Below are positions 1 to 64,000 of a DNA stretch of 64,000 nucleotides, piece by piece (the stretch's first letter is position 1; the number at the start of each line of letters is the position of its first letter). The stretch is from Oligoflexia bacterium (GTDB lineage: Bacteria; Bdellovibrionota; Bdellovibrionia; JABDDW01). The notes under the pieces are model-generated. The model did no database searches and was not told the DNA's origin. It was given only the letters and a program-made list of their open reading frames with translations. The position numbers were made by a program, and so were the translations under genes. The stretch spans positions 62,001-126,000 of the forward strand of contig JAWXAT010000036.1 of NCBI GenBank assembly GCA_034439615.1. The letters are read 5' to 3'.

Positions 1-472
1 AAGTCGATTTAGTTTTTGAAATATCAAGATAGTTTTTCGCTAAATACCGTGGAAAATCTAAAAGTTTATTAAGCTCCGAAGGATACCCGGGTTCAGAAAA
101 AGTCCAGGGGTCTGGTAAAAAAAACTGACAATGAGCTGCGTTATTGCGACTGGCATTCATGGCGCCCCAAACACCACTGGTCACCCCTTTTTGAGATAAA
201 ACCTCCCAAATCTGCGGAGCTCCTAAATGAGGTACATCACCTAGATGTTTAATCTGATGTTCACTAGAAGGTGTGCCCGTGTGTACTGAAACCCACTGTA
301 CCCAAGGCTCTAAGAAATTACTGTCGTAAGTATCAGAAGTTCGCGTTGTGGATTGGGGATAAGTTAAAACTTTTTGGATGTTTTTTAACGAAAGGGCCTT
401 TGATGCTTCTGTGAGAAGATCTTTATTGTACTCATTGAGTTCAAATAACAAAATTCTCTTTTGTTTTTTCAT
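1..472 (-). CDS. Alkaline-phosphatase/phosphodiesterase-superfamily-like protein (C-terminus cut by window edge)
   Basis: The first 157 codons of a minus-strand gene are present; the rest lies beyond the left edge. It starts MKKQKRILLFELNEYN and continues through LEPWVQWVSVHTGTPSSEH and a FFLPDPW block. This arrangement (an N-terminal beta strand with FELNE, then a WVS.HTG segment) resembles type I phosphodiesterase/alkaline-phosphatase-fold proteins that turn up in surface polysaccharide loci. The family is recalled, and the metal site cannot be judged because the later ligands are missing. The ATG at 470-472 overlaps the stop of the upstream GT2-GtrA gene by 4 nt (ATGA), so the two are probably translationally coupled. 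The substrate is unknown. Confidence 0.6.
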   Translation of the reverse strand, partial: MKKQKRILLFELNEYNKDLLTEASKALSLKNIQKVLTYPQSTTRTSDTYDSNFLEPWVQWVSVHTGTPSSEHQIKHLGDVPHLGAPQIWEVLSQKGVTSGVWGAMNASRNNAAHCQFFLPDPWTFSEPGYPSELNKLLDFPRYLAKNYLDISKTKST

Positions 473-1530
473 GACCTCTCAACCTCGGGTGGTCTAAAGA
501 TCAAATCACGCTGAATCACAAAATTGAATAAGAAAAGTGTGGAATCCACCGCCACTCGAGAAAAATAAACATTAAAATGCCACTGCTCAACAAACAAGAT
601 CATGAGCGCGTATGAAATTCCAAGAAGACTTAGCCAAAGTGTTGCGTACTGCACCAATACTTTGCCCATTTTTTTATCTGATTTAAAAACAAAAATCTTA
701 GATCCCGTGACATTGACAACGGCTCCACCTAAACGTCCGAAAAGAACGCTGTTAAAGACCTGACCTGAAAAATAATAGACGATAGAAAAAATAATCAGGT
801 CAGTCATGTAAGTCACTAAAGAGAGCGAGATGAATCGAAGAAAAATAAAATAAATACGAAACGAATCTAAAAACGGATTAAAATGTGAACTTTGATTGTT
901 ATTCTCGTAAACAGTGGCAATGGCCACTTCATTTAACGAGTAACCACTTCGAACAGCCGTGATGAGCATATCGAGTTCAAATTCATAGCGCGTGCTTTTT
1001 ATTGGTAAAAGAGTGCTCAAAAAAGCCGTGGGGATGCCTCTTAAACCTGTTTGTGTATCAACCAATTTTTTACCTATAAGCAAACGAAAGATGTTTCTTG
1101 TCATCAAATTGCCAAAGCGACTGCGCAGAGGTACTTCACCTTGAAATGCACGAGAACCCAAAATCAATGAATTTGCACTTTGCAAAAGCTCTTGGGCTAC
1201 TTTGAGCACATCCCCAGGACGGTGCTGCCCATCGGCATCCACAGTGACAACACCTTTGACGTTTGGTTGATTTACCAAAATATGGTTAAAAGCCGTCTTA
1301 AGCGCTGCTCCTTTACCAAGGTTCACTGCATGGTGAAGCAGGGTCACTTCATTTTTTTGAGAAAGCTTGTCTAAAACGGCGGTTTTTTCAGGGCGTGAAC
1401 CATCATTCACAACTACGATGGAGGAAAACCCTAAACTAATAAGCTCCTCTACCAATAAAACCAATGAAGGATCTGGTTGATAGGCAGGAATGATCAATGG
1501 CGGTAAGATAGGGTTTTGCAAAACAGGCAT
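469..1530 (-). CDS. GT2 glycosyltransferase fused to GtrA-like membrane domain
   Basis: A 353-aa protein. Residues about 10-220 are a family 2 (DPM1-type) glycosyltransferase with VVVNDGS near the N-terminus and the metal/nucleotide-binding VDADGQHRPGD motif. Residues about 225-350 are hydrophobic with four predicted membrane segments and look like a GtrA-type flippase domain. Proteins of this kind usually make or flip polyprenyl-phosphate-linked sugars at the inner membrane for modification of surface glycans. The fusion of both functions is known for this family. The start lies only 35 nt from the divergent membrane-protein gene. No clear ribosome-binding site precedes the ATG. The sugar is unknown. 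Confidence 0.85.
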   Translation of the reverse strand: MPVLQNPILPPLIIPAYQPDPSLVLLVEELISLGFSSIVVVNDGSRPEKTAVLDKLSQKNEVTLLHHAVNLGKGAALKTAFNHILVNQPNVKGVVTVDADGQHRPGDVLKVAQELLQSANSLILGSRAFQGEVPLRSRFGNLMTRNIFRLLIGKKLVDTQTGLRGIPTAFLSTLLPIKSTRYEFELDMLITAVRSGYSLNEVAIATVYENNNQSSHFNPFLDSFRIYFIFLRFISLSLVTYMTDLIIFSIVYYFSGQVFNSVLFGRLGGAVVNVTGSKIFVFKSDKKMGKVLVQYATLWLSLLGISYALMILFVEQWHFNVYFSRVAVDSTLFLFNFVIQRDLIFRPPEVERS

Positions 1531-1565
1531 AGGTTATGCTTAAATCATCCCCTCATGGAGAAGCA

Positions 1566-2945
1566 ATGAAAAACAAAGAAGCAAGCCTTCAATGGATCCT
1601 AGGTGCCAGCTGCCTTGCAGCTCTTTTCATCTATGTGTTTTTTTTCCTGTTTTTACCCCAAAGTTGGACTCTCAATAACGACTATGGCGTTATAAAATTC
1701 TACACCCGCCCCGATGTAAAAAGTCTTTGGGACGAGATCCAGCATATCGTCTCAAATGGAATGAACGAAGGGCGCTTTATGGTGCTCTGGTGGTCATCAG
1801 TGGTTTTGCGCTATCTTTATCTTCCAATTAAGCCAGCACTTTTTAATTTAATAAATTTAGGCCTAGGAATAATCGCATTAACTGCATTCACAGATTTTTT
1901 AAAAAATCTAAAATTATCACGCATTCAAATTCTTTTAGCTCTGACCATGCTTCTTACAGCATTCACCATGAAAGACTGGATCGCCTATACAGCTTGTGCT
2001 GAGCCTTTGGCCATAACCTTTTTATGCATAGCCTTAGCTCTCTATCGTCGAGAAAAAAAATGGCCAGCACTTTTATTTTTCACATGCTCTTTTCTCTCTA
2101 AAGAAAGTTTTTTTGCTGCGGCTCCGACATTTTTATTTTTAGAATATTTAGATTATAAACGTAAAAAAACTTTCAACTGGCCCATCTTGATTGCTTTTAC
2201 TTTAATTCCATTGGCGTTTGTGGGTTACGTGAAATCTCTTCCCCAGGTTTATACTGCAGGAAAATTTGCTCAATTCACCTTCAAAGGAATCCTTAAAGCA
2301 CTTATTTTACCGCCACTGAAATGCTACGGCCCTTTTTTACTTTTAGTGGGTCATGATGTTTATCAACGAAAACAATGGATTTCAAAAGAATCCTTTGCAC
2401 CAGTAGGTTTGGGTTCAATTATCGTTTTAGTATTTAGTATTTTCTTAAGTGGTTGGGGTGAATATGATTCTTGGTCTTATCTTCATATGTTTATACCTTT
2501 TGGTTGGGCCTTAATTCTTGCAGGCCTTTGGCAACCCGCTACAAATCCTCAAGAAAAAATACAAATCGGACTCACTTTAGCCTCATGTCTTTTTGGACTA
2601 TTAATCACCATCAACGGGTCATTTAATCTTTGGACTTTCTTTGCCAATGCTAAAACAACAGCAGAAATTGCTTGTAGCGATTACAAACAAACCCCTGATT
2701 TAAAAATTTTCACCAATTGCCAAGAAGGGGCCGTACAATTAGCCAACTACTTAGCGTTGAGTGGTCAGTGTACAAATTTACCTGAAATAAAATGGATGCC
2801 TACGGGCTCGCTACCAGCAAATACTCAAGCCCCCTATGAGATGCTCCTAGCTAGCCGTTGGTGCACCCCTTATGATACAAGCATGACGGCTCCAAGCCGA
2901 ATAGAGCTACGACACTGGACTATTTTAAAAAACCTGAACAAGTAA
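1566..2945 (+). CDS. Polytopic membrane protein, GT-C-like, function unknown
   Basis: A predicted 459-aa integral membrane protein with about ten hydrophobic segments. The order of short soluble loops and helices resembles GT-C type glycosyltransferases that use polyprenyl-linked donors, but no diagnostic acidic motif is decisive. I place the start at ATG 1566 because GGAG sits at 1557-1560 with a 5-nt spacer. An earlier in-frame ATG at 1536 has no ribosome-binding site. It heads a run of plus-strand genes that includes the heptose phosphatase and the transaldolase. The related proteins at 5156-6481 and 51236-52624 have similar style but are not obviously close homologues. Confidence 0.65.
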   Translation: MKNKEASLQWILGASCLAALFIYVFFFLFLPQSWTLNNDYGVIKFYTRPDVKSLWDEIQHIVSNGMNEGRFMVLWWSSVVLRYLYLPIKPALFNLINLGLGIIALTAFTDFLKNLKLSRIQILLALTMLLTAFTMKDWIAYTACAEPLAITFLCIALALYRREKKWPALLFFTCSFLSKESFFAAAPTFLFLEYLDYKRKKTFNWPILIAFTLIPLAFVGYVKSLPQVYTAGKFAQFTFKGILKALILPPLKCYGPFLLLVGHDVYQRKQWISKESFAPVGLGSIIVLVFSIFLSGWGEYDSWSYLHMFIPFGWALILAGLWQPATNPQEKIQIGLTLASCLFGLLITINGSFNLWTFFANAKTTAEIACSDYKQTPDLKIFTNCQEGAVQLANYLALSGQCTNLPEIKWMPTGSLPANTQAPYEMLLASRWCTPYDTSMTAPSRIELRHWTILKNLNK

Positions 2946-2956
2946 ACGGATTGTTG

Positions 2957-3499
2957 ATGAATTTAAAACCCAATAAAGCTGTATTTCTTGACCGTGATGG
3001 GGTGATCAACGAAGGTGTCATTCGAGGTGGTAAACCCTATCCACCACAAACGGTGGCGGAGTTTAAACTTTTACCCGGCGTGAGCGAAGCCGTGATGGCG
3101 CTAAAAAAAGCTGGATATAAAATCATCGTCACCACCAATCAGCCCGATGTCAGTCAAGGAAAACAAAAAATGGAAGTCATTGAAGCCATGCATGGTCTTT
3201 TAAAAAAATGGCTCCCTCTTGATGCCATCAAAGTTTGTTTTCATGTTGATTCAGATAATTGCGAATGCCGAAAACCAAAAGCAGGAATGATTTTTGAAGC
3301 ATCAAAAGAGTTTAATATCGATCTTAAAAAGTCATTTATGATCGGCGATCGTTGGCGAGATGTTGAAGCTGGTCAAACCGCTGGGTGTACATGTTTTTTT
3401 CTTGAATATGATTATAAAGAAAAAAAGCCCGCACAGCCGTATATCAAAGTTCAATCTCTATTAGAAGCCGGCCAAAAAATAATTTCCGGAACATTTTAA
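2957..3499 (+). CDS. gmhB: HAD-family D-glycero-D-manno-heptose 1,7-bisphosphate phosphatase-like
   Basis: A protein of about 180 aa with the HAD nucleophile motif FLDRDGVIN at its N-terminus, the second motif TTNQ, and IGDRWRDVEAG for the last acidic motif. These are typical of the GmhB/HisB-N branch, which removes the C1 phosphate of heptose bisphosphate on the way to nucleotide-activated heptose. A C-x-H...C-x-C cluster before RKP (CFHVDSDNCECRKP) corresponds to the GmhB zinc site, but with a shortened loop between the two halves. The start is the ATG at 2957, after two in-frame TTG codons. The stop overlaps the next ATG (TAATG). A reversed-order heptose kinase/nucleotidyltransferase at 36337-37896 could act in the same pathway. 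Confidence 0.8.
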   Translation: MNLKPNKAVFLDRDGVINEGVIRGGKPYPPQTVAEFKLLPGVSEAVMALKKAGYKIIVTTNQPDVSQGKQKMEVIEAMHGLLKKWLPLDAIKVCFHVDSDNCECRKPKAGMIFEASKEFNIDLKKSFMIGDRWRDVEAGQTAGCTCFFLEYDYKEKKPAQPYIKVQSLLEAGQKIISGTF

Positions 3500-5130
3500 T
3501 GCAAAAAGAAATGAATCTTATCGTCAATAATAAAGTCGCAGCGCGCGTTTCCTTTCAAGGAAAGAATGCGCCCGACAGGCTTATTGATTACGATATGAAC
3601 GAAGCTCTTAAAAATGCTGAAAAATTTTATTCAGAGTTTTATGCTCAAAGTAAAAATCCACTGGCAAAAACAAGAGAGATTCAATTTGAGCAATTAATTA
3701 AAATTCTCAACCCTTATTTAGGTCAGTTATCTACAAAAACAACACTTGATGTAGGTTGTGGAAATGGAAGCTTTGTTGATTTTTTAGAAAAAAATCTAAG
3801 TAATGATTTTAAATCCTTCGGCGTTGAGCCCGCACTAAAAGAAGAAACTGCTAAGCTTAAAAAAATCTCACTTCATGAAATTTCAAATAATAATAAAATT
3901 CCACAAAATTATTCTTTGGTTTCACTTTTAGATGTGTTTGAGCATTTTTCAAACCCTGAAGAGGGTTTAACCCATCTGACAAAACTCATCGAAAACCAAG
4001 GACTTTTACTTTTAAAAGTGCCCAATAAAAATTCAACTTTTTATCGTTTGGGGAAAGCCTTAAGAGGTTTTCTACCGCCATTAAGCAATCTGATTTTATC
4101 TCGCCTTTTTCAAATCAATTACCCACCACCCCATTTTTTCTATTACGATTTAGAATCACTTGAAAGGGCTTTAGAACCCAGGTTTATGATCTTACACAAA
4201 AGTTTTATGTCTGAATGCCCAGTAAGAGGGCTCTGGACGCGCTTTTGGGGAATCCCGACATTATTACGCCCATTGGCAATTTGCCTTGGATTGATATATC
4301 GCCTTTTCTCATTGCGCAATTTCAATGATGCCATCGTAATTTTGGCTCAAAAACGTGGACTTCTCACCCCGAACCATAATAAAAATAATGGATTCGAAAA
4401 ACACAAGGGAGATTCTATGACTCAGCAAAAACTCAAAATTCATGTGTACGCCGATGGTGCCAATAAAGAAGAAATGATCAAGCGTAACAAAGAAGGCTTT
4501 GTCAAAGGATTTACTACTAACCCAACATTGATGGCAAAAGTCGGAATCAAAGACTATGAAGCCTTTGCTCGTGATGTTTTAAAAGATATTAAAGATCTCC
4601 CAATTTCCTTTGAAGTTTTCTCAGATGATTTTAATGAAATGAAAAAACAAGCTCTAAAAATCAATTCATGGGGTTCAAACGTTAACGTTAAGATCCCAAT
4701 CACCAATACAAAAAAACAACCTTCACTAGCACTGATTAAAGATCTCTTAGCTGAAGGAATTAAACTTAATGTCACAGCGATCTTTACTCGCGAACAACTA
4801 ATCGGCCTAAAAGAAGTTATGAAGCCTCAAGATGATGTTATCGTCTCTGTATTTGCTGGACGTATTGCTGACGCAGGAGTTGATCCAATTCCTGTGATGC
4901 AAGAAACTGTAAAAATGTTTGCCCCCTTGAAAGGTGCAAAAGTTTTATGGGCCTCACCTCGTGAAGTGCTCAACGCCTATCAAGCTGAAGAGTGCGGATG
5001 TCACATCATCACCATGACTGATGATCTGATTAAAAAACTTTCTCTTCGCGGAAAAGATCTCACCGAGTATTCTCTAGACACAGTAAAAATGTTCTACGAC
5101 GATGCAACAAAGGCCGGCTTTAGTCTTTAA
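3499..5130 (+). CDS. SAM-dependent methyltransferase fused in frame to a transaldolase
   Basis: One open frame of 543 codons contains two unrelated enzymes. Residues about 50-260 are a class I methyltransferase with the SAM-binding LDVGCGNGSF motif and a later LLDVFEHFSNPEEG segment. Residues 307-543 are a transaldolase/fructose-6-phosphate-aldolase-like barrel with GFTTNPTLM and the Schiff-base lysine region NVNVKIPI. Met307 (ATG 4417) is preceded by a strong ribosome-binding site, so a free transaldolase of about 237 aa is probably also made, or is the main product. Members of this transaldolase group occur in capsule and LPS loci; the sugar-phosphate substrate cannot be told. The methyltransferase part ends in a hydrophobic stretch (about 210-285). 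Confidence 0.8.
   Translation: MQKEMNLIVNNKVAARVSFQGKNAPDRLIDYDMNEALKNAEKFYSEFYAQSKNPLAKTREIQFEQLIKILNPYLGQLSTKTTLDVGCGNGSFVDFLEKNLSNDFKSFGVEPALKEETAKLKKISLHEISNNNKIPQNYSLVSLLDVFEHFSNPEEGLTHLTKLIENQGLLLLKVPNKNSTFYRLGKALRGFLPPLSNLILSRLFQINYPPPHFFYYDLESLERALEPRFMILHKSFMSECPVRGLWTRFWGIPTLLRPLAICLGLIYRLFSLRNFNDAIVILAQKRGLLTPNHNKNNGFEKHKGDSMTQQKLKIHVYADGANKEEMIKRNKEGFVKGFTTNPTLMAKVGIKDYEAFARDVLKDIKDLPISFEVFSDDFNEMKKQALKINSWGSNVNVKIPITNTKKQPSLALIKDLLAEGIKLNVTAIFTREQLIGLKEVMKPQDDVIVSVFAGRIADAGVDPIPVMQETVKMFAPLKGAKVLWASPREVLNAYQAEECGCHIITMTDDLIKKLSLRGKDLTEYSLDTVKMFYDDATKAGFSL
4405..4419 (+). promoter_or_regulatory. Internal ribosome-binding site and ATG for the transaldolase part
   Basis: AAGGGAG at 4405-4411 is followed by a 5-nt spacer and ATG at 4417-4419, in frame with the upstream methyltransferase and exactly where the transaldolase domain begins. 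This suggests independent initiation of a free transaldolase within the fused reading frame. Confidence 0.7.
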
Positions 5131-5155
5131 TTTACCTTAACAAACAGGATTCCCC

Positions 5156-6481
5156 ATGGCCAAACCAACTTGGCGACACCTTGTACTTATCTTGGCTAGT
5201 GGTGTTTTACTTCAAATCATCTTCAGTCAGCCCTTTTTTGGGCTCATGGATGATGCAAGTAATCTCTCTCAACTTTTACCCAAAATTCAAAAGCAAGGTC
5301 TTCTAGCTGCCACCCTTGATTATTTAAAACTCGATCTTCAGTGGGGAATGTTCAGGCTAACGTATCCGTCTATGGTTTATTTTCTGTACGGTCTTGGGGC
5401 GAGTTTTGGGCCCACTGTATTTTTTCTTTTAAACGCCGTTTTTGTCATGGGCATTTTGTATCTCAACGCACATGTGTTCTCACTGATTCTTAAAATCGAC
5501 AAATGGCTTCTACTGCTTTTTATGGCAGCCTTCCCCTACACTTTTGATTTATTTCAGCACCCCAGTCTTCAAGAAAAAATGGTCATGCTCTGGGGAGCAA
5601 GTCTTCTGTGGGCATGTCATAAAAAAAACCTCACAGGAATTATTGTTTTTGCTGCTTTAGGCTTTTTTAGTAAAGCCTCATTTTGCATTTATATTCCCAT
5701 GGGGTTTTTAACACTCTTAAGTGCGAGTCAATTTAAAATCAAAAAGGACAAACTGTTATTAGGTGTTTATATTTTGGCAAGTTGCTCAGGAGTTCTGTTC
5801 TTGGCTTGGGTGGCTTCAAAAGGATCTTACACGGCTCGGTATTCACCGCAAAATATTCTCCATAACTTAAAAAGCCTCCATGGTATTTTCTTTTTGGCCA
5901 TACTCTCGTTAAGTTTTTTTATTTTAATTCGATTCAAAAAAATCAGCCAGTGGATTCCATGGACCGGCGTATTAAGTTTCATTGTGGTTTTTTTGCCATG
6001 GCATATCGGCGCCTACTTGCAATCTGTCATTGCACCAACACTTGCTGCACTTTCTCTACAAGTGGCCATACTTGTGTTCCCCAAGAAAAAATACTGGGCA
6101 AGTGCATTAGGAGTTTTAGCTATCACTGTAACCAGCTACCGCTCTTATGGAATGTTCACTCGCCTTCGCGATATCAAGAACATCGTGACACTTGCTCCCA
6201 CCCTTGAACAGCAAGGTGTGAAGCTCATTTGGGTACCCTGCTGGGAAGGGCGTGGTGCTATGGAATATTATTTAAAAGATTTAGCAAAAACAAAATTAGA
6301 AGTGCGTTTTTTAAATGAAAATACATTACCCACTGCTGGGCCTGTTTTTTTTGATGGATCTATGTGTGTTTTGCCGCAAGCCGTTCGACTAGACGCCCAA
6401 TGCAAAAAAACCTCTCTTTATAAGAGTAAACTAAGAAAGGGCTACGAACTTGCCAGCTTTGAATGTGAAAAAACTCTTTAA
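5156..6481 (+). CDS. Polytopic membrane protein, GT-C-like, function unknown
   Basis: A 441-aa predicted inner-membrane protein with about ten hydrophobic helices and a soluble C-terminal tail of about 90 residues. Near the N-terminus, after the first helix, lies GLMDDASN, an acidic pair in the first outer loop such as GT-C glycosyltransferases use. That is suggestive only. The ATG at 5156 follows AGGA at about 5147. The tail is cysteine-containing (several Cys in the last 80 residues), which would fit a periplasmic domain. The next gene starts inside its 3' end, giving a 32-nt overlap. I cannot name its substrate. Confidence 0.6.
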   Translation: MAKPTWRHLVLILASGVLLQIIFSQPFFGLMDDASNLSQLLPKIQKQGLLAATLDYLKLDLQWGMFRLTYPSMVYFLYGLGASFGPTVFFLLNAVFVMGILYLNAHVFSLILKIDKWLLLLFMAAFPYTFDLFQHPSLQEKMVMLWGASLLWACHKKNLTGIIVFAALGFFSKASFCIYIPMGFLTLLSASQFKIKKDKLLLGVYILASCSGVLFLAWVASKGSYTARYSPQNILHNLKSLHGIFFLAILSLSFFILIRFKKISQWIPWTGVLSFIVVFLPWHIGAYLQSVIAPTLAALSLQVAILVFPKKKYWASALGVLAITVTSYRSYGMFTRLRDIKNIVTLAPTLEQQGVKLIWVPCWEGRGAMEYYLKDLAKTKLEVRFLNENTLPTAGPVFFDGSMCVLPQAVRLDAQCKKTSLYKSKLRKGYELASFECEKTL

Positions 6482-8252
6482 GAAGTTCTTTGTCAAAGAG
6501 ATTTCCTTGGCTTTTGCAATTTGTCTTTTGCCCATGCTTCCTATTTTACGCTTGAAGTATTCTTACTATGTAGATTGGAACATCGTTAATTGGTTTATCG
6601 CGTATACAGGAGAATTTTTTAAACACCATTTAAGTTTTCCTGAAGTTTTTAATACGTATCAACAGGTGGGTGATACCACCTCGTTTTTTTACTCAACTTT
6701 TTTAAGCTGGATCGTGGCCATTCCAAGTGCGTTTGTCGGAACCAATATCGCTTACCGAGTCTTTGCTATTTTTTTAATGTTCCTTCAATTTTTCTTAGTC
6801 AAAAATGCTTTCTCTCTTATCAGCAAACAAAAATATATCGGTTGGGCAGTTAGCACAATGGTCACCTGGGCCATATTTCCTATGACAACTCTTTATAATC
6901 GATCAGCTGTTGTAGAATTTAGCTCAGCTGTGATTATGCATTGTACTTTAGCCTGTCTTTTAACCACGGCTTTTCATTCACAACGAAGACTAAGACTTCT
7001 TTCTCTCTATTGCGCTGGTTTTTTATTTGCCATAGCAGCAGGGTCTCACCCACTCGTGGGGCTATACGGAAGTGTTTTTATTCTTTTAATAGCTCCCGGG
7101 CTTTTAATGGTTTCAAAAAATCGAAAAGAAATGCTTAAACACGGTGTTTCAGTGGCCCTACTTATAGCCATGTCTTTGTCTTTTTTGATTTATACCAATC
7201 ATAAATTTAACAAACATCTAGATGTCACCAGCACACTTCAAATCGGATTTTTTTCTGAAAATGTTGATAGGCTTTCTACTCGGTTTTTTCCCATTGCCCA
7301 TGACCCACGAACTGCTGGCAGTAGCCACGAGCAAGTGATCGCAGACCATGTGACAGCGCCCTATCTTGATGCGCAAATAAATTTAGCTCTTTTTATAGGA
7401 GTAGTTTTTTTACTGATTTTAATCTTTAAACGAAAAAAGAGAATTAAATTTAACTCAAACCTAGGTTTTGGAATAAGTTCATTTGTTATCTTTTCTTTTT
7501 TTCTTTGGGCGTCTCTTTCATTTACCCCTTGGAGTTTTTTGCCCATGATTTTTCGCGTAGCCCAGTACGCTTGTCGTCTTGTGAATTACAGCAATATGGC
7601 ATTATTGATGACACTTGCCGGGCTTTTAAGTTTTGCGGCTATCCAAGAAGAACTAAAATCAAAGAAATATAAAATCGCCGTAATTATTTGCTTGTGTTTT
7701 AGCGCTCTCAGTTTAGGAACAAAACTGCCTCGAGCAAATTTAAGTGCTGTATACAATATTTTCCCTGGCGCTTTTTTAAACGGACCAAAAGATACCATAC
7801 TTGATATGAGTAAAGGTGGGCCCGTAGATATTTGGAACTATACCACCCCCTCACTCTACAAACACCATGTTCAAACGACTGCAGACAATGTGGTCTTAAC
7901 ACCCATCCCGGTGCTTACAGGATCTAACTTTGGTAAAACAGATAAAAAAACTTTTTCACTCGCAGAAGAAAGTTTCATTCAGACAAATGTTCATATTTTT
8001 CCATGGAACAAACTTTTTATTAATAATCAACTTGTCAAAGATGAAGATCTTTATAGCTTCAAAGAAATTAAACTTAGCGTGACCCGTTTTTTCGCCCTCA
8101 AACTTCCCAAGGGTGAATACGAAATCAAATACGAATTTATGCCGAATTCACTTTGGCAAATACTCAGAATACTTTCACAACTTACATTGGTAGTTTGGTT
8201 TTTAGGACTTGTTTTATTGGCTGGAAAAGAACTAAAAAAGAGAGCTGCTTAA
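6450..8252 (+). CDS. Large GT-C-like membrane protein with PTPS-related domain (paralogue 1)
   Basis: A 600-aa protein with roughly eleven membrane helices and a C-terminal soluble domain ending in a last helix. The segment FPMTTLYNRSAVVEFSSA matches the YNR.A..EF signature I associate with the 6-pyruvoyl-tetrahydropterin-synthase-related membrane family (Pfam PTPS_related), a GT-C-like group. The gene at 16828-18579 is a clear paralogue: both share PYLDAQ.N and a similar C-terminal WNK beta-rich region. The TTG at 6450 is supported by AAGGG at 6437-6441; an in-frame GTG at 6465 is an alternative. It ends 1 nt from the stop of the convergent acyltransferase pseudogene. It probably adds a sugar to a lipid-linked glycan, but this is inferred. 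Confidence 0.65.
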   Translation: MPALNVKKLFKKFFVKEISLAFAICLLPMLPILRLKYSYYVDWNIVNWFIAYTGEFFKHHLSFPEVFNTYQQVGDTTSFFYSTFLSWIVAIPSAFVGTNIAYRVFAIFLMFLQFFLVKNAFSLISKQKYIGWAVSTMVTWAIFPMTTLYNRSAVVEFSSAVIMHCTLACLLTTAFHSQRRLRLLSLYCAGFLFAIAAGSHPLVGLYGSVFILLIAPGLLMVSKNRKEMLKHGVSVALLIAMSLSFLIYTNHKFNKHLDVTSTLQIGFFSENVDRLSTRFFPIAHDPRTAGSSHEQVIADHVTAPYLDAQINLALFIGVVFLLILIFKRKKRIKFNSNLGFGISSFVIFSFFLWASLSFTPWSFLPMIFRVAQYACRLVNYSNMALLMTLAGLLSFAAIQEELKSKKYKIAVIICLCFSALSLGTKLPRANLSAVYNIFPGAFLNGPKDTILDMSKGGPVDIWNYTTPSLYKHHVQTTADNVVLTPIPVLTGSNFGKTDKKTFSLAEESFIQTNVHIFPWNKLFINNQLVKDEDLYSFKEIKLSVTRFFALKLPKGEYEIKYEFMPNSLWQILRILSQLTLVVWFLGLVLLAGKELKKRAA

Positions 8253-8253
8253 T

Positions 8254-9540
8254 TTAAAATTGAAAATAAATAAAAGCATCGGTTGAATCTGAAAACTGTC
8301 CAATCATGGATAAGATTAAAACCGATGATAACGTGAATCCCAGCACAGTCCCAGCAATTATTCTTGGTACATTATTTTGAGCATTTAATATTATTTCGGC
8401 AAAGTAATGCACAGGCTTTTCTAAGAAGAAATATTTTTAAAATCAAAATAGAGTGCGATTTGTTTGACGGTATCCATAAAAAACTCTGATTAATAAATGA
8501 TTGAAGACCTGACCAGCGGATGGCTCTTTGTCCGATTAATAACAAGCCATGGTACAAACCCCAGATTAAAAATGTCCAATTAGCGCCGTGCCACACTCCA
8601 GAGATGGCCATGGCTGCAAGCAAGGTTAGGCTTGAATGAAAACGACTGCCGCGGTTTCCACCCATGGGGATGTAGATATAATCACGGATCCATTGGCTTA
8701 AGGTAATATGCCATCTGGTCCAAAATTCTGATGATGATTTTTCCAAGTAAGGTGAGAGAAAGTTCTCAGGCAGATGAATGCCTAAAATACGAGCTACTCC
8801 CCGCCCCATATCTGTGTATCCGCTAAAATCAGCCCATATTTGTGCAGCGTAGCCCAAAACAGCGATAATAAGATTTTGTCGACTAAAGGCACCTGGGTTT
8901 GCAAAAGCCTGATTCACTAAAGGGGCGCAGCGATCAGCGATCATGATTTTTTTAAAAAAGCCCATGCAGAAAAAAGAAAGTCCTATTGAGATATCGTCAA
9001 GACTTGGAGTTCGCAGTTTTCTTAATTGAGGTAAAAGTTCATGAACTCTGACAATGGGCCCCGCCACCAATTGTGCAAAAAAACTTTTAAACAGAGTATA
9101 TTCTTTAAAAGGAATGAAACTAGCCGCACCTCTTGCAAAGTCGATAAGATACGCAATTCCTTGAAGAGTAAAAAAGCTGATCCCCACAGGCAGGGGTAAT
9201 ATTAATTTATTACCACCAAGAAAATCTGGATAAATTTTAATCACTTCACCAGAGAGCCGGGGGGCGTATTTCCAAAAAAACAAATGAAGGGCCATTACAG
9301 AAATGCCCATGCCAAGAAATGGTTTTTTATACTCTGGAAAATGATGTGCTAGCCAAGTAGATAGCCATGATACTGCAATGACAGATAGAAAAATAAGGGT
9401 GTCTAAAAACCCGCCCAAGAGTAAAAAATTAAACTTGCTGATAAAAGAATATAAAATCTAAATTTATAGTTTGGCAGAAAATAAAAAAGAACAAAACAAA
9501 TTGAAAATAAAATGAAAAATTCTGGATTCGAATAAATCAT
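8254..9540 (-). pseudogene. MBOAT (AlgI-like) O-acyltransferase broken by two frameshifts
   Basis: The core shows the MBOAT family clearly: FWTRWHITLSQWIRDY followed by GVWHGANWTFLIWG, with the conserved histidine. AlgI-like proteins transfer acetyl groups across the inner membrane to surface glycans. The open core (8372-9418) has neither a natural start nor a natural end. In another frame, codons from ATG 9540 encode MIYSNPEFFILFSICFVLFY and reach the core through FYSWAGF, then hit TAG. Downstream, FLEKPVHYFAE continues to FIYFQF and a TAA at 8254-8256, the usual AlgI-like ending. Restoring one T in the coding-strand T-run at 9405-9409 and deleting one A at 8434-8438 gives a continuous 428-aa protein. 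Either the gene is decayed or the assembly has two homopolymer errors. Confidence 0.85.
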
Positions 9541-10103
9541 GGTTTTTTCTGATCCAATGTTTTGTTAATCCAAGAGGCAATAATCTTTGTCACTTTTTAA
9601 GCACCCGTATAGGTTAAATGCCCAAAAACAAGAACGTCAGCACCGTGTTTGCCGTAGATATCAAAGCAGCCCGTCCAAGAAAGATAGGCTTGCCATAAAC
9701 TATCGACACGATTTTCTAAAAGAGAACTATGGATTCCGGCATTAAAAGAGCTGGAAAAATATTTTTTCCATAATTGAGTATCCATTCTCATAGAATCTGG
9801 AAACCCAGGAAACAATGTTTGAAATATTTCAGGATATTCTAATGTTTTAATAGCAATACCTTCTCTAAAGGTATTGTGAGAAGCCCATGTTTTATGATTT
9901 CTCTTTGCCGAGTCAGCTGTGAGTAAAGAAAAATCCACATACTTTTCATCAAGCGGCAGCTTTCCTAAACTTACCTTTTCATATGAACCTGTTTTTGCGT
10001 CAAAATTTCGATTGAGTCAATTAAAGAAAAACCAAAGCCCGCAAAGCGAAACAACAAAACTTATCAAAAGGGCGCGCCAATAGACGTTTGAAGATTTTTT
10101 CAT
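9537..10103 (-). pseudogene. Membrane-anchored partner of the MBOAT protein, interrupted by two in-frame stops
   Basis: Reading from ATG 10101-10103 gives an N-terminal hydrophobic anchor (about residues 8-28), then an in-frame TGA at codon 29 (10017-10019). The frame stays open until a TAA at codon 169 (9597-9599) and then runs to a TGA whose ATGA overlaps the MBOAT start. The whole 188-codon frame is therefore recognisable, with a proper 4-nt coupling at its end, but has two nonsense codons and no frameshift. The C-terminal block GHLTYTGA..VTKIIASW resembles the last SGNH/DltD-type block (H....GA), so it may have been an acyltransfer partner. I do not recognise the family with certainty. 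The surviving open middle is 9597-9938. Confidence 0.7.
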
Positions 10104-10221
10104 TAAAATAATTTATAACTTAACTCTTTGAAATGACAAATTTATTTTATTTATTTGGTATAAATTTATGGGAAGAGTTTGGTTCTTTGATTGTATTTTC
10201 TTTTTCCCTATGGACTTAACT

Positions 10222-10251
10222 TTCATATTCGGTTTTCTCATTTGCTATTAT
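10222..10251 (+). promoter_or_regulatory. Candidate sigma70-type promoter for the methyltransferase at 10312
   Basis: An extended -10 element, TGC then TATTAT (10246-10251), lies 18 nt downstream of a weak -35 TTCATA (10222-10227). It would give a leader of about 55 nt. This is the only gene start downstream on this strand, and the upstream side is the decayed acyltransferase module. The rest of the 208-nt gap shows nothing else I can support. Confidence 0.4.
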
Positions 10252-10311
10252 ACTGAGCCTGGTAAAGAATAGTCCCTTGAACAGCACTGGAAAAATAAGG
10301 ATTCACAAAAG

Positions 10312-10986
10312 ATGGCGAAATCAAGAGTCAGGTCACAAGTCGAAACATATCAAAAACAGCTTCTGGCACATGGCGATCATCCCACTTCACTATTTCAAAC
10401 CTTAGAAACTCAAACCCTTCGCTTTGATCACATGATGCAAAGAATCTTAGAAACAAGTGCTGGGGGATTCACCCTTCACGATGTAGGCTGCGGCCTTGGT
10501 CACCTTCACGAATATCTTAATAAAAAAAAGGTAAAGCATCGCTACTCTGGTTCAGATATTGTTCCTGAAGCAGTAGCTCTCTTCCACCAGAAGTTCCCTA
10601 AACTTAAAGTGAAATGCGCTGACTTCTTATCTCTAAACACCAATAAAAAATATGATTTCGTGGTCTGCAATGGGATTTTACATTTTCCGGCAGGAACCGA
10701 CAGTTCTCAGTGGAGAAACTTTGGATACAAACTCATCAAGCACATGTTTACGAATGCAAAAAAAGGAGTCGCTTTTAACTTCTTAACAACTTACAAAACC
10801 ACAGAAAATCATTCTTTGTTTTATTTTGACCCTAAGGATGTCTTTGATTTTAGCCAAAAACATCTATCGCGCTTTGTGCACCTTGATCATGCCTACCCTC
10901 TCTATGAAGCGACAATTACGGTTTTTACAAAAGAATATATGCAGACCCGCTTCAAGCAGGCCACCTTTAAAAAATATTTTCGCTAG
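10312..10986 (+). CDS. Class I SAM-dependent methyltransferase
   Basis: A 224-aa protein with the SAM-binding motif LHDVGCGLGHLHEYL (about residues 57-71), an acidic second motif YSGSDI, and VVCNGILHFPAG in the position of motif IV/post-motif. The fold is a standalone Rossmann methyltransferase, and neither the acceptor nor the atom methylated can be read from it. AAGGA lies about 10 nt before the ATG. The gene ends in a 4-nt convergent overlap with the WbqC-family gene. In this setting it probably methylates a sugar or nucleotide sugar, though small-molecule methylation is equally possible. Confidence 0.75.
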   Translation: MAKSRVRSQVETYQKQLLAHGDHPTSLFQTLETQTLRFDHMMQRILETSAGGFTLHDVGCGLGHLHEYLNKKKVKHRYSGSDIVPEAVALFHQKFPKLKVKCADFLSLNTNKKYDFVVCNGILHFPAGTDSSQWRNFGYKLIKHMFTNAKKGVAFNFLTTYKTTENHSLFYFDPKDVFDFSQKHLSRFVHLDHAYPLYEATITVFTKEYMQTRFKQATFKKYFR

Positions 10987-11681
10987 GTGCTAGATTTTCC
11001 CCAAATAAACTCAGCCGTTTGAGGACCACAGTTGAAAAGAAGATCAACAATAGAAACCTCATGCACAAATGGCGGATGAAGTTGCGGATATTCCACATAC
11101 GAGGAGTAGTCTTTGAATTCTAAAGTCATTCCATTTTGAGCGAAGTGTGCTGGCTCTAAATAATTACGGGCCGCCGGGCCAGTGACATAGTGCTGAGCTT
11201 CGACTTTCTCTAAAAGTTTTAATAAGCGCTCTTCTCTCACACCCTTGAGGTTGAATAATCTCGAATCTATAAATTTTGTTTGAAGTCCTAAAAAATCTTT
11301 TGAGATCTTAGAAATAAGATACTGGTTTAACTCTGAAAGAGATTTCCAATTTTTTCCTAGATAGAAATCTTTAAAAAACTCTTTATATAAATTGAAATAG
11401 GGCGCTTTTGAATACCACTGATTTAAAAGGCCCCAATGCTGAGATTGCCATTCATGAGTGCTCAGTTCTACTTCACAAATGAGGCGGTTGATGTCTTTTC
11501 CAACGGGTATGGTCAGCCAACTAGCACCTTTGTCTGTCTTGATCTTATTACGGTTTCGCCAGTCATTTTTTGTGAATTGCACATCATCGTAAAACACGAA
11601 GACTTCAACATCATGAATGATGTCGAAGTAACCCTTCCAGGGGAGATAATTTGATTGAATAACAGCTGTTTTTTTCTGCAT
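10983..11681 (-). CDS. WbqC-family protein
   Basis: A 232-aa protein beginning KKTAVIQSNYLPWKGYFD, with FYDDVQFTKNDWRNRNKI shortly after. Both segments are hallmarks of the WbqC-like family found in O-antigen and capsule loci. The family is often linked to acyl or amino-acyl decoration of amino sugars, but its chemistry is not firmly established, so only the family is asserted. The gene sits on the opposite strand between two plus-strand genes. Its start is 87 nt from the FAD oxidoreductase start, so the two are divergently transcribed. It ends in overlap with the convergent methyltransferase. Confidence 0.85.
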   Translation of the reverse strand: MQKKTAVIQSNYLPWKGYFDIIHDVEVFVFYDDVQFTKNDWRNRNKIKTDKGASWLTIPVGKDINRLICEVELSTHEWQSQHWGLLNQWYSKAPYFNLYKEFFKDFYLGKNWKSLSELNQYLISKISKDFLGLQTKFIDSRLFNLKGVREERLLKLLEKVEAQHYVTGPAARNYLEPAHFAQNGMTLEFKDYSSYVEYPQLHPPFVHEVSIVDLLFNCGPQTAEFIWGKSST

Positions 11682-11768
11682 TATTTTCAGCTAGAGCTAA
11701 TAACACTAGGCTTCAAGAGCTGCAATAAAAAAGTTGGACTGCCTAGGTTTATATGCCATATTTCAAAG

Positions 11769-13205
11769 ATGCGTGCTGAGAAAAAAGAAGTCGTTATCGC
11801 CGGTGCGGGGTTGCCATCCCTGCTCCTCGCTCTGAAAATAGCCGAAGACCATCCTCAAAACAAAATATTAATACTAGAAAAAAATGCAGAGCTAGGTGGA
11901 ATGTTTCGCAGTTTTGATTATGGAGAACATGGTTTTTTTGACCATGGAATGCATATCATTTACGAAACATGCATCCCTGCCATCGACGATGTCATTGGCA
12001 GCGTTCTTGATAAAGACCAATGGATTTTCTTAGAAGGAAACCGCAAAGACATTGCAGGAATTTACTATAATAACCAACTGCAAAAAGACACTCCTTACGT
12101 AGACTTCAGAAATCTGAAACTCAAGAATAGGCTACGCTACACGGGAGGCTTCTTTTATAACTTAGCACTGACACTGAAGGGCGAGCCGTCTTTTGACAAT
12201 GCAGAAGAAGCTCTTCGTTGGCGATTTGGAAAACTTGTTTCCAATGAGGTTTTCGAACCCATCTTGCGCAAACTTTACTCTCGAAATCTCACCGAACTTG
12301 CTCCATTTGCTACTCAATTATTGGCTATGAATCGCATTGCCCTTTTTGACAAAAAGGTCATGCTCAAATTGATGAAATCAGACGCCATAAGAGCTCGCGT
12401 GGCTTATCCAGATCAATTAAATCTGCCTAACTTTAGACCTAACAATCAGCGCGGCTTGTATCCCAAAAAATTTGGCATGTTCAGAGTCATGAATGCCATA
12501 GAAAAAAAATTAAATAAGTATGGTGTCAAAATTCAGACATCGGCAGATATTAAAGAACTACAGGTTGAGGGTAAAACTTTAAAATCTGTACATTATGTAA
12601 CTCGCGAAAGTGGGGCCCAAACGGTCTCTGCAGATCATCTTTATTGGGGCGCAGGAACACCGCCTTTGGCTATGTTGCTTAAGATGCCAACGCGCGCTCT
12701 CAAAATCGATAAAAATCCTCCGGGCAGATTTGTAAACCTTATTTTCGACACCCCACCCAATATGGGTGAGCTCTACTACTTTTATTGCTTTGAACCTGGG
12801 TTTCAAACTTTCAGAGTCACCCGCTACGGAAATTATTGCGCTGATGCCGACGAAAAAGGCCTGTACCGTGTCTGTATTGAACTGTGGCCCCAAAATGAAG
12901 AAGAAGCACTGAAAACACAGCCATTAGAGGTAGCACTTTCTGAGCTTAAAAAATTTGGCGTCATCACTGACAAACACCGTCTTGTTTTTTCTGCTGTAGA
13001 AATACAGGCCGCTGGATTTCCACTGCCAACAGTTGGAAATATTTCTAACCATAAAATAATTAGAGATTTCATCGTCAGTCAGAATATCTCCAACATCACT
13101 CCCATAGGAGCCTTAGCTGAAGAAGGAGTTTTCTTTTTGAAAGACGTCCTAATTGATACTTTCGCAAAAGCAAAACTAAGAGGACATATCCATGAATCCA
13201 ATTAG
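11769..13205 (+). CDS. FAD/NAD(P)-binding oxidoreductase (protoporphyrinogen-oxidase/amine-oxidase-like fold)
   Basis: A 478-aa protein with an N-terminal dinucleotide-binding motif VVIAGAGLPSLLLA and the following ILEKNAELGGMF, typical of the amine-oxidase/UDP-galactopyranose-mutase-like FAD superfamily. A later block near the C-terminus (NISNITPIGALAEEGVFF) would close the FAD site. I start it at ATG 11769: the frame is open upstream to 11655, but that stretch lies over the divergent WbqC gene and does not extend the fold. The GTG/ATG of the next gene overlaps its 3' end by 14 nt. In surface-glycan loci such proteins oxidise or isomerise sugars. The exact reaction is unknown. Confidence 0.75.
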   Translation: MRAEKKEVVIAGAGLPSLLLALKIAEDHPQNKILILEKNAELGGMFRSFDYGEHGFFDHGMHIIYETCIPAIDDVIGSVLDKDQWIFLEGNRKDIAGIYYNNQLQKDTPYVDFRNLKLKNRLRYTGGFFYNLALTLKGEPSFDNAEEALRWRFGKLVSNEVFEPILRKLYSRNLTELAPFATQLLAMNRIALFDKKVMLKLMKSDAIRARVAYPDQLNLPNFRPNNQRGLYPKKFGMFRVMNAIEKKLNKYGVKIQTSADIKELQVEGKTLKSVHYVTRESGAQTVSADHLYWGAGTPPLAMLLKMPTRALKIDKNPPGRFVNLIFDTPPNMGELYYFYCFEPGFQTFRVTRYGNYCADADEKGLYRVCIELWPQNEEEALKTQPLEVALSELKKFGVITDKHRLVFSAVEIQAAGFPLPTVGNISNHKIIRDFIVSQNISNITPIGALAEEGVFFLKDVLIDTFAKAKLRGHIHESN

Positions 13206-14340
13206 CATTCCTCCAATGCCCTTTTATTGGAGAGTCCATGGAGTTCCTAAGACTGACAATATCATAGCTGATAAATGGCCTTTTGAATTTGATTATGAAG
13301 AAGAGTTAGGTCTTATCACGCAAAAATACACTCCAAATCTTAAAGGTTATCTCAACCAGATTTACAAGGCAGAATCAAATATTGGTTATCTACAAGATGC
13401 CAATCTTCTGGCAAAACCCTATGGAAGCGATCTGTTCCGATTCATCAATCAAAACACCATCACACCAGGTAAAGCCTCACAGATTTTAGAGATTGGTTGC
13501 GGAGGCTGCACTGTTTTAGAAAATCTGAAACAGACGGGTCATAAAGTGACGGGTCTTGATCCCAGCCCTGTAGCCCTCAAAGCAGGAAAGAAAAAAAATA
13601 TCCAAGTGATACATGATTTTTTTCCGTCTCAACAACTGCATGATAAATTTGACCTTATTTTTCACTCTGATGTTCTCGAGCATGTTCCTGATCCGGTTTC
13701 TTTTTTGAGAGATCACAAAAGTCATTTGAAAAAATCGGGGCAAGTTTTGATTTCTGTACCTGATTGCACAGAGAGTATTTCTTTAGGCGATCTTTCAATG
13801 ACTCTGCATCAGCACCTCAATTACTTTGATGAAGAATCTCTATACGCTGTTTTAGCGGCAGCCGGATTCGAGGTCATTGTGATCGAAAAAGCTCTCTATG
13901 GGGGCTCACTTTATGCGTTGGGACGGAACACAGACAAAACCTCTATGTCTACCCCCAAACCCCAACAAGAAAAATTCGTATTGTTCAATAACCGTGCGCA
14001 ACAGGCTATTAAACAGTTCACCAACTATATCAGCACGCTAGAATCCACGAACAATTCTCTTGGATTCTATGTACCTCTTCGCAGCTTTCCGTATCTGGCT
14101 TTTTTGAATAAAGAAATCCATTATCGCATTTTTGATGATACTGACCATTGGCACCATAAATTCTTCGATGGGTATGATCGGCCCATAGAAAACCGCAATG
14201 ATCTGATGAAAAAACCGGTCAAAAATCTGATTATTATGAGCCTTACATTTGGTGACATCATCGAAAAGAAAATAAGAAGCGAGATGGGCTCACAGACCAA
14301 TATTATACAGCTTCGTGAAATCCTTGATTTCAGTGTTTAG
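13192..14340 (+). CDS. SAM-dependent C-methyltransferase-like protein with C-terminal accessory domain
   Basis: A 382-aa protein. The central part (about residues 95-220) is a class I methyltransferase with ILEIGCGGCTVLENL and FHSDVLEHVPDP. The last 110 residues form a separate alpha/beta domain (IHYRIFDDTDHWHHKFFDGY, then LIIMSLTFGDIIEKKI). This resembles the C-terminal domain of sugar C-methyltransferases of the Methyltransf_13/14 type, although I see no N-terminal zinc-binding cysteine cluster. AGAGGA lies about 8 nt before the ATG. It overlaps the oxidoreductase by 14 nt, so the two are likely co-translated and may act on one nucleotide sugar. Confidence 0.7.
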   Translation: MNPISIPPMPFYWRVHGVPKTDNIIADKWPFEFDYEEELGLITQKYTPNLKGYLNQIYKAESNIGYLQDANLLAKPYGSDLFRFINQNTITPGKASQILEIGCGGCTVLENLKQTGHKVTGLDPSPVALKAGKKKNIQVIHDFFPSQQLHDKFDLIFHSDVLEHVPDPVSFLRDHKSHLKKSGQVLISVPDCTESISLGDLSMTLHQHLNYFDEESLYAVLAAAGFEVIVIEKALYGGSLYALGRNTDKTSMSTPKPQQEKFVLFNNRAQQAIKQFTNYISTLESTNNSLGFYVPLRSFPYLAFLNKEIHYRIFDDTDHWHHKFFDGYDRPIENRNDLMKKPVKNLIIMSLTFGDIIEKKIRSEMGSQTNIIQLREILDFSV

Positions 14341-14350
14341 TTAAGTCATC

Positions 14351-15292
14351 ATGAGCTCTGTGATGACCAATAAAGATATTGAACTTTCAGTGGTGGCCAG
14401 CATCTATGACGATGCTGAGCTCATTATACCGCTCGTCGAAAAAACAACCAAAGTACTCGTTGCGATGGGTGTTTCTTTTGAAATCATCTTGGTTAATGAC
14501 AAGAGTCGTGATTATTCTGAACGCATTATAGAAGAACAGTGCCGTAAACATTCTTTTGTACGAGCTCTTACGCTCTCTAGAAATTTCGGTCAGCAGATTG
14601 CCATCAGTGCTGGTGTGCACTACGCTCGTGGTCGTTATGTTTTGATCATGGATGGTGATCTTCAAAACCCCATCGATGCCATTCCAAAACTTTACGGCAA
14701 GATCAAAGAGGGTTTTGGCATCGTTTACGCTATCTCTACTGTGAGAAATTCTTTCTCTGAAAAAATTACTTCCAAAATTTTTTGGCTTATCATCAACAAA
14801 TGGTTTCGCGCCAATATTTTGCCTCACCAACTTATGATGCGCATCATGACGGCCGAGTGCGCTGAGACGTATAATTCCTACACTGAAATTACACGCACCG
14901 TTGCAGGTGTTATGGCCGATATGGGATTTAGCTCAACTATTTTAGAAGTTCAAAATCAACGCCGCACCCATGGCAAAAGTCATTACAATTTTATCAAACG
15001 ATTTAATCTTTTCATTGATGCTGTGTTGAGCCTTACAAATAATCCGCTGAACATACTCATCTATTTTGGCTCAACAATGTTGGTGCTCACCCTAGGATTT
15101 GCACTTTATGTTGTCTCCACGCATTTCGGAGGTGAACCTATACCAGGGTATTGGTTTGCGGCCATGGTGGTCTCATTTTTCGGAAGTATTATCATTGTAA
15201 TCTTAGGTATATTGGCCCGTTACCTGGCCAATATTTATACCGAAGTCAGGCGACGTCCGCTTTTTCTTGTGCAAAGAAAGTTCAATTTTTGA
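14351..15292 (+). CDS. GT2 glycosyltransferase, GtrB/DPM-like, membrane-anchored
   Basis: A 313-aa protein. Residues about 11-230 form a GT-A domain with IILVNDKSRD and IMDGDLQNP (the DXD-type site), and RRTHGKSHYN downstream. Two transmembrane helices follow at about 235-260 and 270-300. This layout is that of polyprenyl-phosphate glycosyltransferases (GtrB, ArnC, DPM1), which load one sugar on undecaprenyl phosphate for transfer by a GT-C enzyme. The next gene is such a candidate GT-C protein. The gene begins 10 nt after the methyltransferase stop. Which sugar is activated cannot be told. Confidence 0.85.
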   Translation: MSSVMTNKDIELSVVASIYDDAELIIPLVEKTTKVLVAMGVSFEIILVNDKSRDYSERIIEEQCRKHSFVRALTLSRNFGQQIAISAGVHYARGRYVLIMDGDLQNPIDAIPKLYGKIKEGFGIVYAISTVRNSFSEKITSKIFWLIINKWFRANILPHQLMMRIMTAECAETYNSYTEITRTVAGVMADMGFSSTILEVQNQRRTHGKSHYNFIKRFNLFIDAVLSLTNNPLNILIYFGSTMLVLTLGFALYVVSTHFGGEPIPGYWFAAMVVSFFGSIIIVILGILARYLANIYTEVRRRPLFLVQRKFNF

Positions 15293-15309
15293 GAGGCCTC
15301 GTTTTGCGC

Positions 15310-16725
15310 ATGAAACACTTGAACTGGATATGCGGAGTTCTGCTTCTTATTCTGTTTTTTCTTTCATTAAAAACCCTAACTACCTTCCCAGATCTTTTTG
15401 ACGATGAAGGCCTTTATGCAGCATTTGCCCAAGCTTTGGGAGAAACCGGAAAAACTCACTACTTGGGTTATGCCGTAGAAGCTCCCTACACCCAAGGCAA
15501 CGCATTAGTCACGCATTTTCATACGGGTCTCTATGCCTGTATTGCGAAATTATTCGGATATACTTTCACTTCGGCAAGAGCGGTTTCATTTTCTCTTTTT
15601 TTGATATCAGTACTTCTGTGGGGTTTTATCTCTAGGAGAATAGGTTTTCCTGTTTTCATAGGTACTTTTTTGTTCGCTTCGACAGAACGTTTATTTCATG
15701 CCTCACATGTCTTCAGACCTGAAATCAGTTTAATATTCATCAACTGCCTCTATTTATTTCTTTTCACAAATAGACCTGATGCTCCTCTGAAGCCCACGAC
15801 TTCATTTGCCAGAGGCTTATTTAACTCTCTTTTTGTCATCGCTCATGGCAATGGTATCGCCTCTGTGGCCATTAATTGCTATGACATGGCCACACGCTCT
15901 TTCTTTACATTGAAAAAACATTTTTTGGCCAATGGAATCTATTACTGCGGCTCTATTATCGCTGTTGGTCTTTTTTATTTTTTCCAGGTTAGCAGCATTG
16001 GATGGAGTGATTTTGTGCTGCAACTCAAGGCCCAACCAGTTCAGCATAAAACGTTTTTAGAACTCATACAGACTGATATTGTGTTGAGGTGGGGTCGAGA
16101 ACTGGTTGTCGTCGGAGGCAGTCTCGTTGCCAAATTTATGCGAGCATATTTCTATATCGTCATTTTTTTCACAGCGGCCTATTCAGTTGCAAAACTGACG
16201 ACGCAAGCGCGACAGGCAGGGACCATGGTGTTCATCTGTGTGCTTGCTTACGTTTTTCTTATTCGGGATAAAGTCGACATCCACATAGCCGAAATGATGC
16301 CCTTTTTTCTTTTTTCATTTATGCTCTATTTTGTAACACTCCAGAAACAAAAAAGAAGTCTCCTCCCCGGCGTCTTACTTGTTAGTCTACTTCTGGTGAA
16401 TTCGTTTTTAACTTTTCATCATGTTTTTAAATACGCAGAAAAATCTATTCCTGAAGCAAGAGTTGACATTCTCGTAAATTTTCTTGACCAAGAAACTATA
16501 CGCCCAGCTTCTGAATATAAAATTTTTGTCGGAAAGCTCACTTATTGGTTTCAACTCCATGATCGCATGCAAATGATTCATCAAAGATTTCTTGAACAGC
16601 ATCTCCCTTTTAAAGGAGGTGTAATCGCTACTGATGACGTTCTTGAATTGCCGTTTCTTATTAAAAATTGCAAAATCGATTACACAGACCCTTCGGGTAT
16701 TTTTAGGGCATTTTATTGCCCTTGA
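15310..16725 (+). CDS. GT39/ArnT-like membrane glycosyltransferase, putative
   Basis: A protein of about 471 aa with about ten membrane helices. After the first helix comes LFDDEGLYAAF, an acidic pair plus aromatic pattern like the catalytic first periplasmic loop of GT39/ArnT enzymes. Immediately upstream is a GtrB-like polyprenyl-phosphate sugar synthase, so a donor-loading/transfer pair is a reasonable inference. The start is uncertain: GAGAGG at 15291-15296 is 7 nt from an in-frame TTG (15304) and 13 nt from the ATG (15310). The reading frame is open further upstream, but that part lies within the GT2 gene. The C-terminal 90 residues are soluble. Confidence 0.6.
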   Translation: MKHLNWICGVLLLILFFLSLKTLTTFPDLFDDEGLYAAFAQALGETGKTHYLGYAVEAPYTQGNALVTHFHTGLYACIAKLFGYTFTSARAVSFSLFLISVLLWGFISRRIGFPVFIGTFLFASTERLFHASHVFRPEISLIFINCLYLFLFTNRPDAPLKPTTSFARGLFNSLFVIAHGNGIASVAINCYDMATRSFFTLKKHFLANGIYYCGSIIAVGLFYFFQVSSIGWSDFVLQLKAQPVQHKTFLELIQTDIVLRWGRELVVVGGSLVAKFMRAYFYIVIFFTAAYSVAKLTTQARQAGTMVFICVLAYVFLIRDKVDIHIAEMMPFFLFSFMLYFVTLQKQKRSLLPGVLLVSLLLVNSFLTFHHVFKYAEKSIPEARVDILVNFLDQETIRPASEYKIFVGKLTYWFQLHDRMQMIHQRFLEQHLPFKGGVIATDDVLELPFLIKNCKIDYTDPSGIFRAFYCP

Positions 16726-16750
16726 GATGCGACGCTATCACTATTTCGCG

Positions 16751-16813
16751 CTACATAGGTTTAAGACTCTGATTTGTATAGTCAATTAACTATTGCTAGA
16801 AAAACCTACGTAG
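16751..16813. repeat. Nested inverted repeat in the leader of the PTPS-related gene
   Basis: CTACATAGGTTT at 16751-16762 is complementary to AAACCTACGTAG at 16802-16813 except for one pair. Inside lies a second small inverted repeat (ATAGT 16778-16782 and ACTAT 16789-16793). The structure sits in the 102-nt gap between two plus-strand genes, directly before the start at 16828. It may be a terminator remnant or a leader structure; there is no T-run typical of an intrinsic terminator. Confidence 0.35.
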
Positions 16814-16827
16814 AATAAAAATATCTT

Positions 16828-18579
16828 ATGACAAAGATTCCTAAAAAGTTTTGGTGGATCCTCCTAGCCATTATTGCCGTGTATTATCCACTCTCTCCCC
16901 TACTTCCAGTGACTGGAAACTTTGATGAAGACTGGTACCATCATCTTTGGCTTACGGGTTATTTAGGTCAATATCTCTCAAGCCATGGGCATTGGCCATT
17001 AGCACTTAATGCCACCAATGCCATCGGCACACCTATTCAGAGCTTTTATGGTTTTTTAATCTATCCACTACTTTCGCTTTTTAGCCTTGTACTCGGACCC
17101 AATATAGCTTTGCGCTGTGGAATTATTTTATTCATGGGATTGCAGTTTTTCTTGGTCTATCGACTTATCCTAGAAATTATAAAAGAAAAAACCACAGCCT
17201 TCACCACGGCATGTCTTATCACATGGGCTATTTACCCTATGACCAATATTTATAATCGAGGGGCGCTAGCCGAATTTTTTGCAACCACTTGCTTAGTAGG
17301 AGCTGTTTGTTCTTGGCTTTTAATTATACTTTGCAAAAGCCAGTATGAACGACGTGTTTTCACTTTTGTCTGTGGGCTGATGATGTGTTTCACTTTAGGA
17401 AGTCATCCGATTACTGCCATTTATGCTATTCCTTTTTCAGTGCCTCTGATTTTTTTCACTTTTTCTCATCTTAGAAATAAAGAAAAAAAAGAACGTTTTG
17501 AAATATTACTTTCTCTAGGCCTCACGATTTTATTCACACTGATTGTTATTAGTCCTTGGGCCTATTTAAATTGGAGTCACCGCAACACTTTAGAAATCTC
17601 TTCATCCATCAACTCTATGGTTTGGTATTTAACAGATATTGATCTTTTTGATACACGCTTTGCCCTGCTCCCATTTGATAAACGAAGTTTGGTTTCAGGT
17701 AAAAATGTGGGAACTCCTTATCTAGATGCACAAATGAATATGCCCCTTTTAATTTTAGTCTTAGGAAGTTTTGTCATCAGCTTGCTTGGATCAAAACCAC
17801 GAGAGAAAAGTTTGAGTTTTTTTACAGTCAGTGTGATCTTTTTTATCTTCGCAAGTATATTATCTCTTTCTCCTGAAGCCTTCACTTACTTACCCCAAAA
17901 AGCAGCGGTCATTCAATTTGGCTATCGATTTATTACTTATCAAAATCTTATGGCTTTTTTAGCACTGATTGCTTTGATGCTGGTAAAACCAGGTGTTTTT
18001 GAAAAAATCAAAGACAGCTGGCAAAAAACTTCTTTGATAACGATCTGTTTAACATTGGCACTGTGTGGAGTTTTTCTCAAATACCAACGAGCCAATGTAA
18101 TTCGCAATAAAAATTCAAAACCGGGATATGAGTTCAAGGCAGAAGATAAAACTGCTTTTTTGAAGATGCATAAGAATTTTAATTATAGAGTGTATAACTC
18201 CATTGATATCCCTAATATTCCCATCTCCATAGATGCGCCTATTGATAATGTGGTTTTTAATTTGGGGACAGGTGAAAATTTCAGCGACCCTCAGCCCCTG
18301 AATATCGAAGTAAAAACGGGCCAGTGGTTTAAGACCAATGTGGTTTCTTTTGATTGGAATAAAATCAGCGTGGGCAATGAAGAACTAAGCTCGGATCAAA
18401 TCAAAAGACACGATGCTCATTTGGCTATCTGGATACCTGCCGGCCAGCATACCTTGGTGACATCTGTGAAACCAGACCCTGCCTTACTTATTTTAAGAGG
18501 CATTTCATTTTATTCATTTGTGATGTGGGTTGTAGGAGCTTTGATATTCATCATTCGACAAAGACGAGTTTACTTGTGA
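16828..18579 (+). CDS. Large GT-C-like membrane protein with PTPS-related domain (paralogue 2)
   Basis: A 583-aa polytopic protein paralogous to the gene at 6450-8252. Shared features are FPMT/YPMTNIYNRGALAEFF in a mid-protein helix, GTPYLDAQMNMPL versus APYLDAQINLAL, and a soluble WNK-containing C-terminal domain closed by a last helix. NFDEDWYHHLW after the first helix supplies acidic residues in the first outer loop, as in GT-C transferases. Paralogue 1 has VDWNIVNW at that place, so the acidic pair is not conserved between them. The gene ends in a 10-nt convergent overlap with the NeuB-type fusion. The donor and acceptor are unknown. Confidence 0.65.
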   Translation: MTKIPKKFWWILLAIIAVYYPLSPLLPVTGNFDEDWYHHLWLTGYLGQYLSSHGHWPLALNATNAIGTPIQSFYGFLIYPLLSLFSLVLGPNIALRCGIILFMGLQFFLVYRLILEIIKEKTTAFTTACLITWAIYPMTNIYNRGALAEFFATTCLVGAVCSWLLIILCKSQYERRVFTFVCGLMMCFTLGSHPITAIYAIPFSVPLIFFTFSHLRNKEKKERFEILLSLGLTILFTLIVISPWAYLNWSHRNTLEISSSINSMVWYLTDIDLFDTRFALLPFDKRSLVSGKNVGTPYLDAQMNMPLLILVLGSFVISLLGSKPREKSLSFFTVSVIFFIFASILSLSPEAFTYLPQKAAVIQFGYRFITYQNLMAFLALIALMLVKPGVFEKIKDSWQKTSLITICLTLALCGVFLKYQRANVIRNKNSKPGYEFKAEDKTAFLKMHKNFNYRVYNSIDIPNIPISIDAPIDNVVFNLGTGENFSDPQPLNIEVKTGQWFKTNVVSFDWNKISVGNEELSSDQIKRHDAHLAIWIPAGQHTLVTSVKPDPALLILRGISFYSFVMWVVGALIFIIRQRRVYL

Positions 18580-20480
18580 ATCTCGCAAGATTCCCCGCCT
18601 ACTTTTTTTAGAATCTTTTCTAAACTAACTAAAGCCTCTTTAAAGCCGCGGCCTTTTTCAAGATGCCCCTGCCAAATTTCAGGAATAAACCCTACATCTA
18701 GTTTAGAGAGCAATGTGAAAATATGTTCAAAATCAATATCACCTTGGCCAATTTGTAAACCCTCTTGGGTTGCACCTTTGCCATCAGAAATATGCAGGTA
18801 GTGAACATGATCCAAAATTTTCTTAGTGAAATCAGAGAGTGTCACGCCCGCATGGTTGCAATAGAGTTGCGCATGAGACGTATCATAGCAAATTCCCCAT
18901 TTCATATCGCCAGCGAACTGTGCGATTTCACCAGCGTCCATGAATATAGTATTGTACCACTGCCCGCCAAAATACCAAGGCAGTGGCGGCATGTTTTCTA
19001 CCAAGAGCTGTACACCTTCTGAATTGATAGATTTTAAGTTCTTCTTTAAAAGTTTATATTGATCTTCTTTGTTAGACAGTGTGGCTTTTTTAAAATGTCC
19101 ACCCGGGTGAACGACCACTCGAGGGCCACGGGGGTCTTTCATCCCTTTAAAGTTCACAGCTAGATCACGAGCCAGGGCAATGGTTCTCTGAAGCATCTCG
19201 AGGCTGTACTCAGTTACGCTTGAATCTTGAGAACTAAAATCGATAAGCTGGTCTTTAAAATACTCTGGGGCATGTACCACCAAATCTTGTTCATGAACGT
19301 GTTGATGATTAGATTCATAGCCGACAAGATCACGCCAGGTCAGATGAATTTCAATTAAATCTGGTTTAAGATCTAAAAATTCATTGTAGTCGTTAAGACG
19401 ACCAACGATACCCCAAGTTTTTTTGATGTCGTATTTTTGCACTCGTTGAGTTTCAGAATTTTCTAAGACGTCAAAAAAGAGATAATCATCTTTTTTAAGA
19501 TCTCCCTTTATTTTTTTACCGATAAATTTGCCAATTTCAAGTGGAGACACTCCCTTAGCTGGTGACTTAACATCTAAGTGTTCAGCCGTTAATAGAGTCC
19601 CCGCTTTAAGATCAAAAGCAGCTACTAAAGATTTTGCTAATGTAATTCTGTTATTTTTTTCACCTTGATTATAGTTTTTCGCTGGAAGCCCCAGACTCTC
19701 TTCCACTTTTCGAACATCGGCTACCATTCGTCCAAAATCTTCTATGGTCAAAGAAGAGCTGTGATCTGGTCCGGTTTGATCTACATCCCGTGTGATATGG
19801 CGTTCAATGATCATCGCACCAAGTGCTACTGCAGTTAAAGTGGGCACATATCCACGCTCATGACCTGAGTAACCAACTTTTATACCAGTCTTTTTTTCTA
19901 AAACTGGAATGTACTTTAAATTGATATCACCAGGAGATGCTGGGTAAGTACTATTGCAATGCAAAAGAGAAAAATCGGCATTTTTTGATTTAAGAAAATC
20001 TACAACCTGTAAGATTTCTTTTTCATTAGACATACCTGTAGACAAAATCATGGGCAAATCAAAACCAGCTACCACTTCTAGAAGAGGTAACGATGTAAAA
20101 TCAGGAGAGCCTATTTTAAATAATTTTACTCCAAGATCTTTGAGAAAATACGCTGACTTTTTATCAAATGGGGTTGCAAAAAAATCGACAGTAAATTGTT
20201 TTGAATAATCAAACAATTCTTTAACATCGTCATAAGTAAGATGAGCTTTTTTTAATTCATGAAGTATATATTGAGTGCCCTGTTCAGCTTTAAGTGGATC
20301 ATCCAAAACAGCTTTTGTGTAGACAGCTTCAAGATCACGCACTTGAATTTTTACGCCATTAGCCCCGGCTTCAACAGCAGCTTTGATGAGCTTTTTGGCT
20401 TCACCAAGATTACCATTATGATTAATCCCTACCTCTGCAATGATGTAGACGCCCTTAAAGGTTTTAAAAAGGCTACTCAC
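18570..20480 (-). CDS. NeuB/PseI-type nonulosonate synthase fused to a sugar isomerase-like TIM barrel
   Basis: A 636-aa two-part protein. Residues 1-345 are a sialic-acid-synthase family enzyme: IIAEVGINHNG, KIQVRD, ATPFDKKSA, KIGSPDF, LLHCNSTYPA, GYSGHERG and IERHITRD, followed by a SAF/antifreeze-like domain at about 280-340. Such enzymes condense phosphoenolpyruvate with a six-carbon amino sugar to give a nine-carbon nonulosonic acid. Residues 346-636 form a second barrel of the xylose-isomerase/AP-endonuclease-2 type with likely metal ligands in VENMPP, CYDTSHAQ, LHISDG and PEIWQGH. Ordinary synthases end near 345 residues. The start is GTG 20480, overlapping the dehydratase stop by 4 nt. 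A matching CMP-sugar synthetase lies at 24511-25209. Confidence 0.85.
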   Translation of the reverse strand: MSSLFKTFKGVYIIAEVGINHNGNLGEAKKLIKAAVEAGANGVKIQVRDLEAVYTKAVLDDPLKAEQGTQYILHELKKAHLTYDDVKELFDYSKQFTVDFFATPFDKKSAYFLKDLGVKLFKIGSPDFTSLPLLEVVAGFDLPMILSTGMSNEKEILQVVDFLKSKNADFSLLHCNSTYPASPGDINLKYIPVLEKKTGIKVGYSGHERGYVPTLTAVALGAMIIERHITRDVDQTGPDHSSSLTIEDFGRMVADVRKVEESLGLPAKNYNQGEKNNRITLAKSLVAAFDLKAGTLLTAEHLDVKSPAKGVSPLEIGKFIGKKIKGDLKKDDYLFFDVLENSETQRVQKYDIKKTWGIVGRLNDYNEFLDLKPDLIEIHLTWRDLVGYESNHQHVHEQDLVVHAPEYFKDQLIDFSSQDSSVTEYSLEMLQRTIALARDLAVNFKGMKDPRGPRVVVHPGGHFKKATLSNKEDQYKLLKKNLKSINSEGVQLLVENMPPLPWYFGGQWYNTIFMDAGEIAQFAGDMKWGICYDTSHAQLYCNHAGVTLSDFTKKILDHVHYLHISDGKGATQEGLQIGQGDIDFEHIFTLLSKLDVGFIPEIWQGHLEKGRGFKEALVSLEKILKKVGGESCEIHK

Positions 20481-21454
20481 TTTTGAGTCTCCTTTTTTTG
20501 TAAAGCGAGCTCATGATCAACCATGATTTTAAACATCTGACTAAAACTCGTTTTTGGAGACCAGTTTATTTTAGCTTTGGTGTTTTCAATATCCACACAA
20601 ATTTCTGGAGCTTCAAAAGGCCTGAACAATGTAGGGTCAACACGCACATATTTATCATAATCAAGATCAAGCAGTTCAAGAGCTTGGCGAGCAATGGATT
20701 CAATAGAATGACTAACGCCCGATGCGATAATTAAATCTTCAGGCTCTGACATGTGCAACATTTTGTGAACAGCTTCCATATAATCCGGAGCGTAACCCCA
20801 GTCGCGAATCAGCTGAGTGTTACCGATGACCAATTGATCTTCGATACCCAACTTAATACGCGCCGCCGTTCGAACTATTTTTTTACATAAGAAATTTTCA
20901 TGGCGTCTTTCAGACTCATGGTTAAACAAAATTCCATTTACCGCATAGAGCCCGTAATTTTGTCGGTAAGATTTTACCATGTTGTGCGCAAACGCCTTAC
21001 TACAGCCATAGGGATTATGAGGTGCTAAGATTGATTTTTCAGTTAATTTTTCTTTGAGGGCTGGATAAAAAATTTCACTGCTTGAGGCCTGAAAAAATTT
21101 AATTTTTCGATTAAGCCTGGCGATGGCTTCTAAAAAATAACAAGGCAGGATTCCTGAAGCTTGAAATGTTTCATCTAACATTTCCCAAGATTTACCCACG
21201 TATGTTTGGCCGGCAAAATTATACACTTCATCGGGTTGCACTGAATCAATAACTTCAGATACAGAGTGCAAATCATAGGTGCAGTAGCGCATCTCGATTT
21301 TTTTATAGATATGTTTTGTATTGTCAGTGGGTTTTGTAGCAGGGTCTCGCGTGAGCCCTATAATTCGATAGTCTTTTTTTAAAAGAAGTTCCGCAAGATA
21401 TGATCCATCTTGGCCATTAATTCCTGTAATAAGCGCAGTCTTTTTATTCATCAT
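20477..21454 (-). CDS. gmd: GDP-mannose 4,6-dehydratase-like SDR enzyme
   Basis: A 325-aa extended short-chain dehydrogenase with the N-terminal NAD(P)-binding motif TGINGQDGSYLAELLL, which is close to the classic GMD start. FQASSSEIF and YGCSK supply the Ser-Ser-Glu and Tyr-x-x-x-Lys active-site residues, and NHESERRHENFLCKKI is a GMD-typical segment. GMD converts GDP-mannose to GDP-4-keto-6-deoxymannose, the precursor of GDP-fucose, rhamnose, perosamine and related sugars. No fucose synthase or perosamine synthase is unambiguous here, though two aminotransferases and several epimerases are nearby. A stem-loop lies directly before its start. It is probably cotranscribed with the upstream O-antigen ligase gene and the downstream NeuB-type fusion. 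Confidence 0.85.
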   Translation of the reverse strand: MMNKKTALITGINGQDGSYLAELLLKKDYRIIGLTRDPATKPTDNTKHIYKKIEMRYCTYDLHSVSEVIDSVQPDEVYNFAGQTYVGKSWEMLDETFQASGILPCYFLEAIARLNRKIKFFQASSSEIFYPALKEKLTEKSILAPHNPYGCSKAFAHNMVKSYRQNYGLYAVNGILFNHESERRHENFLCKKIVRTAARIKLGIEDQLVIGNTQLIRDWGYAPDYMEAVHKMLHMSEPEDLIIASGVSHSIESIARQALELLDLDYDKYVRVDPTLFRPFEAPEICVDIENTKAKINWSPKTSFSQMFKIMVDHELALQKKETQK

Positions 21455-21455
21455 A

Positions 21456-21484
21456 TAGGCTCTTTTTCACTCGCAAAGAGCCTA
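21456..21484 (-). other. Intercistronic stem-loop before gmd
   Basis: TAGGCTCTTT (21456-21465) and AAAGAGCCTA (21475-21484) form a perfect 10-bp stem around a 9-nt loop. It sits between the O-antigen ligase stop and the gmd start on the minus strand. On that strand the stem ends 1 nt before ATG and includes AAGAG, the only ribosome-binding-like sequence for gmd. No T-run follows, so I prefer translational control or RNA processing to termination. Confidence 0.5.
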
Positions 21485-21494
21485 CCAGAACGTA

Positions 21495-22841
21495 CTATGA
21501 GGATCCATGTAATTTTTTTGATTTTACCGCCAGCGCTGAACTGATTGCGAGCAATATAAGAAAACTTCTAACAGGGCCTTCAAGACCTACGTTAAAGGCA
21601 CCATAAATCATCTGCCCGTATATAGCCCACCCAGTCCATGTCCAACCTTCTTTAAACAAAAGCCAGCAAACCAAAACATGTAGAATAAAAAATAAAACGC
21701 CGATGATCCCTATGCGTGCTAGCGCATTAATGTAGCTGTTGTGTGGGCCAGAGATGGGCGCTCGACATTCTGGGTATTTTGGCAGACAGCCATCGTTAGG
21801 TAAATATTTTCCAAAACCATCATAAACCCTGTAGACAACCTGATCTTGAAATCCAATTCCTCCCACGGGATGAGATCTAAAAAGATCAAAAGCATCTTTC
21901 CACATGGCTGCTCTAAACATTTCCATACCAGAAGAATTTGTTTCACCTCTTTTTAGAGGGTCAACTTCTGTAATATCGGTCGCAACTTTTTCTGTGACAG
22001 GAGCTTTATTTACTAAATAATCTGCGTAATAAATCGGATATAAAACTGCTGAAACAGCGATGACAATCATCCAAAGCGCAAATCTACGCAGAAACAGAAA
22101 TCGCTTTTTATTATCAACAATACTTTTGAGCCCCACAAAAATAAGTGGAAGTGAAATGCCCACTAAAAGTGTGCGTTGCATGGTTGTAGCCATGGTTGTA
22201 CCAAAGGCAATTCCAATGAGGGCTATGATAACTAAACTCAGTTTTTTTTCTTTAGCCTCGGTCAAAGCTAAAATAAGAAAAGGGTAAAAAGGCACAAAGG
22301 GAATCATGAGGATAGAGAGCATGCCCGTGTAAAATACACCTAAGGTGAAGACGAAAATTATTAAGCTAGTTACAAAACTAAAAAAACATACTGTTTCAAT
22401 AATTTTTGAAATTTTAGGAATAAAAGAAAGCGAGAGGCACAAAAATAAATACCAACAAAATGCTGAGTTACGAATCGCAAGAATGGGGTTGGGCTTAAAA
22501 GTCATGGCTAGTCTCACTAAAGAAAAAATCAAAAGTGCTATAACCATCAGACTCAACGGATTTTTTAAAAGGCCTCTTAATTTATTTTTTGTAACAAAAA
22601 ATAAACCAAAAAAGCTCGCCAGGAGAAAATACTGTTCAAAAACAAACAACTTGATCTGAGAATTGGGAATGGCTCCTAGCTGCTTAAAAAACGAAAAATC
22701 CAAGCCAATATGTCCAAAGATATGGGCCCATATAAGAAAACCAAGGCTAATAACTAATGTATAAATGCCAAAACTTAATAGAAGGGGGTTTTTATAAAAA
22801 TCCATTAAATGCTTTTTGATTTTCAGCCATTCTTGTCTCAT
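21495..22841 (-). CDS. O-antigen ligase/polymerase-family membrane protein (Wzy_C type)
   Basis: A 448-aa protein with about eleven membrane helices and one long outer loop of about 100 residues between helices near residues 270-380. SGPHNSYINALARIGIIG at the end of that loop is the H-N-S-Y/L...G signature of the WaaL/Wzy_C family. These proteins join lipid-linked O-antigen to lipid A-core or polymerise repeat units at the outer face of the inner membrane. WaaL ligase and Wzy polymerase cannot be separated by motif alone. The gene is the first of a minus-strand group (ligase, gmd, NeuB fusion) and is divergent from the gene at 22946, with 104 nt between the starts. Confidence 0.8.
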   Translation of the reverse strand: MRQEWLKIKKHLMDFYKNPLLLSFGIYTLVISLGFLIWAHIFGHIGLDFSFFKQLGAIPNSQIKLFVFEQYFLLASFFGLFFVTKNKLRGLLKNPLSLMVIALLIFSLVRLAMTFKPNPILAIRNSAFCWYLFLCLSLSFIPKISKIIETVCFFSFVTSLIIFVFTLGVFYTGMLSILMIPFVPFYPFLILALTEAKEKKLSLVIIALIGIAFGTTMATTMQRTLLVGISLPLIFVGLKSIVDNKKRFLFLRRFALWMIVIAVSAVLYPIYYADYLVNKAPVTEKVATDITEVDPLKRGETNSSGMEMFRAAMWKDAFDLFRSHPVGGIGFQDQVVYRVYDGFGKYLPNDGCLPKYPECRAPISGPHNSYINALARIGIIGVLFFILHVLVCWLLFKEGWTWTGWAIYGQMIYGAFNVGLEGPVRSFLILLAISSALAVKSKKLHGSS

Positions 22842-22925
22842 TACTCTCTCCGTTTTCTAATATTTCATAGTAATTGACTGGTTTTGCAAAGAAGTTCAAT
22901 GTTTAATGTCTCTCAGAGAGGAATT

Positions 22926-22946
22926 ATGTTGAGTCGGGCTTTTTGA
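22926..22946 (+). CDS. Six-codon leader reading frame coupled to the next gene
   Basis: GAGAGGAATT directly precedes ATG 22926, which opens a tiny frame encoding MLSRAF. Its stop TGA (22944-22946) overlaps the downstream start ATG (22946-22948) as TGATG. The strong ribosome-binding site belongs to this mini-frame and not to the large gene, so reinitiation after the leader is the likely way the large gene is translated. Whether the peptide itself matters is unknown. Confidence 0.45.
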   Translation: MLSRAF

Positions 22947-24514
22947 TGTCGCATAAAGGGTTGATGATAAAAAAGCTCAAAAAAATTGCGCGTCGGTTTC
23001 TTGATATTACGAAGTTCAAAAAGCACCGTGCTTTGTTTGAAATATTTTTAGACACGGTGCCCCGAAAGATCCAGGTAAAAGCCAATGGAAAACGCGTAGG
23101 GCTCCTTTTAGATGTCAGTCATTATACTGCCGTTCCATGGTATGTAATCACCTTAGCATTTCTTTACAAATCCCGTGGATACGAACCCATTATTATTTGG
23201 GATGACATCCCCTACACCGACAAAGTTCGTAACAATGATCAAAACCGCGTTATTCGGAAAACCCTCTCGAGTTTGTCCGATGATTTTGAAATTATTAAAC
23301 TCAGTGATTTTGAAAAGCATCCCCTTGATCAAAAAGATTCAAAAGAAATAGAAAGACTCTGTCATGTTTATCTGGTCTCTCGTTTTAGAAGTTCCGTACC
23401 TCATGAAGGTTGGAAGCCCTACCGCGATAAGTTAAAAAAGACATTGAGTGAGAATCTTTCTCGAGTGAAAAGCCTCATGGCCCAGAATTCTTTTGATCAC
23501 CTGGTTTTGCAAGGCGGACTCTGGGGAAACACTTCCTTGTTTTTTTGGGAGGCCCATCGCCATGGAATACGAGCAGCAACTCATGATTCAGGTTTTGGAA
23601 TTATCTACACCGCCGTAGACGGCATCGCCGCCCACCAACCCGATGTTGCAAAAATTTTCGATTTAGATGTTTTTGGAGATCATGAATCTCTTGAGCGTAA
23701 GAAAATATTAGAGTTGGCAAAACAAGAATTACAACATCGCATGCAAGCAACTGAAAAAAACGGTGGAACCCTTGACGACCAGAAATTTCAAAAACAGGTA
23801 TATAATAAATCAAACACCTTCTCTTGTGATGTTCTTATTCCTCTCAACGTTGACTACGATGCTGCAGCTCTTGGAAAACAAACTTTTTTTGACAACCCCT
23901 TCCAATGGCTTATGGAGACATTAGATTTTTTGATAAAAAACACCTCAGCCACTATTGGAGTGAGGCAACACCCTGTAGAGCGCAATCCATTTTATAAAGC
24001 AAAACATGATTTAAAATTAGAAATCGAACGTGCGTTTCCCGGAAACACACGCATTCGATTTATTTCTGCCGACGAAGATGTAAACACCTATAACTTGATC
24101 GAGACATCACGGCTTACTTTGCCACTCTCCTCCACCACAGGCATTGAAGCCGCCACTTTTGGAAAACGCGTGATCATTGCCAGCGATGCCTATTATTCTG
24201 ATTTTTCATTTGTTGAGAAGGCCACTTCAAAGACTGATTATTTTCAAAAAATCAGTCAATATTTAAAAAACCCTCAACCCCAATCGCAAAAGCAAATTGA
24301 AGAAGCCTTGTTGTGCTATTTCTCAGCTCAAGTGGCTAATCGTATTTTTTCACACTTCACCCCTCAACCACCCGATTATGCGCAATGGGTGAAAAAAGAT
24401 TTTTCAAATCTTTTCGCTGATACAAGTGTGCAATCAATGATTGACACCTTGAGTGATGGTGTTCCTGCCGTTGTGTGGCGCATGAAAGAAATTTTAGCAA
24501 AGGAGCTAAAATGA
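22946..24514 (+). CDS. Putative GT-B/capsule-synthesis-type protein of unknown specificity
   Basis: A 522-aa soluble protein. The N-terminal half has KRVGLLLDVSHYTAVPWYVI and WDDIPYTDKV. The C-terminal half has IGVRQHPVERNPFY and PLSSTTGIEAATFGKRVII, a donor-nucleotide-binding pattern like the capsule polysaccharide/CDP-glycerol-transferase GT-B families (an S.TG.EA.. block). The gene at 62035-63660 shows the same logic (KPHPAG, then GTAAHEFAYAGVP). The start is chosen at ATG 22946 because of the TGATG coupling with the leader frame; ATG 22964 is another option. Its stop overlaps the CMP-sugar synthetase start by 4 nt, which ties it to nonulosonic acid metabolism, perhaps as the transferase (inference). 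Confidence 0.55.
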   Translation: MSHKGLMIKKLKKIARRFLDITKFKKHRALFEIFLDTVPRKIQVKANGKRVGLLLDVSHYTAVPWYVITLAFLYKSRGYEPIIIWDDIPYTDKVRNNDQNRVIRKTLSSLSDDFEIIKLSDFEKHPLDQKDSKEIERLCHVYLVSRFRSSVPHEGWKPYRDKLKKTLSENLSRVKSLMAQNSFDHLVLQGGLWGNTSLFFWEAHRHGIRAATHDSGFGIIYTAVDGIAAHQPDVAKIFDLDVFGDHESLERKKILELAKQELQHRMQATEKNGGTLDDQKFQKQVYNKSNTFSCDVLIPLNVDYDAAALGKQTFFDNPFQWLMETLDFLIKNTSATIGVRQHPVERNPFYKAKHDLKLEIERAFPGNTRIRFISADEDVNTYNLIETSRLTLPLSSTTGIEAATFGKRVIIASDAYYSDFSFVEKATSKTDYFQKISQYLKNPQPQSQKQIEEALLCYFSAQVANRIFSHFTPQPPDYAQWVKKDFSNLFADTSVQSMIDTLSDGVPAVVWRMKEILAKELK

Positions 24515-25209
24515 TCCAAGGTAAACGCATTCTTGGTGTGATGATTGCCAGAGGTGGATCCAAAGGTCTGCCCCGTAAAAATCTCAAGCTTGCAGGCGGA
24601 AAACCTTTGATAGCTTGGACTATCGAAGTCGCCAAAAAATCTAAATATCTAGACCGATTCGTGCTCTCCTCTGAAGATTTAGAAATCATTGAGGTTGCTA
24701 AAAAATGGGGTTGTGAAGTTCCATTTGTACGTCCCATGGAGCTAGCCGATGACAATGTCCCCGGAGTAGACACTGTCGTGCATGCCGTAAAGACATTGCC
24801 TGGCTTTGATTACGTGGTCATGTTGCAGCCCACATCACCACTGAGAACTGTTGATGATCTTGATGACTGTATTAAATATTGCGTTGAGCGTGAAGCCAAT
24901 GTCTGCGCTTCAGTGACGGACCCAGAGAAACCACCCCATTGGGTTTTTAAAATGGATGGAAATAATATTTTGCATCCCATCATTGATGGAGCCAACAGCC
25001 TCCCTCAATACCGACAGATCTTGCCTAAGGCCTATCTTTTAAATGGAGCCATGTTTATGGCGCGCACGGATTGGCTCCTCAAACACAAAAAATTTCTGAC
25101 CGATGAAACTTTGGGCTATATGATGCCGCGGTCGCGATCTATCGATGTCGATACAGACATGGATTGGATGATGCTGGAAGTGCTGCTTCAAAAGGACAAG
25201 AACTTATAA
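24511..25209 (+). CDS. CMP-nonulosonate cytidylyltransferase (NeuA/PseF/LegF-like)
   Basis: A 232-aa protein with the N-terminal CTP-binding motif VMIARGGSKGLPRKNLK, then LQPTSPLR and the C-terminal SIDVDTDMDW. All three are family signatures of acylneuraminate cytidylyltransferases, which activate a nine-carbon acid with CTP to give the CMP-sugar donor. Its natural partner in the window is the NeuB-type fusion at 18570-20480. The ATG at 24511 overlaps the upstream stop as ATGA and follows GGAG. The frame is open 12 codons upstream, but those lie in the previous gene. Which nonulosonic acid is used (sialic, legionaminic, pseudaminic or other) cannot be fixed, because the earlier pathway steps are not evident. 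Confidence 0.85.
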   Translation: MIQGKRILGVMIARGGSKGLPRKNLKLAGGKPLIAWTIEVAKKSKYLDRFVLSSEDLEIIEVAKKWGCEVPFVRPMELADDNVPGVDTVVHAVKTLPGFDYVVMLQPTSPLRTVDDLDDCIKYCVEREANVCASVTDPEKPPHWVFKMDGNNILHPIIDGANSLPQYRQILPKAYLLNGAMFMARTDWLLKHKKFLTDETLGYMMPRSRSIDVDTDMDWMMLEVLLQKDKNL

Positions 25210-25260
25210 AGTTCGACGTTCAGCAAATTGTCAACTAAAGTGGGTGATATTTAAGATTTA

Positions 25261-26691
25261 ATGAAACTACGAATTCTACTCAGAAATGCAGTTACATTTA
25301 TTAATAAAAGGAGCCCCCTATTCATTCTGACGACCTCAGAGTCGGCTATGGGGGATACATGCGAAGCTATTTTTTATGGTACCGCCCATGCGCGGCGCAG
25401 CGGTAAAAAGATTTTACTCCTTCGTCGCTTTCGTTTTTTCGGTTATCCCAAAATTCCAATTGTAGAAATATATAATCTCCAATCACCTTATTCATTGAAT
25501 GGACCTTTAGGTAAACTCGCAACCTTTGTGGGTAACTTGTTCATTACACTTTTCTTCGGCCATATCACGGCCCTCTGGAATTACTTTTTGAGCAATGGCA
25601 AGAGGCTTTGTCTTTATATAGTTACAAGTTTTTTACATTTTGTAACAAATGGAAAAGTGCAGAAAAAACAATTCATCAAACGGTATTATAAAGATCTTTT
25701 TTTTGAAGTTTGCATTGGCGCCGAACTCATGGGAAATCCCAATTACCATAAGAATTTTAGCTGGGAAGCCACAAAAGCTTTTGATTGGGCAAATGAATAC
25801 GCCAATATTCCAAACTTTGTTTTACCTCCCAAAAAAGAAAAGCGAGCTAAAGAGCAATTAACACGTATGGGAATCGATAGTTGGTATGTTTGCCTCCATG
25901 CGCGCGAAGGGGGATTTCATGGAGATATGCAAAACGCACGCAATTCCAATATTATGAACTGCATTCCAGCCATCAAAGCCATTACTGAAGCTGGTGGTTG
26001 GGTTGTGCGAATGGGGGATCGATCTATGACTCCCTTACCTCAAATGCCGAGGGTTCTTGACTATCCCTTTTCCGAATTTAAATCCCAACCCATGGATCTT
26101 CACCTTGTTAAAAACTGCAAATTTGTAATCGCTGTGGGGGGTTCTTTTGTTGATATGGGTTCAAACCTTTTTGGAAAACAAACCGTAAGCATCGGCGCTG
26201 TCGAACTGATTCAAACTCCTATGCCTCAGAAAAACACGCTAGTGATACCAAAACATGTATTCTCAAAAAAACAGGGCCGTTTTCTTTCTATCAAAGAACT
26301 ACTGGAAGAACCCCAAATGATTTTTGAGTCCACTGAGAAATACAGTCTCCAAGACAATACGCCTGAGGAGATCCTCGATGTCATTATTGAAACCATGTCC
26401 GCAGCCTTAGGCAAAGATCTTGAGTTCAGCCCCCTTCAACTGGAGTTTATCAAAAAACGGGATGAATCTATTCACAGCTACTTTGAGGCGGGGTTGCCCT
26501 CCAATTATGGGGTTGCCTATTTCTCAAGTGTTGAGTTTGACACCTATCATAAGTACCGAGTTGCATCAAGAATGATTGGAAATCAAGGCACCTTGGGAAA
26601 GAAGTATTTGGAGCAGAATTGGCACAAAGATCAGTTGCAAAAGGATTCTAGTAAAATATATCCTACAACCTTAAACGGTGAATTTAATTAA
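25261..26691 (+). CDS. Putative glycosyltransferase, TIGR04372 type
   Basis: A 476-aa protein. The central region WYVCLHAREGGF, then GGWVVRMGDRSMTPLP and KSQPMDLHL, followed by KFVIAVGGSFVDMGSNLFG, fits my memory of the TIGR04372 putative glycosyltransferase family, in which the same blocks (CLH.R, RMGD, DLHL) occur in the same order. The fold is probably GT-B-like; no donor is known. A 51-nt gap separates it from the CMP-sugar synthetase, and the next gene starts 17 nt downstream, so it is probably in the same operon. The C-terminal 90 residues have no recognisable motif. Confidence 0.7.
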   Translation: MKLRILLRNAVTFINKRSPLFILTTSESAMGDTCEAIFYGTAHARRSGKKILLLRRFRFFGYPKIPIVEIYNLQSPYSLNGPLGKLATFVGNLFITLFFGHITALWNYFLSNGKRLCLYIVTSFLHFVTNGKVQKKQFIKRYYKDLFFEVCIGAELMGNPNYHKNFSWEATKAFDWANEYANIPNFVLPPKKEKRAKEQLTRMGIDSWYVCLHAREGGFHGDMQNARNSNIMNCIPAIKAITEAGGWVVRMGDRSMTPLPQMPRVLDYPFSEFKSQPMDLHLVKNCKFVIAVGGSFVDMGSNLFGKQTVSIGAVELIQTPMPQKNTLVIPKHVFSKKQGRFLSIKELLEEPQMIFESTEKYSLQDNTPEEILDVIIETMSAALGKDLEFSPLQLEFIKKRDESIHSYFEAGLPSNYGVAYFSSVEFDTYHKYRVASRMIGNQGTLGKKYLEQNWHKDQLQKDSSKIYPTTLNGEFN

Positions 26692-26708
26692 TTCAAAGGA
26701 GAGTTTCG

Positions 26709-27710
26709 GTGGCTAAAAATATTCTTGTGACCGGTGGTGCGGGTTATGTAGGTTCTGTCTTGGTACCAAAACTTTTAGCCAAGGGTTATGCCGTCACTGT
26801 CTACGACCTGATGATCTACGGTGATGATACGTTGCCAAAACATCCAAAACTTAAAGTAGTAAAAGGTGATATTCGAGATACAGCTTTTTATTTCAAAAAT
26901 CTCACAGGCATAGATAGCGTGATACACTTAGCTTGTATTTCAAATGATCCAAGCTTTACTTTAAATCCAAATCTTAGCAAATCCATCAACTTTGATTGTT
27001 TCGAGCCCATGGTCAAAGCAACTCGGGAAGCAGGCGTTCAACGTTTTATTTATGCCTCTACAAGTTCTGTTTATGGTGTAAGTGATGCTCCTGAGGTGAC
27101 TGAAACTCATCCCTTAGTTCCACTTTCAGATTATAATAAGTTTAAAGGTTTGACTGAGCCTTTCTTACTCAAGTACCAGGCTTCTGATTTCACAACCGTC
27201 ATTATTCGCCCAGCAACTGTTTGTGGATACTCGCCTCGTACTCGACTTGATTTGTCGGTTAATATTTTGACAAATTTGGCTGTGAATAAAGGCAAGATTA
27301 CTGTTTTTGGTGGAGCACAAAAACGCCCCAGCATTCACGTAGATGACATTACTGATCTTTATCTTGAGCTTTTAGAAATGCCGAAAGAAAAAATCGCAGG
27401 CGAAACATTCAATGCGGGTTATCAAAATCACACCATCGCCGAATTGGCTCAGATGGTAAAAAAAGTTGTTGAACAAGAATTTCCAGAGATGGATCCCATC
27501 ACTATTGAAACTTCAACCAGTGATGATATGCGCTCATATCATGTGTCTTCAAAAAAGATTGCTGAGAAATTAGGTTTTACACCCAAGCGCTCTGTAGAAG
27601 ACGCTATTCGCGATCTGTGCAAAGCTTTTAAAGATAAGAAACTTCCCAATAGCCTTGACGATAGTCGTTATTTTAATATCAAGCGCATGACCGAAGTTAA
27701 TCTCGAGTAA
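26709..27710 (+). CDS. NAD-dependent nucleotide-sugar epimerase/dehydratase
   Basis: A 333-aa extended SDR protein with TGGAGYVGSVLVPKLL for the dinucleotide, YASTSSVYG for the catalytic Ser/Thr region and YNKFK (Tyr-x-x-x-Lys) intact. RPSIHVDDI and the substrate-binding segments are those of the GalE/RmlB-like family. The exact reaction (4-epimerisation, dehydration or 4-keto reduction) is not clear. The start is GTG 26709, preceded by AAAGGAGA with about 7 nt spacing. The gene ends in a 14-nt convergent overlap with the NUDIX gene. Confidence 0.8.
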   Translation: MAKNILVTGGAGYVGSVLVPKLLAKGYAVTVYDLMIYGDDTLPKHPKLKVVKGDIRDTAFYFKNLTGIDSVIHLACISNDPSFTLNPNLSKSINFDCFEPMVKATREAGVQRFIYASTSSVYGVSDAPEVTETHPLVPLSDYNKFKGLTEPFLLKYQASDFTTVIIRPATVCGYSPRTRLDLSVNILTNLAVNKGKITVFGGAQKRPSIHVDDITDLYLELLEMPKEKIAGETFNAGYQNHTIAELAQMVKKVVEQEFPEMDPITIETSTSDDMRSYHVSSKKIAEKLGFTPKRSVEDAIRDLCKAFKDKKLPNSLDDSRYFNIKRMTEVNLE

Positions 27711-28113
27711 GGTTCATTTCATTTAAGGCGCGATCCCAATAGGGCAAGATAAACTGCAAAACAGCATACTGGCTGACGTCTTGTCTTTTTACGAATTTTA
27801 GATCTTGGCCTTCAAGACATTCATATTTTTGATTGTTGTCATAAGTTGTCCAATAGAGGGCAATTCTGTAATCATCTCCGATACCATCGTTACAAATAAA
27901 ATCATCAATGAGCTTGAGTTGGTCACAGCGATAAGACGTTTCTTCAAATACTTCTCTGCGAGCACAATCTTCAAGTTTTTCTCCAGGATTGCGATGACCA
28001 CCTGGAATTGTCCATAGCCCAGGATGTCTGATCTCGGGTTTGTCGTCGCGGTGTTGCAAAAGTGCTGAGCCGTCATCTTTTAAGATAAAGACACCGCTAA
28101 CGACTTTCATCAT
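27697..28113 (-). CDS. NUDIX hydrolase
   Basis: A 138-aa protein carrying a complete Nudix box: GGHRNPGEKLEDCARRE followed by VFEETS, matching G-x5-E-x7-R-E-x2-E-E-x-G/S-type spacing with a serine in place of the usual last glycine. NUDIX proteins hydrolyse nucleoside diphosphate derivatives. In a nucleotide-sugar operon, candidates are GDP-mannose, ADP-sugars or a housekeeping role. It is the last gene of a three-gene minus-strand operon (UGD-like, epimerase, NUDIX), its start overlapping the epimerase stop by 1 nt (TAATG). The substrate is unknown. Confidence 0.85.
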   Translation of the reverse strand: MMKVVSGVFILKDDGSALLQHRDDKPEIRHPGLWTIPGGHRNPGEKLEDCARREVFEETSYRCDQLKLIDDFICNDGIGDDYRIALYWTTYDNNQKYECLEGQDLKFVKRQDVSQYAVLQFILPYWDRALNEMNLTRD

Positions 28114-29003
28114 TAGCGACTTTTCAGAGCATGCACTGTTTTAGCAAGTCCTTCAGAAATCGATGTAAATGAAAAAGTTGGAAAAGCCCTGATAGTTTCT
28201 GTGACATCAAAATGTCGATGAACGATGGGGCCCGACCGGGGATTGCATTCGATTTTAGTTTGTGGACCAGAATTACTTGCCACCGCTTGCGCCACTTCCA
28301 TAAAAGAAGGTGATGAACCACTGGCGATGTTGAGTAAACCTTCAGACACATGACCAAGAGTTAGAGTAATTAATCGCACCACATCATCGATAAAAACATG
28401 GTCGCGTTTTTCTTCGCCATTGCCAAAAAGTGTGATTTTAGAATCTTTCAGTGCGGTTCTTGCAAAGCGATTTGGACCATAGCTGTTATGTGTATCATGT
28501 GGGCCGTAAACAGCGCATGGGCGAAGAACTAATGTCGGAGTCTTGTGTTTTTGCGCACTAGCTTTAACAGCGTGTTCACGAGCTAAATGCATGCATCCAT
28601 AGAGAGTGGCAGGTGCTGCATAGGATGTTTCACTTACTGGGTTAATATCATCTGCGTAAACAGCATCAGAGCTAATGTAAACAAAATGGGCCAACTTTTT
28701 TTCTTCCAAAAATTCTGACACATTCTGAGCCATGCTCATGTTTTTAATAAGTGTGGCGGTGTCTTTACCTTTTTCAGGTGTAAGAGCTGATAAAAGAACA
28801 ACAGTATCTGTGCTTTGAATTTTTTCTTTCAAAGTTTGAACTGCACTCTTTTGCATGAGGTCCACATCTTTTGAAGAAAATGCGAGCACATTCACATTTT
28901 TACTTTCGAGATGAGCTTTGAGTTCACGGCCGATGAATCCTGAGGCCCCAAGAAGTACAACACGTTGAGGTGCTAACCATTGAGCCTGATTATGCTTCAT
29001 CAT
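28113..29003 (-). CDS. NAD-dependent epimerase/dehydratase with altered YxxxK motif
   Basis: A 296-aa SDR-type protein with VVLLGASGFIGRELKAHL for NAD(P) and YISSDAVYAD in the active-site strand. The catalytic motif reads Y135-G-C-M-H139: histidine stands where lysine is expected. RDHVFIDDVV and the C-terminal half are otherwise normal for a nucleotide-sugar epimerase. The lysine normally orients the nicotinamide ribose and lowers the tyrosine pKa, so the activity may be changed or this may be a binding or reductase variant. Its start overlaps the upstream UGD-like stop by 4 nt and its end overlaps the NUDIX start. The two partners suggest a common product. Confidence 0.75.
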   Translation of the reverse strand: MMKHNQAQWLAPQRVVLLGASGFIGRELKAHLESKNVNVLAFSSKDVDLMQKSAVQTLKEKIQSTDTVVLLSALTPEKGKDTATLIKNMSMAQNVSEFLEEKKLAHFVYISSDAVYADDINPVSETSYAAPATLYGCMHLAREHAVKASAQKHKTPTLVLRPCAVYGPHDTHNSYGPNRFARTALKDSKITLFGNGEEKRDHVFIDDVVRLITLTLGHVSEGLLNIASGSSPSFMEVAQAVASNSGPQTKIECNPRSGPIVHRHFDVTETIRAFPTFSFTSISEGLAKTVHALKSR

Positions 29004-30277
29004 AAATTTACTCCAAGTTTAAAGTATTCAAATCCAAGTTCTTCACAATTTTTAGGATCCAGCATTCCATGAGGGTCAATCACTGTTTTACCCTTCATTA
29101 CAGCCTTTGCCTGTTTTAAATCAGCTTTTGTAAATTCACTCCAAGGCGTCATAATTAAAAGGGCATGGGCATTACGACAAGCCTCAATGGCATTTGAAGT
29201 TTGTTTAATTGTTCTACCTTCAAGATGCTGGGGCAACACTGCTTGCGGGTCATATATCTGAACATTCACACCCTTCATTCCCTCAAGGAGTGCTACGGCT
29301 GGAGAGTTTTTTATAGATTTAGTCTCTTGTTTATAAGCTAAACCCCAAACTGCAACCATAGCATCTTTATGTTTTGAAAGTGTTTCGACATGAGCCGTTC
29401 TTAAAACCCATTCTTTTCTATACTGACTATTACTCGTGAAAGCATCGGCAACATGGGCTTGTGTTCCATGTTCTTGAGACAGATTTTGGATAGTGGCGAT
29501 GTCGCGCTCGATGTTTCCACCAGATAATCCAAGACCAGGAGCTAAATAAGCATGAGGACCAATGCGTCTATCGAGTTTTAATGAGGGTGAGATTTCATAC
29601 CAATTGGCGCCAATTTTTTCACAGATTTCAGCCAAAGTATTGGTGACAGTAACAGATGCAGCTAAATACATGTTGATTGAAATTTTAGCAAGTTCAGCAC
29701 TTTCATAGCGCATGGGTAAAATGGGGCAATTAAAATTTTCTAGCAATTTTTTATAAACAGGGGGCAAATCTTTTTTCGGATCAGCACATCCTACAATGTA
29801 GCGCTCAGGAAAAAGAGCTCGCTCAACGGCTCTTCCAAAAATTAAAGTTTCAACTTGATAGAGAAGATTAAATTTTGACGTTGCTAGCTTTCGTGTAAAT
29901 CCGGGTGGCACTTGGCTTAAAACGACCAATGAAGCTTGAGGGCGATTATTGAGATCAGCTTTTTCAATAACGTTGCTGATTATTTTTTTAAGATTTGTAA
30001 GATCACTTGTGTTTTTTTCGTCAGTGCTCACATCGAGAGAAATATAAATCACATCTGCTTTTTTGAGATCTTCCAATTTACTGGTGAAAGTGATCCGATC
30101 AGCGCTTTTAGTTAATAGCTCCTCAAGACCAGGTTCAAATATGGGAAGTTGTTTTTTATTAAGTGCATCGACCAATGGGGCATCTTGATCATAGGCGATG
30201 ACGTCAAACCCTTTTGAGGCAATGGCGATGCCTGAGTTGATTCCTAAATGGGATAATCCAGCAAAACCGATCACCAT
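29000..30277 (-). CDS. UDP-glucose/GDP-mannose dehydrogenase superfamily protein lacking the catalytic cysteine
   Basis: A 425-aa protein with the three-domain plan of the family: an N-terminal Rossmann domain (IGFAGLSHLG; FEPGLEELL), a central helical domain with AELAKISINMYLA (Lys198, Asn202), and a C-terminal domain with VAVWGLAYKQETKSIKNSPA and IYDPQA. The active-site loop normally reads G-F-G-G-S-C-F-P-K-D; here it is GLGLSGGNIERD, so Asn255 takes the place of the nucleophilic Cys that makes the thioester. Full four-electron oxidation to a uronic acid is therefore doubtful. The upstream 5' region is shared with the divergent aminotransferase. It is the first gene of an operon with the epimerase and NUDIX genes. 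Confidence 0.8.
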   Translation of the reverse strand: MVIGFAGLSHLGINSGIAIASKGFDVIAYDQDAPLVDALNKKQLPIFEPGLEELLTKSADRITFTSKLEDLKKADVIYISLDVSTDEKNTSDLTNLKKIISNVIEKADLNNRPQASLVVLSQVPPGFTRKLATSKFNLLYQVETLIFGRAVERALFPERYIVGCADPKKDLPPVYKKLLENFNCPILPMRYESAELAKISINMYLAASVTVTNTLAEICEKIGANWYEISPSLKLDRRIGPHAYLAPGLGLSGGNIERDIATIQNLSQEHGTQAHVADAFTSNSQYRKEWVLRTAHVETLSKHKDAMVAVWGLAYKQETKSIKNSPAVALLEGMKGVNVQIYDPQAVLPQHLEGRTIKQTSNAIEACRNAHALLIMTPWSEFTKADLKQAKAVMKGKTVIDPHGMLDPKNCEELGFEYFKLGVNL

Positions 30278-30428
30278 ATGATTCCTATCTTTGTCATTTG
30301 CAGATCTATTTTGAGTAACACCTGAAAGTGGCCTTTGACAATAGTTTTGTATCTGCTTTCACTCTTGATTTCCGCCACTCACAGTGGAATACTTCCGAGC
30401 TAAATCAAAACAAAGGTTGGAACGCGTT

Positions 30429-31541
30429 ATGACACCCTCAAAACCAATAGTCCCCTATACAGATTTAGGAAATCAAGCCGCCCCTCTAAAAGAGCAACTA
30501 CTTAACGCCGTCGGCAAAGTAATTGATGGTGGCAATTTCATCTTAGGCCAAAATGTCACAGAGTTTGAAAGAGCTTTTGCGCGTTATTGCCAAACAGAAT
30601 ACGCCACAGGTTTAGCCAATGGTACTTGCGCACTTCATTTGGTACTGCGTGGCTTAGATTTCAAACAGGGCGATGAAGTTATTACAGCGCCAAATTCTTT
30701 TATCGCCTCAGCTTCATCCATTGATCTTGCAGGTCTACGTGTTGTTTTTTCTGATGTCCGTGAAGACATGAATATGGATCCAGAAAAAATTGAGGCAGCT
30801 ATTACTCCCAAAACAAAAGCCATCATGCCCGTGCACTTAACGGGAAGACCCGCACCTATGAAAGAAATCATAGCTATTGCAAAAAAACATAAACTTTTTG
30901 TTTTAGAAGATGCCGCTCAAGCTTTGGGCGCGACATTAAACGGTCAACGTGTAGGAAGTTTTGGTGATGCGGCTTGTTTTAGTTTGCACCCACTCAAAAA
31001 TCTTTTTGCCTTCGGTGATGCAGGCATGATGACAACTCCTCGTAAAGATATTTATGAAAAAATGCTGAAATCCCGCACCCACGGTTTGAAAAACAGAAAC
31101 GACTGTGAATTTTTCAGCTTCAATTGCAGACTCGATGAATTGCAAGCCGCTATGCTCCTGGTGACCATGACAAAACTTGAAGAATGGACAAATAAACGTC
31201 GAGAACTGGCTTTTTATTACAATAAAAATTTAAAACCCTTTGTGGAAGTTCCTGAAGAAGGCCCTGGTGAGTTTTGTGTTTATCAAACCTATGTCATTAA
31301 AGCTGATCGTCGTGATGAGTTACTAAAATATTTAAACGAAAACGGTGTTGATGCAAAAGTTCATTATCCAACACCCATTCACATGCAAGAGGCCGCTCAG
31401 CATTTAGGTTATAAAGAAAATGATTTTCCAATGGCACTCAAACTTTCAAAAAGAATTATGAGTTTGCCGTTGTATCCGACACTCAAAGTACAACAACAAG
31501 ATCTCTTGATCGATCTCGTAAGAAAGTTTTATGCACGTTAA
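30429..31541 (+). CDS. DegT/DnrJ/EryC1-family PLP aminotransferase (first of pair)
   Basis: A protein of about 370 aa of the sugar aminotransferase family. Landmarks are ANGTCALHL, APNSFIASA, MPVHLTGRPAPM, VLEDAAQALGA and FSLHPLKNL, whose lysine should carry PLP. Such enzymes transaminate keto sugars bound to nucleotides. The Lys is present, so it is not one of the dehydratase variants. The start is ATG 30429, with GGA about 8 nt before; an open frame reaches back to 30384 without support. The next gene, a second member of the same family, overlaps it by 11 nt. The two share the general blocks but differ widely, so each may act on its own keto position. Confidence 0.85.
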   Translation: MTPSKPIVPYTDLGNQAAPLKEQLLNAVGKVIDGGNFILGQNVTEFERAFARYCQTEYATGLANGTCALHLVLRGLDFKQGDEVITAPNSFIASASSIDLAGLRVVFSDVREDMNMDPEKIEAAITPKTKAIMPVHLTGRPAPMKEIIAIAKKHKLFVLEDAAQALGATLNGQRVGSFGDAACFSLHPLKNLFAFGDAGMMTTPRKDIYEKMLKSRTHGLKNRNDCEFFSFNCRLDELQAAMLLVTMTKLEEWTNKRRELAFYYNKNLKPFVEVPEEGPGEFCVYQTYVIKADRRDELLKYLNENGVDAKVHYPTPIHMQEAAQHLGYKENDFPMALKLSKRIMSLPLYPTLKVQQQDLLIDLVRKFYAR

Positions 31542-32634
31542 GTATAATTATCTTGATAAACAATTTGGTGATTTTGAAGAATACCTCCCCGATTTACGCG
31601 AACTCGTAGCCTCAGGTGAATTTACTCTTGGGCCGTACGTTGATCGGTTTGAAAAAAAATTCGCAAAATACATTGGTGTAAAACACGTCATTGCTGTGAA
31701 TAACGGAACTGACGCATTGATTTTATCGTTAAAAGCTGTGGGAGTAAAAGCTGGTGATGAAGTCATCACCGTGGCCAATACATTCTATGCTACAGCAGGC
31801 GCTATCGTCGCTGTGGGTGCACGACCTGTGTTTGTTGATTCAGATGATCGCCACTTAATTGACGTAAAAAAAATCGAAGCCGCAATCACTTCAAAAACAA
31901 AAGCCATATTACCTGTGCACTGGGCCGGCTGCCCTGCTGAGATGGATGCGGTTATGAAGATTGCAGATCAACATGGAATTCCAGTTATTGAAGATGCTTG
32001 CCCCGCCACAGGTGCAAAAATTGGAAATAAAATGTGTGGCAGCTTTGGCAAAGTAAACGCCTTTAGCATGCATCCACTAAAACCACTCAACGTCATGGGT
32101 GATGGTGGAATGATCGTCACCAACGATGATAAATGTAATGAATGGCTTAGAGTTTATCGCAATCACGGCATGGTCGATCGTGACCACATTGACATGTGGG
32201 GAATCAACGCCCGCCTTCAACCTTTTCAAGCGGTGATTGGTTATAAACTCCTCGATAAAATGGAATCCGTGATTGGGGAGCGCAATCGCGTGGCCCGTCA
32301 ACTTGATAAGGGCTTAGCTGATCTGCCAGATTTTGTACGTGTGCCACGTCGCCCCGAAGGTATGCGTGAAGCTTATCAATTATATTTGGTGCGCGTAAAA
32401 CGCCGTGATGAGTTACTTAAGTTTTTAATTGATAATAAAATTGAGGCCAAAGTTCATTACCCTTTACCACTTCATCTGCAAAAACCTGCTCGCGCGTTAG
32501 GTTATAAAGAAGGTGATTTTCCGGTAGCAGAACAAGAAGCAAAAGAGATTATCACATTGCCAGCACACCAATATATAACACCTGAACAAGGTGATTTTAT
32601 CATTGAGCGCATTCACGCGTTTTATAAAAAATAA
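31531..32634 (+). CDS. DegT/DnrJ/EryC1-family PLP aminotransferase (second of pair)
   Basis: A 367-aa protein with AVNNGTDALILSL, VANTFYATAGAI, PVHWAGCPAEMD, VIEDACPATGA and FSMHPLKPLNVMGDGGM, the lysine being the PLP anchor. It is a second sugar aminotransferase, beginning inside the 3' end of the first (11-nt overlap), which makes coupled expression likely. The pair together with the 4-keto-sugar-forming enzymes in the window suggests a diamino or otherwise multiply aminated sugar, but the substrates are inferred only. It ends 12 nt from the stop of the convergent E1-beta-like gene. Confidence 0.85.
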   Translation: MHVKYNYLDKQFGDFEEYLPDLRELVASGEFTLGPYVDRFEKKFAKYIGVKHVIAVNNGTDALILSLKAVGVKAGDEVITVANTFYATAGAIVAVGARPVFVDSDDRHLIDVKKIEAAITSKTKAILPVHWAGCPAEMDAVMKIADQHGIPVIEDACPATGAKIGNKMCGSFGKVNAFSMHPLKPLNVMGDGGMIVTNDDKCNEWLRVYRNHGMVDRDHIDMWGINARLQPFQAVIGYKLLDKMESVIGERNRVARQLDKGLADLPDFVRVPRRPEGMREAYQLYLVRVKRRDELLKFLIDNKIEAKVHYPLPLHLQKPARALGYKEGDFPVAEQEAKEIITLPAHQYITPEQGDFIIERIHAFYKK

Positions 32635-32646
32635 TCAAAAGTTAAA

Positions 32647-33693
32647 TTAAAATGGCCCCGACAGAGTGCCGGAGTGGGATTTATTTGTAGTGCTAATATG
32701 GTGAGAAAGGGTTGATTCACCAGAGAGCATTTGAGTTACTGCGTTTACAATATCTTTTGCCATTGGGTAATAATGAACATCAAGAGCGTAACTTGCCGGA
32801 ACCGGGTGATTAGGCCATGTGATAGCCGAAGGTGCGTGCTTGAGTGCTTTGAATATTTTTTGAGTGACCTCGCTAATAATTGCAGAAGCTACTCCAAAGT
32901 GTGGCCAATCAGAATCGGCCACCAAGAGATGTCCTGTTTTCTCAACAGAAGTCATGATCGTATCAAAATCAATTGGCCGAACAGTGCGCAGATTTATAAC
33001 CTCAACAGATTTACCCAGTGCTGCTAATTTCTCAGCAGCAATCATAGCCTCTTGAACCATGGGGCCAATTGCAATAATCGTTGCGTCTTTTCCTTCAAGC
33101 ATCACGTGAGCTTTGCCTATGGGTATTTGATAAAGCCCACCTGGAACTTCACCCGTATCACTGTGAAGCCAGCGATGATCGATGTAAATCACGGGCTCAT
33201 CATCTAAAATTGCAGAAACCATCAGCCCTTTAGCTTCAGCGGCATTTGCTGGAACAACCACTTTCACACCAGGTGTAGACGCAGCGAAACCATGAAGACT
33301 TTGTGTGTGCTGAGGCCCATTACCCCAGCCGCGCCCAACGATTCCACGAATAACACATGGAACTTTTTGCTGACCACCGAACATGTAATACCACTTTGCC
33401 ATGTGATTACCGATTTGATCCCAGGTGAGTGGTAAGAAGTCCACACGGTGATGTATCAAAACAGGGCGTAATCCTAAAGTGGCGGCTCCGAAAGCAAAAC
33501 CCGTGAGCATTTGTTCTGCCAGCGGCCCCTCAACAACGCGCTCAGGACCAAATTCTTTATACAAGCCGTTGAGAGTTCCAAAAACTGCTTTAGGGTCAAT
33601 CAAACCTACTCCCACCAAAAACACTTCTGGGTGGGCTCTCATTGTTTGAGCATAGGCATCTTGAATGGCTTCGGTAAATTTCATTACGGACAT
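32647..33693 (-). CDS. TPP-dependent 2-oxoacid dehydrogenase E1 beta-like subunit
   Basis: A 348-aa transketolase-pyrimidine/C-terminal-domain protein: VVEGPLAEQMLTGFA with the TPP-activating glutamate, GNGPQHTQSLHGFAA with the E1-beta histidines, PGVKVVVPANAAEA and a C-terminal domain with LRTVRPID. It pairs with the alpha-like gene just upstream (10-nt overlap). There are no lipoyl E2 or E3 genes in the window, so a complete dehydrogenase complex is not encoded here. The last 25 residues, rich in Ser and His, form an extra tail of low complexity. ATG 33693 follows GAGGG with a 6-nt spacer. Confidence 0.85.
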   Translation of the reverse strand: MSVMKFTEAIQDAYAQTMRAHPEVFLVGVGLIDPKAVFGTLNGLYKEFGPERVVEGPLAEQMLTGFAFGAATLGLRPVLIHHRVDFLPLTWDQIGNHMAKWYYMFGGQQKVPCVIRGIVGRGWGNGPQHTQSLHGFAASTPGVKVVVPANAAEAKGLMVSAILDDEPVIYIDHRWLHSDTGEVPGGLYQIPIGKAHVMLEGKDATIIAIGPMVQEAMIAAEKLAALGKSVEVINLRTVRPIDFDTIMTSVEKTGHLLVADSDWPHFGVASAIISEVTQKIFKALKHAPSAITWPNHPVPASYALDVHYYPMAKDIVNAVTQMLSGESTLSHHISTTNKSHSGTLSGPF

Positions 33694-34667
33694 GAATAAC
33701 CCTCAGGAATCATAGATGTCGGAAAGGGTGCTTGCCGGGCGAAAACAAAAGCAGCGTCAATTTCATCTTGATGTTTTTTTCGTAAGCGCTCTTTCGCATC
33801 ACTTGAAACAATCGTTTCTAAAAAAGCAATGGGGTCTTTTAATTTCCAATCATCTACTTCTTTTTGTGTTCGGTAGCCAACGGAGACATCGTAGTTAGGG
33901 CCGCAATGTTCTAAAATGCGATATGTTTTGCACTCAATAAATGAAGGGCCTTCACCAGCGCGAGCTCGCGCAACAGCTGCGTTCATCGCCTTGTAAACTT
34001 CAAGGGCATTGTTTCCATCAACTTGTACTGAGTTTACACCGAATCCAGCTCCGCGTTTATAAATTGGGACATCGGGTTGTCGTTCGTTGATCCAGGTGTT
34101 TGTTGCGAGACCATTATTCTCACAAATAAAAATTACAGGTAATTTTCTTACAGCTGCAAACATCAATGATTCTTGAAACAAACCTTCTTCAGAAGCCCCA
34201 TCGCCAAAAGCTGCGATGGCAACATGATTTTGTTTTTTATACTTAATCGTAAAGGCCGCACCAACAGCATGGGGTATGGCTGCTCCGACGATGGCAGTCG
34301 TTCCTTGAAATCCAACTTTGAGATCGATGAGATGCATGGAGCCGCCAAAACCACGACTGCAGCCTGTGGCTTTTCCGAAAAACTCGCTGACCATTTCATC
34401 GAGATTTCCACCTTTGGCTAAATACCAACCATGTGAACGATAATAAGCGTAGGCAATGTCGTCTTTGGTGAGATTAGCGCAAACCCCAGCGGCGATGGCT
34501 TCTTGCCCTGTGCATAAATGAATGGGAGTTTTCATCTCCGCTTTGGGATATTCACGAGCAAGGGCATCCTCGAGCATGCGAATTCTTAGAGCTAAAGAAT
34601 AAACCTTTTCGATAACTTGATGATCTAATTGAGACGCGTTTTGTGTTGCCATAGATGGAAGTAACAT
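33684..34667 (-). CDS. TPP-dependent 2-oxoacid dehydrogenase E1 alpha-like subunit
   Basis: A protein of about 327 aa with the E1-alpha landmarks: CTGQEAIAAGVCANL, YRSHGWYLAKGG, GFGGSMHLID, and the TPP/metal motif GDGASEEGLFQESLMFA, ending at ENNGLATNT. It should form an alpha2beta2 enzyme with the next gene and decarboxylate a 2-oxoacid on TPP. In antibiotic clusters such E1 pairs without E2/E3 (for example AviB1/AviB2 of avilamycin) have been proposed to attach a two-carbon acyl branch to a nucleotide sugar; I suggest the same here. GGTGG lies 8 nt before ATG 34667. It is divergent from a methyltransferase gene. Confidence 0.85.
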   Translation of the reverse strand: MLLPSMATQNASQLDHQVIEKVYSLALRIRMLEDALAREYPKAEMKTPIHLCTGQEAIAAGVCANLTKDDIAYAYYRSHGWYLAKGGNLDEMVSEFFGKATGCSRGFGGSMHLIDLKVGFQGTTAIVGAAIPHAVGAAFTIKYKKQNHVAIAAFGDGASEEGLFQESLMFAAVRKLPVIFICENNGLATNTWINERQPDVPIYKRGAGFGVNSVQVDGNNALEVYKAMNAAVARARAGEGPSFIECKTYRILEHCGPNYDVSVGYRTQKEVDDWKLKDPIAFLETIVSSDAKERLRKKHQDEIDAAFVFARQAPFPTSMIPEGYSCP

Positions 34668-34713
34668 AAAATGGACCACCACATTATGGCAACAGAAAAC
34701 CCCTAGCTTCTTG

Positions 34714-34741
34714 TTGCAATGGAGCTTTAGGCCACTATATT
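34714..34741 (+). promoter_or_regulatory. Candidate promoter with flanking inverted repeat before methyltransferase at 34776
   Basis: TTGCAA (34714-34719) and TATATT (34736-34741) are separated by 16 nt in the divergent gap between the E1-alpha-like gene and the methyltransferase. A perfect 7-bp inverted repeat, TATATTG (34736-34742) and CAATATA (34758-34764), overlaps the -10 and the start region and could be an operator. AAGGTG follows as ribosome-binding site. Confidence 0.4.
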
Positions 34742-34775
34742 GTTTACCTTACTGATTCAATATAAGGTGACCACC

Positions 34776-35426
34776 ATGGCTGAAGTAAATCTTTTAGATA
34801 AATACCCCAAAATCAAACGTAATTTAGATGAGAGAGCCGCTTCTACCGACGATGACAGGCAAATCGCAAAACAGTTCGGAAAAGAATACTTCGATGGCAC
34901 TAGAAGTACGGGCTACGGTGGTTATCGTTATGATGGTCGCTGGAAACCTGTAGTCGCGCACTTTATCGAACATTACGGACTGACAAATAAAAGTCGCATC
35001 TTAGATATTGGATGCGCAAAAGGCTTTATGCTCCACGATTTTAAGGAAGCCTTACCCGACGCCACTGTAGCGGGTATTGATATTTCAACTTATGCCATTG
35101 AAAATTCGCTGCCGTCAGTAAAGCCCTTTGTCAAAATCGGCAATGCCATAAAGCTACCCTACCCTGATAAATCCTTTGATCTCGTCATAGCAATAAACAC
35201 ACTTCATAATTTAAAAGGCGAAGAGCTTAACGTGGCATTGCGAGAGATGGAACGCGTGAGTGCTAAAGATAAATACACCATCAATGACGCTTATCTTAAT
35301 GACGAAGAAAGAGCTGCTCTGATGAAATGGAATCTCACCGCCGTAACTATCTTACATCGCAGAGAGTGGGAAAAACTCTTCAGCCAAGTTGGGTACAGTG
35401 GTGATTATTATTGGTTTACCCCTTAA
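34776..35426 (+). CDS. Class I SAM-dependent methyltransferase
   Basis: A protein of about 216 aa with ILDIGCAKGFMLHDF for SAM binding, VAGIDIS for motif II and LVIAINTLHNLKG for motif IV. It reads as a small stand-alone methyltransferase like those that modify sugars or nucleotide sugars; no more can be deduced. The start is ATG 34776, supported by AAGGTG 6 nt upstream; an open frame reaches back to 34740 but has no signal. It ends in a 4-nt convergent overlap with the Gfo/Idh/MocA gene. Confidence 0.75.
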   Translation: MAEVNLLDKYPKIKRNLDERAASTDDDRQIAKQFGKEYFDGTRSTGYGGYRYDGRWKPVVAHFIEHYGLTNKSRILDIGCAKGFMLHDFKEALPDATVAGIDISTYAIENSLPSVKPFVKIGNAIKLPYPDKSFDLVIAINTLHNLKGEELNVALREMERVSAKDKYTINDAYLNDEERAALMKWNLTAVTILHRREWEKLFSQVGYSGDYYWFTP

Positions 35427-36340
35427 CTTTTAAACTTGCTGAGTTTGGTAAGTGTCGCGTTAATCCATTCATCATTTTGAATATTGCTTGTTCCCGTTTT
35501 ACACAAGATTTTGAAATGATCATATTCAAGTGCCCATGTGGGATCAGATTGGGTCAGAGTTTGTACTTCTTCCGGAGGTCTCCCACTGGGTAAAACACGT
35601 TTACGAACGGTGAATGTGCTTGGCCCCCATTTACACAGACATTCAATATGAGCGGAGCCATTTTCAGCATACACATCGGCATGAAAAGTATTGCGCCAAG
35701 ATAAGAGCGTTGCTTCAAAAAACAAGGAGGGGCTGGAGTCTCGAGTTCCAAAGTGAACGTGATCGTATGATTTGTTCTCAAAACAATCAAAGCTGAGGGG
35801 CTTGAATTCGCGATTTCTCAAATCTCCAAATAAAAAATTCGCAGTATCTAAAAGATGTGAGCCTAGATCAGGAAGAACGCCATCGCCCTTATCGCGCCAA
35901 ACAGAATTGCGCACATCGCGAGCCGTACCATTGCCATAAAAAAACTTTGCCATATGAATTTTGCCCAAAATGCCTGACTCAATACACTTTTTTAGATTAA
36001 TAAAATGTGGCTCAAATCGATGATTGTAAGCCGTATATGCTGTGGTTTTATTTTTTTCGGCAAGCTGCTGAAGTTCGACAAGTTGATTTTGATTTTCAGT
36101 CAATAATGGTTTTTCAACCAATACGTGTTTCTTATTTGAGAGGAGATAATGAAGCAATTCAAATTTTGGTTGATCAGGAGTACAAACCAAAGCCGCATCA
36201 TATTTATCAAGAGGCACTTCTTTAATATTTTTGTAATCAGCATTTGGGTTTACTGGATCAACAACTCCAATGACATCTTTTCCTGCGATTGCCCGACGCT
36301 TATGCCCTTGGATACCAAGGCCAACGACAATGACCCTCAT
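35423..36340 (-). CDS. Gfo/Idh/MocA-family oxidoreductase
   Basis: A 305-aa protein with the N-terminal Rossmann motif VIVVGLGIQGHKR, the family signature VLVEKPL (EKP lysine), AYNHRFEPH, and DLGSHLLDTANFLFG, whose Asp and His are typical active-site residues. These NAD(P)-dependent enzymes oxidise or reduce sugars or nucleotide sugars, for example at C3 before transamination. It overlaps the upstream kinase/nucleotidyltransferase gene by 4 nt (ATGA), so it is translationally coupled to it and is probably part of the same sugar pathway. The specificity is unknown. Confidence 0.85.
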   Translation of the reverse strand: MRVIVVGLGIQGHKRRAIAGKDVIGVVDPVNPNADYKNIKEVPLDKYDAALVCTPDQPKFELLHYLLSNKKHVLVEKPLLTENQNQLVELQQLAEKNKTTAYTAYNHRFEPHFINLKKCIESGILGKIHMAKFFYGNGTARDVRNSVWRDKGDGVLPDLGSHLLDTANFLFGDLRNREFKPLSFDCFENKSYDHVHFGTRDSSPSLFFEATLLSWRNTFHADVYAENGSAHIECLCKWGPSTFTVRKRVLPSGRPPEEVQTLTQSDPTWALEYDHFKILCKTGTSNIQNDEWINATLTKLSKFKS

Positions 36341-37896
36341 GAATATTGAGCTCGTTTTTCGTTGATATCGAGAATCTTCATGACTTCTTCAGGGGGCACG
36401 GGGTTGTTACCCTCATGTTCGCAAGCGACTGCGGCAGCCATAGAACCTAAAATAGACGCGATAACTTCAGACTTTGTCGCAATAAGTGCAAGTGTGGCGT
36501 AAGAGACAAGTGCGTCACCCGCCCCGACTGGATCCACAAGTCTTTCCACAAAAGTATCGATGGTGAAAAATGCCCGAGGATCGTTATCATCATTGCGAGG
36601 GCGATACGTGATGATCCCCCGCTCTCCTAATTTTAAAATCAGGTATTTGCACTCTGCGGCTTTGTAAAGATCAAGAGCTAAAGGGCGAATAACCGAGTCT
36701 TGATCACCTAAGGCAAAACGCGCTTCCCGTTCGTTAGGTGTGATAAGATCAAATCCTCTGAACTCTAAGATATTTCCCCAACGACTGGCCACTTGGCTAT
36801 CTGCCACGCGCATCGTATTTTTAGGAATGGAATCAATCAATGCAGGAATCGTTCGGCGGCTGAAAATTCCATGTCTAAAATCACTAAAAACAACAGCATC
36901 AGATTTTGTATCACTAATGGAATTTTTAAATTCAGAAAGTACTTTGTCTGAAATCGGACGGTTATCCAGCTTATCAACTTTTAATAAATGATAACCTTTT
37001 GCAATAAACGCATTTTTTTGTGTGGTGGGACGTGTTTTATCGACGAGCGCATTGCATTCAATGCCTTCAACTTTAAGGTCATTTAAAACGAAATCCTTTA
37101 AAGGATCTTCACCTAATACAGTGGTGAGTTTTACTTTTGCGCCCGTTTTTCTCATGTGTTTTGCAACGACGGCAGCACCCCCTACAAAATCCACTTGATC
37201 TTCGTACTTCACACTAAAAGTTGGAGTTTTTGTACCGCTGCCAATCATGGAGCAATGGGTGTAAGAATCCACGATTGTGTCACCAACAACATGAAGGGAG
37301 ATGTCTTTAAAAGCAGAAAGAGTTTTTCGAAGATCATCGAAAGTAATGTTCTCTGATTTCATCAAAGTAACAAGTTTATCAATTGAAATTTTTGGCGGTG
37401 TATTTTCGATAATGGCCGATGAAGAGTAGACCACATCACCTGGTGTGAAGATAATCTCTCCGCCGTAGCTTTCAAGAACATCTATTTCTTCTTTAGTTTT
37501 GGGGGGAATATTAGTCGTATTACTGTAATCATAACCTTTGGCGAAATAATCAGGTTGTAAAAACTTGAGATTCTCTAGCGGTGTTGAACGCTCGTCAATA
37601 ATGACATAATCAACTACTTCGAGAGCCGCTAAGTTCATGGCGCGCAATTGTTCAGGCACAAAGGGTCGCAGCTGACCTTTGTTGATAAAAATATCACTGG
37701 TGAGACTTGCAATCAGAACATGGGCTTTTTCTTTAGCGTAGATAAGATGACGAATATGGCCTGGATGAACAATGTCAAATGTGCCGTGGCACATGATCAC
37801 AGATTTTTTGCGAGGGCGAGGGCCAATGATTTCGCGCAATTCTTCTCTGGTTTTAATTTTGCGCTTAAAGTCCTCGGGTTTAGTTTTTTTCGCCAT
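36337..37896 (-). CDS. Bifunctional nucleotidyltransferase-PfkB kinase (HldE-like, reversed domain order)
   Basis: A 519-aa protein. Residues about 30-170 are an RfaE/HldE C-domain type nucleotidyltransferase: CHGTFDIVHPGHIRHL (HxGH) and FAKGYDYSN. Residues about 195-510 are a PfkB sugar kinase with FVGGAAVVAKHM and the catalytic DPVGAGDAL. In classical HldE the kinase comes first, so here the order is swapped. The activities expected are phosphorylation of a heptose 7-phosphate (or a similar sugar phosphate) at C1 and transfer of a nucleotide. Together with the GmhB-like phosphatase (2957-3499), this would make an NDP-heptose. It is first in an operon with the Gfo/Idh/MocA gene. Confidence 0.8.
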   Translation of the reverse strand: MAKKTKPEDFKRKIKTREELREIIGPRPRKKSVIMCHGTFDIVHPGHIRHLIYAKEKAHVLIASLTSDIFINKGQLRPFVPEQLRAMNLAALEVVDYVIIDERSTPLENLKFLQPDYFAKGYDYSNTTNIPPKTKEEIDVLESYGGEIIFTPGDVVYSSSAIIENTPPKISIDKLVTLMKSENITFDDLRKTLSAFKDISLHVVGDTIVDSYTHCSMIGSGTKTPTFSVKYEDQVDFVGGAAVVAKHMRKTGAKVKLTTVLGEDPLKDFVLNDLKVEGIECNALVDKTRPTTQKNAFIAKGYHLLKVDKLDNRPISDKVLSEFKNSISDTKSDAVVFSDFRHGIFSRRTIPALIDSIPKNTMRVADSQVASRWGNILEFRGFDLITPNEREARFALGDQDSVIRPLALDLYKAAECKYLILKLGERGIITYRPRNDDNDPRAFFTIDTFVERLVDPVGAGDALVSYATLALIATKSEVIASILGSMAAAVACEHEGNNPVPPEEVMKILDINEKRAQYS

Positions 37897-38055
37897 GCAA
37901 TAAGTCTCCTAATTGGGCAATACAACCTGTTTCACTAGTCTTATAACGACCTCAATATAAATGTAAATTTATACCTTGCGCAATGGGGAAACCATTGAAA
38001 AAGCCTCAGTCACCACTAAAATCCTTAATGGGCTTGCTTAGAGGGGATTTACGAC

Positions 38056-38084
38056 TTGACTCCGCAGCACTGCGCTATTAAAAT
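38056..38084 (+). promoter_or_regulatory. Sigma70-type promoter for the radical SAM gene
   Basis: TTGACT (38056-38061), a 17-nt spacer and TAAAAT (38079-38084), giving a predicted transcript start about 25 nt before the ATG at 38117. This is the best-matching promoter I found in the window. The rest of the 220-nt divergent gap (37897-38116) shows no further clear element. Confidence 0.65.
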
Positions 38085-38116
38085 TAAGCTCATTAAAAAA
38101 ATAAATTCGAGGCGGC

Positions 38117-39979
38117 ATGCAAACAGACAAATTGGTTACCGAAAACCGAGAAACAAAAGACAGTAAAATATTCAAACGCGGTGATGAGATACTCAATCGT
38201 ATCTTTCCAAAAAGGGAAATCAAAAAAACACTCCTCATTACCCCACCAGACGCAAGCAAAGAACTCTTTCGTATGGAAACCGCAAGAAGGCTGCGTTACA
38301 CAAATTACCCTCCTTACGGATTAGCTGTCTTAGCAACCCAACTTGAAAAAGTGGGTGTAACCGTCGAAATACTTAACCTCAATCATACCGTGATCAAAGC
38401 CGCCACTGAAACTAATGATCCAGAAAAATTTGATTTTGACGCTGTCTGGAAAGAAGCACTCGTTAAAAAACTCAAAGAATTTAATCCAGATATGGTTGGT
38501 ATCACATGCATGTTCACTATGACTCACACCTCTCTAAAGCGAGTTTGTGAACTCATAAGCACCCATAAAGTGCCAATTGGTATTGGCGGTGTTCATGTGA
38601 GTAATGATGTTGAGCGTGTACTCAAAGATATTTCCTCTGCTGATATTGCGTTTCTTAAAGAAGGCGACAACAGCCTTAAGAATTTTATTCAAGTGGTGAA
38701 TAAAAAATCACCGGTCAATATTCTCGGCCAAACAATACTTCGCGAGGGCGATGAGTATGTTCGTTTTTTAAACGATCTTCGTCCTAATTCAGAAGATCTT
38801 AATGTTTTGCCTAGCCATGACCTCATCACAGATCTTTCCAATTATTCAAATCATGGCACCGTCGGTGCTTTTTATTGGCTCAGACCCAAGGGAACAAAAT
38901 TTGCCACAGCACTTTCTAATCGCGGCTGTCGCGCTCGTTGCACTTTTTGTAGCGTGAGAAACTTCAATGGTACCGGTGTTAGACTAAGATCAGCCCGCGT
39001 TGTTGTTGATGAACTTGAGCATTTACGTGATGTTCACGGCATCACTCACGTTATGTGGCTCGATGACGACTTGTTGAATGACAAAGAATCCGCAATGGAA
39101 CTCTTTAATGAAATGGTGAGACGTAAACTCAATATGACTTGGGACGCCACCAATGGCCTCATTGCATTTTCGTGCACTGAAGAGATGATTTCCGCAGCAG
39201 AAGCTTCAGGTTGTGTGGCTGTAAATATCGGAATGGAATCGGGCAATGCAAAAATACTTCATGAAGTTAGAAAACCAGGTAAAGTAGAAACCTTTCTTAA
39301 AGCCGCAGAAGTTCTTCGAAGACATCCAAAAATTTACGCCAGTGTTTTATTGATGGTTGGTTTCCCAGGTGAAACTTTAAATATGGTTTTTGACACCATT
39401 AAAGTAGCTAAAGAAATGGATTTAGATTGGTACAGAATCAGCCCACTTCAGCCACTTCCAAATACCCCCATATACGATTCCATGGTAGCTCAAGGATTAT
39501 TACAAGATATGGATACTGCAAAAACAGTATTCCAAGGTGGTGCATACGGTCGTCAAATTGCAATTGAAGCAGGCATAAGTCTTTCAACTCCGAATTTCGA
39601 AGAGGCTTTTAAAGAAATCAAACCCGATCAAATTCCCAACAGTGAACAAATCACGGATATTTGGTTTTATATGAACTACCATCTTAATTTTCACAGACTT
39701 TTTCATGAAGATCGCCCTATAAAAATTAAACAACAAATGGCCAATCTTCAAAACTTGACTGATGTTATTGCACCTGAAAATGGATTTGCTTTATACTTCC
39801 TTGCGGTTCTTCAACAGCGCACCCAAGGTTTTATCGAAGCAGGGCTTGAAGAACGTTTGCAACGAAGACTCAATACATCAGATTACTGGCGTGATCGTCT
39901 CAATGCGTTTGGATTAAGTACTAATGATTTCAACTCGCCAACTTTTGGAAGAGCAAGCAATCCTGTATCTGGGTTATGA
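38117..39979 (+). CDS. B12-binding-domain radical SAM enzyme
   Basis: A 620-aa protein. Residues about 35-200 look like a cobalamin-binding (Rossmann-type) domain: TLLITPPDA, YPPYGLAVLATQLE, PDMVGITCMF and IGIGGVHVS. Residues about 260-480 hold the radical SAM core with C-x3-C-x2-C in NRGCRARCTFCSV, MWLDDDLLN, NIGMESGN and VLLMVGFPGET. I do not see the D-x-H-x-x-G cobalamin histidine clearly, so the cofactor may be base-off or lost. Class B family members do methyl transfer to unreactive carbons, ring contraction, epimerisation and similar reactions. A C-methylation or epimerisation of a glycan sugar is a fair guess. ATGA overlaps the oxygenase gene. Confidence 0.8.
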   Translation: MQTDKLVTENRETKDSKIFKRGDEILNRIFPKREIKKTLLITPPDASKELFRMETARRLRYTNYPPYGLAVLATQLEKVGVTVEILNLNHTVIKAATETNDPEKFDFDAVWKEALVKKLKEFNPDMVGITCMFTMTHTSLKRVCELISTHKVPIGIGGVHVSNDVERVLKDISSADIAFLKEGDNSLKNFIQVVNKKSPVNILGQTILREGDEYVRFLNDLRPNSEDLNVLPSHDLITDLSNYSNHGTVGAFYWLRPKGTKFATALSNRGCRARCTFCSVRNFNGTGVRLRSARVVVDELEHLRDVHGITHVMWLDDDLLNDKESAMELFNEMVRRKLNMTWDATNGLIAFSCTEEMISAAEASGCVAVNIGMESGNAKILHEVRKPGKVETFLKAAEVLRRHPKIYASVLLMVGFPGETLNMVFDTIKVAKEMDLDWYRISPLQPLPNTPIYDSMVAQGLLQDMDTAKTVFQGGAYGRQIAIEAGISLSTPNFEEAFKEIKPDQIPNSEQITDIWFYMNYHLNFHRLFHEDRPIKIKQQMANLQNLTDVIAPENGFALYFLAVLQQRTQGFIEAGLEERLQRRLNTSDYWRDRLNAFGLSTNDFNSPTFGRASNPVSGL

Positions 39980-40932
39980 ATCAAACAGAGACACACAAAG
40001 TAAATGATAACAGTCAAGAGTTGACGCGCACTGAATTTTGGAATGCGCTCAATCAAAATTCAAAAATCAAACCGGATATTTTTGACTGTCAATTTACCAA
40101 GAGTTATTTAGCTGCTCCTGAAAATTACGAAGCCATTAAAAAATCTGTATTTGAAATCATTCTAGGTTCATTACCAAAAAGTGAAATTCACTCAGTGAAG
40201 ACTCCAAATGATTATGAACGCATCATTGAACAGATCAATGGTACAAAATCACTGGCTATCAAAAAAAACTGGGACCTCTTTGTAAAACTTGAAAAATCAG
40301 TGATCGATGAACTTGATCGCTTGGGTTTAACTTCCTTGATAAAGGGAATTGAATTCCCAATTAATGTTCGTGTCGCACACGGCAGAGCACCAGAGGAATA
40401 CAAAGAGACCGATTATGCCACTGATCATCTTCATAGTGATTTATGGGCTGGGGAACCTGACGATATTATAAATTGTCTGATGTACATCGATGGCGATCTC
40501 AAATCGACGTATATGGAACTTTATAACCCCTTAGAATCTAAAGTTGCAGCCATAGCCTCTTTTAACGGACCTTACCGCGCATTTGATGCAAAAATGGAAG
40601 GTATTGAAAAGGTCAATTACGTAGCTCAAGAAGGGCAATTCATTTTATTCGATGGCGTGTGTCCACACCAGACTATCAGAAAAGGTGGAGGAGCTCGCAT
40701 CAGCATTGATTTTCGAATCAGACGTGTTGACCCCTACAAAAATACTGAAGATAAGCCTTACAGAAGTGGGATGTGGGGGAAATATTGGTATCTTGATTCA
40801 AAAAGCGAAACATTCCAACAGCGCTGCGAAAACGAATTAATAAAACTGCATGAAAGTAGACTAGAAGTTATTCCAAAGAGAACAGCTTGGATCACCAAAA
40901 TGAACAATCTTTCAAAAGCCACTGCCCCCTAA
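39976..40932 (+). CDS. Putative 2-oxoglutarate/Fe(II)-dependent dioxygenase
   Basis: A 318-aa protein with a likely double-stranded beta-helix. It shows H153-S-D155 in ATDHLHSDLWAG and H231 in FDGVCPHQTI, followed by basic residues in GARISIDFRIRR, i.e. an H-x-D...H facial triad with an Arg near the end for the 2-oxoglutarate carboxylate. This matches the phytanoyl-CoA-dioxygenase-like superfamily; I cannot name a closer family. The 4-nt ATGA overlap with the radical SAM gene argues that both act on one substrate. Hydroxylation or desaturation of a sugar or lipid is possible. It ends at a stem-loop shared with the convergent gene. Confidence 0.65.
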   Translation: MNQTETHKVNDNSQELTRTEFWNALNQNSKIKPDIFDCQFTKSYLAAPENYEAIKKSVFEIILGSLPKSEIHSVKTPNDYERIIEQINGTKSLAIKKNWDLFVKLEKSVIDELDRLGLTSLIKGIEFPINVRVAHGRAPEEYKETDYATDHLHSDLWAGEPDDIINCLMYIDGDLKSTYMELYNPLESKVAAIASFNGPYRAFDAKMEGIEKVNYVAQEGQFILFDGVCPHQTIRKGGGARISIDFRIRRVDPYKNTEDKPYRSGMWGKYWYLDSKSETFQQRCENELIKLHESRLEVIPKRTAWITKMNNLSKATAP

Positions 40933-40956
40933 CAAACTAGATTGTCGGTTTGTTAG
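40929..40956. terminator. Bidirectional stem-loop between convergent genes
   Basis: CTAACAAAC (40929-40937) and GTTTGTTAG (40948-40956) form a perfect 9-bp stem around a 10-nt loop. It contains the TAA of the plus-strand oxygenase gene and the TAG of the minus-strand methyltransferase gene. The stem is AT-rich and lacks a long T-run, so terminator strength is uncertain, but position and symmetry fit a shared terminator. Confidence 0.5.
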
Positions 40957-43267
40957 AAAGACCTAGATCATGATAAAAATCTTGTTTGCGTTGGAAAATC
41001 AGAGATAATTCTGAAGGTGCGCTAAAAAAAGCAGTGTCCCCAGTAGTTTTTGATATCTCACAATATAAATATTTGGCTTGAAGATGTCGCAAATAGGGTT
41101 TGATGGTGAGACTTGTTTTAAAGCATTCAGCGGCCTTTTGATATCGATGTGCACCAAAATAAATATTCCCGATAAAATCTGAATGAAGAAAAGCACCAGG
41201 TCGAAGACTCAGTGATTTTGTGAGCATTTTATCCGCGAAGTCATCAAGACGCGCATCTTGCAAAAGTTTTCCTGCCCTAGCCATGGTGTAATAATCTATG
41301 GGGCTCTTTGTGATGGCATCATTGATAAAACCAAGAGCCTCATCTTTTCGTGAGACTTCAAGCAACAGGTTGCCGTAAGTCAGCAATGCCTGATAGTTGT
41401 CGGATTTAGGTGCGCACAATTCTATAAACTCGTTAATTAAAGTTTTTCTAAATTCATCAGCATCCGGCTTTGAAGATGATGTTCTGGCAATGCTTAAAAG
41501 TAAAGCGGCACATGAATCAGGTGAAATCGTAAAAAGTTTTTTGCAAAGACTTACTACGAGATCAAACTCACCTGCTCGAACCGCAGTTTTTGCCAATGAA
41601 TTACAGCGTGTTAAATCTGCATCGCAGTTTTTCTCAAGATCTTGAAATATCTTTTTTGCATTCAAAGAATTTCCAATGAGAGCTGTGATTTCAGCGCGTT
41701 TAAGCTTAAGAAAATAATCTTCATTGCTCGCATTTTCTGTTTTGCTTAAAACCACTTCTGTTTCTTTGGCAAAATTAAATCGAGATAATAAATAAGCAAA
41801 TCGTGTCAACCAAGTGGGGCTTGATGAGTCTTTCATACACTTCATCAAAAGATCACGCCCAGATTCTTTGTTGTGTAGAACCATTTGAATGGCCGAAATA
41901 TAGGCCGTCCAGTATTCAGACTCATGCAAGTTACTTAAATGCAAAGTGTGCTTTTCACAAATCGATTGTAATTGCTGAGTAATTTTATCGGCTGAAAAAT
42001 TCTGCTCATTCTCTGCTTTCAATTTCATCAGCTGGAGCATTTCATTTTGAACATGCCAAACAGCCTCAACATTGCGTTGGGTGAAACTCTTCTCACTCAG
42101 AGACTTAGCTTTTGTCTGACCATATATTTCAACAAATGGCTTTGTTGTGAAAAAAATGGATTTGTTTAAATTTTCAATAAACTCAAGTGGTACCGAAAGG
42201 CCATGTTTTACAAGGATCCCCTGAATCTGATTAAAGGCTTGGTCTGGTGAAAATCGTCGAGGTAAACCACTCAGTTCATTCACAAGCTCAGGTGAATTTG
42301 AAATAAATCCTGAAAGAAAACCATTCCACAATACGCGAAGAACAAGACGGCGCGTTTCAGGATTCTCTTTTTCACGAGTTCTAAAAAAAATAAATCTAGC
42401 TTGTTCAGATTCAGAGCAACTCTCAATCTGGTAGGCAATTTCAGCCGAGTTGATCGTCCAAAACCCGTCTAAGGTACATTCTGTGGGCTCAATGAGTGGT
42501 GATGATGTGTGTCCAAAGTGATTTTCAAAATAAAAGAATCCATCGTCTGAAATATTTTTTTCAATATATCGAATGTATCCCGCAACAATGTCTCGATCCA
42601 TTTCTTGCATTGAATCAATATTGATGGCCACATCAAACTTAAAAGGCTGACTTTCAAGTACATAGGCATTAATAAAATTAATTCCGCCTTTGAAAAACTC
42701 TACATTATCTTCACCGGCCTTGTGAGAAGTTTTTGCTGCGGGAAAGTTGGCTCTGAGGGACCATTCTTGGAATGAAAGAGTTTCTGGAATATCGACGATA
42801 TAGAGAGTGATCTTATCATTAAAATAATTACGAAGTAAGGTAACAACACCACCTAGGCCTCCACCAATTTCCATGACTGTGGGTTCAGAAATATTTTTTG
42901 CTTCAATAGCGGTAATAATCTTTGCCGCATACAAAACGTGATGGATAAATCCGCTGCTGTAAACTTGACCAAAAAGCTTAATGTCTTTACGCGGAGAGCC
43001 AAAATCACTCTCCCCATAACTCAACAATTTTTTAACAATCGGATCACTTGCATCAAGAACTGTACGATCAATCAAGTAATGATTATCATCAACCCACGTA
43101 TTCACCTTACTTTCAGGTGAAAGCATTTCAAGCATTGGAGTAAAAGAAAAATTTGTTTCCCAATGCTTAAGGGTTTGGGCCCAGGTATCTGAAAGGTTGG
43201 AATTGCTTGTATTGCAATTTTTGTAATGCCCTACGATTTCTTGATGCAGATCACGTAAATTGGTCAT
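40937..43267 (-). CDS. Putative sugar O-methyltransferase (NanM-type) with C-terminal TPR-like region
   Basis: A 776-aa protein. The N-terminal part (to about 330) has VMEIGGGLGGVVTLLRNYF and YIVDIPETLSFQEW, then a second half with INIDSMQEMD. The EIGGG...D.PE pattern is what I recall for the putative sugar O-methyltransferase family TIGR04371. The rest (about 400-776) consists of helical repeats, with paired helices such as AALLLSIARTS, EALGFINDAITKSPIDYY and KAAECFKTSLTIKPY, that look like TPR units. The TPR part may bind the glycan-assembly machinery. The gene sits 36 nt downstream of the phosphoramidate operon and may belong to it. Confidence 0.7.
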   Translation of the reverse strand: MTNLRDLHQEIVGHYKNCNTSNSNLSDTWAQTLKHWETNFSFTPMLEMLSPESKVNTWVDDNHYLIDRTVLDASDPIVKKLLSYGESDFGSPRKDIKLFGQVYSSGFIHHVLYAAKIITAIEAKNISEPTVMEIGGGLGGVVTLLRNYFNDKITLYIVDIPETLSFQEWSLRANFPAAKTSHKAGEDNVEFFKGGINFINAYVLESQPFKFDVAINIDSMQEMDRDIVAGYIRYIEKNISDDGFFYFENHFGHTSSPLIEPTECTLDGFWTINSAEIAYQIESCSESEQARFIFFRTREKENPETRRLVLRVLWNGFLSGFISNSPELVNELSGLPRRFSPDQAFNQIQGILVKHGLSVPLEFIENLNKSIFFTTKPFVEIYGQTKAKSLSEKSFTQRNVEAVWHVQNEMLQLMKLKAENEQNFSADKITQQLQSICEKHTLHLSNLHESEYWTAYISAIQMVLHNKESGRDLLMKCMKDSSSPTWLTRFAYLLSRFNFAKETEVVLSKTENASNEDYFLKLKRAEITALIGNSLNAKKIFQDLEKNCDADLTRCNSLAKTAVRAGEFDLVVSLCKKLFTISPDSCAALLLSIARTSSSKPDADEFRKTLINEFIELCAPKSDNYQALLTYGNLLLEVSRKDEALGFINDAITKSPIDYYTMARAGKLLQDARLDDFADKMLTKSLSLRPGAFLHSDFIGNIYFGAHRYQKAAECFKTSLTIKPYLRHLQAKYLYCEISKTTGDTAFFSAPSELSLIFQRKQDFYHDLGLSNKPTI

Positions 43268-43303
43268 TGTGATTTTATCCTTTTATCGAAATTTACAAGG
43301 ACT

Positions 43304-44569
43304 TTAGGACTTAAATTCAGGTGATGTCAAGGATCTGACAAAAATTCTTGCCCCCTTCCAGAACTTACGTTCAAGCTCAGCCAGGTAGCCTTCACTGCAG
43401 TCGATGGGGTAACCCACCAAATAGAGATAACTAAAAATATAGCGGGCTAAAATATTATTAATGATAAATGGAAGACGGAGTAAACCACCCTTTCGTAGTG
43501 CCTCAAGTTCCAATTTGCTAGGCTTTAAAATGAGAAGTGGAAGGAGCAGGCGCGTCTTGCGGGAGACTTTCCCATATCCATGTTTTTCAACAAATTTCTT
43601 CAATAAGCCATTTAGTACAAGAGTATCAATGGTATCAAAATTGTCCTGCCAATCTTCATACTTTGTATGTTGCACTGAAAAACCATTGATAGCATTTCTT
43701 GCTGAGGTATCAGCCCAGAATGCCAGGCCATTGAAGGTACTTTCCAGTAAGCTATCATTCCACGCTATATTTAAAAAACTAGCCACCCGCTCCATTTCGC
43801 GGCGGGGATTTTCGTGTAACTGCTCCAATTGCACCTCTAGAAAAGGAGCATGTGGATACTTTCTTTGAACAGTGGTCCATCCAACTAATTGATGCTTATA
43901 ATGTGTACGATAATCAGTGTTTAAAACCGACATGTAGGCTTCACGTAGACGGGCATCGCTGCTGTTTTTACTAGCCATAGTCCTTGCTGCCCTAATGTGA
44001 GAATTAAATCCTCGCAGTGGATGGCGCAACATACCCAGTGACAACATATCTGGGAAGTCAGCAAACACATTGCCAATTCGAGTCAAATCATTTGAAGAGT
44101 GCAAATGATAGAGTAAGACTTTTTTTGTGCTGATGTCTTCGCCTCGCGCTAAAGCGTATGCAAAATGTGCTGCGATGAAAAAATATTTTCGAGGAGAATT
44201 CTGATCAGAAATACCCTGCAATATTTCATGCATGTATTTTTTGAAAAGCGCTTGATCAACACTAAGACAAGTATTTTTATTAGGACCTAAATTTTCAAAA
44301 CCACAATTGTTAATATCTTGTTTGCCATCAAAACTAGCAATATTCAAACGAATGAAAGCATCTAGGCGCTGCTCAAGACTGTTATATTTATTTATTTCTT
44401 CCCATTGCTCATGATGAAAACTCATAAGCATAAGAGAGGGTAAGTTTAGAACTTCAGGATGAGAATCTAACAAACTATGCATCAGTAAGGTTCCTGAGCG
44501 TCCCCAGAAATAAAGAGCTACAACCTTGATTTTAGACATGGCTTCTATGGTAGGAATTGTAGATTTCAT
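43304..44569 (-). CDS. Sulfotransferase-fold protein; possible phosphoramidate transferase
   Basis: A 421-aa protein with an N-terminal 5'-phosphate-binding loop ALYFWGRSGTLLMHSLL (G-R-S-G-T) and a later MLRHPLRGFNSHIRA, matching the 3'-phosphate-binding block of PAPS-dependent sulfotransferases. It is the last gene of a six-gene chain in which each start overlaps the previous stop by 4 nt. A sulfotransferase binds a 3'-phosphonucleotide donor. The pathway encoded upstream is expected to produce 3'-phospho-CDP-amidate, so I infer that it may transfer a phosphoramidate rather than a sulfate. No ATP sulfurylase (CysD/CysN) is visible in the window. Confidence 0.7.
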   Translation of the reverse strand: MKSTIPTIEAMSKIKVVALYFWGRSGTLLMHSLLDSHPEVLNLPSLMLMSFHHEQWEEINKYNSLEQRLDAFIRLNIASFDGKQDINNCGFENLGPNKNTCLSVDQALFKKYMHEILQGISDQNSPRKYFFIAAHFAYALARGEDISTKKVLLYHLHSSNDLTRIGNVFADFPDMLSLGMLRHPLRGFNSHIRAARTMASKNSSDARLREAYMSVLNTDYRTHYKHQLVGWTTVQRKYPHAPFLEVQLEQLHENPRREMERVASFLNIAWNDSLLESTFNGLAFWADTSARNAINGFSVQHTKYEDWQDNFDTIDTLVLNGLLKKFVEKHGYGKVSRKTRLLLPLLILKPSKLELEALRKGGLLRLPFIINNILARYIFSYLYLVGYPIDCSEGYLAELERKFWKGARIFVRSLTSPEFKS

Positions 44570-45378
44570 TTCTCATCCCTTAGCTGTAATAAAGCTTTAA
44601 ATTGATGACTGAAATTTTCTATCATAGCGAGGGTACCGGCACAAGCTCCGCATTTAATACGGGGTTTCGGCTGATTAAATGCATTCGCAGCACCATCAAA
44701 ACGAGAATAAAACTTATTAGAAAACCCAAGTAATGCCACACCGCCACAGATATCCCACTCAGACTTAGGCTCAACTGAAAAGTAAAAATCATCTTGCTCA
44801 GCTGCCACTCTTAAAAGTTTATAAGCCACACTTCCCAATGGTTTTATCTGAGGTAACTGCTCTCTAAATACATCGATTTGTCCTTTAGAAAACTCAGTGC
44901 GACTTACAGAAATTTCAGCTTGGACTAAAGAAGTTTGAACAATACGAGATTTAGATCCCCAATACTCAACACCATTATCAAGACTACCAACTCCACCTTC
45001 ACCGGTGGCGGGGTTCACAACGCCCCCTAAAATCGGCAACCCCTTACTAACGAGCCCTACTGAGATTGCAATTTCAGGAATGCCAGAAATAAATTCTTTA
45101 GTGCCATCGATGGGGTCTACGACCCACACATAAGATTTTGTAAGTCTATCGGTGTTGTCTTTATCTTCTTCTGAGAGCCAACCAGAATCGGGTAAAAGTT
45201 TAGTTAGTTCTAGTTTAAGAAATTTATTAACTTCAAGCTCAACTTTGGTAACAGAAGTTCCATCTTGTTTTTTGGTAGTGCCGAGTTCTTCAGAAGACTT
45301 ATTTAAATGCCCCTTAATAATTTCAGATGCTTTGAGCAGTATATTTTTAAAGTTTGTGAGATTAACAGGAACCTTCAT
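44566..45378 (-). CDS. cysQ: CysQ-like 3'-phosphonucleotide phosphatase
   Basis: A 270-aa inositol-monophosphatase-family protein. Landmarks are WLSEEDKDN for the first metal site, WVVDPIDGTKEFISG for the central one and SEWDICGGVALLGF for the third. These are CysQ/3'(2'),5'-bisphosphate nucleotidase features. CysQ normally removes the 3'-phosphate from PAP after sulfation. Between a cytidine-diphosphoramidate-kinase-like gene and a sulfotransferase-fold gene, it may instead hydrolyse 3',5'-bisphosphocytidine released by phosphoramidate transfer (inference). Both ends overlap the neighbouring genes by 4 nt (ATGA). Confidence 0.8.
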   Translation of the reverse strand: MKVPVNLTNFKNILLKASEIIKGHLNKSSEELGTTKKQDGTSVTKVELEVNKFLKLELTKLLPDSGWLSEEDKDNTDRLTKSYVWVVDPIDGTKEFISGIPEIAISVGLVSKGLPILGGVVNPATGEGGVGSLDNGVEYWGSKSRIVQTSLVQAEISVSRTEFSKGQIDVFREQLPQIKPLGSVAYKLLRVAAEQDDFYFSVEPKSEWDICGGVALLGFSNKFYSRFDGAANAFNQPKPRIKCGACAGTLAMIENFSHQFKALLQLRDEK

Positions 45379-45917
45379 CGAAAATCAGGAGCCAATCGAA
45401 TGATCCGATCAACTATTTCTTCAAAAGAGTTTGGAGCTTGAGAGGTATCTAAAACTAGATCTGGGGTTTTGGGCGCATCAAAGGGAAGATCCACACCGAT
45501 GACGTCTTTCATCGCCCCTGATTTAACACCACTGTAAAGTTTTTTTGTGTCACGCATCTCAAGAACACTCATAGGTGTATCAAGATAAACTTCATAATAA
45601 TTGGATATGTTTTTTCTATTCCACTCATGAATCTCTTGAAACAAAGACATCGTTGCACAAACTACTGGTACACCCTGCCCCGAGAGCCATTTACAAAGTT
45701 TAGATATTTGCTGAGCGTTTTTTTTTCGATCTTCTAAACCATGACCAAGATGTGAATTTAAAACGTCACGTACCTCGTCTCCGTCAATCAAAATAGATGC
45801 ATGATTTTGGCTACGTAAACGAGCACAAACTTTATTGGCAATAGTAGATTTACCCGAACCTGAAAGACCCGTGATCCAAAAAACTGGGCCCGCTGCTTTC
45901 ACACCCATTGAATTCAT
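45375..45917 (-). CDS. CysC-like kinase, probable cytidine diphosphoramidate kinase (Cj1415-like)
   Basis: A 180-aa P-loop kinase with GLSGSGKSTIANKV, LIDGDEVRDVL and RDTKKLYSG, the plan of adenylylsulfate (APS) kinase. Two APS-contact blocks differ from the usual enzyme: the E-N-I-R-R helix reads KNAQQ, and the F-I-S-P-F-R segment reads TMSLFQE. This suggests a substrate other than APS. In Campylobacter jejuni, Cj1415 has the same annotation but phosphorylates CDP-amidate at the 3'-hydroxyl. The gene order with the three upstream genes is the same as in that pathway. Overlaps with the neighbours are 4 nt at each end. A true APS kinase cannot be excluded by eye. Confidence 0.8.
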   Translation of the reverse strand: MNSMGVKAAGPVFWITGLSGSGKSTIANKVCARLRSQNHASILIDGDEVRDVLNSHLGHGLEDRKKNAQQISKLCKWLSGQGVPVVCATMSLFQEIHEWNRKNISNYYEVYLDTPMSVLEMRDTKKLYSGVKSGAMKDVIGVDLPFDAPKTPDLVLDTSQAPNSFEEIVDRIIRLAPDFR

Positions 45918-46708
45918 GGTGTGTTCCTATTGATAGTCAGAGTGTTTCCTGAGGTGAGTGCAAATTTCTGGGCTAATTCTAAATCGCGATGGGAATCTAT
46001 TTCTAACCATTTTTCATTGATGGGTACTGCGTGAATATCAGTGCCTGAATTAATCAGCCCTTGTAAAAAATCTGTCATGTACAACATATCAAAATTTCTT
46101 TTTGTTGAAATAAGTGTGCGACCATCTTGGTGGGCCTTGCGCTCTTTTTCAAAAAGATCTTTGGCAAGTTGAACACTTTTACCCTTAAATGAAAGTAGGC
46201 CAATGTATTGGGCTTGAATGCGCTCAAGGGAAGTTTCTTTATTTCCAATATCTGTAATTCTACCATCGTCAGCCAGGCGAAGGCTTTCGGCATCATCTAA
46301 AACATTATCCACGCGTTTTTCCCAATAGCTTTTCCACTCTCGATCAACAACCACTGAAATATCATGGGGAGATTTTAAAAGTGCTTCTAAAACCGAAGGT
46401 TCATAGACGATATCGCCATAGCTTACGATAAAAGAATCTCCGAAATACTCAGCCGCACACCAAAGAGTTTGAAGCATATTGGTCTCAGCAAATCTTTTAT
46501 TTTCAACAAAAGTGAGTTCTTCACCTTGAACTGTTTCTTTACAAAATCCCCTGACAACTACAATATTTTTAACACCAGCAGCCCGCGCAGTATTGGTTTG
46601 CCAATAAAGAAGTGGTTTTCCTTCTAAAGGAACCATACATTTAGGGCGATCAGCAGTGATGGGTTTTAAACGATTACCAGTTCCGGCGGCTAAAATAATC
46701 ATGTTCAT
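45914..46708 (-). CDS. Nucleotidyltransferase, probable CTP:phosphoglutamine cytidylyltransferase (Cj1416-like)
   Basis: A 264-aa GT-A-type nucleotidyltransferase with IILAAGTGNRLKPITADRPK for the nucleotide and catalytic Arg/Lys, YGDIVYEPSVL for the metal-binding Asp, and EIDSHRDLELA near the C-terminus. It resembles LicC-like and sugar-phosphate nucleotidyltransferases. In the C. jejuni phosphoramidate pathway Cj1416 has this fold and couples L-glutamine phosphate with CTP. The neighbours here are the same as in that pathway, so I assign the same role with moderate confidence. The gene overlaps its upstream and downstream neighbours by 4 nt. Confidence 0.8.
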   Translation of the reverse strand: MNMIILAAGTGNRLKPITADRPKCMVPLEGKPLLYWQTNTARAAGVKNIVVVRGFCKETVQGEELTFVENKRFAETNMLQTLWCAAEYFGDSFIVSYGDIVYEPSVLEALLKSPHDISVVVDREWKSYWEKRVDNVLDDAESLRLADDGRITDIGNKETSLERIQAQYIGLLSFKGKSVQLAKDLFEKERKAHQDGRTLISTKRNFDMLYMTDFLQGLINSGTDIHAVPINEKWLEIDSHRDLELAQKFALTSGNTLTINRNTP

Positions 46709-47367
46709 TTGAGAACTCCCTGACCCAGCTTAAGCCAATCAATTAACATGGCTTTGTCTTGCCCAGCTGAAGGACCTTTTCTTTCGGGATGCCATTGAAC
46801 CCCATAAATTGGAAATTTAGAATGATACGCCCCTTCAACGATTCCTTCGGGACTTTTAGCAAACGCAATAAGTTCTGAGGCCAATTCTTTTTCAGTCAAA
46901 CCTTGATCGTGATAGGAGTTCACTTGAAATTCATCTAGCTTAAACACTTTTGAAGCCTTGTGATCGACGATACGTACTAGATGATTGGCCCCGGTATGTT
47001 TTTCATCAGGACTCTGGGCCTTGATGCTTTTAATTAATGAACCCCCAAAATAAACATTTAAAAACTGCAACCCGCGACAAATACCCACAACAGGCAAGTT
47101 TTTTTTAATAGCGTACTCCACCATGGCCCGCTCTGTTTGGTCACGCACAGGATCCGCTCCCACGTCATTCCCATTGGAGAGAATCACACCACTTATTCCA
47201 GTGGCATCCATAAGTTCTGCAGGCGTATTTATGCCATTAGGAATAAAAATTGGAAGCACATTTAAATCAGAAAGTAATTCTACCCAATCACGACTGATAG
47301 CGTCTCGCACTTCGGAGTATGCTTCTGTGGTAACACTTCTAAGTGAAATGGCGATACGTGGTTTCAT
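46705..47367 (-). CDS. Class I amidotransferase, probable gamma-glutamyl-CDP-amidate hydrolase (Cj1417-like)
   Basis: A protein of about 220 aa with SNGNDVGADP, the nucleophile elbow VVGICRGLQFLN, whose cysteine is the nucleophile, and YGVQWHPERKG for the catalytic His and Glu. This is the C26 gamma-glutamyl hydrolase/PuuD-like branch. Stand-alone C26 proteins cleave gamma-glutamyl bonds, and Cj1417 removes glutamate from gamma-glutamyl-CDP-amidate, leaving CDP-amidate. The start is ATG 47367, overlapping the upstream glutamine-kinase-like stop as ATGA; an open frame up to 47397 has no support. The position between the kinase and the cytidylyltransferase supports the assignment. Confidence 0.8.
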   Translation of the reverse strand: MKPRIAISLRSVTTEAYSEVRDAISRDWVELLSDLNVLPIFIPNGINTPAELMDATGISGVILSNGNDVGADPVRDQTERAMVEYAIKKNLPVVGICRGLQFLNVYFGGSLIKSIKAQSPDEKHTGANHLVRIVDHKASKVFKLDEFQVNSYHDQGLTEKELASELIAFAKSPEGIVEGAYHSKFPIYGVQWHPERKGPSAGQDKAMLIDWLKLGQGVLK

Positions 47368-50357
47368 TTTAATATCCGAATTTGACGTTTGCCACAATCC
47401 AGCTCCATGAGTTCATGCTTTGCCAGCTTATCAAAGAGCATTTCTCCACAACCAATGGCAGCTGGAAGTCCGAATTCTGCAGCACGTATAGCCATATGTG
47501 ATGCAACTCCACCGTATTTTGTAATGATCCCAGCGATGGGGTAGCTAAAAATCCAATCGTAACCGGGATCCGCTCGCTCAAGCAAAATGATCTTGTCATT
47601 TAAATTTGAAGTCTGTGAATTTTTATCTAATTTTAAGCAGTCAGCCACAACACGCTTATGGGTAATAAAATTAGGTTGGCATTTCATTTGGCTGAAAAAA
47701 TCAAAATCAGAAACATCAGAAATAAGCGGCGGCAGATGAAGTGCTTTTGTTAATTCAAAACGTTTACGCGTAAAACCAATGGCTCTTTGCAACTCAATTG
47801 ATGTGGCAGATGATGTTCCGTTGGTTGCCATTTGAATCAAAGTCTCAATAGATACAAAAGCCATATCATCCCGAGAAAGCTGAAACTTCTGGCCGAGTTT
47901 TTCAGTTAACATCAAAATAAGATTTAAATTCTTAGTAAATTCAAATTTTGAACTTTCACGCGCTGGTATAGCTTCCAAAATAAATTTCATCAGCGTCATA
48001 ACATCAACATTCAAACCCAAATCTTTAAGAACCTTATCAATCTGACTGAATTTAGATTCGAAAATCTGACGAGCCTTATTGATATCAGGCTTGTGCGTTG
48101 AAGCGCGAGGTGTACCTGAACTACGAATATAAAGTGGAAGTGCTTGGCCCATGTTTTCAGAAAGTATGTCGTAGGTATCAGGTCTGAGATGGGCATAGCG
48201 ACTTACAAATGCCGCTTCAGCAATCTGACCAGCGGCTAGCAATTCAAAATCCTCAGACATCTGACTAGCTACAGTTGAAATATTCCTAAGAATTTCATCA
48301 TACTCTTCATCGCTAAGAATTTTTGCAGACACAAAAGATTTAAGAAATGCAAGGGCCACAAATGCATAACGAGCCAAAATAGAGAAAGGCAATGTGCCCC
48401 AATTAATGCAATCTTCAGAAAGCACACGCAAAGCTATTGCTATGGCATGGGGATTATCTGGCAGTTGAGATGAGATTTGTTCACGTCTTAAATTCAATTT
48501 TTCAAGAAGCTGCATCTGACTGGCAATACTTACTTCTTTTTCTTGGATAATAGATTGAGTTAATAACTTTAATTTTTCTTCTAGGTTTTTAATTTCAGCA
48601 TCTGAAAATTTCGCAGCACTTAAGAGTTCTTTTGTATTTTTGAAATCTTGAGTGAGACATGTGGGTACAATATGAAACTCTATTTTATCATGAAGTTCAG
48701 GATTTTCTTTTAAGCGCCCGATGTAATGATTCACTAATTTTTCTGAAAGTGATGATTCTAAATTCTGAGGTAAAAAAGAATTTACACTTGCACGTACGTC
48801 AATATAGGGCCGCCCAAGAAGCGCAACAAGTAGCGGAGCACTCGTCACATCTTTGTAACCGATCAAAGCCCGAGCTTTTGCCCAGGTGCTATCGGTAATA
48901 AGTCTTTGATACAGCGAAAGTGCTAAGGGCTTTGGGCAAGTACCGATAATTTCAGCAGGATTCCAATCAGGCATAATACCTAAAACAGTGGTTGTACCTG
49001 ACACTGCTGGATTAGGCTTAAACAATTGCGCAGAATAATCACGAATCAACGCTAACTCTTGTGCAAAGTCATCATCGGTGAGCGCAAAACGATTGCGATC
49101 TACAGTCAAAGGCCTCACCTGAAGAATGTAGACTTTTTCATCTCGATCAATTGCAAACTCAATATCGAGGGCATCGTGATCAATAAGTGATTCAAGTTCT
49201 CGAGCTGCAGCGATCAACATATGCATGTGCTTATCAGGATAAGGACCTTTACTTTGTTTTGACACAACCCACGTTTCTGCGTTTTCAGAACCTGAGGTGA
49301 TTGTATCTGTTCTTGAAGTGGTAGTATCGCAATTGATAACAAGGTAAGGTGCGTTGGTTTCTAAATCACGGGTGAGTATGACTCCACTGTTTGTAACATT
49401 GAGAACTTGTGGTTGAACAAAAATCTGATGTTCAAGATCGTCCTTTGGAAAACTATTAAACACTTCAGTTATCGCATCAGAAATTTGCGAAGACTCTTGA
49501 ATATCCACATTTAATATACTTTTAAAGCGCCCTGCTTGAGAACCACTCCACGCATCTTCACTCAAGGCACTGCTGCGTACAACTACAAGACCCTCATTAA
49601 AAGTTTTTTTAACGCTTGCTACAACTTCTTGAGGATTTTTCTTCCACTCAGACACTGCAAATCTAAATTGATCTAGAATTTTTGAGAAGCGAACGACAGG
49701 TTGTAATCTTTGAAGTGTTTGTGCTTTAGTACCAAGAATAAGTTTTGCTGCGTTTTTTGGTTTAGAAAGTGAAGCAAATTTAGAGCTGATATCTACAGAA
49801 CTTAACCCTGCACCCTCTCTTGAAAGCACAGAAAAACATTTTACAAGATCATCTGTTTCATTTTTACTTCCGCTAGTTGCACGCTCACGAAAAAATTTTT
49901 GTAAAAGCTCTGAACCTTTCGCACTAACCAGTGCAACACCAGCAAAAGGAGTCTCAGAATTTACAGGCCCATCAACACCCAATACAAAGTCAGACTTACT
50001 GTCATGCATTTGCTTTGATAATAAATCCAGGGCTTCACGATGAAAGACAATGTCAGCAGAGCAAATATAACATGAATCGGTAAGCTCCTTGATGGCACAA
50101 CCCAAAGCATCGACATCTGAACCTGTCATCCAATCAGCGTAAAAATGGTATTTAAGATCGGGGTAATTCTCGATGACCTTTTCAATATGATAACCGCCGA
50201 CGTAGCAAACTTGTGACACCTGCAATTGTTGAAATGACTGAAGAATCCAGTCCAGTGCGCGTCTGGAGCCTTCAAATTCACTGAGATGATATGGGTAACT
50301 TTTATTTGGGTCGAGGCGTCGAACACCTCTGGAACTTCCTAGGATAATAGCTTTCAT
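47364..50357 (-). CDS. PEP-synthase-like ATP-grasp protein, probable L-glutamine kinase (Cj1418-like), with N-terminal nucleotidyltransferase-like domain
   Basis: A predicted 997-aa protein. Residues about 1-210 form a GT-A-like nucleotidyltransferase domain, beginning MKAIILGSSRGVRR and containing FAGVALVSAKG. Residues about 225-425 are a PPDK/PEP-synthase ATP-grasp domain with VVVRSSALSEDAWSGSQAGR and LDIEFAIDRDEKVYILQVRP. The long middle region has no named motif. The C-terminus carries the swivelling phosphohistidine domain, GGVASHMAIRAAEFGLPAAI, with the catalytic His at about residue 954. Cj1418 has the ATP-grasp and phosphohistidine parts and makes L-glutamine phosphate. It is first in the six-gene chain. 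The start is set at ATG 50357 because the domain begins there. Confidence 0.8.
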   Translation of the reverse strand: MKAIILGSSRGVRRLDPNKSYPYHLSEFEGSRRALDWILQSFQQLQVSQVCYVGGYHIEKVIENYPDLKYHFYADWMTGSDVDALGCAIKELTDSCYICSADIVFHREALDLLSKQMHDSKSDFVLGVDGPVNSETPFAGVALVSAKGSELLQKFFRERATSGSKNETDDLVKCFSVLSREGAGLSSVDISSKFASLSKPKNAAKLILGTKAQTLQRLQPVVRFSKILDQFRFAVSEWKKNPQEVVASVKKTFNEGLVVVRSSALSEDAWSGSQAGRFKSILNVDIQESSQISDAITEVFNSFPKDDLEHQIFVQPQVLNVTNSGVILTRDLETNAPYLVINCDTTTSRTDTITSGSENAETWVVSKQSKGPYPDKHMHMLIAAARELESLIDHDALDIEFAIDRDEKVYILQVRPLTVDRNRFALTDDDFAQELALIRDYSAQLFKPNPAVSGTTTVLGIMPDWNPAEIIGTCPKPLALSLYQRLITDSTWAKARALIGYKDVTSAPLLVALLGRPYIDVRASVNSFLPQNLESSLSEKLVNHYIGRLKENPELHDKIEFHIVPTCLTQDFKNTKELLSAAKFSDAEIKNLEEKLKLLTQSIIQEKEVSIASQMQLLEKLNLRREQISSQLPDNPHAIAIALRVLSEDCINWGTLPFSILARYAFVALAFLKSFVSAKILSDEEYDEILRNISTVASQMSEDFELLAAGQIAEAAFVSRYAHLRPDTYDILSENMGQALPLYIRSSGTPRASTHKPDINKARQIFESKFSQIDKVLKDLGLNVDVMTLMKFILEAIPARESSKFEFTKNLNLILMLTEKLGQKFQLSRDDMAFVSIETLIQMATNGTSSATSIELQRAIGFTRKRFELTKALHLPPLISDVSDFDFFSQMKCQPNFITHKRVVADCLKLDKNSQTSNLNDKIILLERADPGYDWIFSYPIAGIITKYGGVASHMAIRAAEFGLPAAIGCGEMLFDKLAKHELMELDCGKRQIRILK

Positions 50358-50447
50358 ATCGGCTAAAACCATATGTAAATCCCAATTTACTAGCAATAAA
50401 AAAAGCCCCTCCATGGATTTTTGTTGCGCAGGTTCAAGTCACAGAAG

Positions 50448-50453
50448 TATTAT
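50448..50453 (+). promoter_or_regulatory. Possible -10 element giving a near-leaderless transcript
   Basis: TATTAT at 50448-50453 lies only 8 nt before the ATG at 50462, and there is no ribosome-binding site between. The -35 candidate (TTGCGC, 18 nt upstream) is poor. If active, the methyltransferase mRNA would have almost no leader. Confidence 0.25.
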
Positions 50454-50461
50454 CTTTTTCG

Positions 50462-51211
50462 ATGAAAACAACCTGGGATTATTCTGATTTAGCCAATGCC
50501 TATTTAATGCGTCCGGATTACTCCGATTCAGCCATTGATGACATGCTTAAAATTGCAGGCATTCAAAAAGGCGCTAAGGTCTGTGATGTTGGCGCTGGTG
50601 TAGCTCATCTCACCTTGAAACTTGCAGTTCGTGGCCTTGATGTCACAGCAGTCGAACCTAACGATGCCATGAGAGCAAACGGTATTAAAAGAACCGCAGA
50701 TTTTCCTAAAGTACGTTGGTTTGAAGGAACTGGTGAGCAATCAGGTCAACCCGCTAACACTTATGAGATGGTAACTTTCGGTTCTTCTTTCAACGTGACT
50801 GATCGCACGGCTGCTTTAAAAGAAAGCATTCGAATCCTTAAGCCAAACGGTTGGTTTGCCTGTATGTGGAATCACCGTGATTTAAAAGATCCTATTCAAT
50901 CTAAAATTGAATCCATTATTAAATCAGTCATCTCAGATTATGATTACGGCACACGTCGCGCTGATCAAACTGATTTTTTAAATGAGAGCGGCATGCTGAG
51001 AGAATTGCATAAAGTTGAAGGTCGCGTACTACACACACAATCTGTAGAAGATTGCCTAGAAGCTTGGCGCTCTCACGCAACATTACACCGTCAAGCGGGT
51101 CCTAAATTTAAGCTCATCATTGAAAAAATCAGTGAAGCCCTTGACCAAACAAAACTCTCAAAAATTCAAATTCCCTACACAACCAATATCTGGGTTGCTC
51201 AAGTAAAATAA
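50462..51211 (+). CDS. Class I SAM-dependent methyltransferase next to the phosphoramidate operon
   Basis: A 249-aa methyltransferase with VCDVGAGVAHLTLKLA for SAM, VTAVEPNDAMR for motif II, TFGSSFNVTDR for motif IV and a C-terminal TTNIWVAQVK strand. It is divergently transcribed from the glutamine-kinase-like gene, 104 nt away. In C. jejuni, two methyltransferase genes lie next to the phosphoramidate operon and methylate the phosphoramidate to MeOPN; this gene is the natural candidate for that role (inference). A copy of its last codons (encoding TNIWVAQVR and stop) survives at 56572-56601. Confidence 0.75.
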   Translation: MKTTWDYSDLANAYLMRPDYSDSAIDDMLKIAGIQKGAKVCDVGAGVAHLTLKLAVRGLDVTAVEPNDAMRANGIKRTADFPKVRWFEGTGEQSGQPANTYEMVTFGSSFNVTDRTAALKESIRILKPNGWFACMWNHRDLKDPIQSKIESIIKSVISDYDYGTRRADQTDFLNESGMLRELHKVEGRVLHTQSVEDCLEAWRSHATLHRQAGPKFKLIIEKISEALDQTKLSKIQIPYTTNIWVAQVK

Positions 51212-51235
51212 TTAATTTTCCAACATTTTTATAAG

Positions 51236-52624
51236 CTACTTCGGATTCAACTCGCGATCACAGTATTTGTGTTCATTTTCGTACACAAAACGGTAATAGC
51301 GTTCCATGACTGGCTCGAATTCACGATTGTCATAGGGAAGTTTTGTTTCTGGTGGTTTATATTGCCCATCAAAGTAGCTCCAGATGTAATGATCATTGGG
51401 AACTTGCACAACATGATACTGATAGAGATTGGCGTAGCTTTCCTTTATTCCGAAGAGAAAAAGTGCTGAAAGCAAAAGTAATTTTATATTTCTTTTTTTA
51501 CCAGAGTAGATCCACTTCTCAATTTCTGAGTACCCCAAAAAACACACAAACACGACAGGTATCACCGCCATGAGTGTTCTAATGGAATGAGGAATGCCCT
51601 CATTGGTTAAGGCGGCAGGAGCGTAAGAAATCGCAAAAACCGACGCAATATAGGCCCAGAAGAAATTACGTCTACGAATGATCTGTAAAAGTGCTGCAGC
51701 AAAACCAAGTAAATAGCATGGCAAAAAAAACTGATTCAATTCACCTTTGTATTGTGTGTGATGGCGAGAGTTTCCATCACCTTGAAAAAATAAAAAATCA
51801 GGCCCCATATGCTGAAAATATCTTGTCACAACACCCACGGGTTCCAGGGCTTTGACGACTTGAAATCTCTGCAAAGTTTTTTGTGCGTGAAGGAGATCAT
51901 CAAAAGTGGGAATACCCAAAGCTATTGCTACTAAAACTGCTACGAATAAACCCTGGCATCTTTTTAATGAGAACGGGATTCCTTTAAGATGTATGAAAAT
52001 AAAAGGAAATGGAAACCAGATGAAGTAGAGGGATTTACTGCCGTAGTACATGTACAAAAGTGAAGCCCAAAAGAGGGCGTGACCAAAACCTCGTGCTTTG
52101 GACTCAGGCTTTTCTATAAGCCACCAACCTGTGGCAATAAAGCCCATCATGACAAAGCAGACACCTGCAAATTCAATAGGAATACGGTGGGGCAACAACA
52201 TCCATGAGGATACAAGCAAGAATAAAGTCATCAAAGGATACGCTAGTGGAAATCGAAACTTGGGAAATTCTTTTGAACGATAAATAAAGAATACCGCTGC
52301 AAAAATGGCCGTAGCCCCCATAAACATGCTGATGATACGCGAAGAGTACAGAGTCAGTGGATAAATGAAGTCAGAGAGCGCAAACGCATAGATGATTAAA
52401 GGTGGTCTATAATCGTTAAATGCGCGAAAGTACCATGGTAAAAAGGTCCCGTATTCATCGGCACCTGAAAGGCGAATACACAGAGCATTAAAAACATCGG
52501 TGACTGAGTCAAGATGATAACCCGTGGGCATTTCGCGGCTTTTATAAAAATAGACATAGACGGCAATAGCAAAGACAAGCATGTTTGCCACAACATGGAT
52601 TTTTTTAAAGATAGATTTAAGCAT
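51236..52624 (-). CDS. Polytopic membrane protein, GT-C/GT39-like, function unknown
   Basis: A protein of about 462 aa with nine or ten hydrophobic helices and a soluble loop rich in aromatic residues at the end. After the first helix, HLDSVTDVFNALC and GADEYGTFLPWY place acidic residues in the first outer loop, like the D-E motif of GT39 mannosyltransferases; this is suggestive only. The start is uncertain: ATG 52624 is taken, with an upstream in-frame TTG at 52660 possible. Neither has a clear ribosome-binding site. It lies between two plus-strand genes and converges with the methyltransferase gene, 24 nt away. Confidence 0.55.
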   Translation of the reverse strand: MLKSIFKKIHVVANMLVFAIAVYVYFYKSREMPTGYHLDSVTDVFNALCIRLSGADEYGTFLPWYFRAFNDYRPPLIIYAFALSDFIYPLTLYSSRIISMFMGATAIFAAVFFIYRSKEFPKFRFPLAYPLMTLFLLVSSWMLLPHRIPIEFAGVCFVMMGFIATGWWLIEKPESKARGFGHALFWASLLYMYYGSKSLYFIWFPFPFIFIHLKGIPFSLKRCQGLFVAVLVAIALGIPTFDDLLHAQKTLQRFQVVKALEPVGVVTRYFQHMGPDFLFFQGDGNSRHHTQYKGELNQFFLPCYLLGFAAALLQIIRRRNFFWAYIASVFAISYAPAALTNEGIPHSIRTLMAVIPVVFVCFLGYSEIEKWIYSGKKRNIKLLLLSALFLFGIKESYANLYQYHVVQVPNDHYIWSYFDGQYKPPETKLPYDNREFEPVMERYYRFVYENEHKYCDRELNPK

Positions 52625-52707
52625 CTTGAATAGATTTCGTAGTTTAGGGGTTGAAAGCAAGAGAATAATGACCTAAGCAGTTCGTGTATGAATCATAGGG
52701 ACACATT

Positions 52708-53577
52708 TTGAATATTTTTGAACTTTCCAATAATCTTTTGTCAAAACTCAATGATTTAAAAGTCAATTCACCATCGCTGCATCTTGTTTTAGGTTCATCA
52801 TTTTCTGACATCTTTTCTGAACAAAGTTTTAAGGCCCAGTGGGAAGAAAAAGCTCAAATTACATTTAGCGAAGCGGGGTTTAAAGGCTCAACAGCACCTG
52901 GACACCGTGGGGTTTTTCACTATCTGCAAAATAAAAAAACCAAGAGTACTATTACTTGTCAGGTAGGAAGGCTCCATGGATATGAAGGCACCACTCCTCA
53001 AGACGCTATCGCACCTGTACTTGCCCATCGGCTTTTGGGTACAAAAAAATTTATACTTACAAATGCTGCCGGTGCATTAACAAAAAAATTTAAAGTGGGA
53101 TCTCTCATGATCATCAAAGATCATGTCAATCTCACAGGATTAAATCCGTTAGTTGGTGCAAATCCTGTGAATTCAGAAGGTATGCATTTGGGCCAGAGGT
53201 TTCCAGACATGAGTCAGGCCTATGACCTTGAGCTTTCAAATAAATTAGAAAATTATTTTAAAAAATCAGATCTTCAGGTGAATCACGGGGTGTATCTTGG
53301 ACTTCTAGGACCAAGCTTTGAAACACCAGCCGAAATAAAACTTTTTTCACAATGGGGCTTACACGCAGTGGGAATGTCCACTGTTTGGGAGACCATTGCT
53401 CTTCGTCATGGAGGAGCCCGAGTTGCCGGAGTTTCACTGATCAGCAATTTGGGTTGTGGTTTAAGTGATGAACCTTTGAATCACGATGAGATTTTAAAAA
53501 TATGCAAAACACCAACCCAGAAAATGCTTCAGTGTCTTTTAAATTTTGCTGAAAATGAAGGAGCAAGTGATGAGTGA
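52708..53577 (+). CDS. Purine nucleoside phosphorylase, probably acting on methylthioinosine or related nucleosides
   Basis: A 289-aa protein of the trimeric PNP family: CQVGRLHGYEG, LTNAAGAL, GPSFETPAEI (Glu205) and SLISNLGCGLS with Asn247. The Glu/Asn pair is that of 6-oxopurine phosphorylases, whereas MTA phosphorylases have a different pair there. Next to an MTA/SAH deaminase gene this suggests that MTA is first deaminated to methylthioinosine and then phosphorolysed to methylthioribose 1-phosphate, as in Pseudomonas aeruginosa. The start is TTG 52708, with AGGGA before it. The stop lies within the deaminase start region (8-nt overlap). It is the first gene of the four-gene salvage operon. 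Confidence 0.8.
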   Translation: MNIFELSNNLLSKLNDLKVNSPSLHLVLGSSFSDIFSEQSFKAQWEEKAQITFSEAGFKGSTAPGHRGVFHYLQNKKTKSTITCQVGRLHGYEGTTPQDAIAPVLAHRLLGTKKFILTNAAGALTKKFKVGSLMIIKDHVNLTGLNPLVGANPVNSEGMHLGQRFPDMSQAYDLELSNKLENYFKKSDLQVNHGVYLGLLGPSFETPAEIKLFSQWGLHAVGMSTVWETIALRHGGARVAGVSLISNLGCGLSDEPLNHDEILKICKTPTQKMLQCLLNFAENEGASDE

Positions 53578-54892
53578 GTTCAGTCTAGGAATTCATTGTG
53601 ACTACCTTCTGACGATGAGCGGTGGCTCGGGTAAAGTTTTGCATGACCAGTTTATTGGAGTGAATGGAAGTCGCATCGCTACCATTGCTCCTTGGGGTGA
53701 AAACAATTGGAAATGTGACAAACTCATTAAGGCTAAAAATAAAATCGTTATGCCTGGCCTTATTAATGGGCACACGCATTTATGCATGTCACTATTTCGA
53801 GGCCTTGCCGACGATCTTCCCTTTCATCAGTGGCTACATGAATATATTTTGCCACTTGAAGCAAAACTCGTTGATGCTAAGTTTGTACGTGTCGGTACTC
53901 AATTGGCAGCTCTTGAATGTATTCAAAATGGCGTCACCACTGTGTGTGATATGTATTTTTTCGCTCAAGAAGTGGCAACGGTTTTAGATGAAGCAGGGCT
54001 TCGTGGATTAGTTTGCGAGGCTATTACTGATTTTCCGACTCCAGATAATAAAAACTTAGATGATAGTCACTTTAAAATATTACAGCAAATGTGCGACAAA
54101 TATAAAAATCACGAGAGGATTCAACCTTGTGTTGGCCCCCACGCTCCCTACACGTGTAGCGATGATACAATTAAAAAATCAAAAGAATTTGCGCTTAAAC
54201 ATCAAATTCCTATTGTGATGCATGTATCTGAAACTCAAAATGAAGTTAATGAATCATTAAAAAAATATTCAAAAACTCCTGTGAAAAGACTTTTTGATCT
54301 CGGCCTTTTAACGAATAAAACTATTTTTGCACATTGTGTTTGCATCACTGACGAAGATATTGATCTTTTGCAAAAAACAGGGACTAGCGCAATTTATAAT
54401 CCAGAATCAAATATGAAGTTGGGTTCAGGAGTTGCTCCGGTTCCTAAAATGCTCAAAGCTGGGATTAAAGTAGGCATTGGAACAGACGGCGCTGCTAGTA
54501 ATAACGATTTAAGTATTCTCAGTGAAATGGATGTTGGGGCAAAACTACAAAAGCTCTCTCATCTAGACAACACCGCTCTGACAGGAATTGATACTTTGAG
54601 AATGGCTACAATTGGCGGAGCTGAAGCTTTAGGCATTTCAAAAAATGTCGGAAGCTTAGAGGTCGGCAAGTTTGCAGATATCATCTGCCTTGATTTAGAC
54701 TCATCACATATGCGTCCACTTCACGATGTTGTTAGTCAAATTGTCTATACCGCATCAGCTGCAGATGTGGAAACAGTGATCTGTCATGGATCAGTTTTGA
54801 TGGAAAATCGAGAAATCAAAACTCTTGATCGTGAGAAAATTTTTAAAGAAGTGGATGAATACTATCAAATCATTAAAGCGAGTTTGAAGTGA
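53570..54892 (+). CDS. mtaD: 5'-methylthioadenosine/S-adenosylhomocysteine deaminase
   Basis: A protein of about 440 aa of the amidohydrolase fold. Metal and active-site residues are in GHTHLCMSLFRGLADD, VGPHAPYTCS, MHVSETQNEVNE and GIGTDGAASNN. The LFRGLADDLP..WL segment is typical of MTA/SAH deaminases, which remove the 6-amino group from MTA, SAH and often 5'-deoxyadenosine. The start is ATG 53570, with GGAG 6 nt before; an earlier ATG at 53546 is in frame but unsupported. GTGA overlap couples it to the class II aldolase. Acting on MTA, SAH or 5'-deoxyadenosine, it would clear by-products of the methyltransferases and radical SAM enzyme in this locus (inference). Confidence 0.88.
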   Translation: MSEFSLGIHCDYLLTMSGGSGKVLHDQFIGVNGSRIATIAPWGENNWKCDKLIKAKNKIVMPGLINGHTHLCMSLFRGLADDLPFHQWLHEYILPLEAKLVDAKFVRVGTQLAALECIQNGVTTVCDMYFFAQEVATVLDEAGLRGLVCEAITDFPTPDNKNLDDSHFKILQQMCDKYKNHERIQPCVGPHAPYTCSDDTIKKSKEFALKHQIPIVMHVSETQNEVNESLKKYSKTPVKRLFDLGLLTNKTIFAHCVCITDEDIDLLQKTGTSAIYNPESNMKLGSGVAPVPKMLKAGIKVGIGTDGAASNNDLSILSEMDVGAKLQKLSHLDNTALTGIDTLRMATIGGAEALGISKNVGSLEVGKFADIICLDLDSSHMRPLHDVVSQIVYTASAADVETVICHGSVLMENREIKTLDREKIFKEVDEYYQIIKASLK

Positions 54893-55539
54893 TTGAACAT
54901 AACATTGCGCAAAAAATTGTCGAGGTTTGCCAAAGGCTTCATGCCAAAAACATGTTAGCTGCTGCTGATGGAAATGTCAGTTACCGGGTCAATGATGAAC
55001 AGATTTACATAACACCCACAGGAATCAACAAAGCTTTTATGAAGATTTCTGATATCGCAGTGATTGATATACGAAATCGCGTCTTAAGTGGCAAACCATC
55101 AGGTGAGCGCTTGATGCATCTTGAAGTTTTCAAGCAATGCCCCAAAGCCAAATGTGTTGTTCACGCTCACCCACCCCATGCAATTGCGTGGAGCGTGGCA
55201 CATCCACAATTACAAGAATTGCCTTCGGAATGTTTGTCTGAGGTTATTTTAGCCGTCGGTAAAATTCCATTTGTCACTTATGCAAGACCAGGTACTCAAG
55301 AGATGGGGGAAAACTTAAAACCCTTTTTACCACAATACCGCACAATGATCTTGGCGCGCCATGGGGCTTTGAGTTGGGGTGAGAGTATTAATGAGGCGTA
55401 TAATGGAATGGAACGCCTTGAGCATTCAGCACAAATTCTACAAATTGCACATACTCTGGGTGGTCTTACTAATTTATCGCAAGAAGAAGTTCAAGCCCTC
55501 AAAGAAATGCGCAGACAAATTGGAGAAAAAACTTTGTGA
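54889..55539 (+). CDS. Class II aldolase/adducin-family protein (methylthioribulose-1-phosphate aldolase or dehydratase type)
   Basis: A 216-aa protein with GNVSYRVNDEQIYITPTG for the phosphate/zinc region, SGERLMHLEV (Glu), VVHAHPPHAIA with the His-x-His zinc ligands and LARHGALSWGES. The family contains L-fuculose-phosphate aldolase, MtnB (methylthioribulose-1-phosphate dehydratase) and the 5-methylthioribulose-1-phosphate aldolase of the DHAP shunt. As the neighbour is MtnA and no MtnC/MtnD/MtnK-type gene is visible, the aldolase reaction producing DHAP and an aldehyde is the more economical reading (inference). The start GTG 54889 overlaps the deaminase stop as GTGA. Confidence 0.75.
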   Translation: MIEHNIAQKIVEVCQRLHAKNMLAAADGNVSYRVNDEQIYITPTGINKAFMKISDIAVIDIRNRVLSGKPSGERLMHLEVFKQCPKAKCVVHAHPPHAIAWSVAHPQLQELPSECLSEVILAVGKIPFVTYARPGTQEMGENLKPFLPQYRTMILARHGALSWGESINEAYNGMERLEHSAQILQIAHTLGGLTNLSQEEVQALKEMRRQIGEKTL

Positions 55540-56561
55540 AAAATCTCATATCCATGGGATTAAAAGTTGAAGCAGGTCGTGTCTTCGTACTCGATCAAGA
55601 AATACTTCCTCAAAATGAAATCTGGCTTGAATGTAAAACGCCAAATGACATGATCAATTTTATTAAGTCCCTTAAAATTAGAGGGGCTCCCCTCATCGGG
55701 GTTGGAGCCGCAATTGCATTAGCTCAATATGCAGAAAAATTAAAAACATCAAAAAAAAATTCAGATAATATGATTCAAATGATCCTTACGGCGGCTCACC
55801 AACTGCGAGATGCACGACCCACGGCTGTGAATCTTATGGCAGCCGTTGATCGCGTTATTTTAAAACAGCCACTTAATGCCTTAACTGTTGGGAACATCGT
55901 TAGATCAGCTGAAGATCTGTTTGACGAGGATGTAGCACTTTGTGAAGCAATGGCTGTTAACGGGGCAAATGTAATTGAAGATGGTGACAATATTCTCACT
56001 CATTGTAACACGGGTGGATTAGCCACAGCAGGTATTGGGACAGCACTTGGAGTTATAGCTCGTAGTTTTAAAAATGGAAAAATAATCCATGTGTATGTCG
56101 ATGAAACCCGCCCACTCCTTCAAGGCGCAAGGTTAACAACCTGGGAACTTCAAAAACTCAAAATCCCCTTCACATTGATATGCGATAATATGGCCGCCAT
56201 GTTGATGAAGCAGGATAAAGTTCAAAAAATCATCGTGGGTTCAGATCGTATTGCTAGTAATGGTGATTTTGCCAATAAGATTGGCACTTATAGTGTTGCA
56301 GTTAATGCTCATCACCATAAAATTCCATTTTACGTAGCTGCACCCTGGACCACCATTGATTGGTCTTGTTCTTCTGGGAATCATATTCCTATTGAAGAAC
56401 GTCATGCAAAAGAAGTTCGTTATCCTTCAGCACCAGAGGGTTGTGCTGTGTACAATCCTGCATTTGATGTTACCCCCCATGAACTAGTAACGGGGTATAT
56501 TTTAGATCGTGGATTTTTCAAAGATTGGAATCAAGCTAAGTTGTTAAATGATAAATCTTAA
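55536..56561 (+). CDS. mtnA: S-methyl-5-thioribose-1-phosphate isomerase
   Basis: A 341-aa protein of the MtnA/eIF2B-like family: SLKIRGAPLIGVGAA, LTHCNTGGLATAGIGTALG (Cys nucleophile), VDETRPLLQGARLTTWEL and VGSDRIASNGDFANKIGTY (Asp acid). It isomerises methylthioribose 1-phosphate to methylthioribulose 1-phosphate, between the phosphorylase and aldolase steps encoded upstream. The start GTG 55536 overlaps the aldolase stop (GTGA). Its last codons (encoding LLNDKS) lie in a 31-nt imperfect direct repeat whose second copy is at 59158-59189. Confidence 0.9.
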   Translation: MKNLISMGLKVEAGRVFVLDQEILPQNEIWLECKTPNDMINFIKSLKIRGAPLIGVGAAIALAQYAEKLKTSKKNSDNMIQMILTAAHQLRDARPTAVNLMAAVDRVILKQPLNALTVGNIVRSAEDLFDEDVALCEAMAVNGANVIEDGDNILTHCNTGGLATAGIGTALGVIARSFKNGKIIHVYVDETRPLLQGARLTTWELQKLKIPFTLICDNMAAMLMKQDKVQKIIVGSDRIASNGDFANKIGTYSVAVNAHHHKIPFYVAAPWTTIDWSCSSGNHIPIEERHAKEVRYPSAPEGCAVYNPAFDVTPHELVTGYILDRGFFKDWNQAKLLNDKS

Positions 56562-56571
56562 ACGTCACCGA
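56541..56571 (+). repeat. Direct repeat, left copy (mtnA 3' end)
   Basis: 31 nt from TTGTTAAATGATAAATCTTA to CACCGA. It matches 59158-59189 with one gap and two mismatches. On the minus strand it retains codons like those at the end of the ABC-transporter gene (GGTGACGTTTAA versus GGTGGTGTTTAA), so both copies look like the old mtnA-ABC junction. Confidence 0.75.
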
Positions 56572-56601
56572 ACAAATATTTGGGTGGCCCAAGTAAGATA
56601 A
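56569..56601 (+). pseudogene. Relic of a methyltransferase 3' end
   Basis: An open tail encodes R-TNIWVAQVR and stops at TAA 56599-56601. It matches the C-terminus of the intact methyltransferase gene at 50462-51211 (TNIWVAQVK), with several third-position differences, and the similarity continues a few bases past the stop (TAATTA). Nothing upstream belongs to such a gene, so only the last codons remain. Confidence 0.6.
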
Positions 56602-56627
56602 TTAGTCAGCACCGACTAATTATCTTA
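56594..56627. terminator. Perfect 14-bp inverted repeat between convergent genes
   Basis: TAAGATAATTAGTC (56594-56607) and GACTAATTATCTTA (56614-56627) are perfectly complementary around the 6-nt loop AGCACC. The right arm includes the stop of the minus-strand WD40 gene and the left arm includes the stop of the methyltransferase relic. It could serve as a bidirectional terminator; it is AT-rich and lacks a long T-run. Confidence 0.5.
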
Positions 56628-59145
56628 TTCGAAGCTTGCTCAAGGCAGAACCACTTTTTTGGACTATAAATGTAAATCCGAAAGCAAAGGCAGCGTAATA
56701 ATAGCCTGTAAACATTTGCATGTACCTTTCTTCGACAAAATACGCAAATGACAAAAAGAGATAAAATCCTACGAGCATCAAAACAAGTGCTGACGTCACA
56801 ACTCTATACCGCAGCCAGAGAATAACGATCCCTAGCACCACAATCAGAAGCCACAGAGCCTCTAGCACAGGATGGTCAGCCAGATAATATGTCTTAAGTT
56901 TGAGGGTCCACAACTTTGACATGGTTTCTTTGATGCCATATCTTATTTGAAAAAGAGGATTATGTTGTTTTAGGATCTTCCCGATAATGGGTAGTTCGTA
57001 CGCCCTGAAGAAAATGACTTCACCGGTCTTAGTATCAATAATGGGATGAGCATCCGTGTTGTTAATAAATTCGCTACCAGCCCCCGCCCAAGATTCTTTT
57101 GACGGATCAAGATTTGGATCGTGTGACGCTTCAAGATATCTCTTGGTAATAAGTTTTTGCAAACGCCCGAATTTATCAACATACGGGTCAACATTAGCCG
57201 GCGCTGGAAGAGTAAAATATTTCGAATACGTCAACAATTCATTGAATAGCGTACCTTCGGGATACATTTGCATTGTGGTAAGGCCTGTAATTGCAGTTAC
57301 TCCCAACGCCGTCATGAGATTTTTAAATTGCAGGGGTTTAAGTTTCTTGGTCAAAAATAAAAGAACCAATAGTGGCCCAACCAAGAACCCAACAAAAATG
57401 CACGAGACCTGCTTAATATGACATGCCAAAATTATGAACAACACACATGCGATCAAATAACGCCTGCGATGATGTCGAGCAAAAAGCGATAGAAGCAAAG
57501 TTATACCAATCAGAGAGAACAGTAAGGCCAGAAAAAATTCAGAGAAATTATACCCTGAATAAAAAGAAAAATGATTTGTAGGATCCAAAAATGGGATAAG
57601 AAGACCTAAAGCCGGAAGATAACCAAAATGCTTCAGAAATGTCGCAAATACAACCAAGATAAAAAGTGCCAAAATCAAAGGCTGAAAGAATCTGGTTGAG
57701 CAAGCATTATAAGCTCCCGTAGCTCTCATGCCCAATGAGATCAAAAACGGATACGCTGCCTGCCTGAGAAAATGAGGCAATCCAAAAGTCTTTCCTGGTT
57801 CAAAACCTTTGTGAGCAGAGATGTCTTTAACAAGATTTCCGTTCACATTCCAAATGCGAATACCCCCATCTCTCGCTCCCCCCGCCACCAATTGCCCGTC
57901 TGGGCTGAACACCACCGCTGTGACACTATTAGAATGTCCCTCGAGATCTTTCGCCTTCTGGGTACCCACTTTATCTAGCCAGAGGTGAATGGCTCCATCT
58001 TCCATGCCACCAGCCAACGCGATGGTGGTTTGATCAGGACTTAAAGCAATTCCCAGAATTTGGTATGGCATGTGCTGAAAAAGTGAATGACACTCCCATT
58101 TACCAATGTCCCCTTTTTGAGAACAATCTATGACGTTGGCGTTAATAGCACCCGCCAAAAGACTCCCATTTTTTCTAAAAACAACTCCCTCAACACTGTC
58201 TGGCTCTTGAATAATTTTGCTGACAAACTTCCCCCCTCTAGTCCATAGGCGCACCGACCAATCCATACTCGAACTTGCAATTATTTTTTGATCGGGACTG
58301 AAAGCAATACCTGAAATCGACGACTCATGCCCCCGCATGGGTTCTCCAACTGATTTTCCATCCAGCGTCCATAATCGCAACGTCCCGTCCCAACCGCCAG
58401 AGATAACTTGAGTGCCCTCGGGAGTAAAGGCTACGGCAGATACGGCGATTTGCCCCGTCTGAATTGAAAGTTTTAAGGAGTGATCATCGATATTCCAGAG
58501 TCGAATTGTGCCGTCCCATCCACCTGTTGCAAAAACTTTTCCATTGGGGCTAAACGCTATGGAGCTTAAAGCCTCTTGTTGGGCATTGATTGGTTCACCT
58601 AGGGGTTCTCCAACGCGGTTCCAAAATTTAATATAGCCATCGCCGCCAGCAGAAACGAGGGTGTTACCTTTGGGATGAAATGCCAAAGAAGTTTTGGTGA
58701 GGAAGGGATTAAAATCAGGTCGCGATCTGAAAATGTATGACTCTCGCCACACAGGTTGTTTTCCGGCAAACCAAAGAGCATAATTATTAAAACTATCTGC
58801 ACTACCTGAGCCCGGCGCTTGGCAACTCTGCCAGCTTTCGCGGTGCCTGTAATTTTCTATTGAAAAAGTAATGAGTTGCATCAGGATAAAAATAATTATG
58901 ATTCCTGCCACTAAAGTTTTCCACCGCTTTGCAGGCTTAAAATTCCTAGCCACGAAACACAAAATACCTAGTAAAATAAAAAAACAAATAAAGTAAAATC
59001 GGACGTGCTTATGATCACCTAAGTAAGTAACTTGCCCCCTCTCAAACTGACACCAGTAGAGATAAAAAACAAAAGAAAAAGCAAACAACAAAGGAAACCA
59101 AAATGAGGATCTCAATAAAGATTTTAAATTAATATGAAACTCCAT
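56620..59145 (-). CDS. Polytopic membrane protein with a seven-bladed WD40 propeller in an outer loop
   Basis: A protein of about 841 aa. Helices at about 13-31, 49-67 and 78-96 precede a cysteine-containing loop. Residues about 150-450 contain seven WD40 units, each with a blade such as GGDGYIKFWNR, GGWDGTIRLWN, GGWDGTLRLWT, SSMDWSVRLWT, a degenerate fifth, GGMEDGAIHLW and GGARDGGIRIWN. The rest (about 480-835) has about ten further helices and resembles GT-C-type membrane proteins. The soluble blades probably face the periplasm. I do not know this architecture from GT-C families. Start ATG 59145; an earlier in-frame start at 59157 is possible. The gene lies between direct repeats and beside a methyltransferase relic. 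Confidence 0.75.
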   Translation of the reverse strand: MEFHINLKSLLRSSFWFPLLFAFSFVFYLYWCQFERGQVTYLGDHKHVRFYFICFFILLGILCFVARNFKPAKRWKTLVAGIIIIFILMQLITFSIENYRHRESWQSCQAPGSGSADSFNNYALWFAGKQPVWRESYIFRSRPDFNPFLTKTSLAFHPKGNTLVSAGGDGYIKFWNRVGEPLGEPINAQQEALSSIAFSPNGKVFATGGWDGTIRLWNIDDHSLKLSIQTGQIAVSAVAFTPEGTQVISGGWDGTLRLWTLDGKSVGEPMRGHESSISGIAFSPDQKIIASSSMDWSVRLWTRGGKFVSKIIQEPDSVEGVVFRKNGSLLAGAINANVIDCSQKGDIGKWECHSLFQHMPYQILGIALSPDQTTIALAGGMEDGAIHLWLDKVGTQKAKDLEGHSNSVTAVVFSPDGQLVAGGARDGGIRIWNVNGNLVKDISAHKGFEPGKTFGLPHFLRQAAYPFLISLGMRATGAYNACSTRFFQPLILALFILVVFATFLKHFGYLPALGLLIPFLDPTNHFSFYSGYNFSEFFLALLFSLIGITLLLSLFARHHRRRYLIACVLFIILACHIKQVSCIFVGFLVGPLLVLLFLTKKLKPLQFKNLMTALGVTAITGLTTMQMYPEGTLFNELLTYSKYFTLPAPANVDPYVDKFGRLQKLITKRYLEASHDPNLDPSKESWAGAGSEFINNTDAHPIIDTKTGEVIFFRAYELPIIGKILKQHNPLFQIRYGIKETMSKLWTLKLKTYYLADHPVLEALWLLIVVLGIVILWLRYRVVTSALVLMLVGFYLFLSFAYFVEERYMQMFTGYYYAAFAFGFTFIVQKSGSALSKLRIR

Positions 59146-59157
59146 GATGTACCTCAT

Positions 59158-59189
59158 TTGTTAAAATGATAAATCTTAAACACCACCGA
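59158..59189 (+). repeat. Direct repeat, right copy (ABC-transporter 3' end)
   Basis: 32 nt similar to 56541-56571 (29 identical positions with one 1-nt gap). It contains the last codons of the ABC-transporter gene on the minus strand and, on the plus strand, sequence like the last codons of mtnA. The two copies bracket the WD40 gene. Confidence 0.75.
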
Positions 59190-60933
59190 CTACTTCTTGA
59201 TAATTTCCTGATGTGATAATCTTACCACCACTTAACTTATAGAGACGCTTGCATTTTTTTGCAGTAGTGAGTCTGTGCGTAATCAATATGATTGTTTTTT
59301 CACCTGTGAGATTATTGATAGCATTTGTGACTTCTTGTTCAGTTTCATGATCAAGCGAAGATGTTGCTTCATCAAAAATCAGTACTTCTGGATTATGGTA
59401 AAGCGCGCGCGCAATACCAAGACGTTGTCTTTGTCCACCGCTGATTCGAACCCCTCGTTCTCCAACAAAAGCTTCTAATTTCTCTGAAGATGCTTGGACA
59501 AAGTCTTCTAGCTGAGCCATGCGCAACGCATTCCAAACACGATTATCATCTATTTCTGCATCAGGAATTCCAAAAGCAACATTTCTTCGAATCGTGTCAT
59601 CTGACAAAAATATAAGTTGAGGTACGTAACCGATACTTTTTTGCCAGCTCGTAATATTACTCCAAATGTCACTTCCATCGATTGTAATCGTGCCCTTCTG
59701 AGGAGGCAAAAGCCCAAGGACCATATCAACTAATGTTGTTTTTCCTGCTCCGGAGGGACCAATAAATGCGACTGACTCACCTTTGTTGATATAGGCACTT
59801 ACACCACCAAGTATCCATTGTGTAGAGCTGTCGTATTTAAAAAAGATATCTTTTAGTTCAATGGTTTTGCTAAAAACGATTGGATCAGCATCTAATTTAA
59901 CACTTGGGATTTCTATGGATTGTACCCTTGTCAGATCATGGTAAACGACATCAATCGATGAGCGGTAAAAGCGAATACAGGAAAGATTGGTCATGATGCG
60001 AGTAAAAGAAGGCATGATACGTACTGCTGCAACTGCAAAAAGCGCCAGTACGGGCAAAATGGCTGTCATATCTCTTTTATTCCAAATCAAAATACAAGTG
60101 ATGAGAACGATTCCACTCACAGCTATAGTTTCAATGAAAAGCTTAGGCAATTGGTTCATGGTGAGTGCATATCTTGTGGTGTTAGAATAACCGATTAGAT
60201 TTTTTGTGTATTCATCGAGAAAAAAGTTTTCTCGTCCTAAAATCTTAGTTTCTTTTATTCCCCCAAGACTTTGAACAATCCATTTGTACTTTGCTTCAGT
60301 GAAGTGTTGCTGTTGAATTCCTTTAAGTTTCATTTTTGATTTCACAGAATAATAAAAAATCATTGTAAGCAGCCCTAAAGTTCCCACAGATGTGATTGCA
60401 GTAAAAGGCTCTATAGCAATCAATGCAAGGGTCATTAAAATGACAATTACAACTTCAGTAATAACGCTCAACATTGGGAGAAGAACTCCGTTTTGAAAAA
60501 CGAGTCCAACTTGATCAAGATTTCGAATAAGTACTGCTGAATTATGCTCTAGATGATAGCTATAAGGTTGGCCCAGGTAAGTGGAAAGTAATCGCCGCGA
60601 AATACCTAAATATTTTTTAAATGTAATTCGATTTTGAAGATAAATCAGGCAGGCTAAAAAAACATTTTTAAATATAAAAAAGCATATCAATAAGACCCCG
60701 CAGATAATGATTAACTGGTGGTGCTCTGGGTGTCCCAGCCATTGATTTATTTGAGAAAGATACTGTTTTTTTGCTACCAAAGTAGGGTCAGCGATGATGC
60801 CGATAAAGGGCACAATGATACCTACTCCGATGACTTCAAGACTCGCACTGAAGATCATGAGGAAAATCAATAAGAGCAGATAATACTTCTCTCGGGTGCT
60901 GAATAAGGATAAAAGTTTCTTAATTAATTCCAT
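59176..60933 (-). CDS. ABC transporter with fused membrane and ATPase domains (PglK/MsbA-like flippase)
   Basis: A protein of about 585 aa. Residues about 1-320 carry six membrane helices of an ABC exporter. Residues about 335-585 form the ATPase with Walker A GPSGAGKTTLVDMVLG, Q-loop YVPQLIF, signature ISGGQRQRLGIARAL, Walker B VLIFDEATSSLD and the switch ITHRLTTA. The architecture is that of half-transporters such as PglK and MsbA, which flip lipid-linked oligosaccharides or lipids. In this locus a glycan-lipid flippase is likely (inference). The start is uncertain: ATG 60933 is taken as the start of the first helix, and an open frame reaches 60975. It may be cotranscribed with the WD40 gene 18 nt downstream of its stop. 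Confidence 0.88.
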   Translation of the reverse strand: MELIKKLLSLFSTREKYYLLLLIFLMIFSASLEVIGVGIIVPFIGIIADPTLVAKKQYLSQINQWLGHPEHHQLIIICGVLLICFFIFKNVFLACLIYLQNRITFKKYLGISRRLLSTYLGQPYSYHLEHNSAVLIRNLDQVGLVFQNGVLLPMLSVITEVVIVILMTLALIAIEPFTAITSVGTLGLLTMIFYYSVKSKMKLKGIQQQHFTEAKYKWIVQSLGGIKETKILGRENFFLDEYTKNLIGYSNTTRYALTMNQLPKLFIETIAVSGIVLITCILIWNKRDMTAILPVLALFAVAAVRIMPSFTRIMTNLSCIRFYRSSIDVVYHDLTRVQSIEIPSVKLDADPIVFSKTIELKDIFFKYDSSTQWILGGVSAYINKGESVAFIGPSGAGKTTLVDMVLGLLPPQKGTITIDGSDIWSNITSWQKSIGYVPQLIFLSDDTIRRNVAFGIPDAEIDDNRVWNALRMAQLEDFVQASSEKLEAFVGERGVRISGGQRQRLGIARALYHNPEVLIFDEATSSLDHETEQEVTNAINNLTGEKTIILITHRLTTAKKCKRLYKLSGGKIITSGNYQEVVGGV

Positions 60934-61076
60934 AATGTACAAGACATATTCATCTGAGAACTTTTGCAAAGTCAAGGTGGTTCTGACCCCCTGGGTCTAT
61001 CGTTTTTGATTGCTAAAAATGAATCCCCTGGCTAATTTGAGCTCACAACAATCAAGCGTATATAAGGAGAAATATT

Positions 61077-62078
61077 GTGGGCGAAAAGTACCTAGTTATC
61101 GGTGGCAACGGAATATTTGGCGTTCATATGATCAAATATCTTCTTGAAACTAATCCAAAAGCCCAAGTTATTTCAGTTGGAAGAAATGAAGAAAAAATCA
61201 AAGCCTTCTCTCTTTATAAGGGTATTGACGATAGTCGTTTTGCTTACCATAAGATTCATGCTGTTTTTGAAACAGAAAAACTTTTTGAACTCTTCGAAAA
61301 AGAAAAACCCGATTACATCATCAACTTCGCCGCATTAGCGGCTTCCGTCGCAGCAAGTTGGGATTATGCTACAGATTATTATGAAACAAACACAGTATGG
61401 CTTGCGAAAGCTGCTGATCATTTGGTTGGAAAAAAATGGCTAAAGAAATGGGTGCAAATCGGAAGTTCAGAAATTTTTGGAGCTGTTAAGGGGCCAGCCA
61501 GTGAATCAACTCCCTATAACCCGTCAACTCCTTACGCAGTCTCAAAACTTGCTGGAGATTTGCATCTCAAAGCTGTTTGTAAAGTTCGAGGCTTCCCAAT
61601 GAATATTTTGTGGCCATCAAATGGATATGGCTCGGGTCAACAACTTTATCGAATCGTTCCGCGAACAGTTTTAGCTTGTCTTTTGGGTCGTGAACTTCCA
61701 CTTCAAGGTGGAGGGGCAGCGGTGAAATCATATATTCATGCTCGTGACTTAGCTCACGGAATTTTCCTCACATTAAAGAATGCTGATATTGGCAAGTGCT
61801 ACACCATGGGCCCCAAAGACGGTGGCATTTCAATTAAAGATTTAGTTTTTAAAACCATCACTCTGATGGATAGAAACCCAAATGATATTGTGAAAATCGC
61901 ACCTGATCGTCTTGGTCAAGACGCCCAATATCTTCTGGATTCAACACGTATCCACGCAGAACTTGGTTGGACCCCCGAAATCAGTATTGAGGAGGGGCTT
62001 CTTGAAACGATCAACTGGGCAAAAACTTATTTGAATGATCTTAAGTCACTTCCCACTGAAGTTGTTTTTGAGCCGTAG
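61077..62078 (+). CDS. NAD-dependent nucleotide-sugar epimerase/dehydratase
   Basis: A 333-aa extended SDR protein with YLVIGGNGIFGVHMIKYLL for the dinucleotide, QIGSSEIFGAVKGP for the Ser-Ser-Glu region and YAVSK with the intact Tyr-x-x-x-Lys. SYIHARDLAHGI in the C-terminal domain is a GalE/GMD-like contact block. It probably acts on a GDP- or UDP-sugar. The start is GTG 61077, with AAGGAG about 7 nt before. Its 3' end overlaps the following gene by 44 nt if that gene starts at its first TTG. The reaction is unknown. Confidence 0.8.
   Translation: MGEKYLVIGGNGIFGVHMIKYLLETNPKAQVISVGRNEEKIKAFSLYKGIDDSRFAYHKIHAVFETEKLFELFEKEKPDYIINFAALAASVAASWDYATDYYETNTVWLAKAADHLVGKKWLKKWVQIGSSEIFGAVKGPASESTPYNPSTPYAVSKLAGDLHLKAVCKVRGFPMNILWPSNGYGSGQQLYRIVPRTVLACLLGRELPLQGGGAAVKSYIHARDLAHGIFLTLKNADIGKCYTMGPKDGGISIKDLVFKTITLMDRNPNDIVKIAPDRLGQDAQYLLDSTRIHAELGWTPEISIEEGLLETINWAKTYLNDLKSLPTEVVFEP

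Positions 62079-64000: not shown

Follow-up and report, generated by a model that had tools for sequence, protein, structure and literature searches.

In a 64,000-nucleotide stretch of DNA from an Oligoflexia bacterium (the window), we identified a locus that is very probably a unit for the biosynthesis and transfer of phosphoramidate, likely in its O-methyl form. The initial annotation had matched four consecutive genes to C. jejuni cj1418-cj1417-cj1416-cj1415, and this content and order are borne out by the coordinates, the overlaps and the family assignments of all four. The pathway that it assigned to them is supported by the family score of the kinase, the branching of the CysC-like protein and an altered base pocket in the latter. 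The phylogenetic outcome that it had named as a refutation was not seen: the CysC-like kinase stays apart from true APS kinases, and the ATP-grasp protein from PEP synthases.

Layout of the locus

In transcriptional order on the minus strand, the genes encode an L-glutamine kinase homologue of ATP-grasp/phosphohistidine type (47364–50414, likely start 50357, 1016 aa), a gamma-glutamyl-CDP-amidate hydrolase homologue of the class I/C26 amidotransferases (46705–47397, likely start 47367), a CTP:phosphoglutamine cytidylyltransferase homologue with a LicC/NTP_transf_3 family match (45914–46708), a CysC-like CDP-amidate 3'-kinase homologue of the APS-kinase family with the APS_kinase fold (45375–45917), a CysQ-like phosphatase of the inositol monophosphatase family (44566–45378), and a 421-aa sulfotransferase-fold protein (43304–44569). 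Given the likely internal ATG starts, 4-base overlaps occur throughout this run. The divergent neighbour on the plus strand (50462–51211) encodes a 249-aa methyltransferase of the subfamily found at the Cj1419 position. The initial annotation had drawn the unit too tightly, since the methyltransferase and sulfotransferase-like genes belong to it. Its lower limit of 44566 does mark the end of a fifth gene, that of the CysQ-like phosphatase, which it had left undescribed. The order methyltransferase–kinase–hydrolase–cytidylyltransferase–CysC is identical to that of a Campylobacterales locus (L135). Promoter and terminator scans gave fewer sites than in shuffled sequence. The translations show many glycan genes in the window, among them NeuB-like, aminotransferase, nucleotidyltransferase and sugar epimerase genes.

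Proposed pathway

In C. jejuni, Cj1415-Cj1418 start from glutamine, ATP and CTP and produce CDP-phosphoramidate 3'-phosphate (PMC11800397). We carry this biochemistry over to the four core enzymes here, through which 3'-phospho-CDP-amidate would be built from the same three substrates. The cytidylyltransferase would join the kinase product to CTP, the hydrolase would strip glutamate to leave cytidine diphosphoramidate, and the CysC-like kinase would phosphorylate this at the 3' position to yield 3'-phospho-CDP-amidate, which is chemically analogous to PAPS. For the remaining genes we infer that the sulfotransferase-fold protein, a candidate phosphoramidate transferase, moves the phosphoramidate onto a glycan hydroxyl, that the CysQ-like enzyme takes the 3'-phosphate off the leftover cytidine 3',5'-bisphosphate, and that the methyltransferase gives the O-methyl group at some stage of the pathway. 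The surrounding locus suggests that a surface glycan is decorated. Read directly from the sequence are gene content and order, family membership, the altered base pocket, recurrent co-localisation, gene fusions and the lack of detectable sulfate activation.

The kinase belongs to the glutamine-kinase family

The kinase scores 882 bits against NF004508/PRK05849 (cut-off 501), covering profile positions 5–788 of 789, compared to at most 60 bits against PEP synthase models, whose cut-offs are about 600 and more. By Pfam it comprises PPDK_N and PEP-utilizers domains; the C-terminal PEP/pyruvate-binding domain of PEP synthase is absent, the mobile domain (aa 940–1008 of 1016) being the last in the chain. 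On these grounds PEP synthase was rejected as its identity, as the initial annotation had anticipated in calling it an L-glutamine kinase. D949-P-G-x-D953-W954 and S972-H973-M974 are invariant in 40 aligned sequences, and His973 of the mobile domain (codon at 47496–47498, minus strand) is the predicted phosphohistidine. Full-length alignment to Campylobacterales kinases gives 35–37% identity over ~795 aa, and several of those kinases adjoin a hydrolase that passes the NCBI cut-off for gamma-glutamyl-CDP-amidate hydrolase; the window kinase falls in a different clade from the Campylobacter kinase. The PRK05849 kinase (aa 221–1016) is preceded by a degenerate nucleotidyltransferase-like N-terminal domain (~aa 20–215), which has a MobA/LicC/GlmU fold in the predicted model (pLDDT 88.9). 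The closest PDB fold to the model is rifampin phosphotransferase.

Hydrolase and cytidylyltransferase

The hydrolase matches Pfam C26 (113 bits), and its gene adjoins that of the kinase. It carries the motifs of the Cys-His-Glu triad of class I amidotransferases, with a GICRG nucleophile elbow and WHPE. Its top NCBIfam match is NF045546, at 98.9 bits, which is below the 250-bit equivalog cut-off. The hydrolase of G060, a Campylobacterales genome that carries this cluster too, likewise falls under this cut-off, at 181 bits. The cytidylyltransferase matches NTP_transf_3, its closest PDB sequence is LicC (1jyk), and it is 35–41% identical to Campylobacterales homologues over about 250 aa. Its PKC motif is common to 65/74 kinase-linked copies and to all 7 of the Campylobacterales copies listed.

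The CysC-like kinase and sulfate activation

At 142 against a cut-off of 138.7 for the generic APS-kinase profile, the CysC-like protein would be named an APS kinase. It is 40–43% identical to the Campylobacterales copies in L135 and L132, and in the tree the kinase-linked CysC-like proteins split from true APS kinases with support of 100/98. The base pocket also differs. Two Phe residues clamp the adenine of APS, as described for M. tuberculosis CysC, and are conserved in APS kinases (PMC4373884). Among our reference APS kinases the first Phe was present in 12/12 and the second in 10/12; the window protein has His and Val at these positions, and neither Phe is kept in any of the 44 CysC-like copies linked to the glutamine-kinase family. 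A WNR signature occurs in 27 of those 44 and in 0/12 APS kinases, and was not used as a criterion because it is absent from the Campylobacterales copies. In four relatives, a CysC-like kinase is fused to the glutamine-kinase homologue.

The genome holds a single APS-kinase-family gene and has no match to CysD (TIGR02039) or ATP sulfurylase (PF01747) in an assembly that is 96% complete. APS synthesis therefore looks impossible in this genome, although an assembly of this completeness could have missed an ATP sulfurylase. Considering the tree, the base pocket and the genome content, we rejected APS kinase as the identity of this protein, in keeping with the CDP-amidate kinase role first proposed for it.

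Candidates for transfer, recycling and methylation

The sulfotransferase-fold and CysQ-like genes are concrete candidates for transfer and recycling. The sulfotransferase-like protein is above the cut-off for Sulfotransfer_3 (PF13469, 58 bits), is encoded by the only such gene in the genome, and has both nucleotide-binding motifs of the fold (GRSGT and RHPLRGFNS). Its model, of only moderate confidence (pLDDT 64.9), matches PAP-bound tyrosylprotein sulfotransferases in the PDB. It is 38% identical over 353 aa to a copy in a Campylobacterales cluster (L142) with the order sulfotransferase-like–CysC–methyltransferase–kinase–hydrolase–cytidylyltransferase. The transferases encoded in C. jejuni-type loci are DUF2972 proteins. 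The window protein has no DUF2972 match in Pfam, and the hhalign probability is 1.1%. Shared ancestry with the Campylobacter DUF2972 transferases was thus undetectable by profile comparison, though both carry an R-D/H-P motif. A DUF2972 search of the genome gave 0 matches, with control searches equally silent. The CysQ-like protein matches PF00459 (133 bits) and keeps the metal-binding motifs LSEED, DPIDGT and WD; CysQ is its top NCBIfam match, but at 92 bits against a cut-off of 229.

For O-methylation, the conserved methyltransferase is a concrete candidate. It is 58–65% identical, at full length, to kinase-adjacent methyltransferases from Sphingobacteriaceae, Pseudomonas, Lachnospiraceae, Eubacterium and Nitrospina. 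Its identity to the methyltransferase immediately upstream of the Campylobacterales kinase is 37–40%, and in the tree the protein falls in the same half as these upstream Campylobacterales copies (support 89/88). Its closeness to other phyla holds although the window kinase sits in a different clade. The capsule is reported to be unaltered in cj1419 and cj1420 knockouts (PMC11800397); unless these paralogues are redundant, this makes the methyltransferase assignment weaker.

Occurrence in other genomes

That the pathway exists outside Campylobacter, as initially noted, holds, but the window is not an isolated case, as at least 556 kinase relatives are present in bacterial and archaeal genomes. 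Among 83 relatives whose loci have flanks on both sides, 71 have the hydrolase and 72 the cytidylyltransferase as a neighbour, so the association of these genes is beyond chance; CysC-like (40/83), methyltransferase (30/83) and CysQ-family (8/83) genes also recur. Several of the relatives' loci are also glycan loci. These genes are found across hundreds of bacteria and a number of archaea, passing as sulfate or pyruvate enzymes; cultured environmental carriers include Cohnella panacarvi, Magnetovibrio blakemorei and a Marinobacter strain. No relative was found in viral contigs, and the lone match in a phage collection is an unverified metagenomic scaffold.

Phosphoramidates are regarded as rare. 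To our knowledge, no enzyme of the set has been assayed outside Campylobacter, and we know of phosphoramidate glycan chemistry worked out only there. Within the titles and abstracts of open-licence papers naming the enzyme, no glutamine kinase outside Campylobacter was evident. A gene set present in hundreds of species would make phosphoramidate a common surface chemistry, hidden by the names of sulfate and pyruvate enzymes. A 2022 review still terms glutamine kinase C. jejuni-specific (PMC9561416). The gene set may also account for the reports of phosphoramidate in the lipopolysaccharide of Xanthomonas and Shewanella, which PMC3907429 mentions.

Alternative explanations

The names of the CysC-like, CysQ-like and sulfotransferase-like families would suit a sulfation set, and the CysC-like protein lies above generic APS-kinase cut-offs. 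The first three enzymes might then make CDP-amidate beside an ordinary PAPS sulfation cassette that adjoins by chance; C. jejuni HS:19 is reported with a separate cysD-cysN-cysC-sulfotransferase cluster (PMC8743553). We consider this very unlikely, as a genome with neither CysD nor ATP sulfurylase would provide no APS, the clamp for its adenine is missing from a protein that branches apart from true APS kinases, CysC-kinase fusions exist, and the 4-base overlaps extend along the entire run. Generic annotation would go further and name the core genes as a housekeeping PEP synthase, gamma-glutamyl hydrolase, sugar nucleotidyltransferase and APS kinase, neighbours by chance. The probability of this is negligible considering the family-level scores, the absence of APS synthesis and the neighbourhood data, in which the adjacency recurs across phyla.

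Substrate and product could also differ from those proposed. With only 35–37% identity to the Campylobacterales kinases and an extra N-terminal nucleotidyltransferase-like domain, the kinase might, within the same architecture, phosphorylate a different amide, or an amine, in place of the glutamine amide. This is very unlikely, as a hydrolase of the glutamate-releasing type remains its neighbour in 71/83 loci, which is most easily explained by glutamine as the carrier. Alternatively, the pathway could be real and its phosphoramidate destined for a secreted small molecule or a lipid head group instead of capsule or LPS. P-N natural products exist (PMC6429109), the three-gene core of Allorhizobium (L027) adjoins a CDP-alcohol phosphatidyltransferase, and the kinase gene on a Cupriavidus plasmid (L026) lies away from glycan genes; however, the window is rich in glycan genes and several relatives' loci are glycan loci too, so we regard such a product as fairly unlikely here.

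Comparison with known systems

Taking the locus as a phosphoramidate unit, its closest counterpart is the C. jejuni MeOPN pathway, cj1415-cj1418 with cj1419/cj1420 and the transferases cj1421/cj1422. The two have in common the four enzyme families and their order, the methyltransferase subfamily beside the kinase, an equally altered base pocket in the CysC-like protein and the PKC motif of the cytidylyltransferase. Unlike C. jejuni, the window has an extra nucleotidyltransferase-like domain on its kinase, a single, divergently transcribed methyltransferase, a sulfotransferase-fold candidate transferase instead of DUF2972, and an added CysQ-like phosphatase; identity across the four core enzymes is only 28–43%. 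With the rifampin phosphotransferase/PEP synthase superfamily, the kinase has in common an ATP-grasp domain and a mobile phosphohistidine domain that flank a substrate domain, while its overall TM-score to rifampin phosphotransferase is low (0.26–0.38 on the window kinase).

Tentatively, we suggest that bacteria and archaea could possess phosphoramidation as a general counterpart of sulfation, with 3'-phospho-CDP-amidate in the place of PAPS, phosphoramidate transferases of the sulfotransferase fold and CysQ-type recycling, and with a second branch in which, for lack of a CysC-like kinase, CDP-glycerol-type or CDP-alcohol transferases would receive CDP-amidate. The locus is predicted to follow the logic of PAPS sulfation (CysN/CysD, CysC, sulfotransferase, CysQ), with a 3'-phosphorylated nucleotide donor, a sulfotransferase-fold transferase and a 3'-phosphatase for the spent nucleotide. 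It differs from PAPS sulfation in that no ATP sulfurylase was found in the genome, the kinase, on its separate branch, is without the adenine clamp, and the predicted cargo is phosphoramidate on a cytidine nucleotide.

The operon and its pathway assignment

Six successive genes on the minus strand, with 4-base overlaps given likely internal ATG starts, make up the operon: KIN (47364-50414), a 1016-aa ATP-grasp/phosphohistidine protein homologous to L-glutamine kinase; HYD (46705-47397), a class I amidotransferase; CTase (45914-46708), a LicC-like nucleotidyltransferase; CysC-like (45375-45917), of the APS-kinase family; CysQ-like (44566-45378), of the CysQ/inositol-phosphatase family; and SULF (43304-44569), a sulfotransferase-family candidate transferase. 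A methyltransferase gene, MT (50462-51211, plus strand), is divergent from KIN. The initial annotation had proposed a four-gene phosphoramidate unit; KIN, HYD, CTase and CysC-like are indeed present, but the unit is larger, as CysQ-like, SULF and MT belong to it too. The pathway assignment is supported by kinase profile scores, neighbourhoods, genome content, and the tree position and base pocket of CysC-like. Homology to characterised enzymes supports the predicted steps up to 3'-phospho-CDP-amidate, and we infer transfer, recycling, methylation and a glycan acceptor.

KIN scores 882 bits against the PRK05849 profile (cut-off 501) and at most 60 bits against PEP synthase models. It also lacks the PEP-synthase C-terminal domain, since the mobile phosphohistidine domain is the end of the protein, and a PEP synthase identity was rejected. 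The best PDB match of a structure model built from 40 sequences (mean pLDDT 88.9) is rifampin phosphotransferase. Residues 1-215 of the model match nucleotidyltransferases, and most of 40 long kinase relatives in the genome-contig set have a comparable N-terminal extension; as its signature loop is degenerate, no activity was assigned to it.

For CysC-like, the alternative is a true APS kinase. In CysC of M. tuberculosis, Phe492 and Phe576 hold the adenine of APS between them, a contact that APS kinases conserve (PMC4373884). The first Phe is kept in 12/12 reference APS kinases and the second in 10/12, whereas 0/44 kinase-linked CysC-like proteins keep either, the window's protein having His and Val instead. 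The clustering with true APS kinases that would speak for this alternative did not occur: the kinase-linked set splits from them at 100/98, with one Cohnella kinase-linked protein on the APS-kinase side. CysC-like is the only APS-kinase-family gene in the host genome (3.0 Mb, 70 contigs), in which neither CysD nor ATP sulfurylase was found, the main caveat being the incomplete assembly (96% complete). An APS kinase identity was rejected on the missing Phe pair, the tree split and the lack of detected CysD and ATP sulfurylase.

Proposed transfer, recycling and methylation

SULF is the sole Sulfotransfer_3 gene in the genome. Because the genome has no sign of PAPS synthesis, the natural reading is that its donor is another 3'-phosphonucleotide, and 3'-phospho-CDP-amidate, the predicted product of the operon, is the proposed one. 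The modelled SULF fold resembles that of PAP-bound sulfotransferases, the model being of moderate quality. The closest relative within the locus set (38% identity over 353 aa) lies in a SULF-CysC-MT-KIN-HYD-CTase cluster of a Campylobacterales genome. CysQ-family genes also turn up in such clusters; one from a Sulfuricurvum genome (L095:2978-3727), between hydrolase and cytidylyltransferase, scores 255 bits against a cut-off of 229. The window's CysQ-like protein falls below the CysQ cut-off, so a substrate for it is put forward only as a proposal. The gene directly downstream of SULF, 40937-43267 (minus strand), combines a NanM-like sugar O-methyltransferase domain with TPR-like repeats.

MT is 58-65% identical to kinase-adjacent methyltransferases in Bacteroidota, Bacillota, Pseudomonadota and Nitrospinota, and as the window's kinase is in a different clade from the kinases of those neighbours, the association looks independent. 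Kinase-linked methyltransferases form two subfamilies, corresponding to the positions directly (-1) and second (-2) upstream of the kinase in Campylobacterales; MT groups with the -1 type. Against its assignment to methylation, knockouts of cj1419 and cj1420, neither with an assigned function, were reported to have no effect (PMC11800397), which redundancy of the two may explain.

Elsewhere in the window, the gene at 38117-39979 (plus strand) specifies a B12-binding radical SAM protein; among curated families it scores best against the PhpK-type P-methyltransferases, at 129 bits, far below the cut-off of 600. The next gene encodes a protein of 318 aa that matches no Pfam family. Four genes at 52708-56561 (plus strand), read from their translations, resemble a methylthioadenosine salvage set (nucleoside phosphorylase, deaminase, class II aldolase, MtnA); mtnA is also near the kinase operon on an Azospirillum plasmid (L025).

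Neighbourhood and distribution of the kinase

Neighbours were counted at the 83 of 99 kinase loci with at least three genes on each side. HYD is beside the kinase in 71/83, CTase in 72, CysC-like in 40, MT in 30, SULF-like in 21 (including at least one doubtful assignment, L137) and CysQ-like in 8. CysC-like is present in 24/30 loci with MT versus 16/53 others (Fisher p ~1e-5, uncorrected for shared ancestry), and in four relatives (L090, L093, L102, L103) its domain forms the N-terminal part of a fusion with the glutamine-kinase homologue. The kinase-hydrolase-cytidylyltransferase core adjoins a CDP-glycerol glycerophosphotransferase-like gene in Vibrio alfacsensis (L023:10025-15706) and a CDP-alcohol phosphatidyltransferase in Allorhizobium (L027:9962-15041); with no CysC-like gene among the listed neighbours of either core, these are a possible second way of using CDP-amidate. 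Two more genes recur at a distance of a few genes downstream from the core: a formyltransferase-like gene in 29 loci (e.g. L043:15181-15915) and an uncharacterised gene of about 200 aa in 14 (e.g. L034:14289-14915).

With each species represented by one genome, a scan gave at least 556 encoded kinase relatives. The best 80 loci, which are those nearest to the window and not a random sample for counts, span many bacterial phyla, haloarchaea and DPANN archaea. The kinase is also plasmid-borne (Vibrio, Azospirillum, Cupriavidus, rhizobia), and its occurrence within the window's own phylum is sparse and patchy (4/291 genomes, one of which, G058, also has HYD and CTase). This patchy distribution and plasmid carriage suggest horizontal spread of a surface-glycan trait.

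Comparison with the C. jejuni-type locus

Among 249 Campylobacterales genomes searched with the NCBI gamma-glutamyl-CDP-amidate hydrolase cut-off, seven had a hydrolase above it, at KIN-HYD-CTase loci with MT upstream in most. Judged by their gene order and by the C. jejuni cluster described in PMC11800397, these were treated as Campylobacter. The arrangement is clearest in L135 (DUF2972-MT-MT-KIN-HYD-CTase-CysC), where one MT appears broken. The window's proteins are 37% (KIN), 31% (HYD), 35% (CTase), 40% (CysC-like) and 39% (MT) identical to those of L135. The two loci share the KIN-HYD-CTase-CysC order and an upstream MT, and at the MT end of its cluster L135 has a gene of DUF2972, the C. 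jejuni transferase family.
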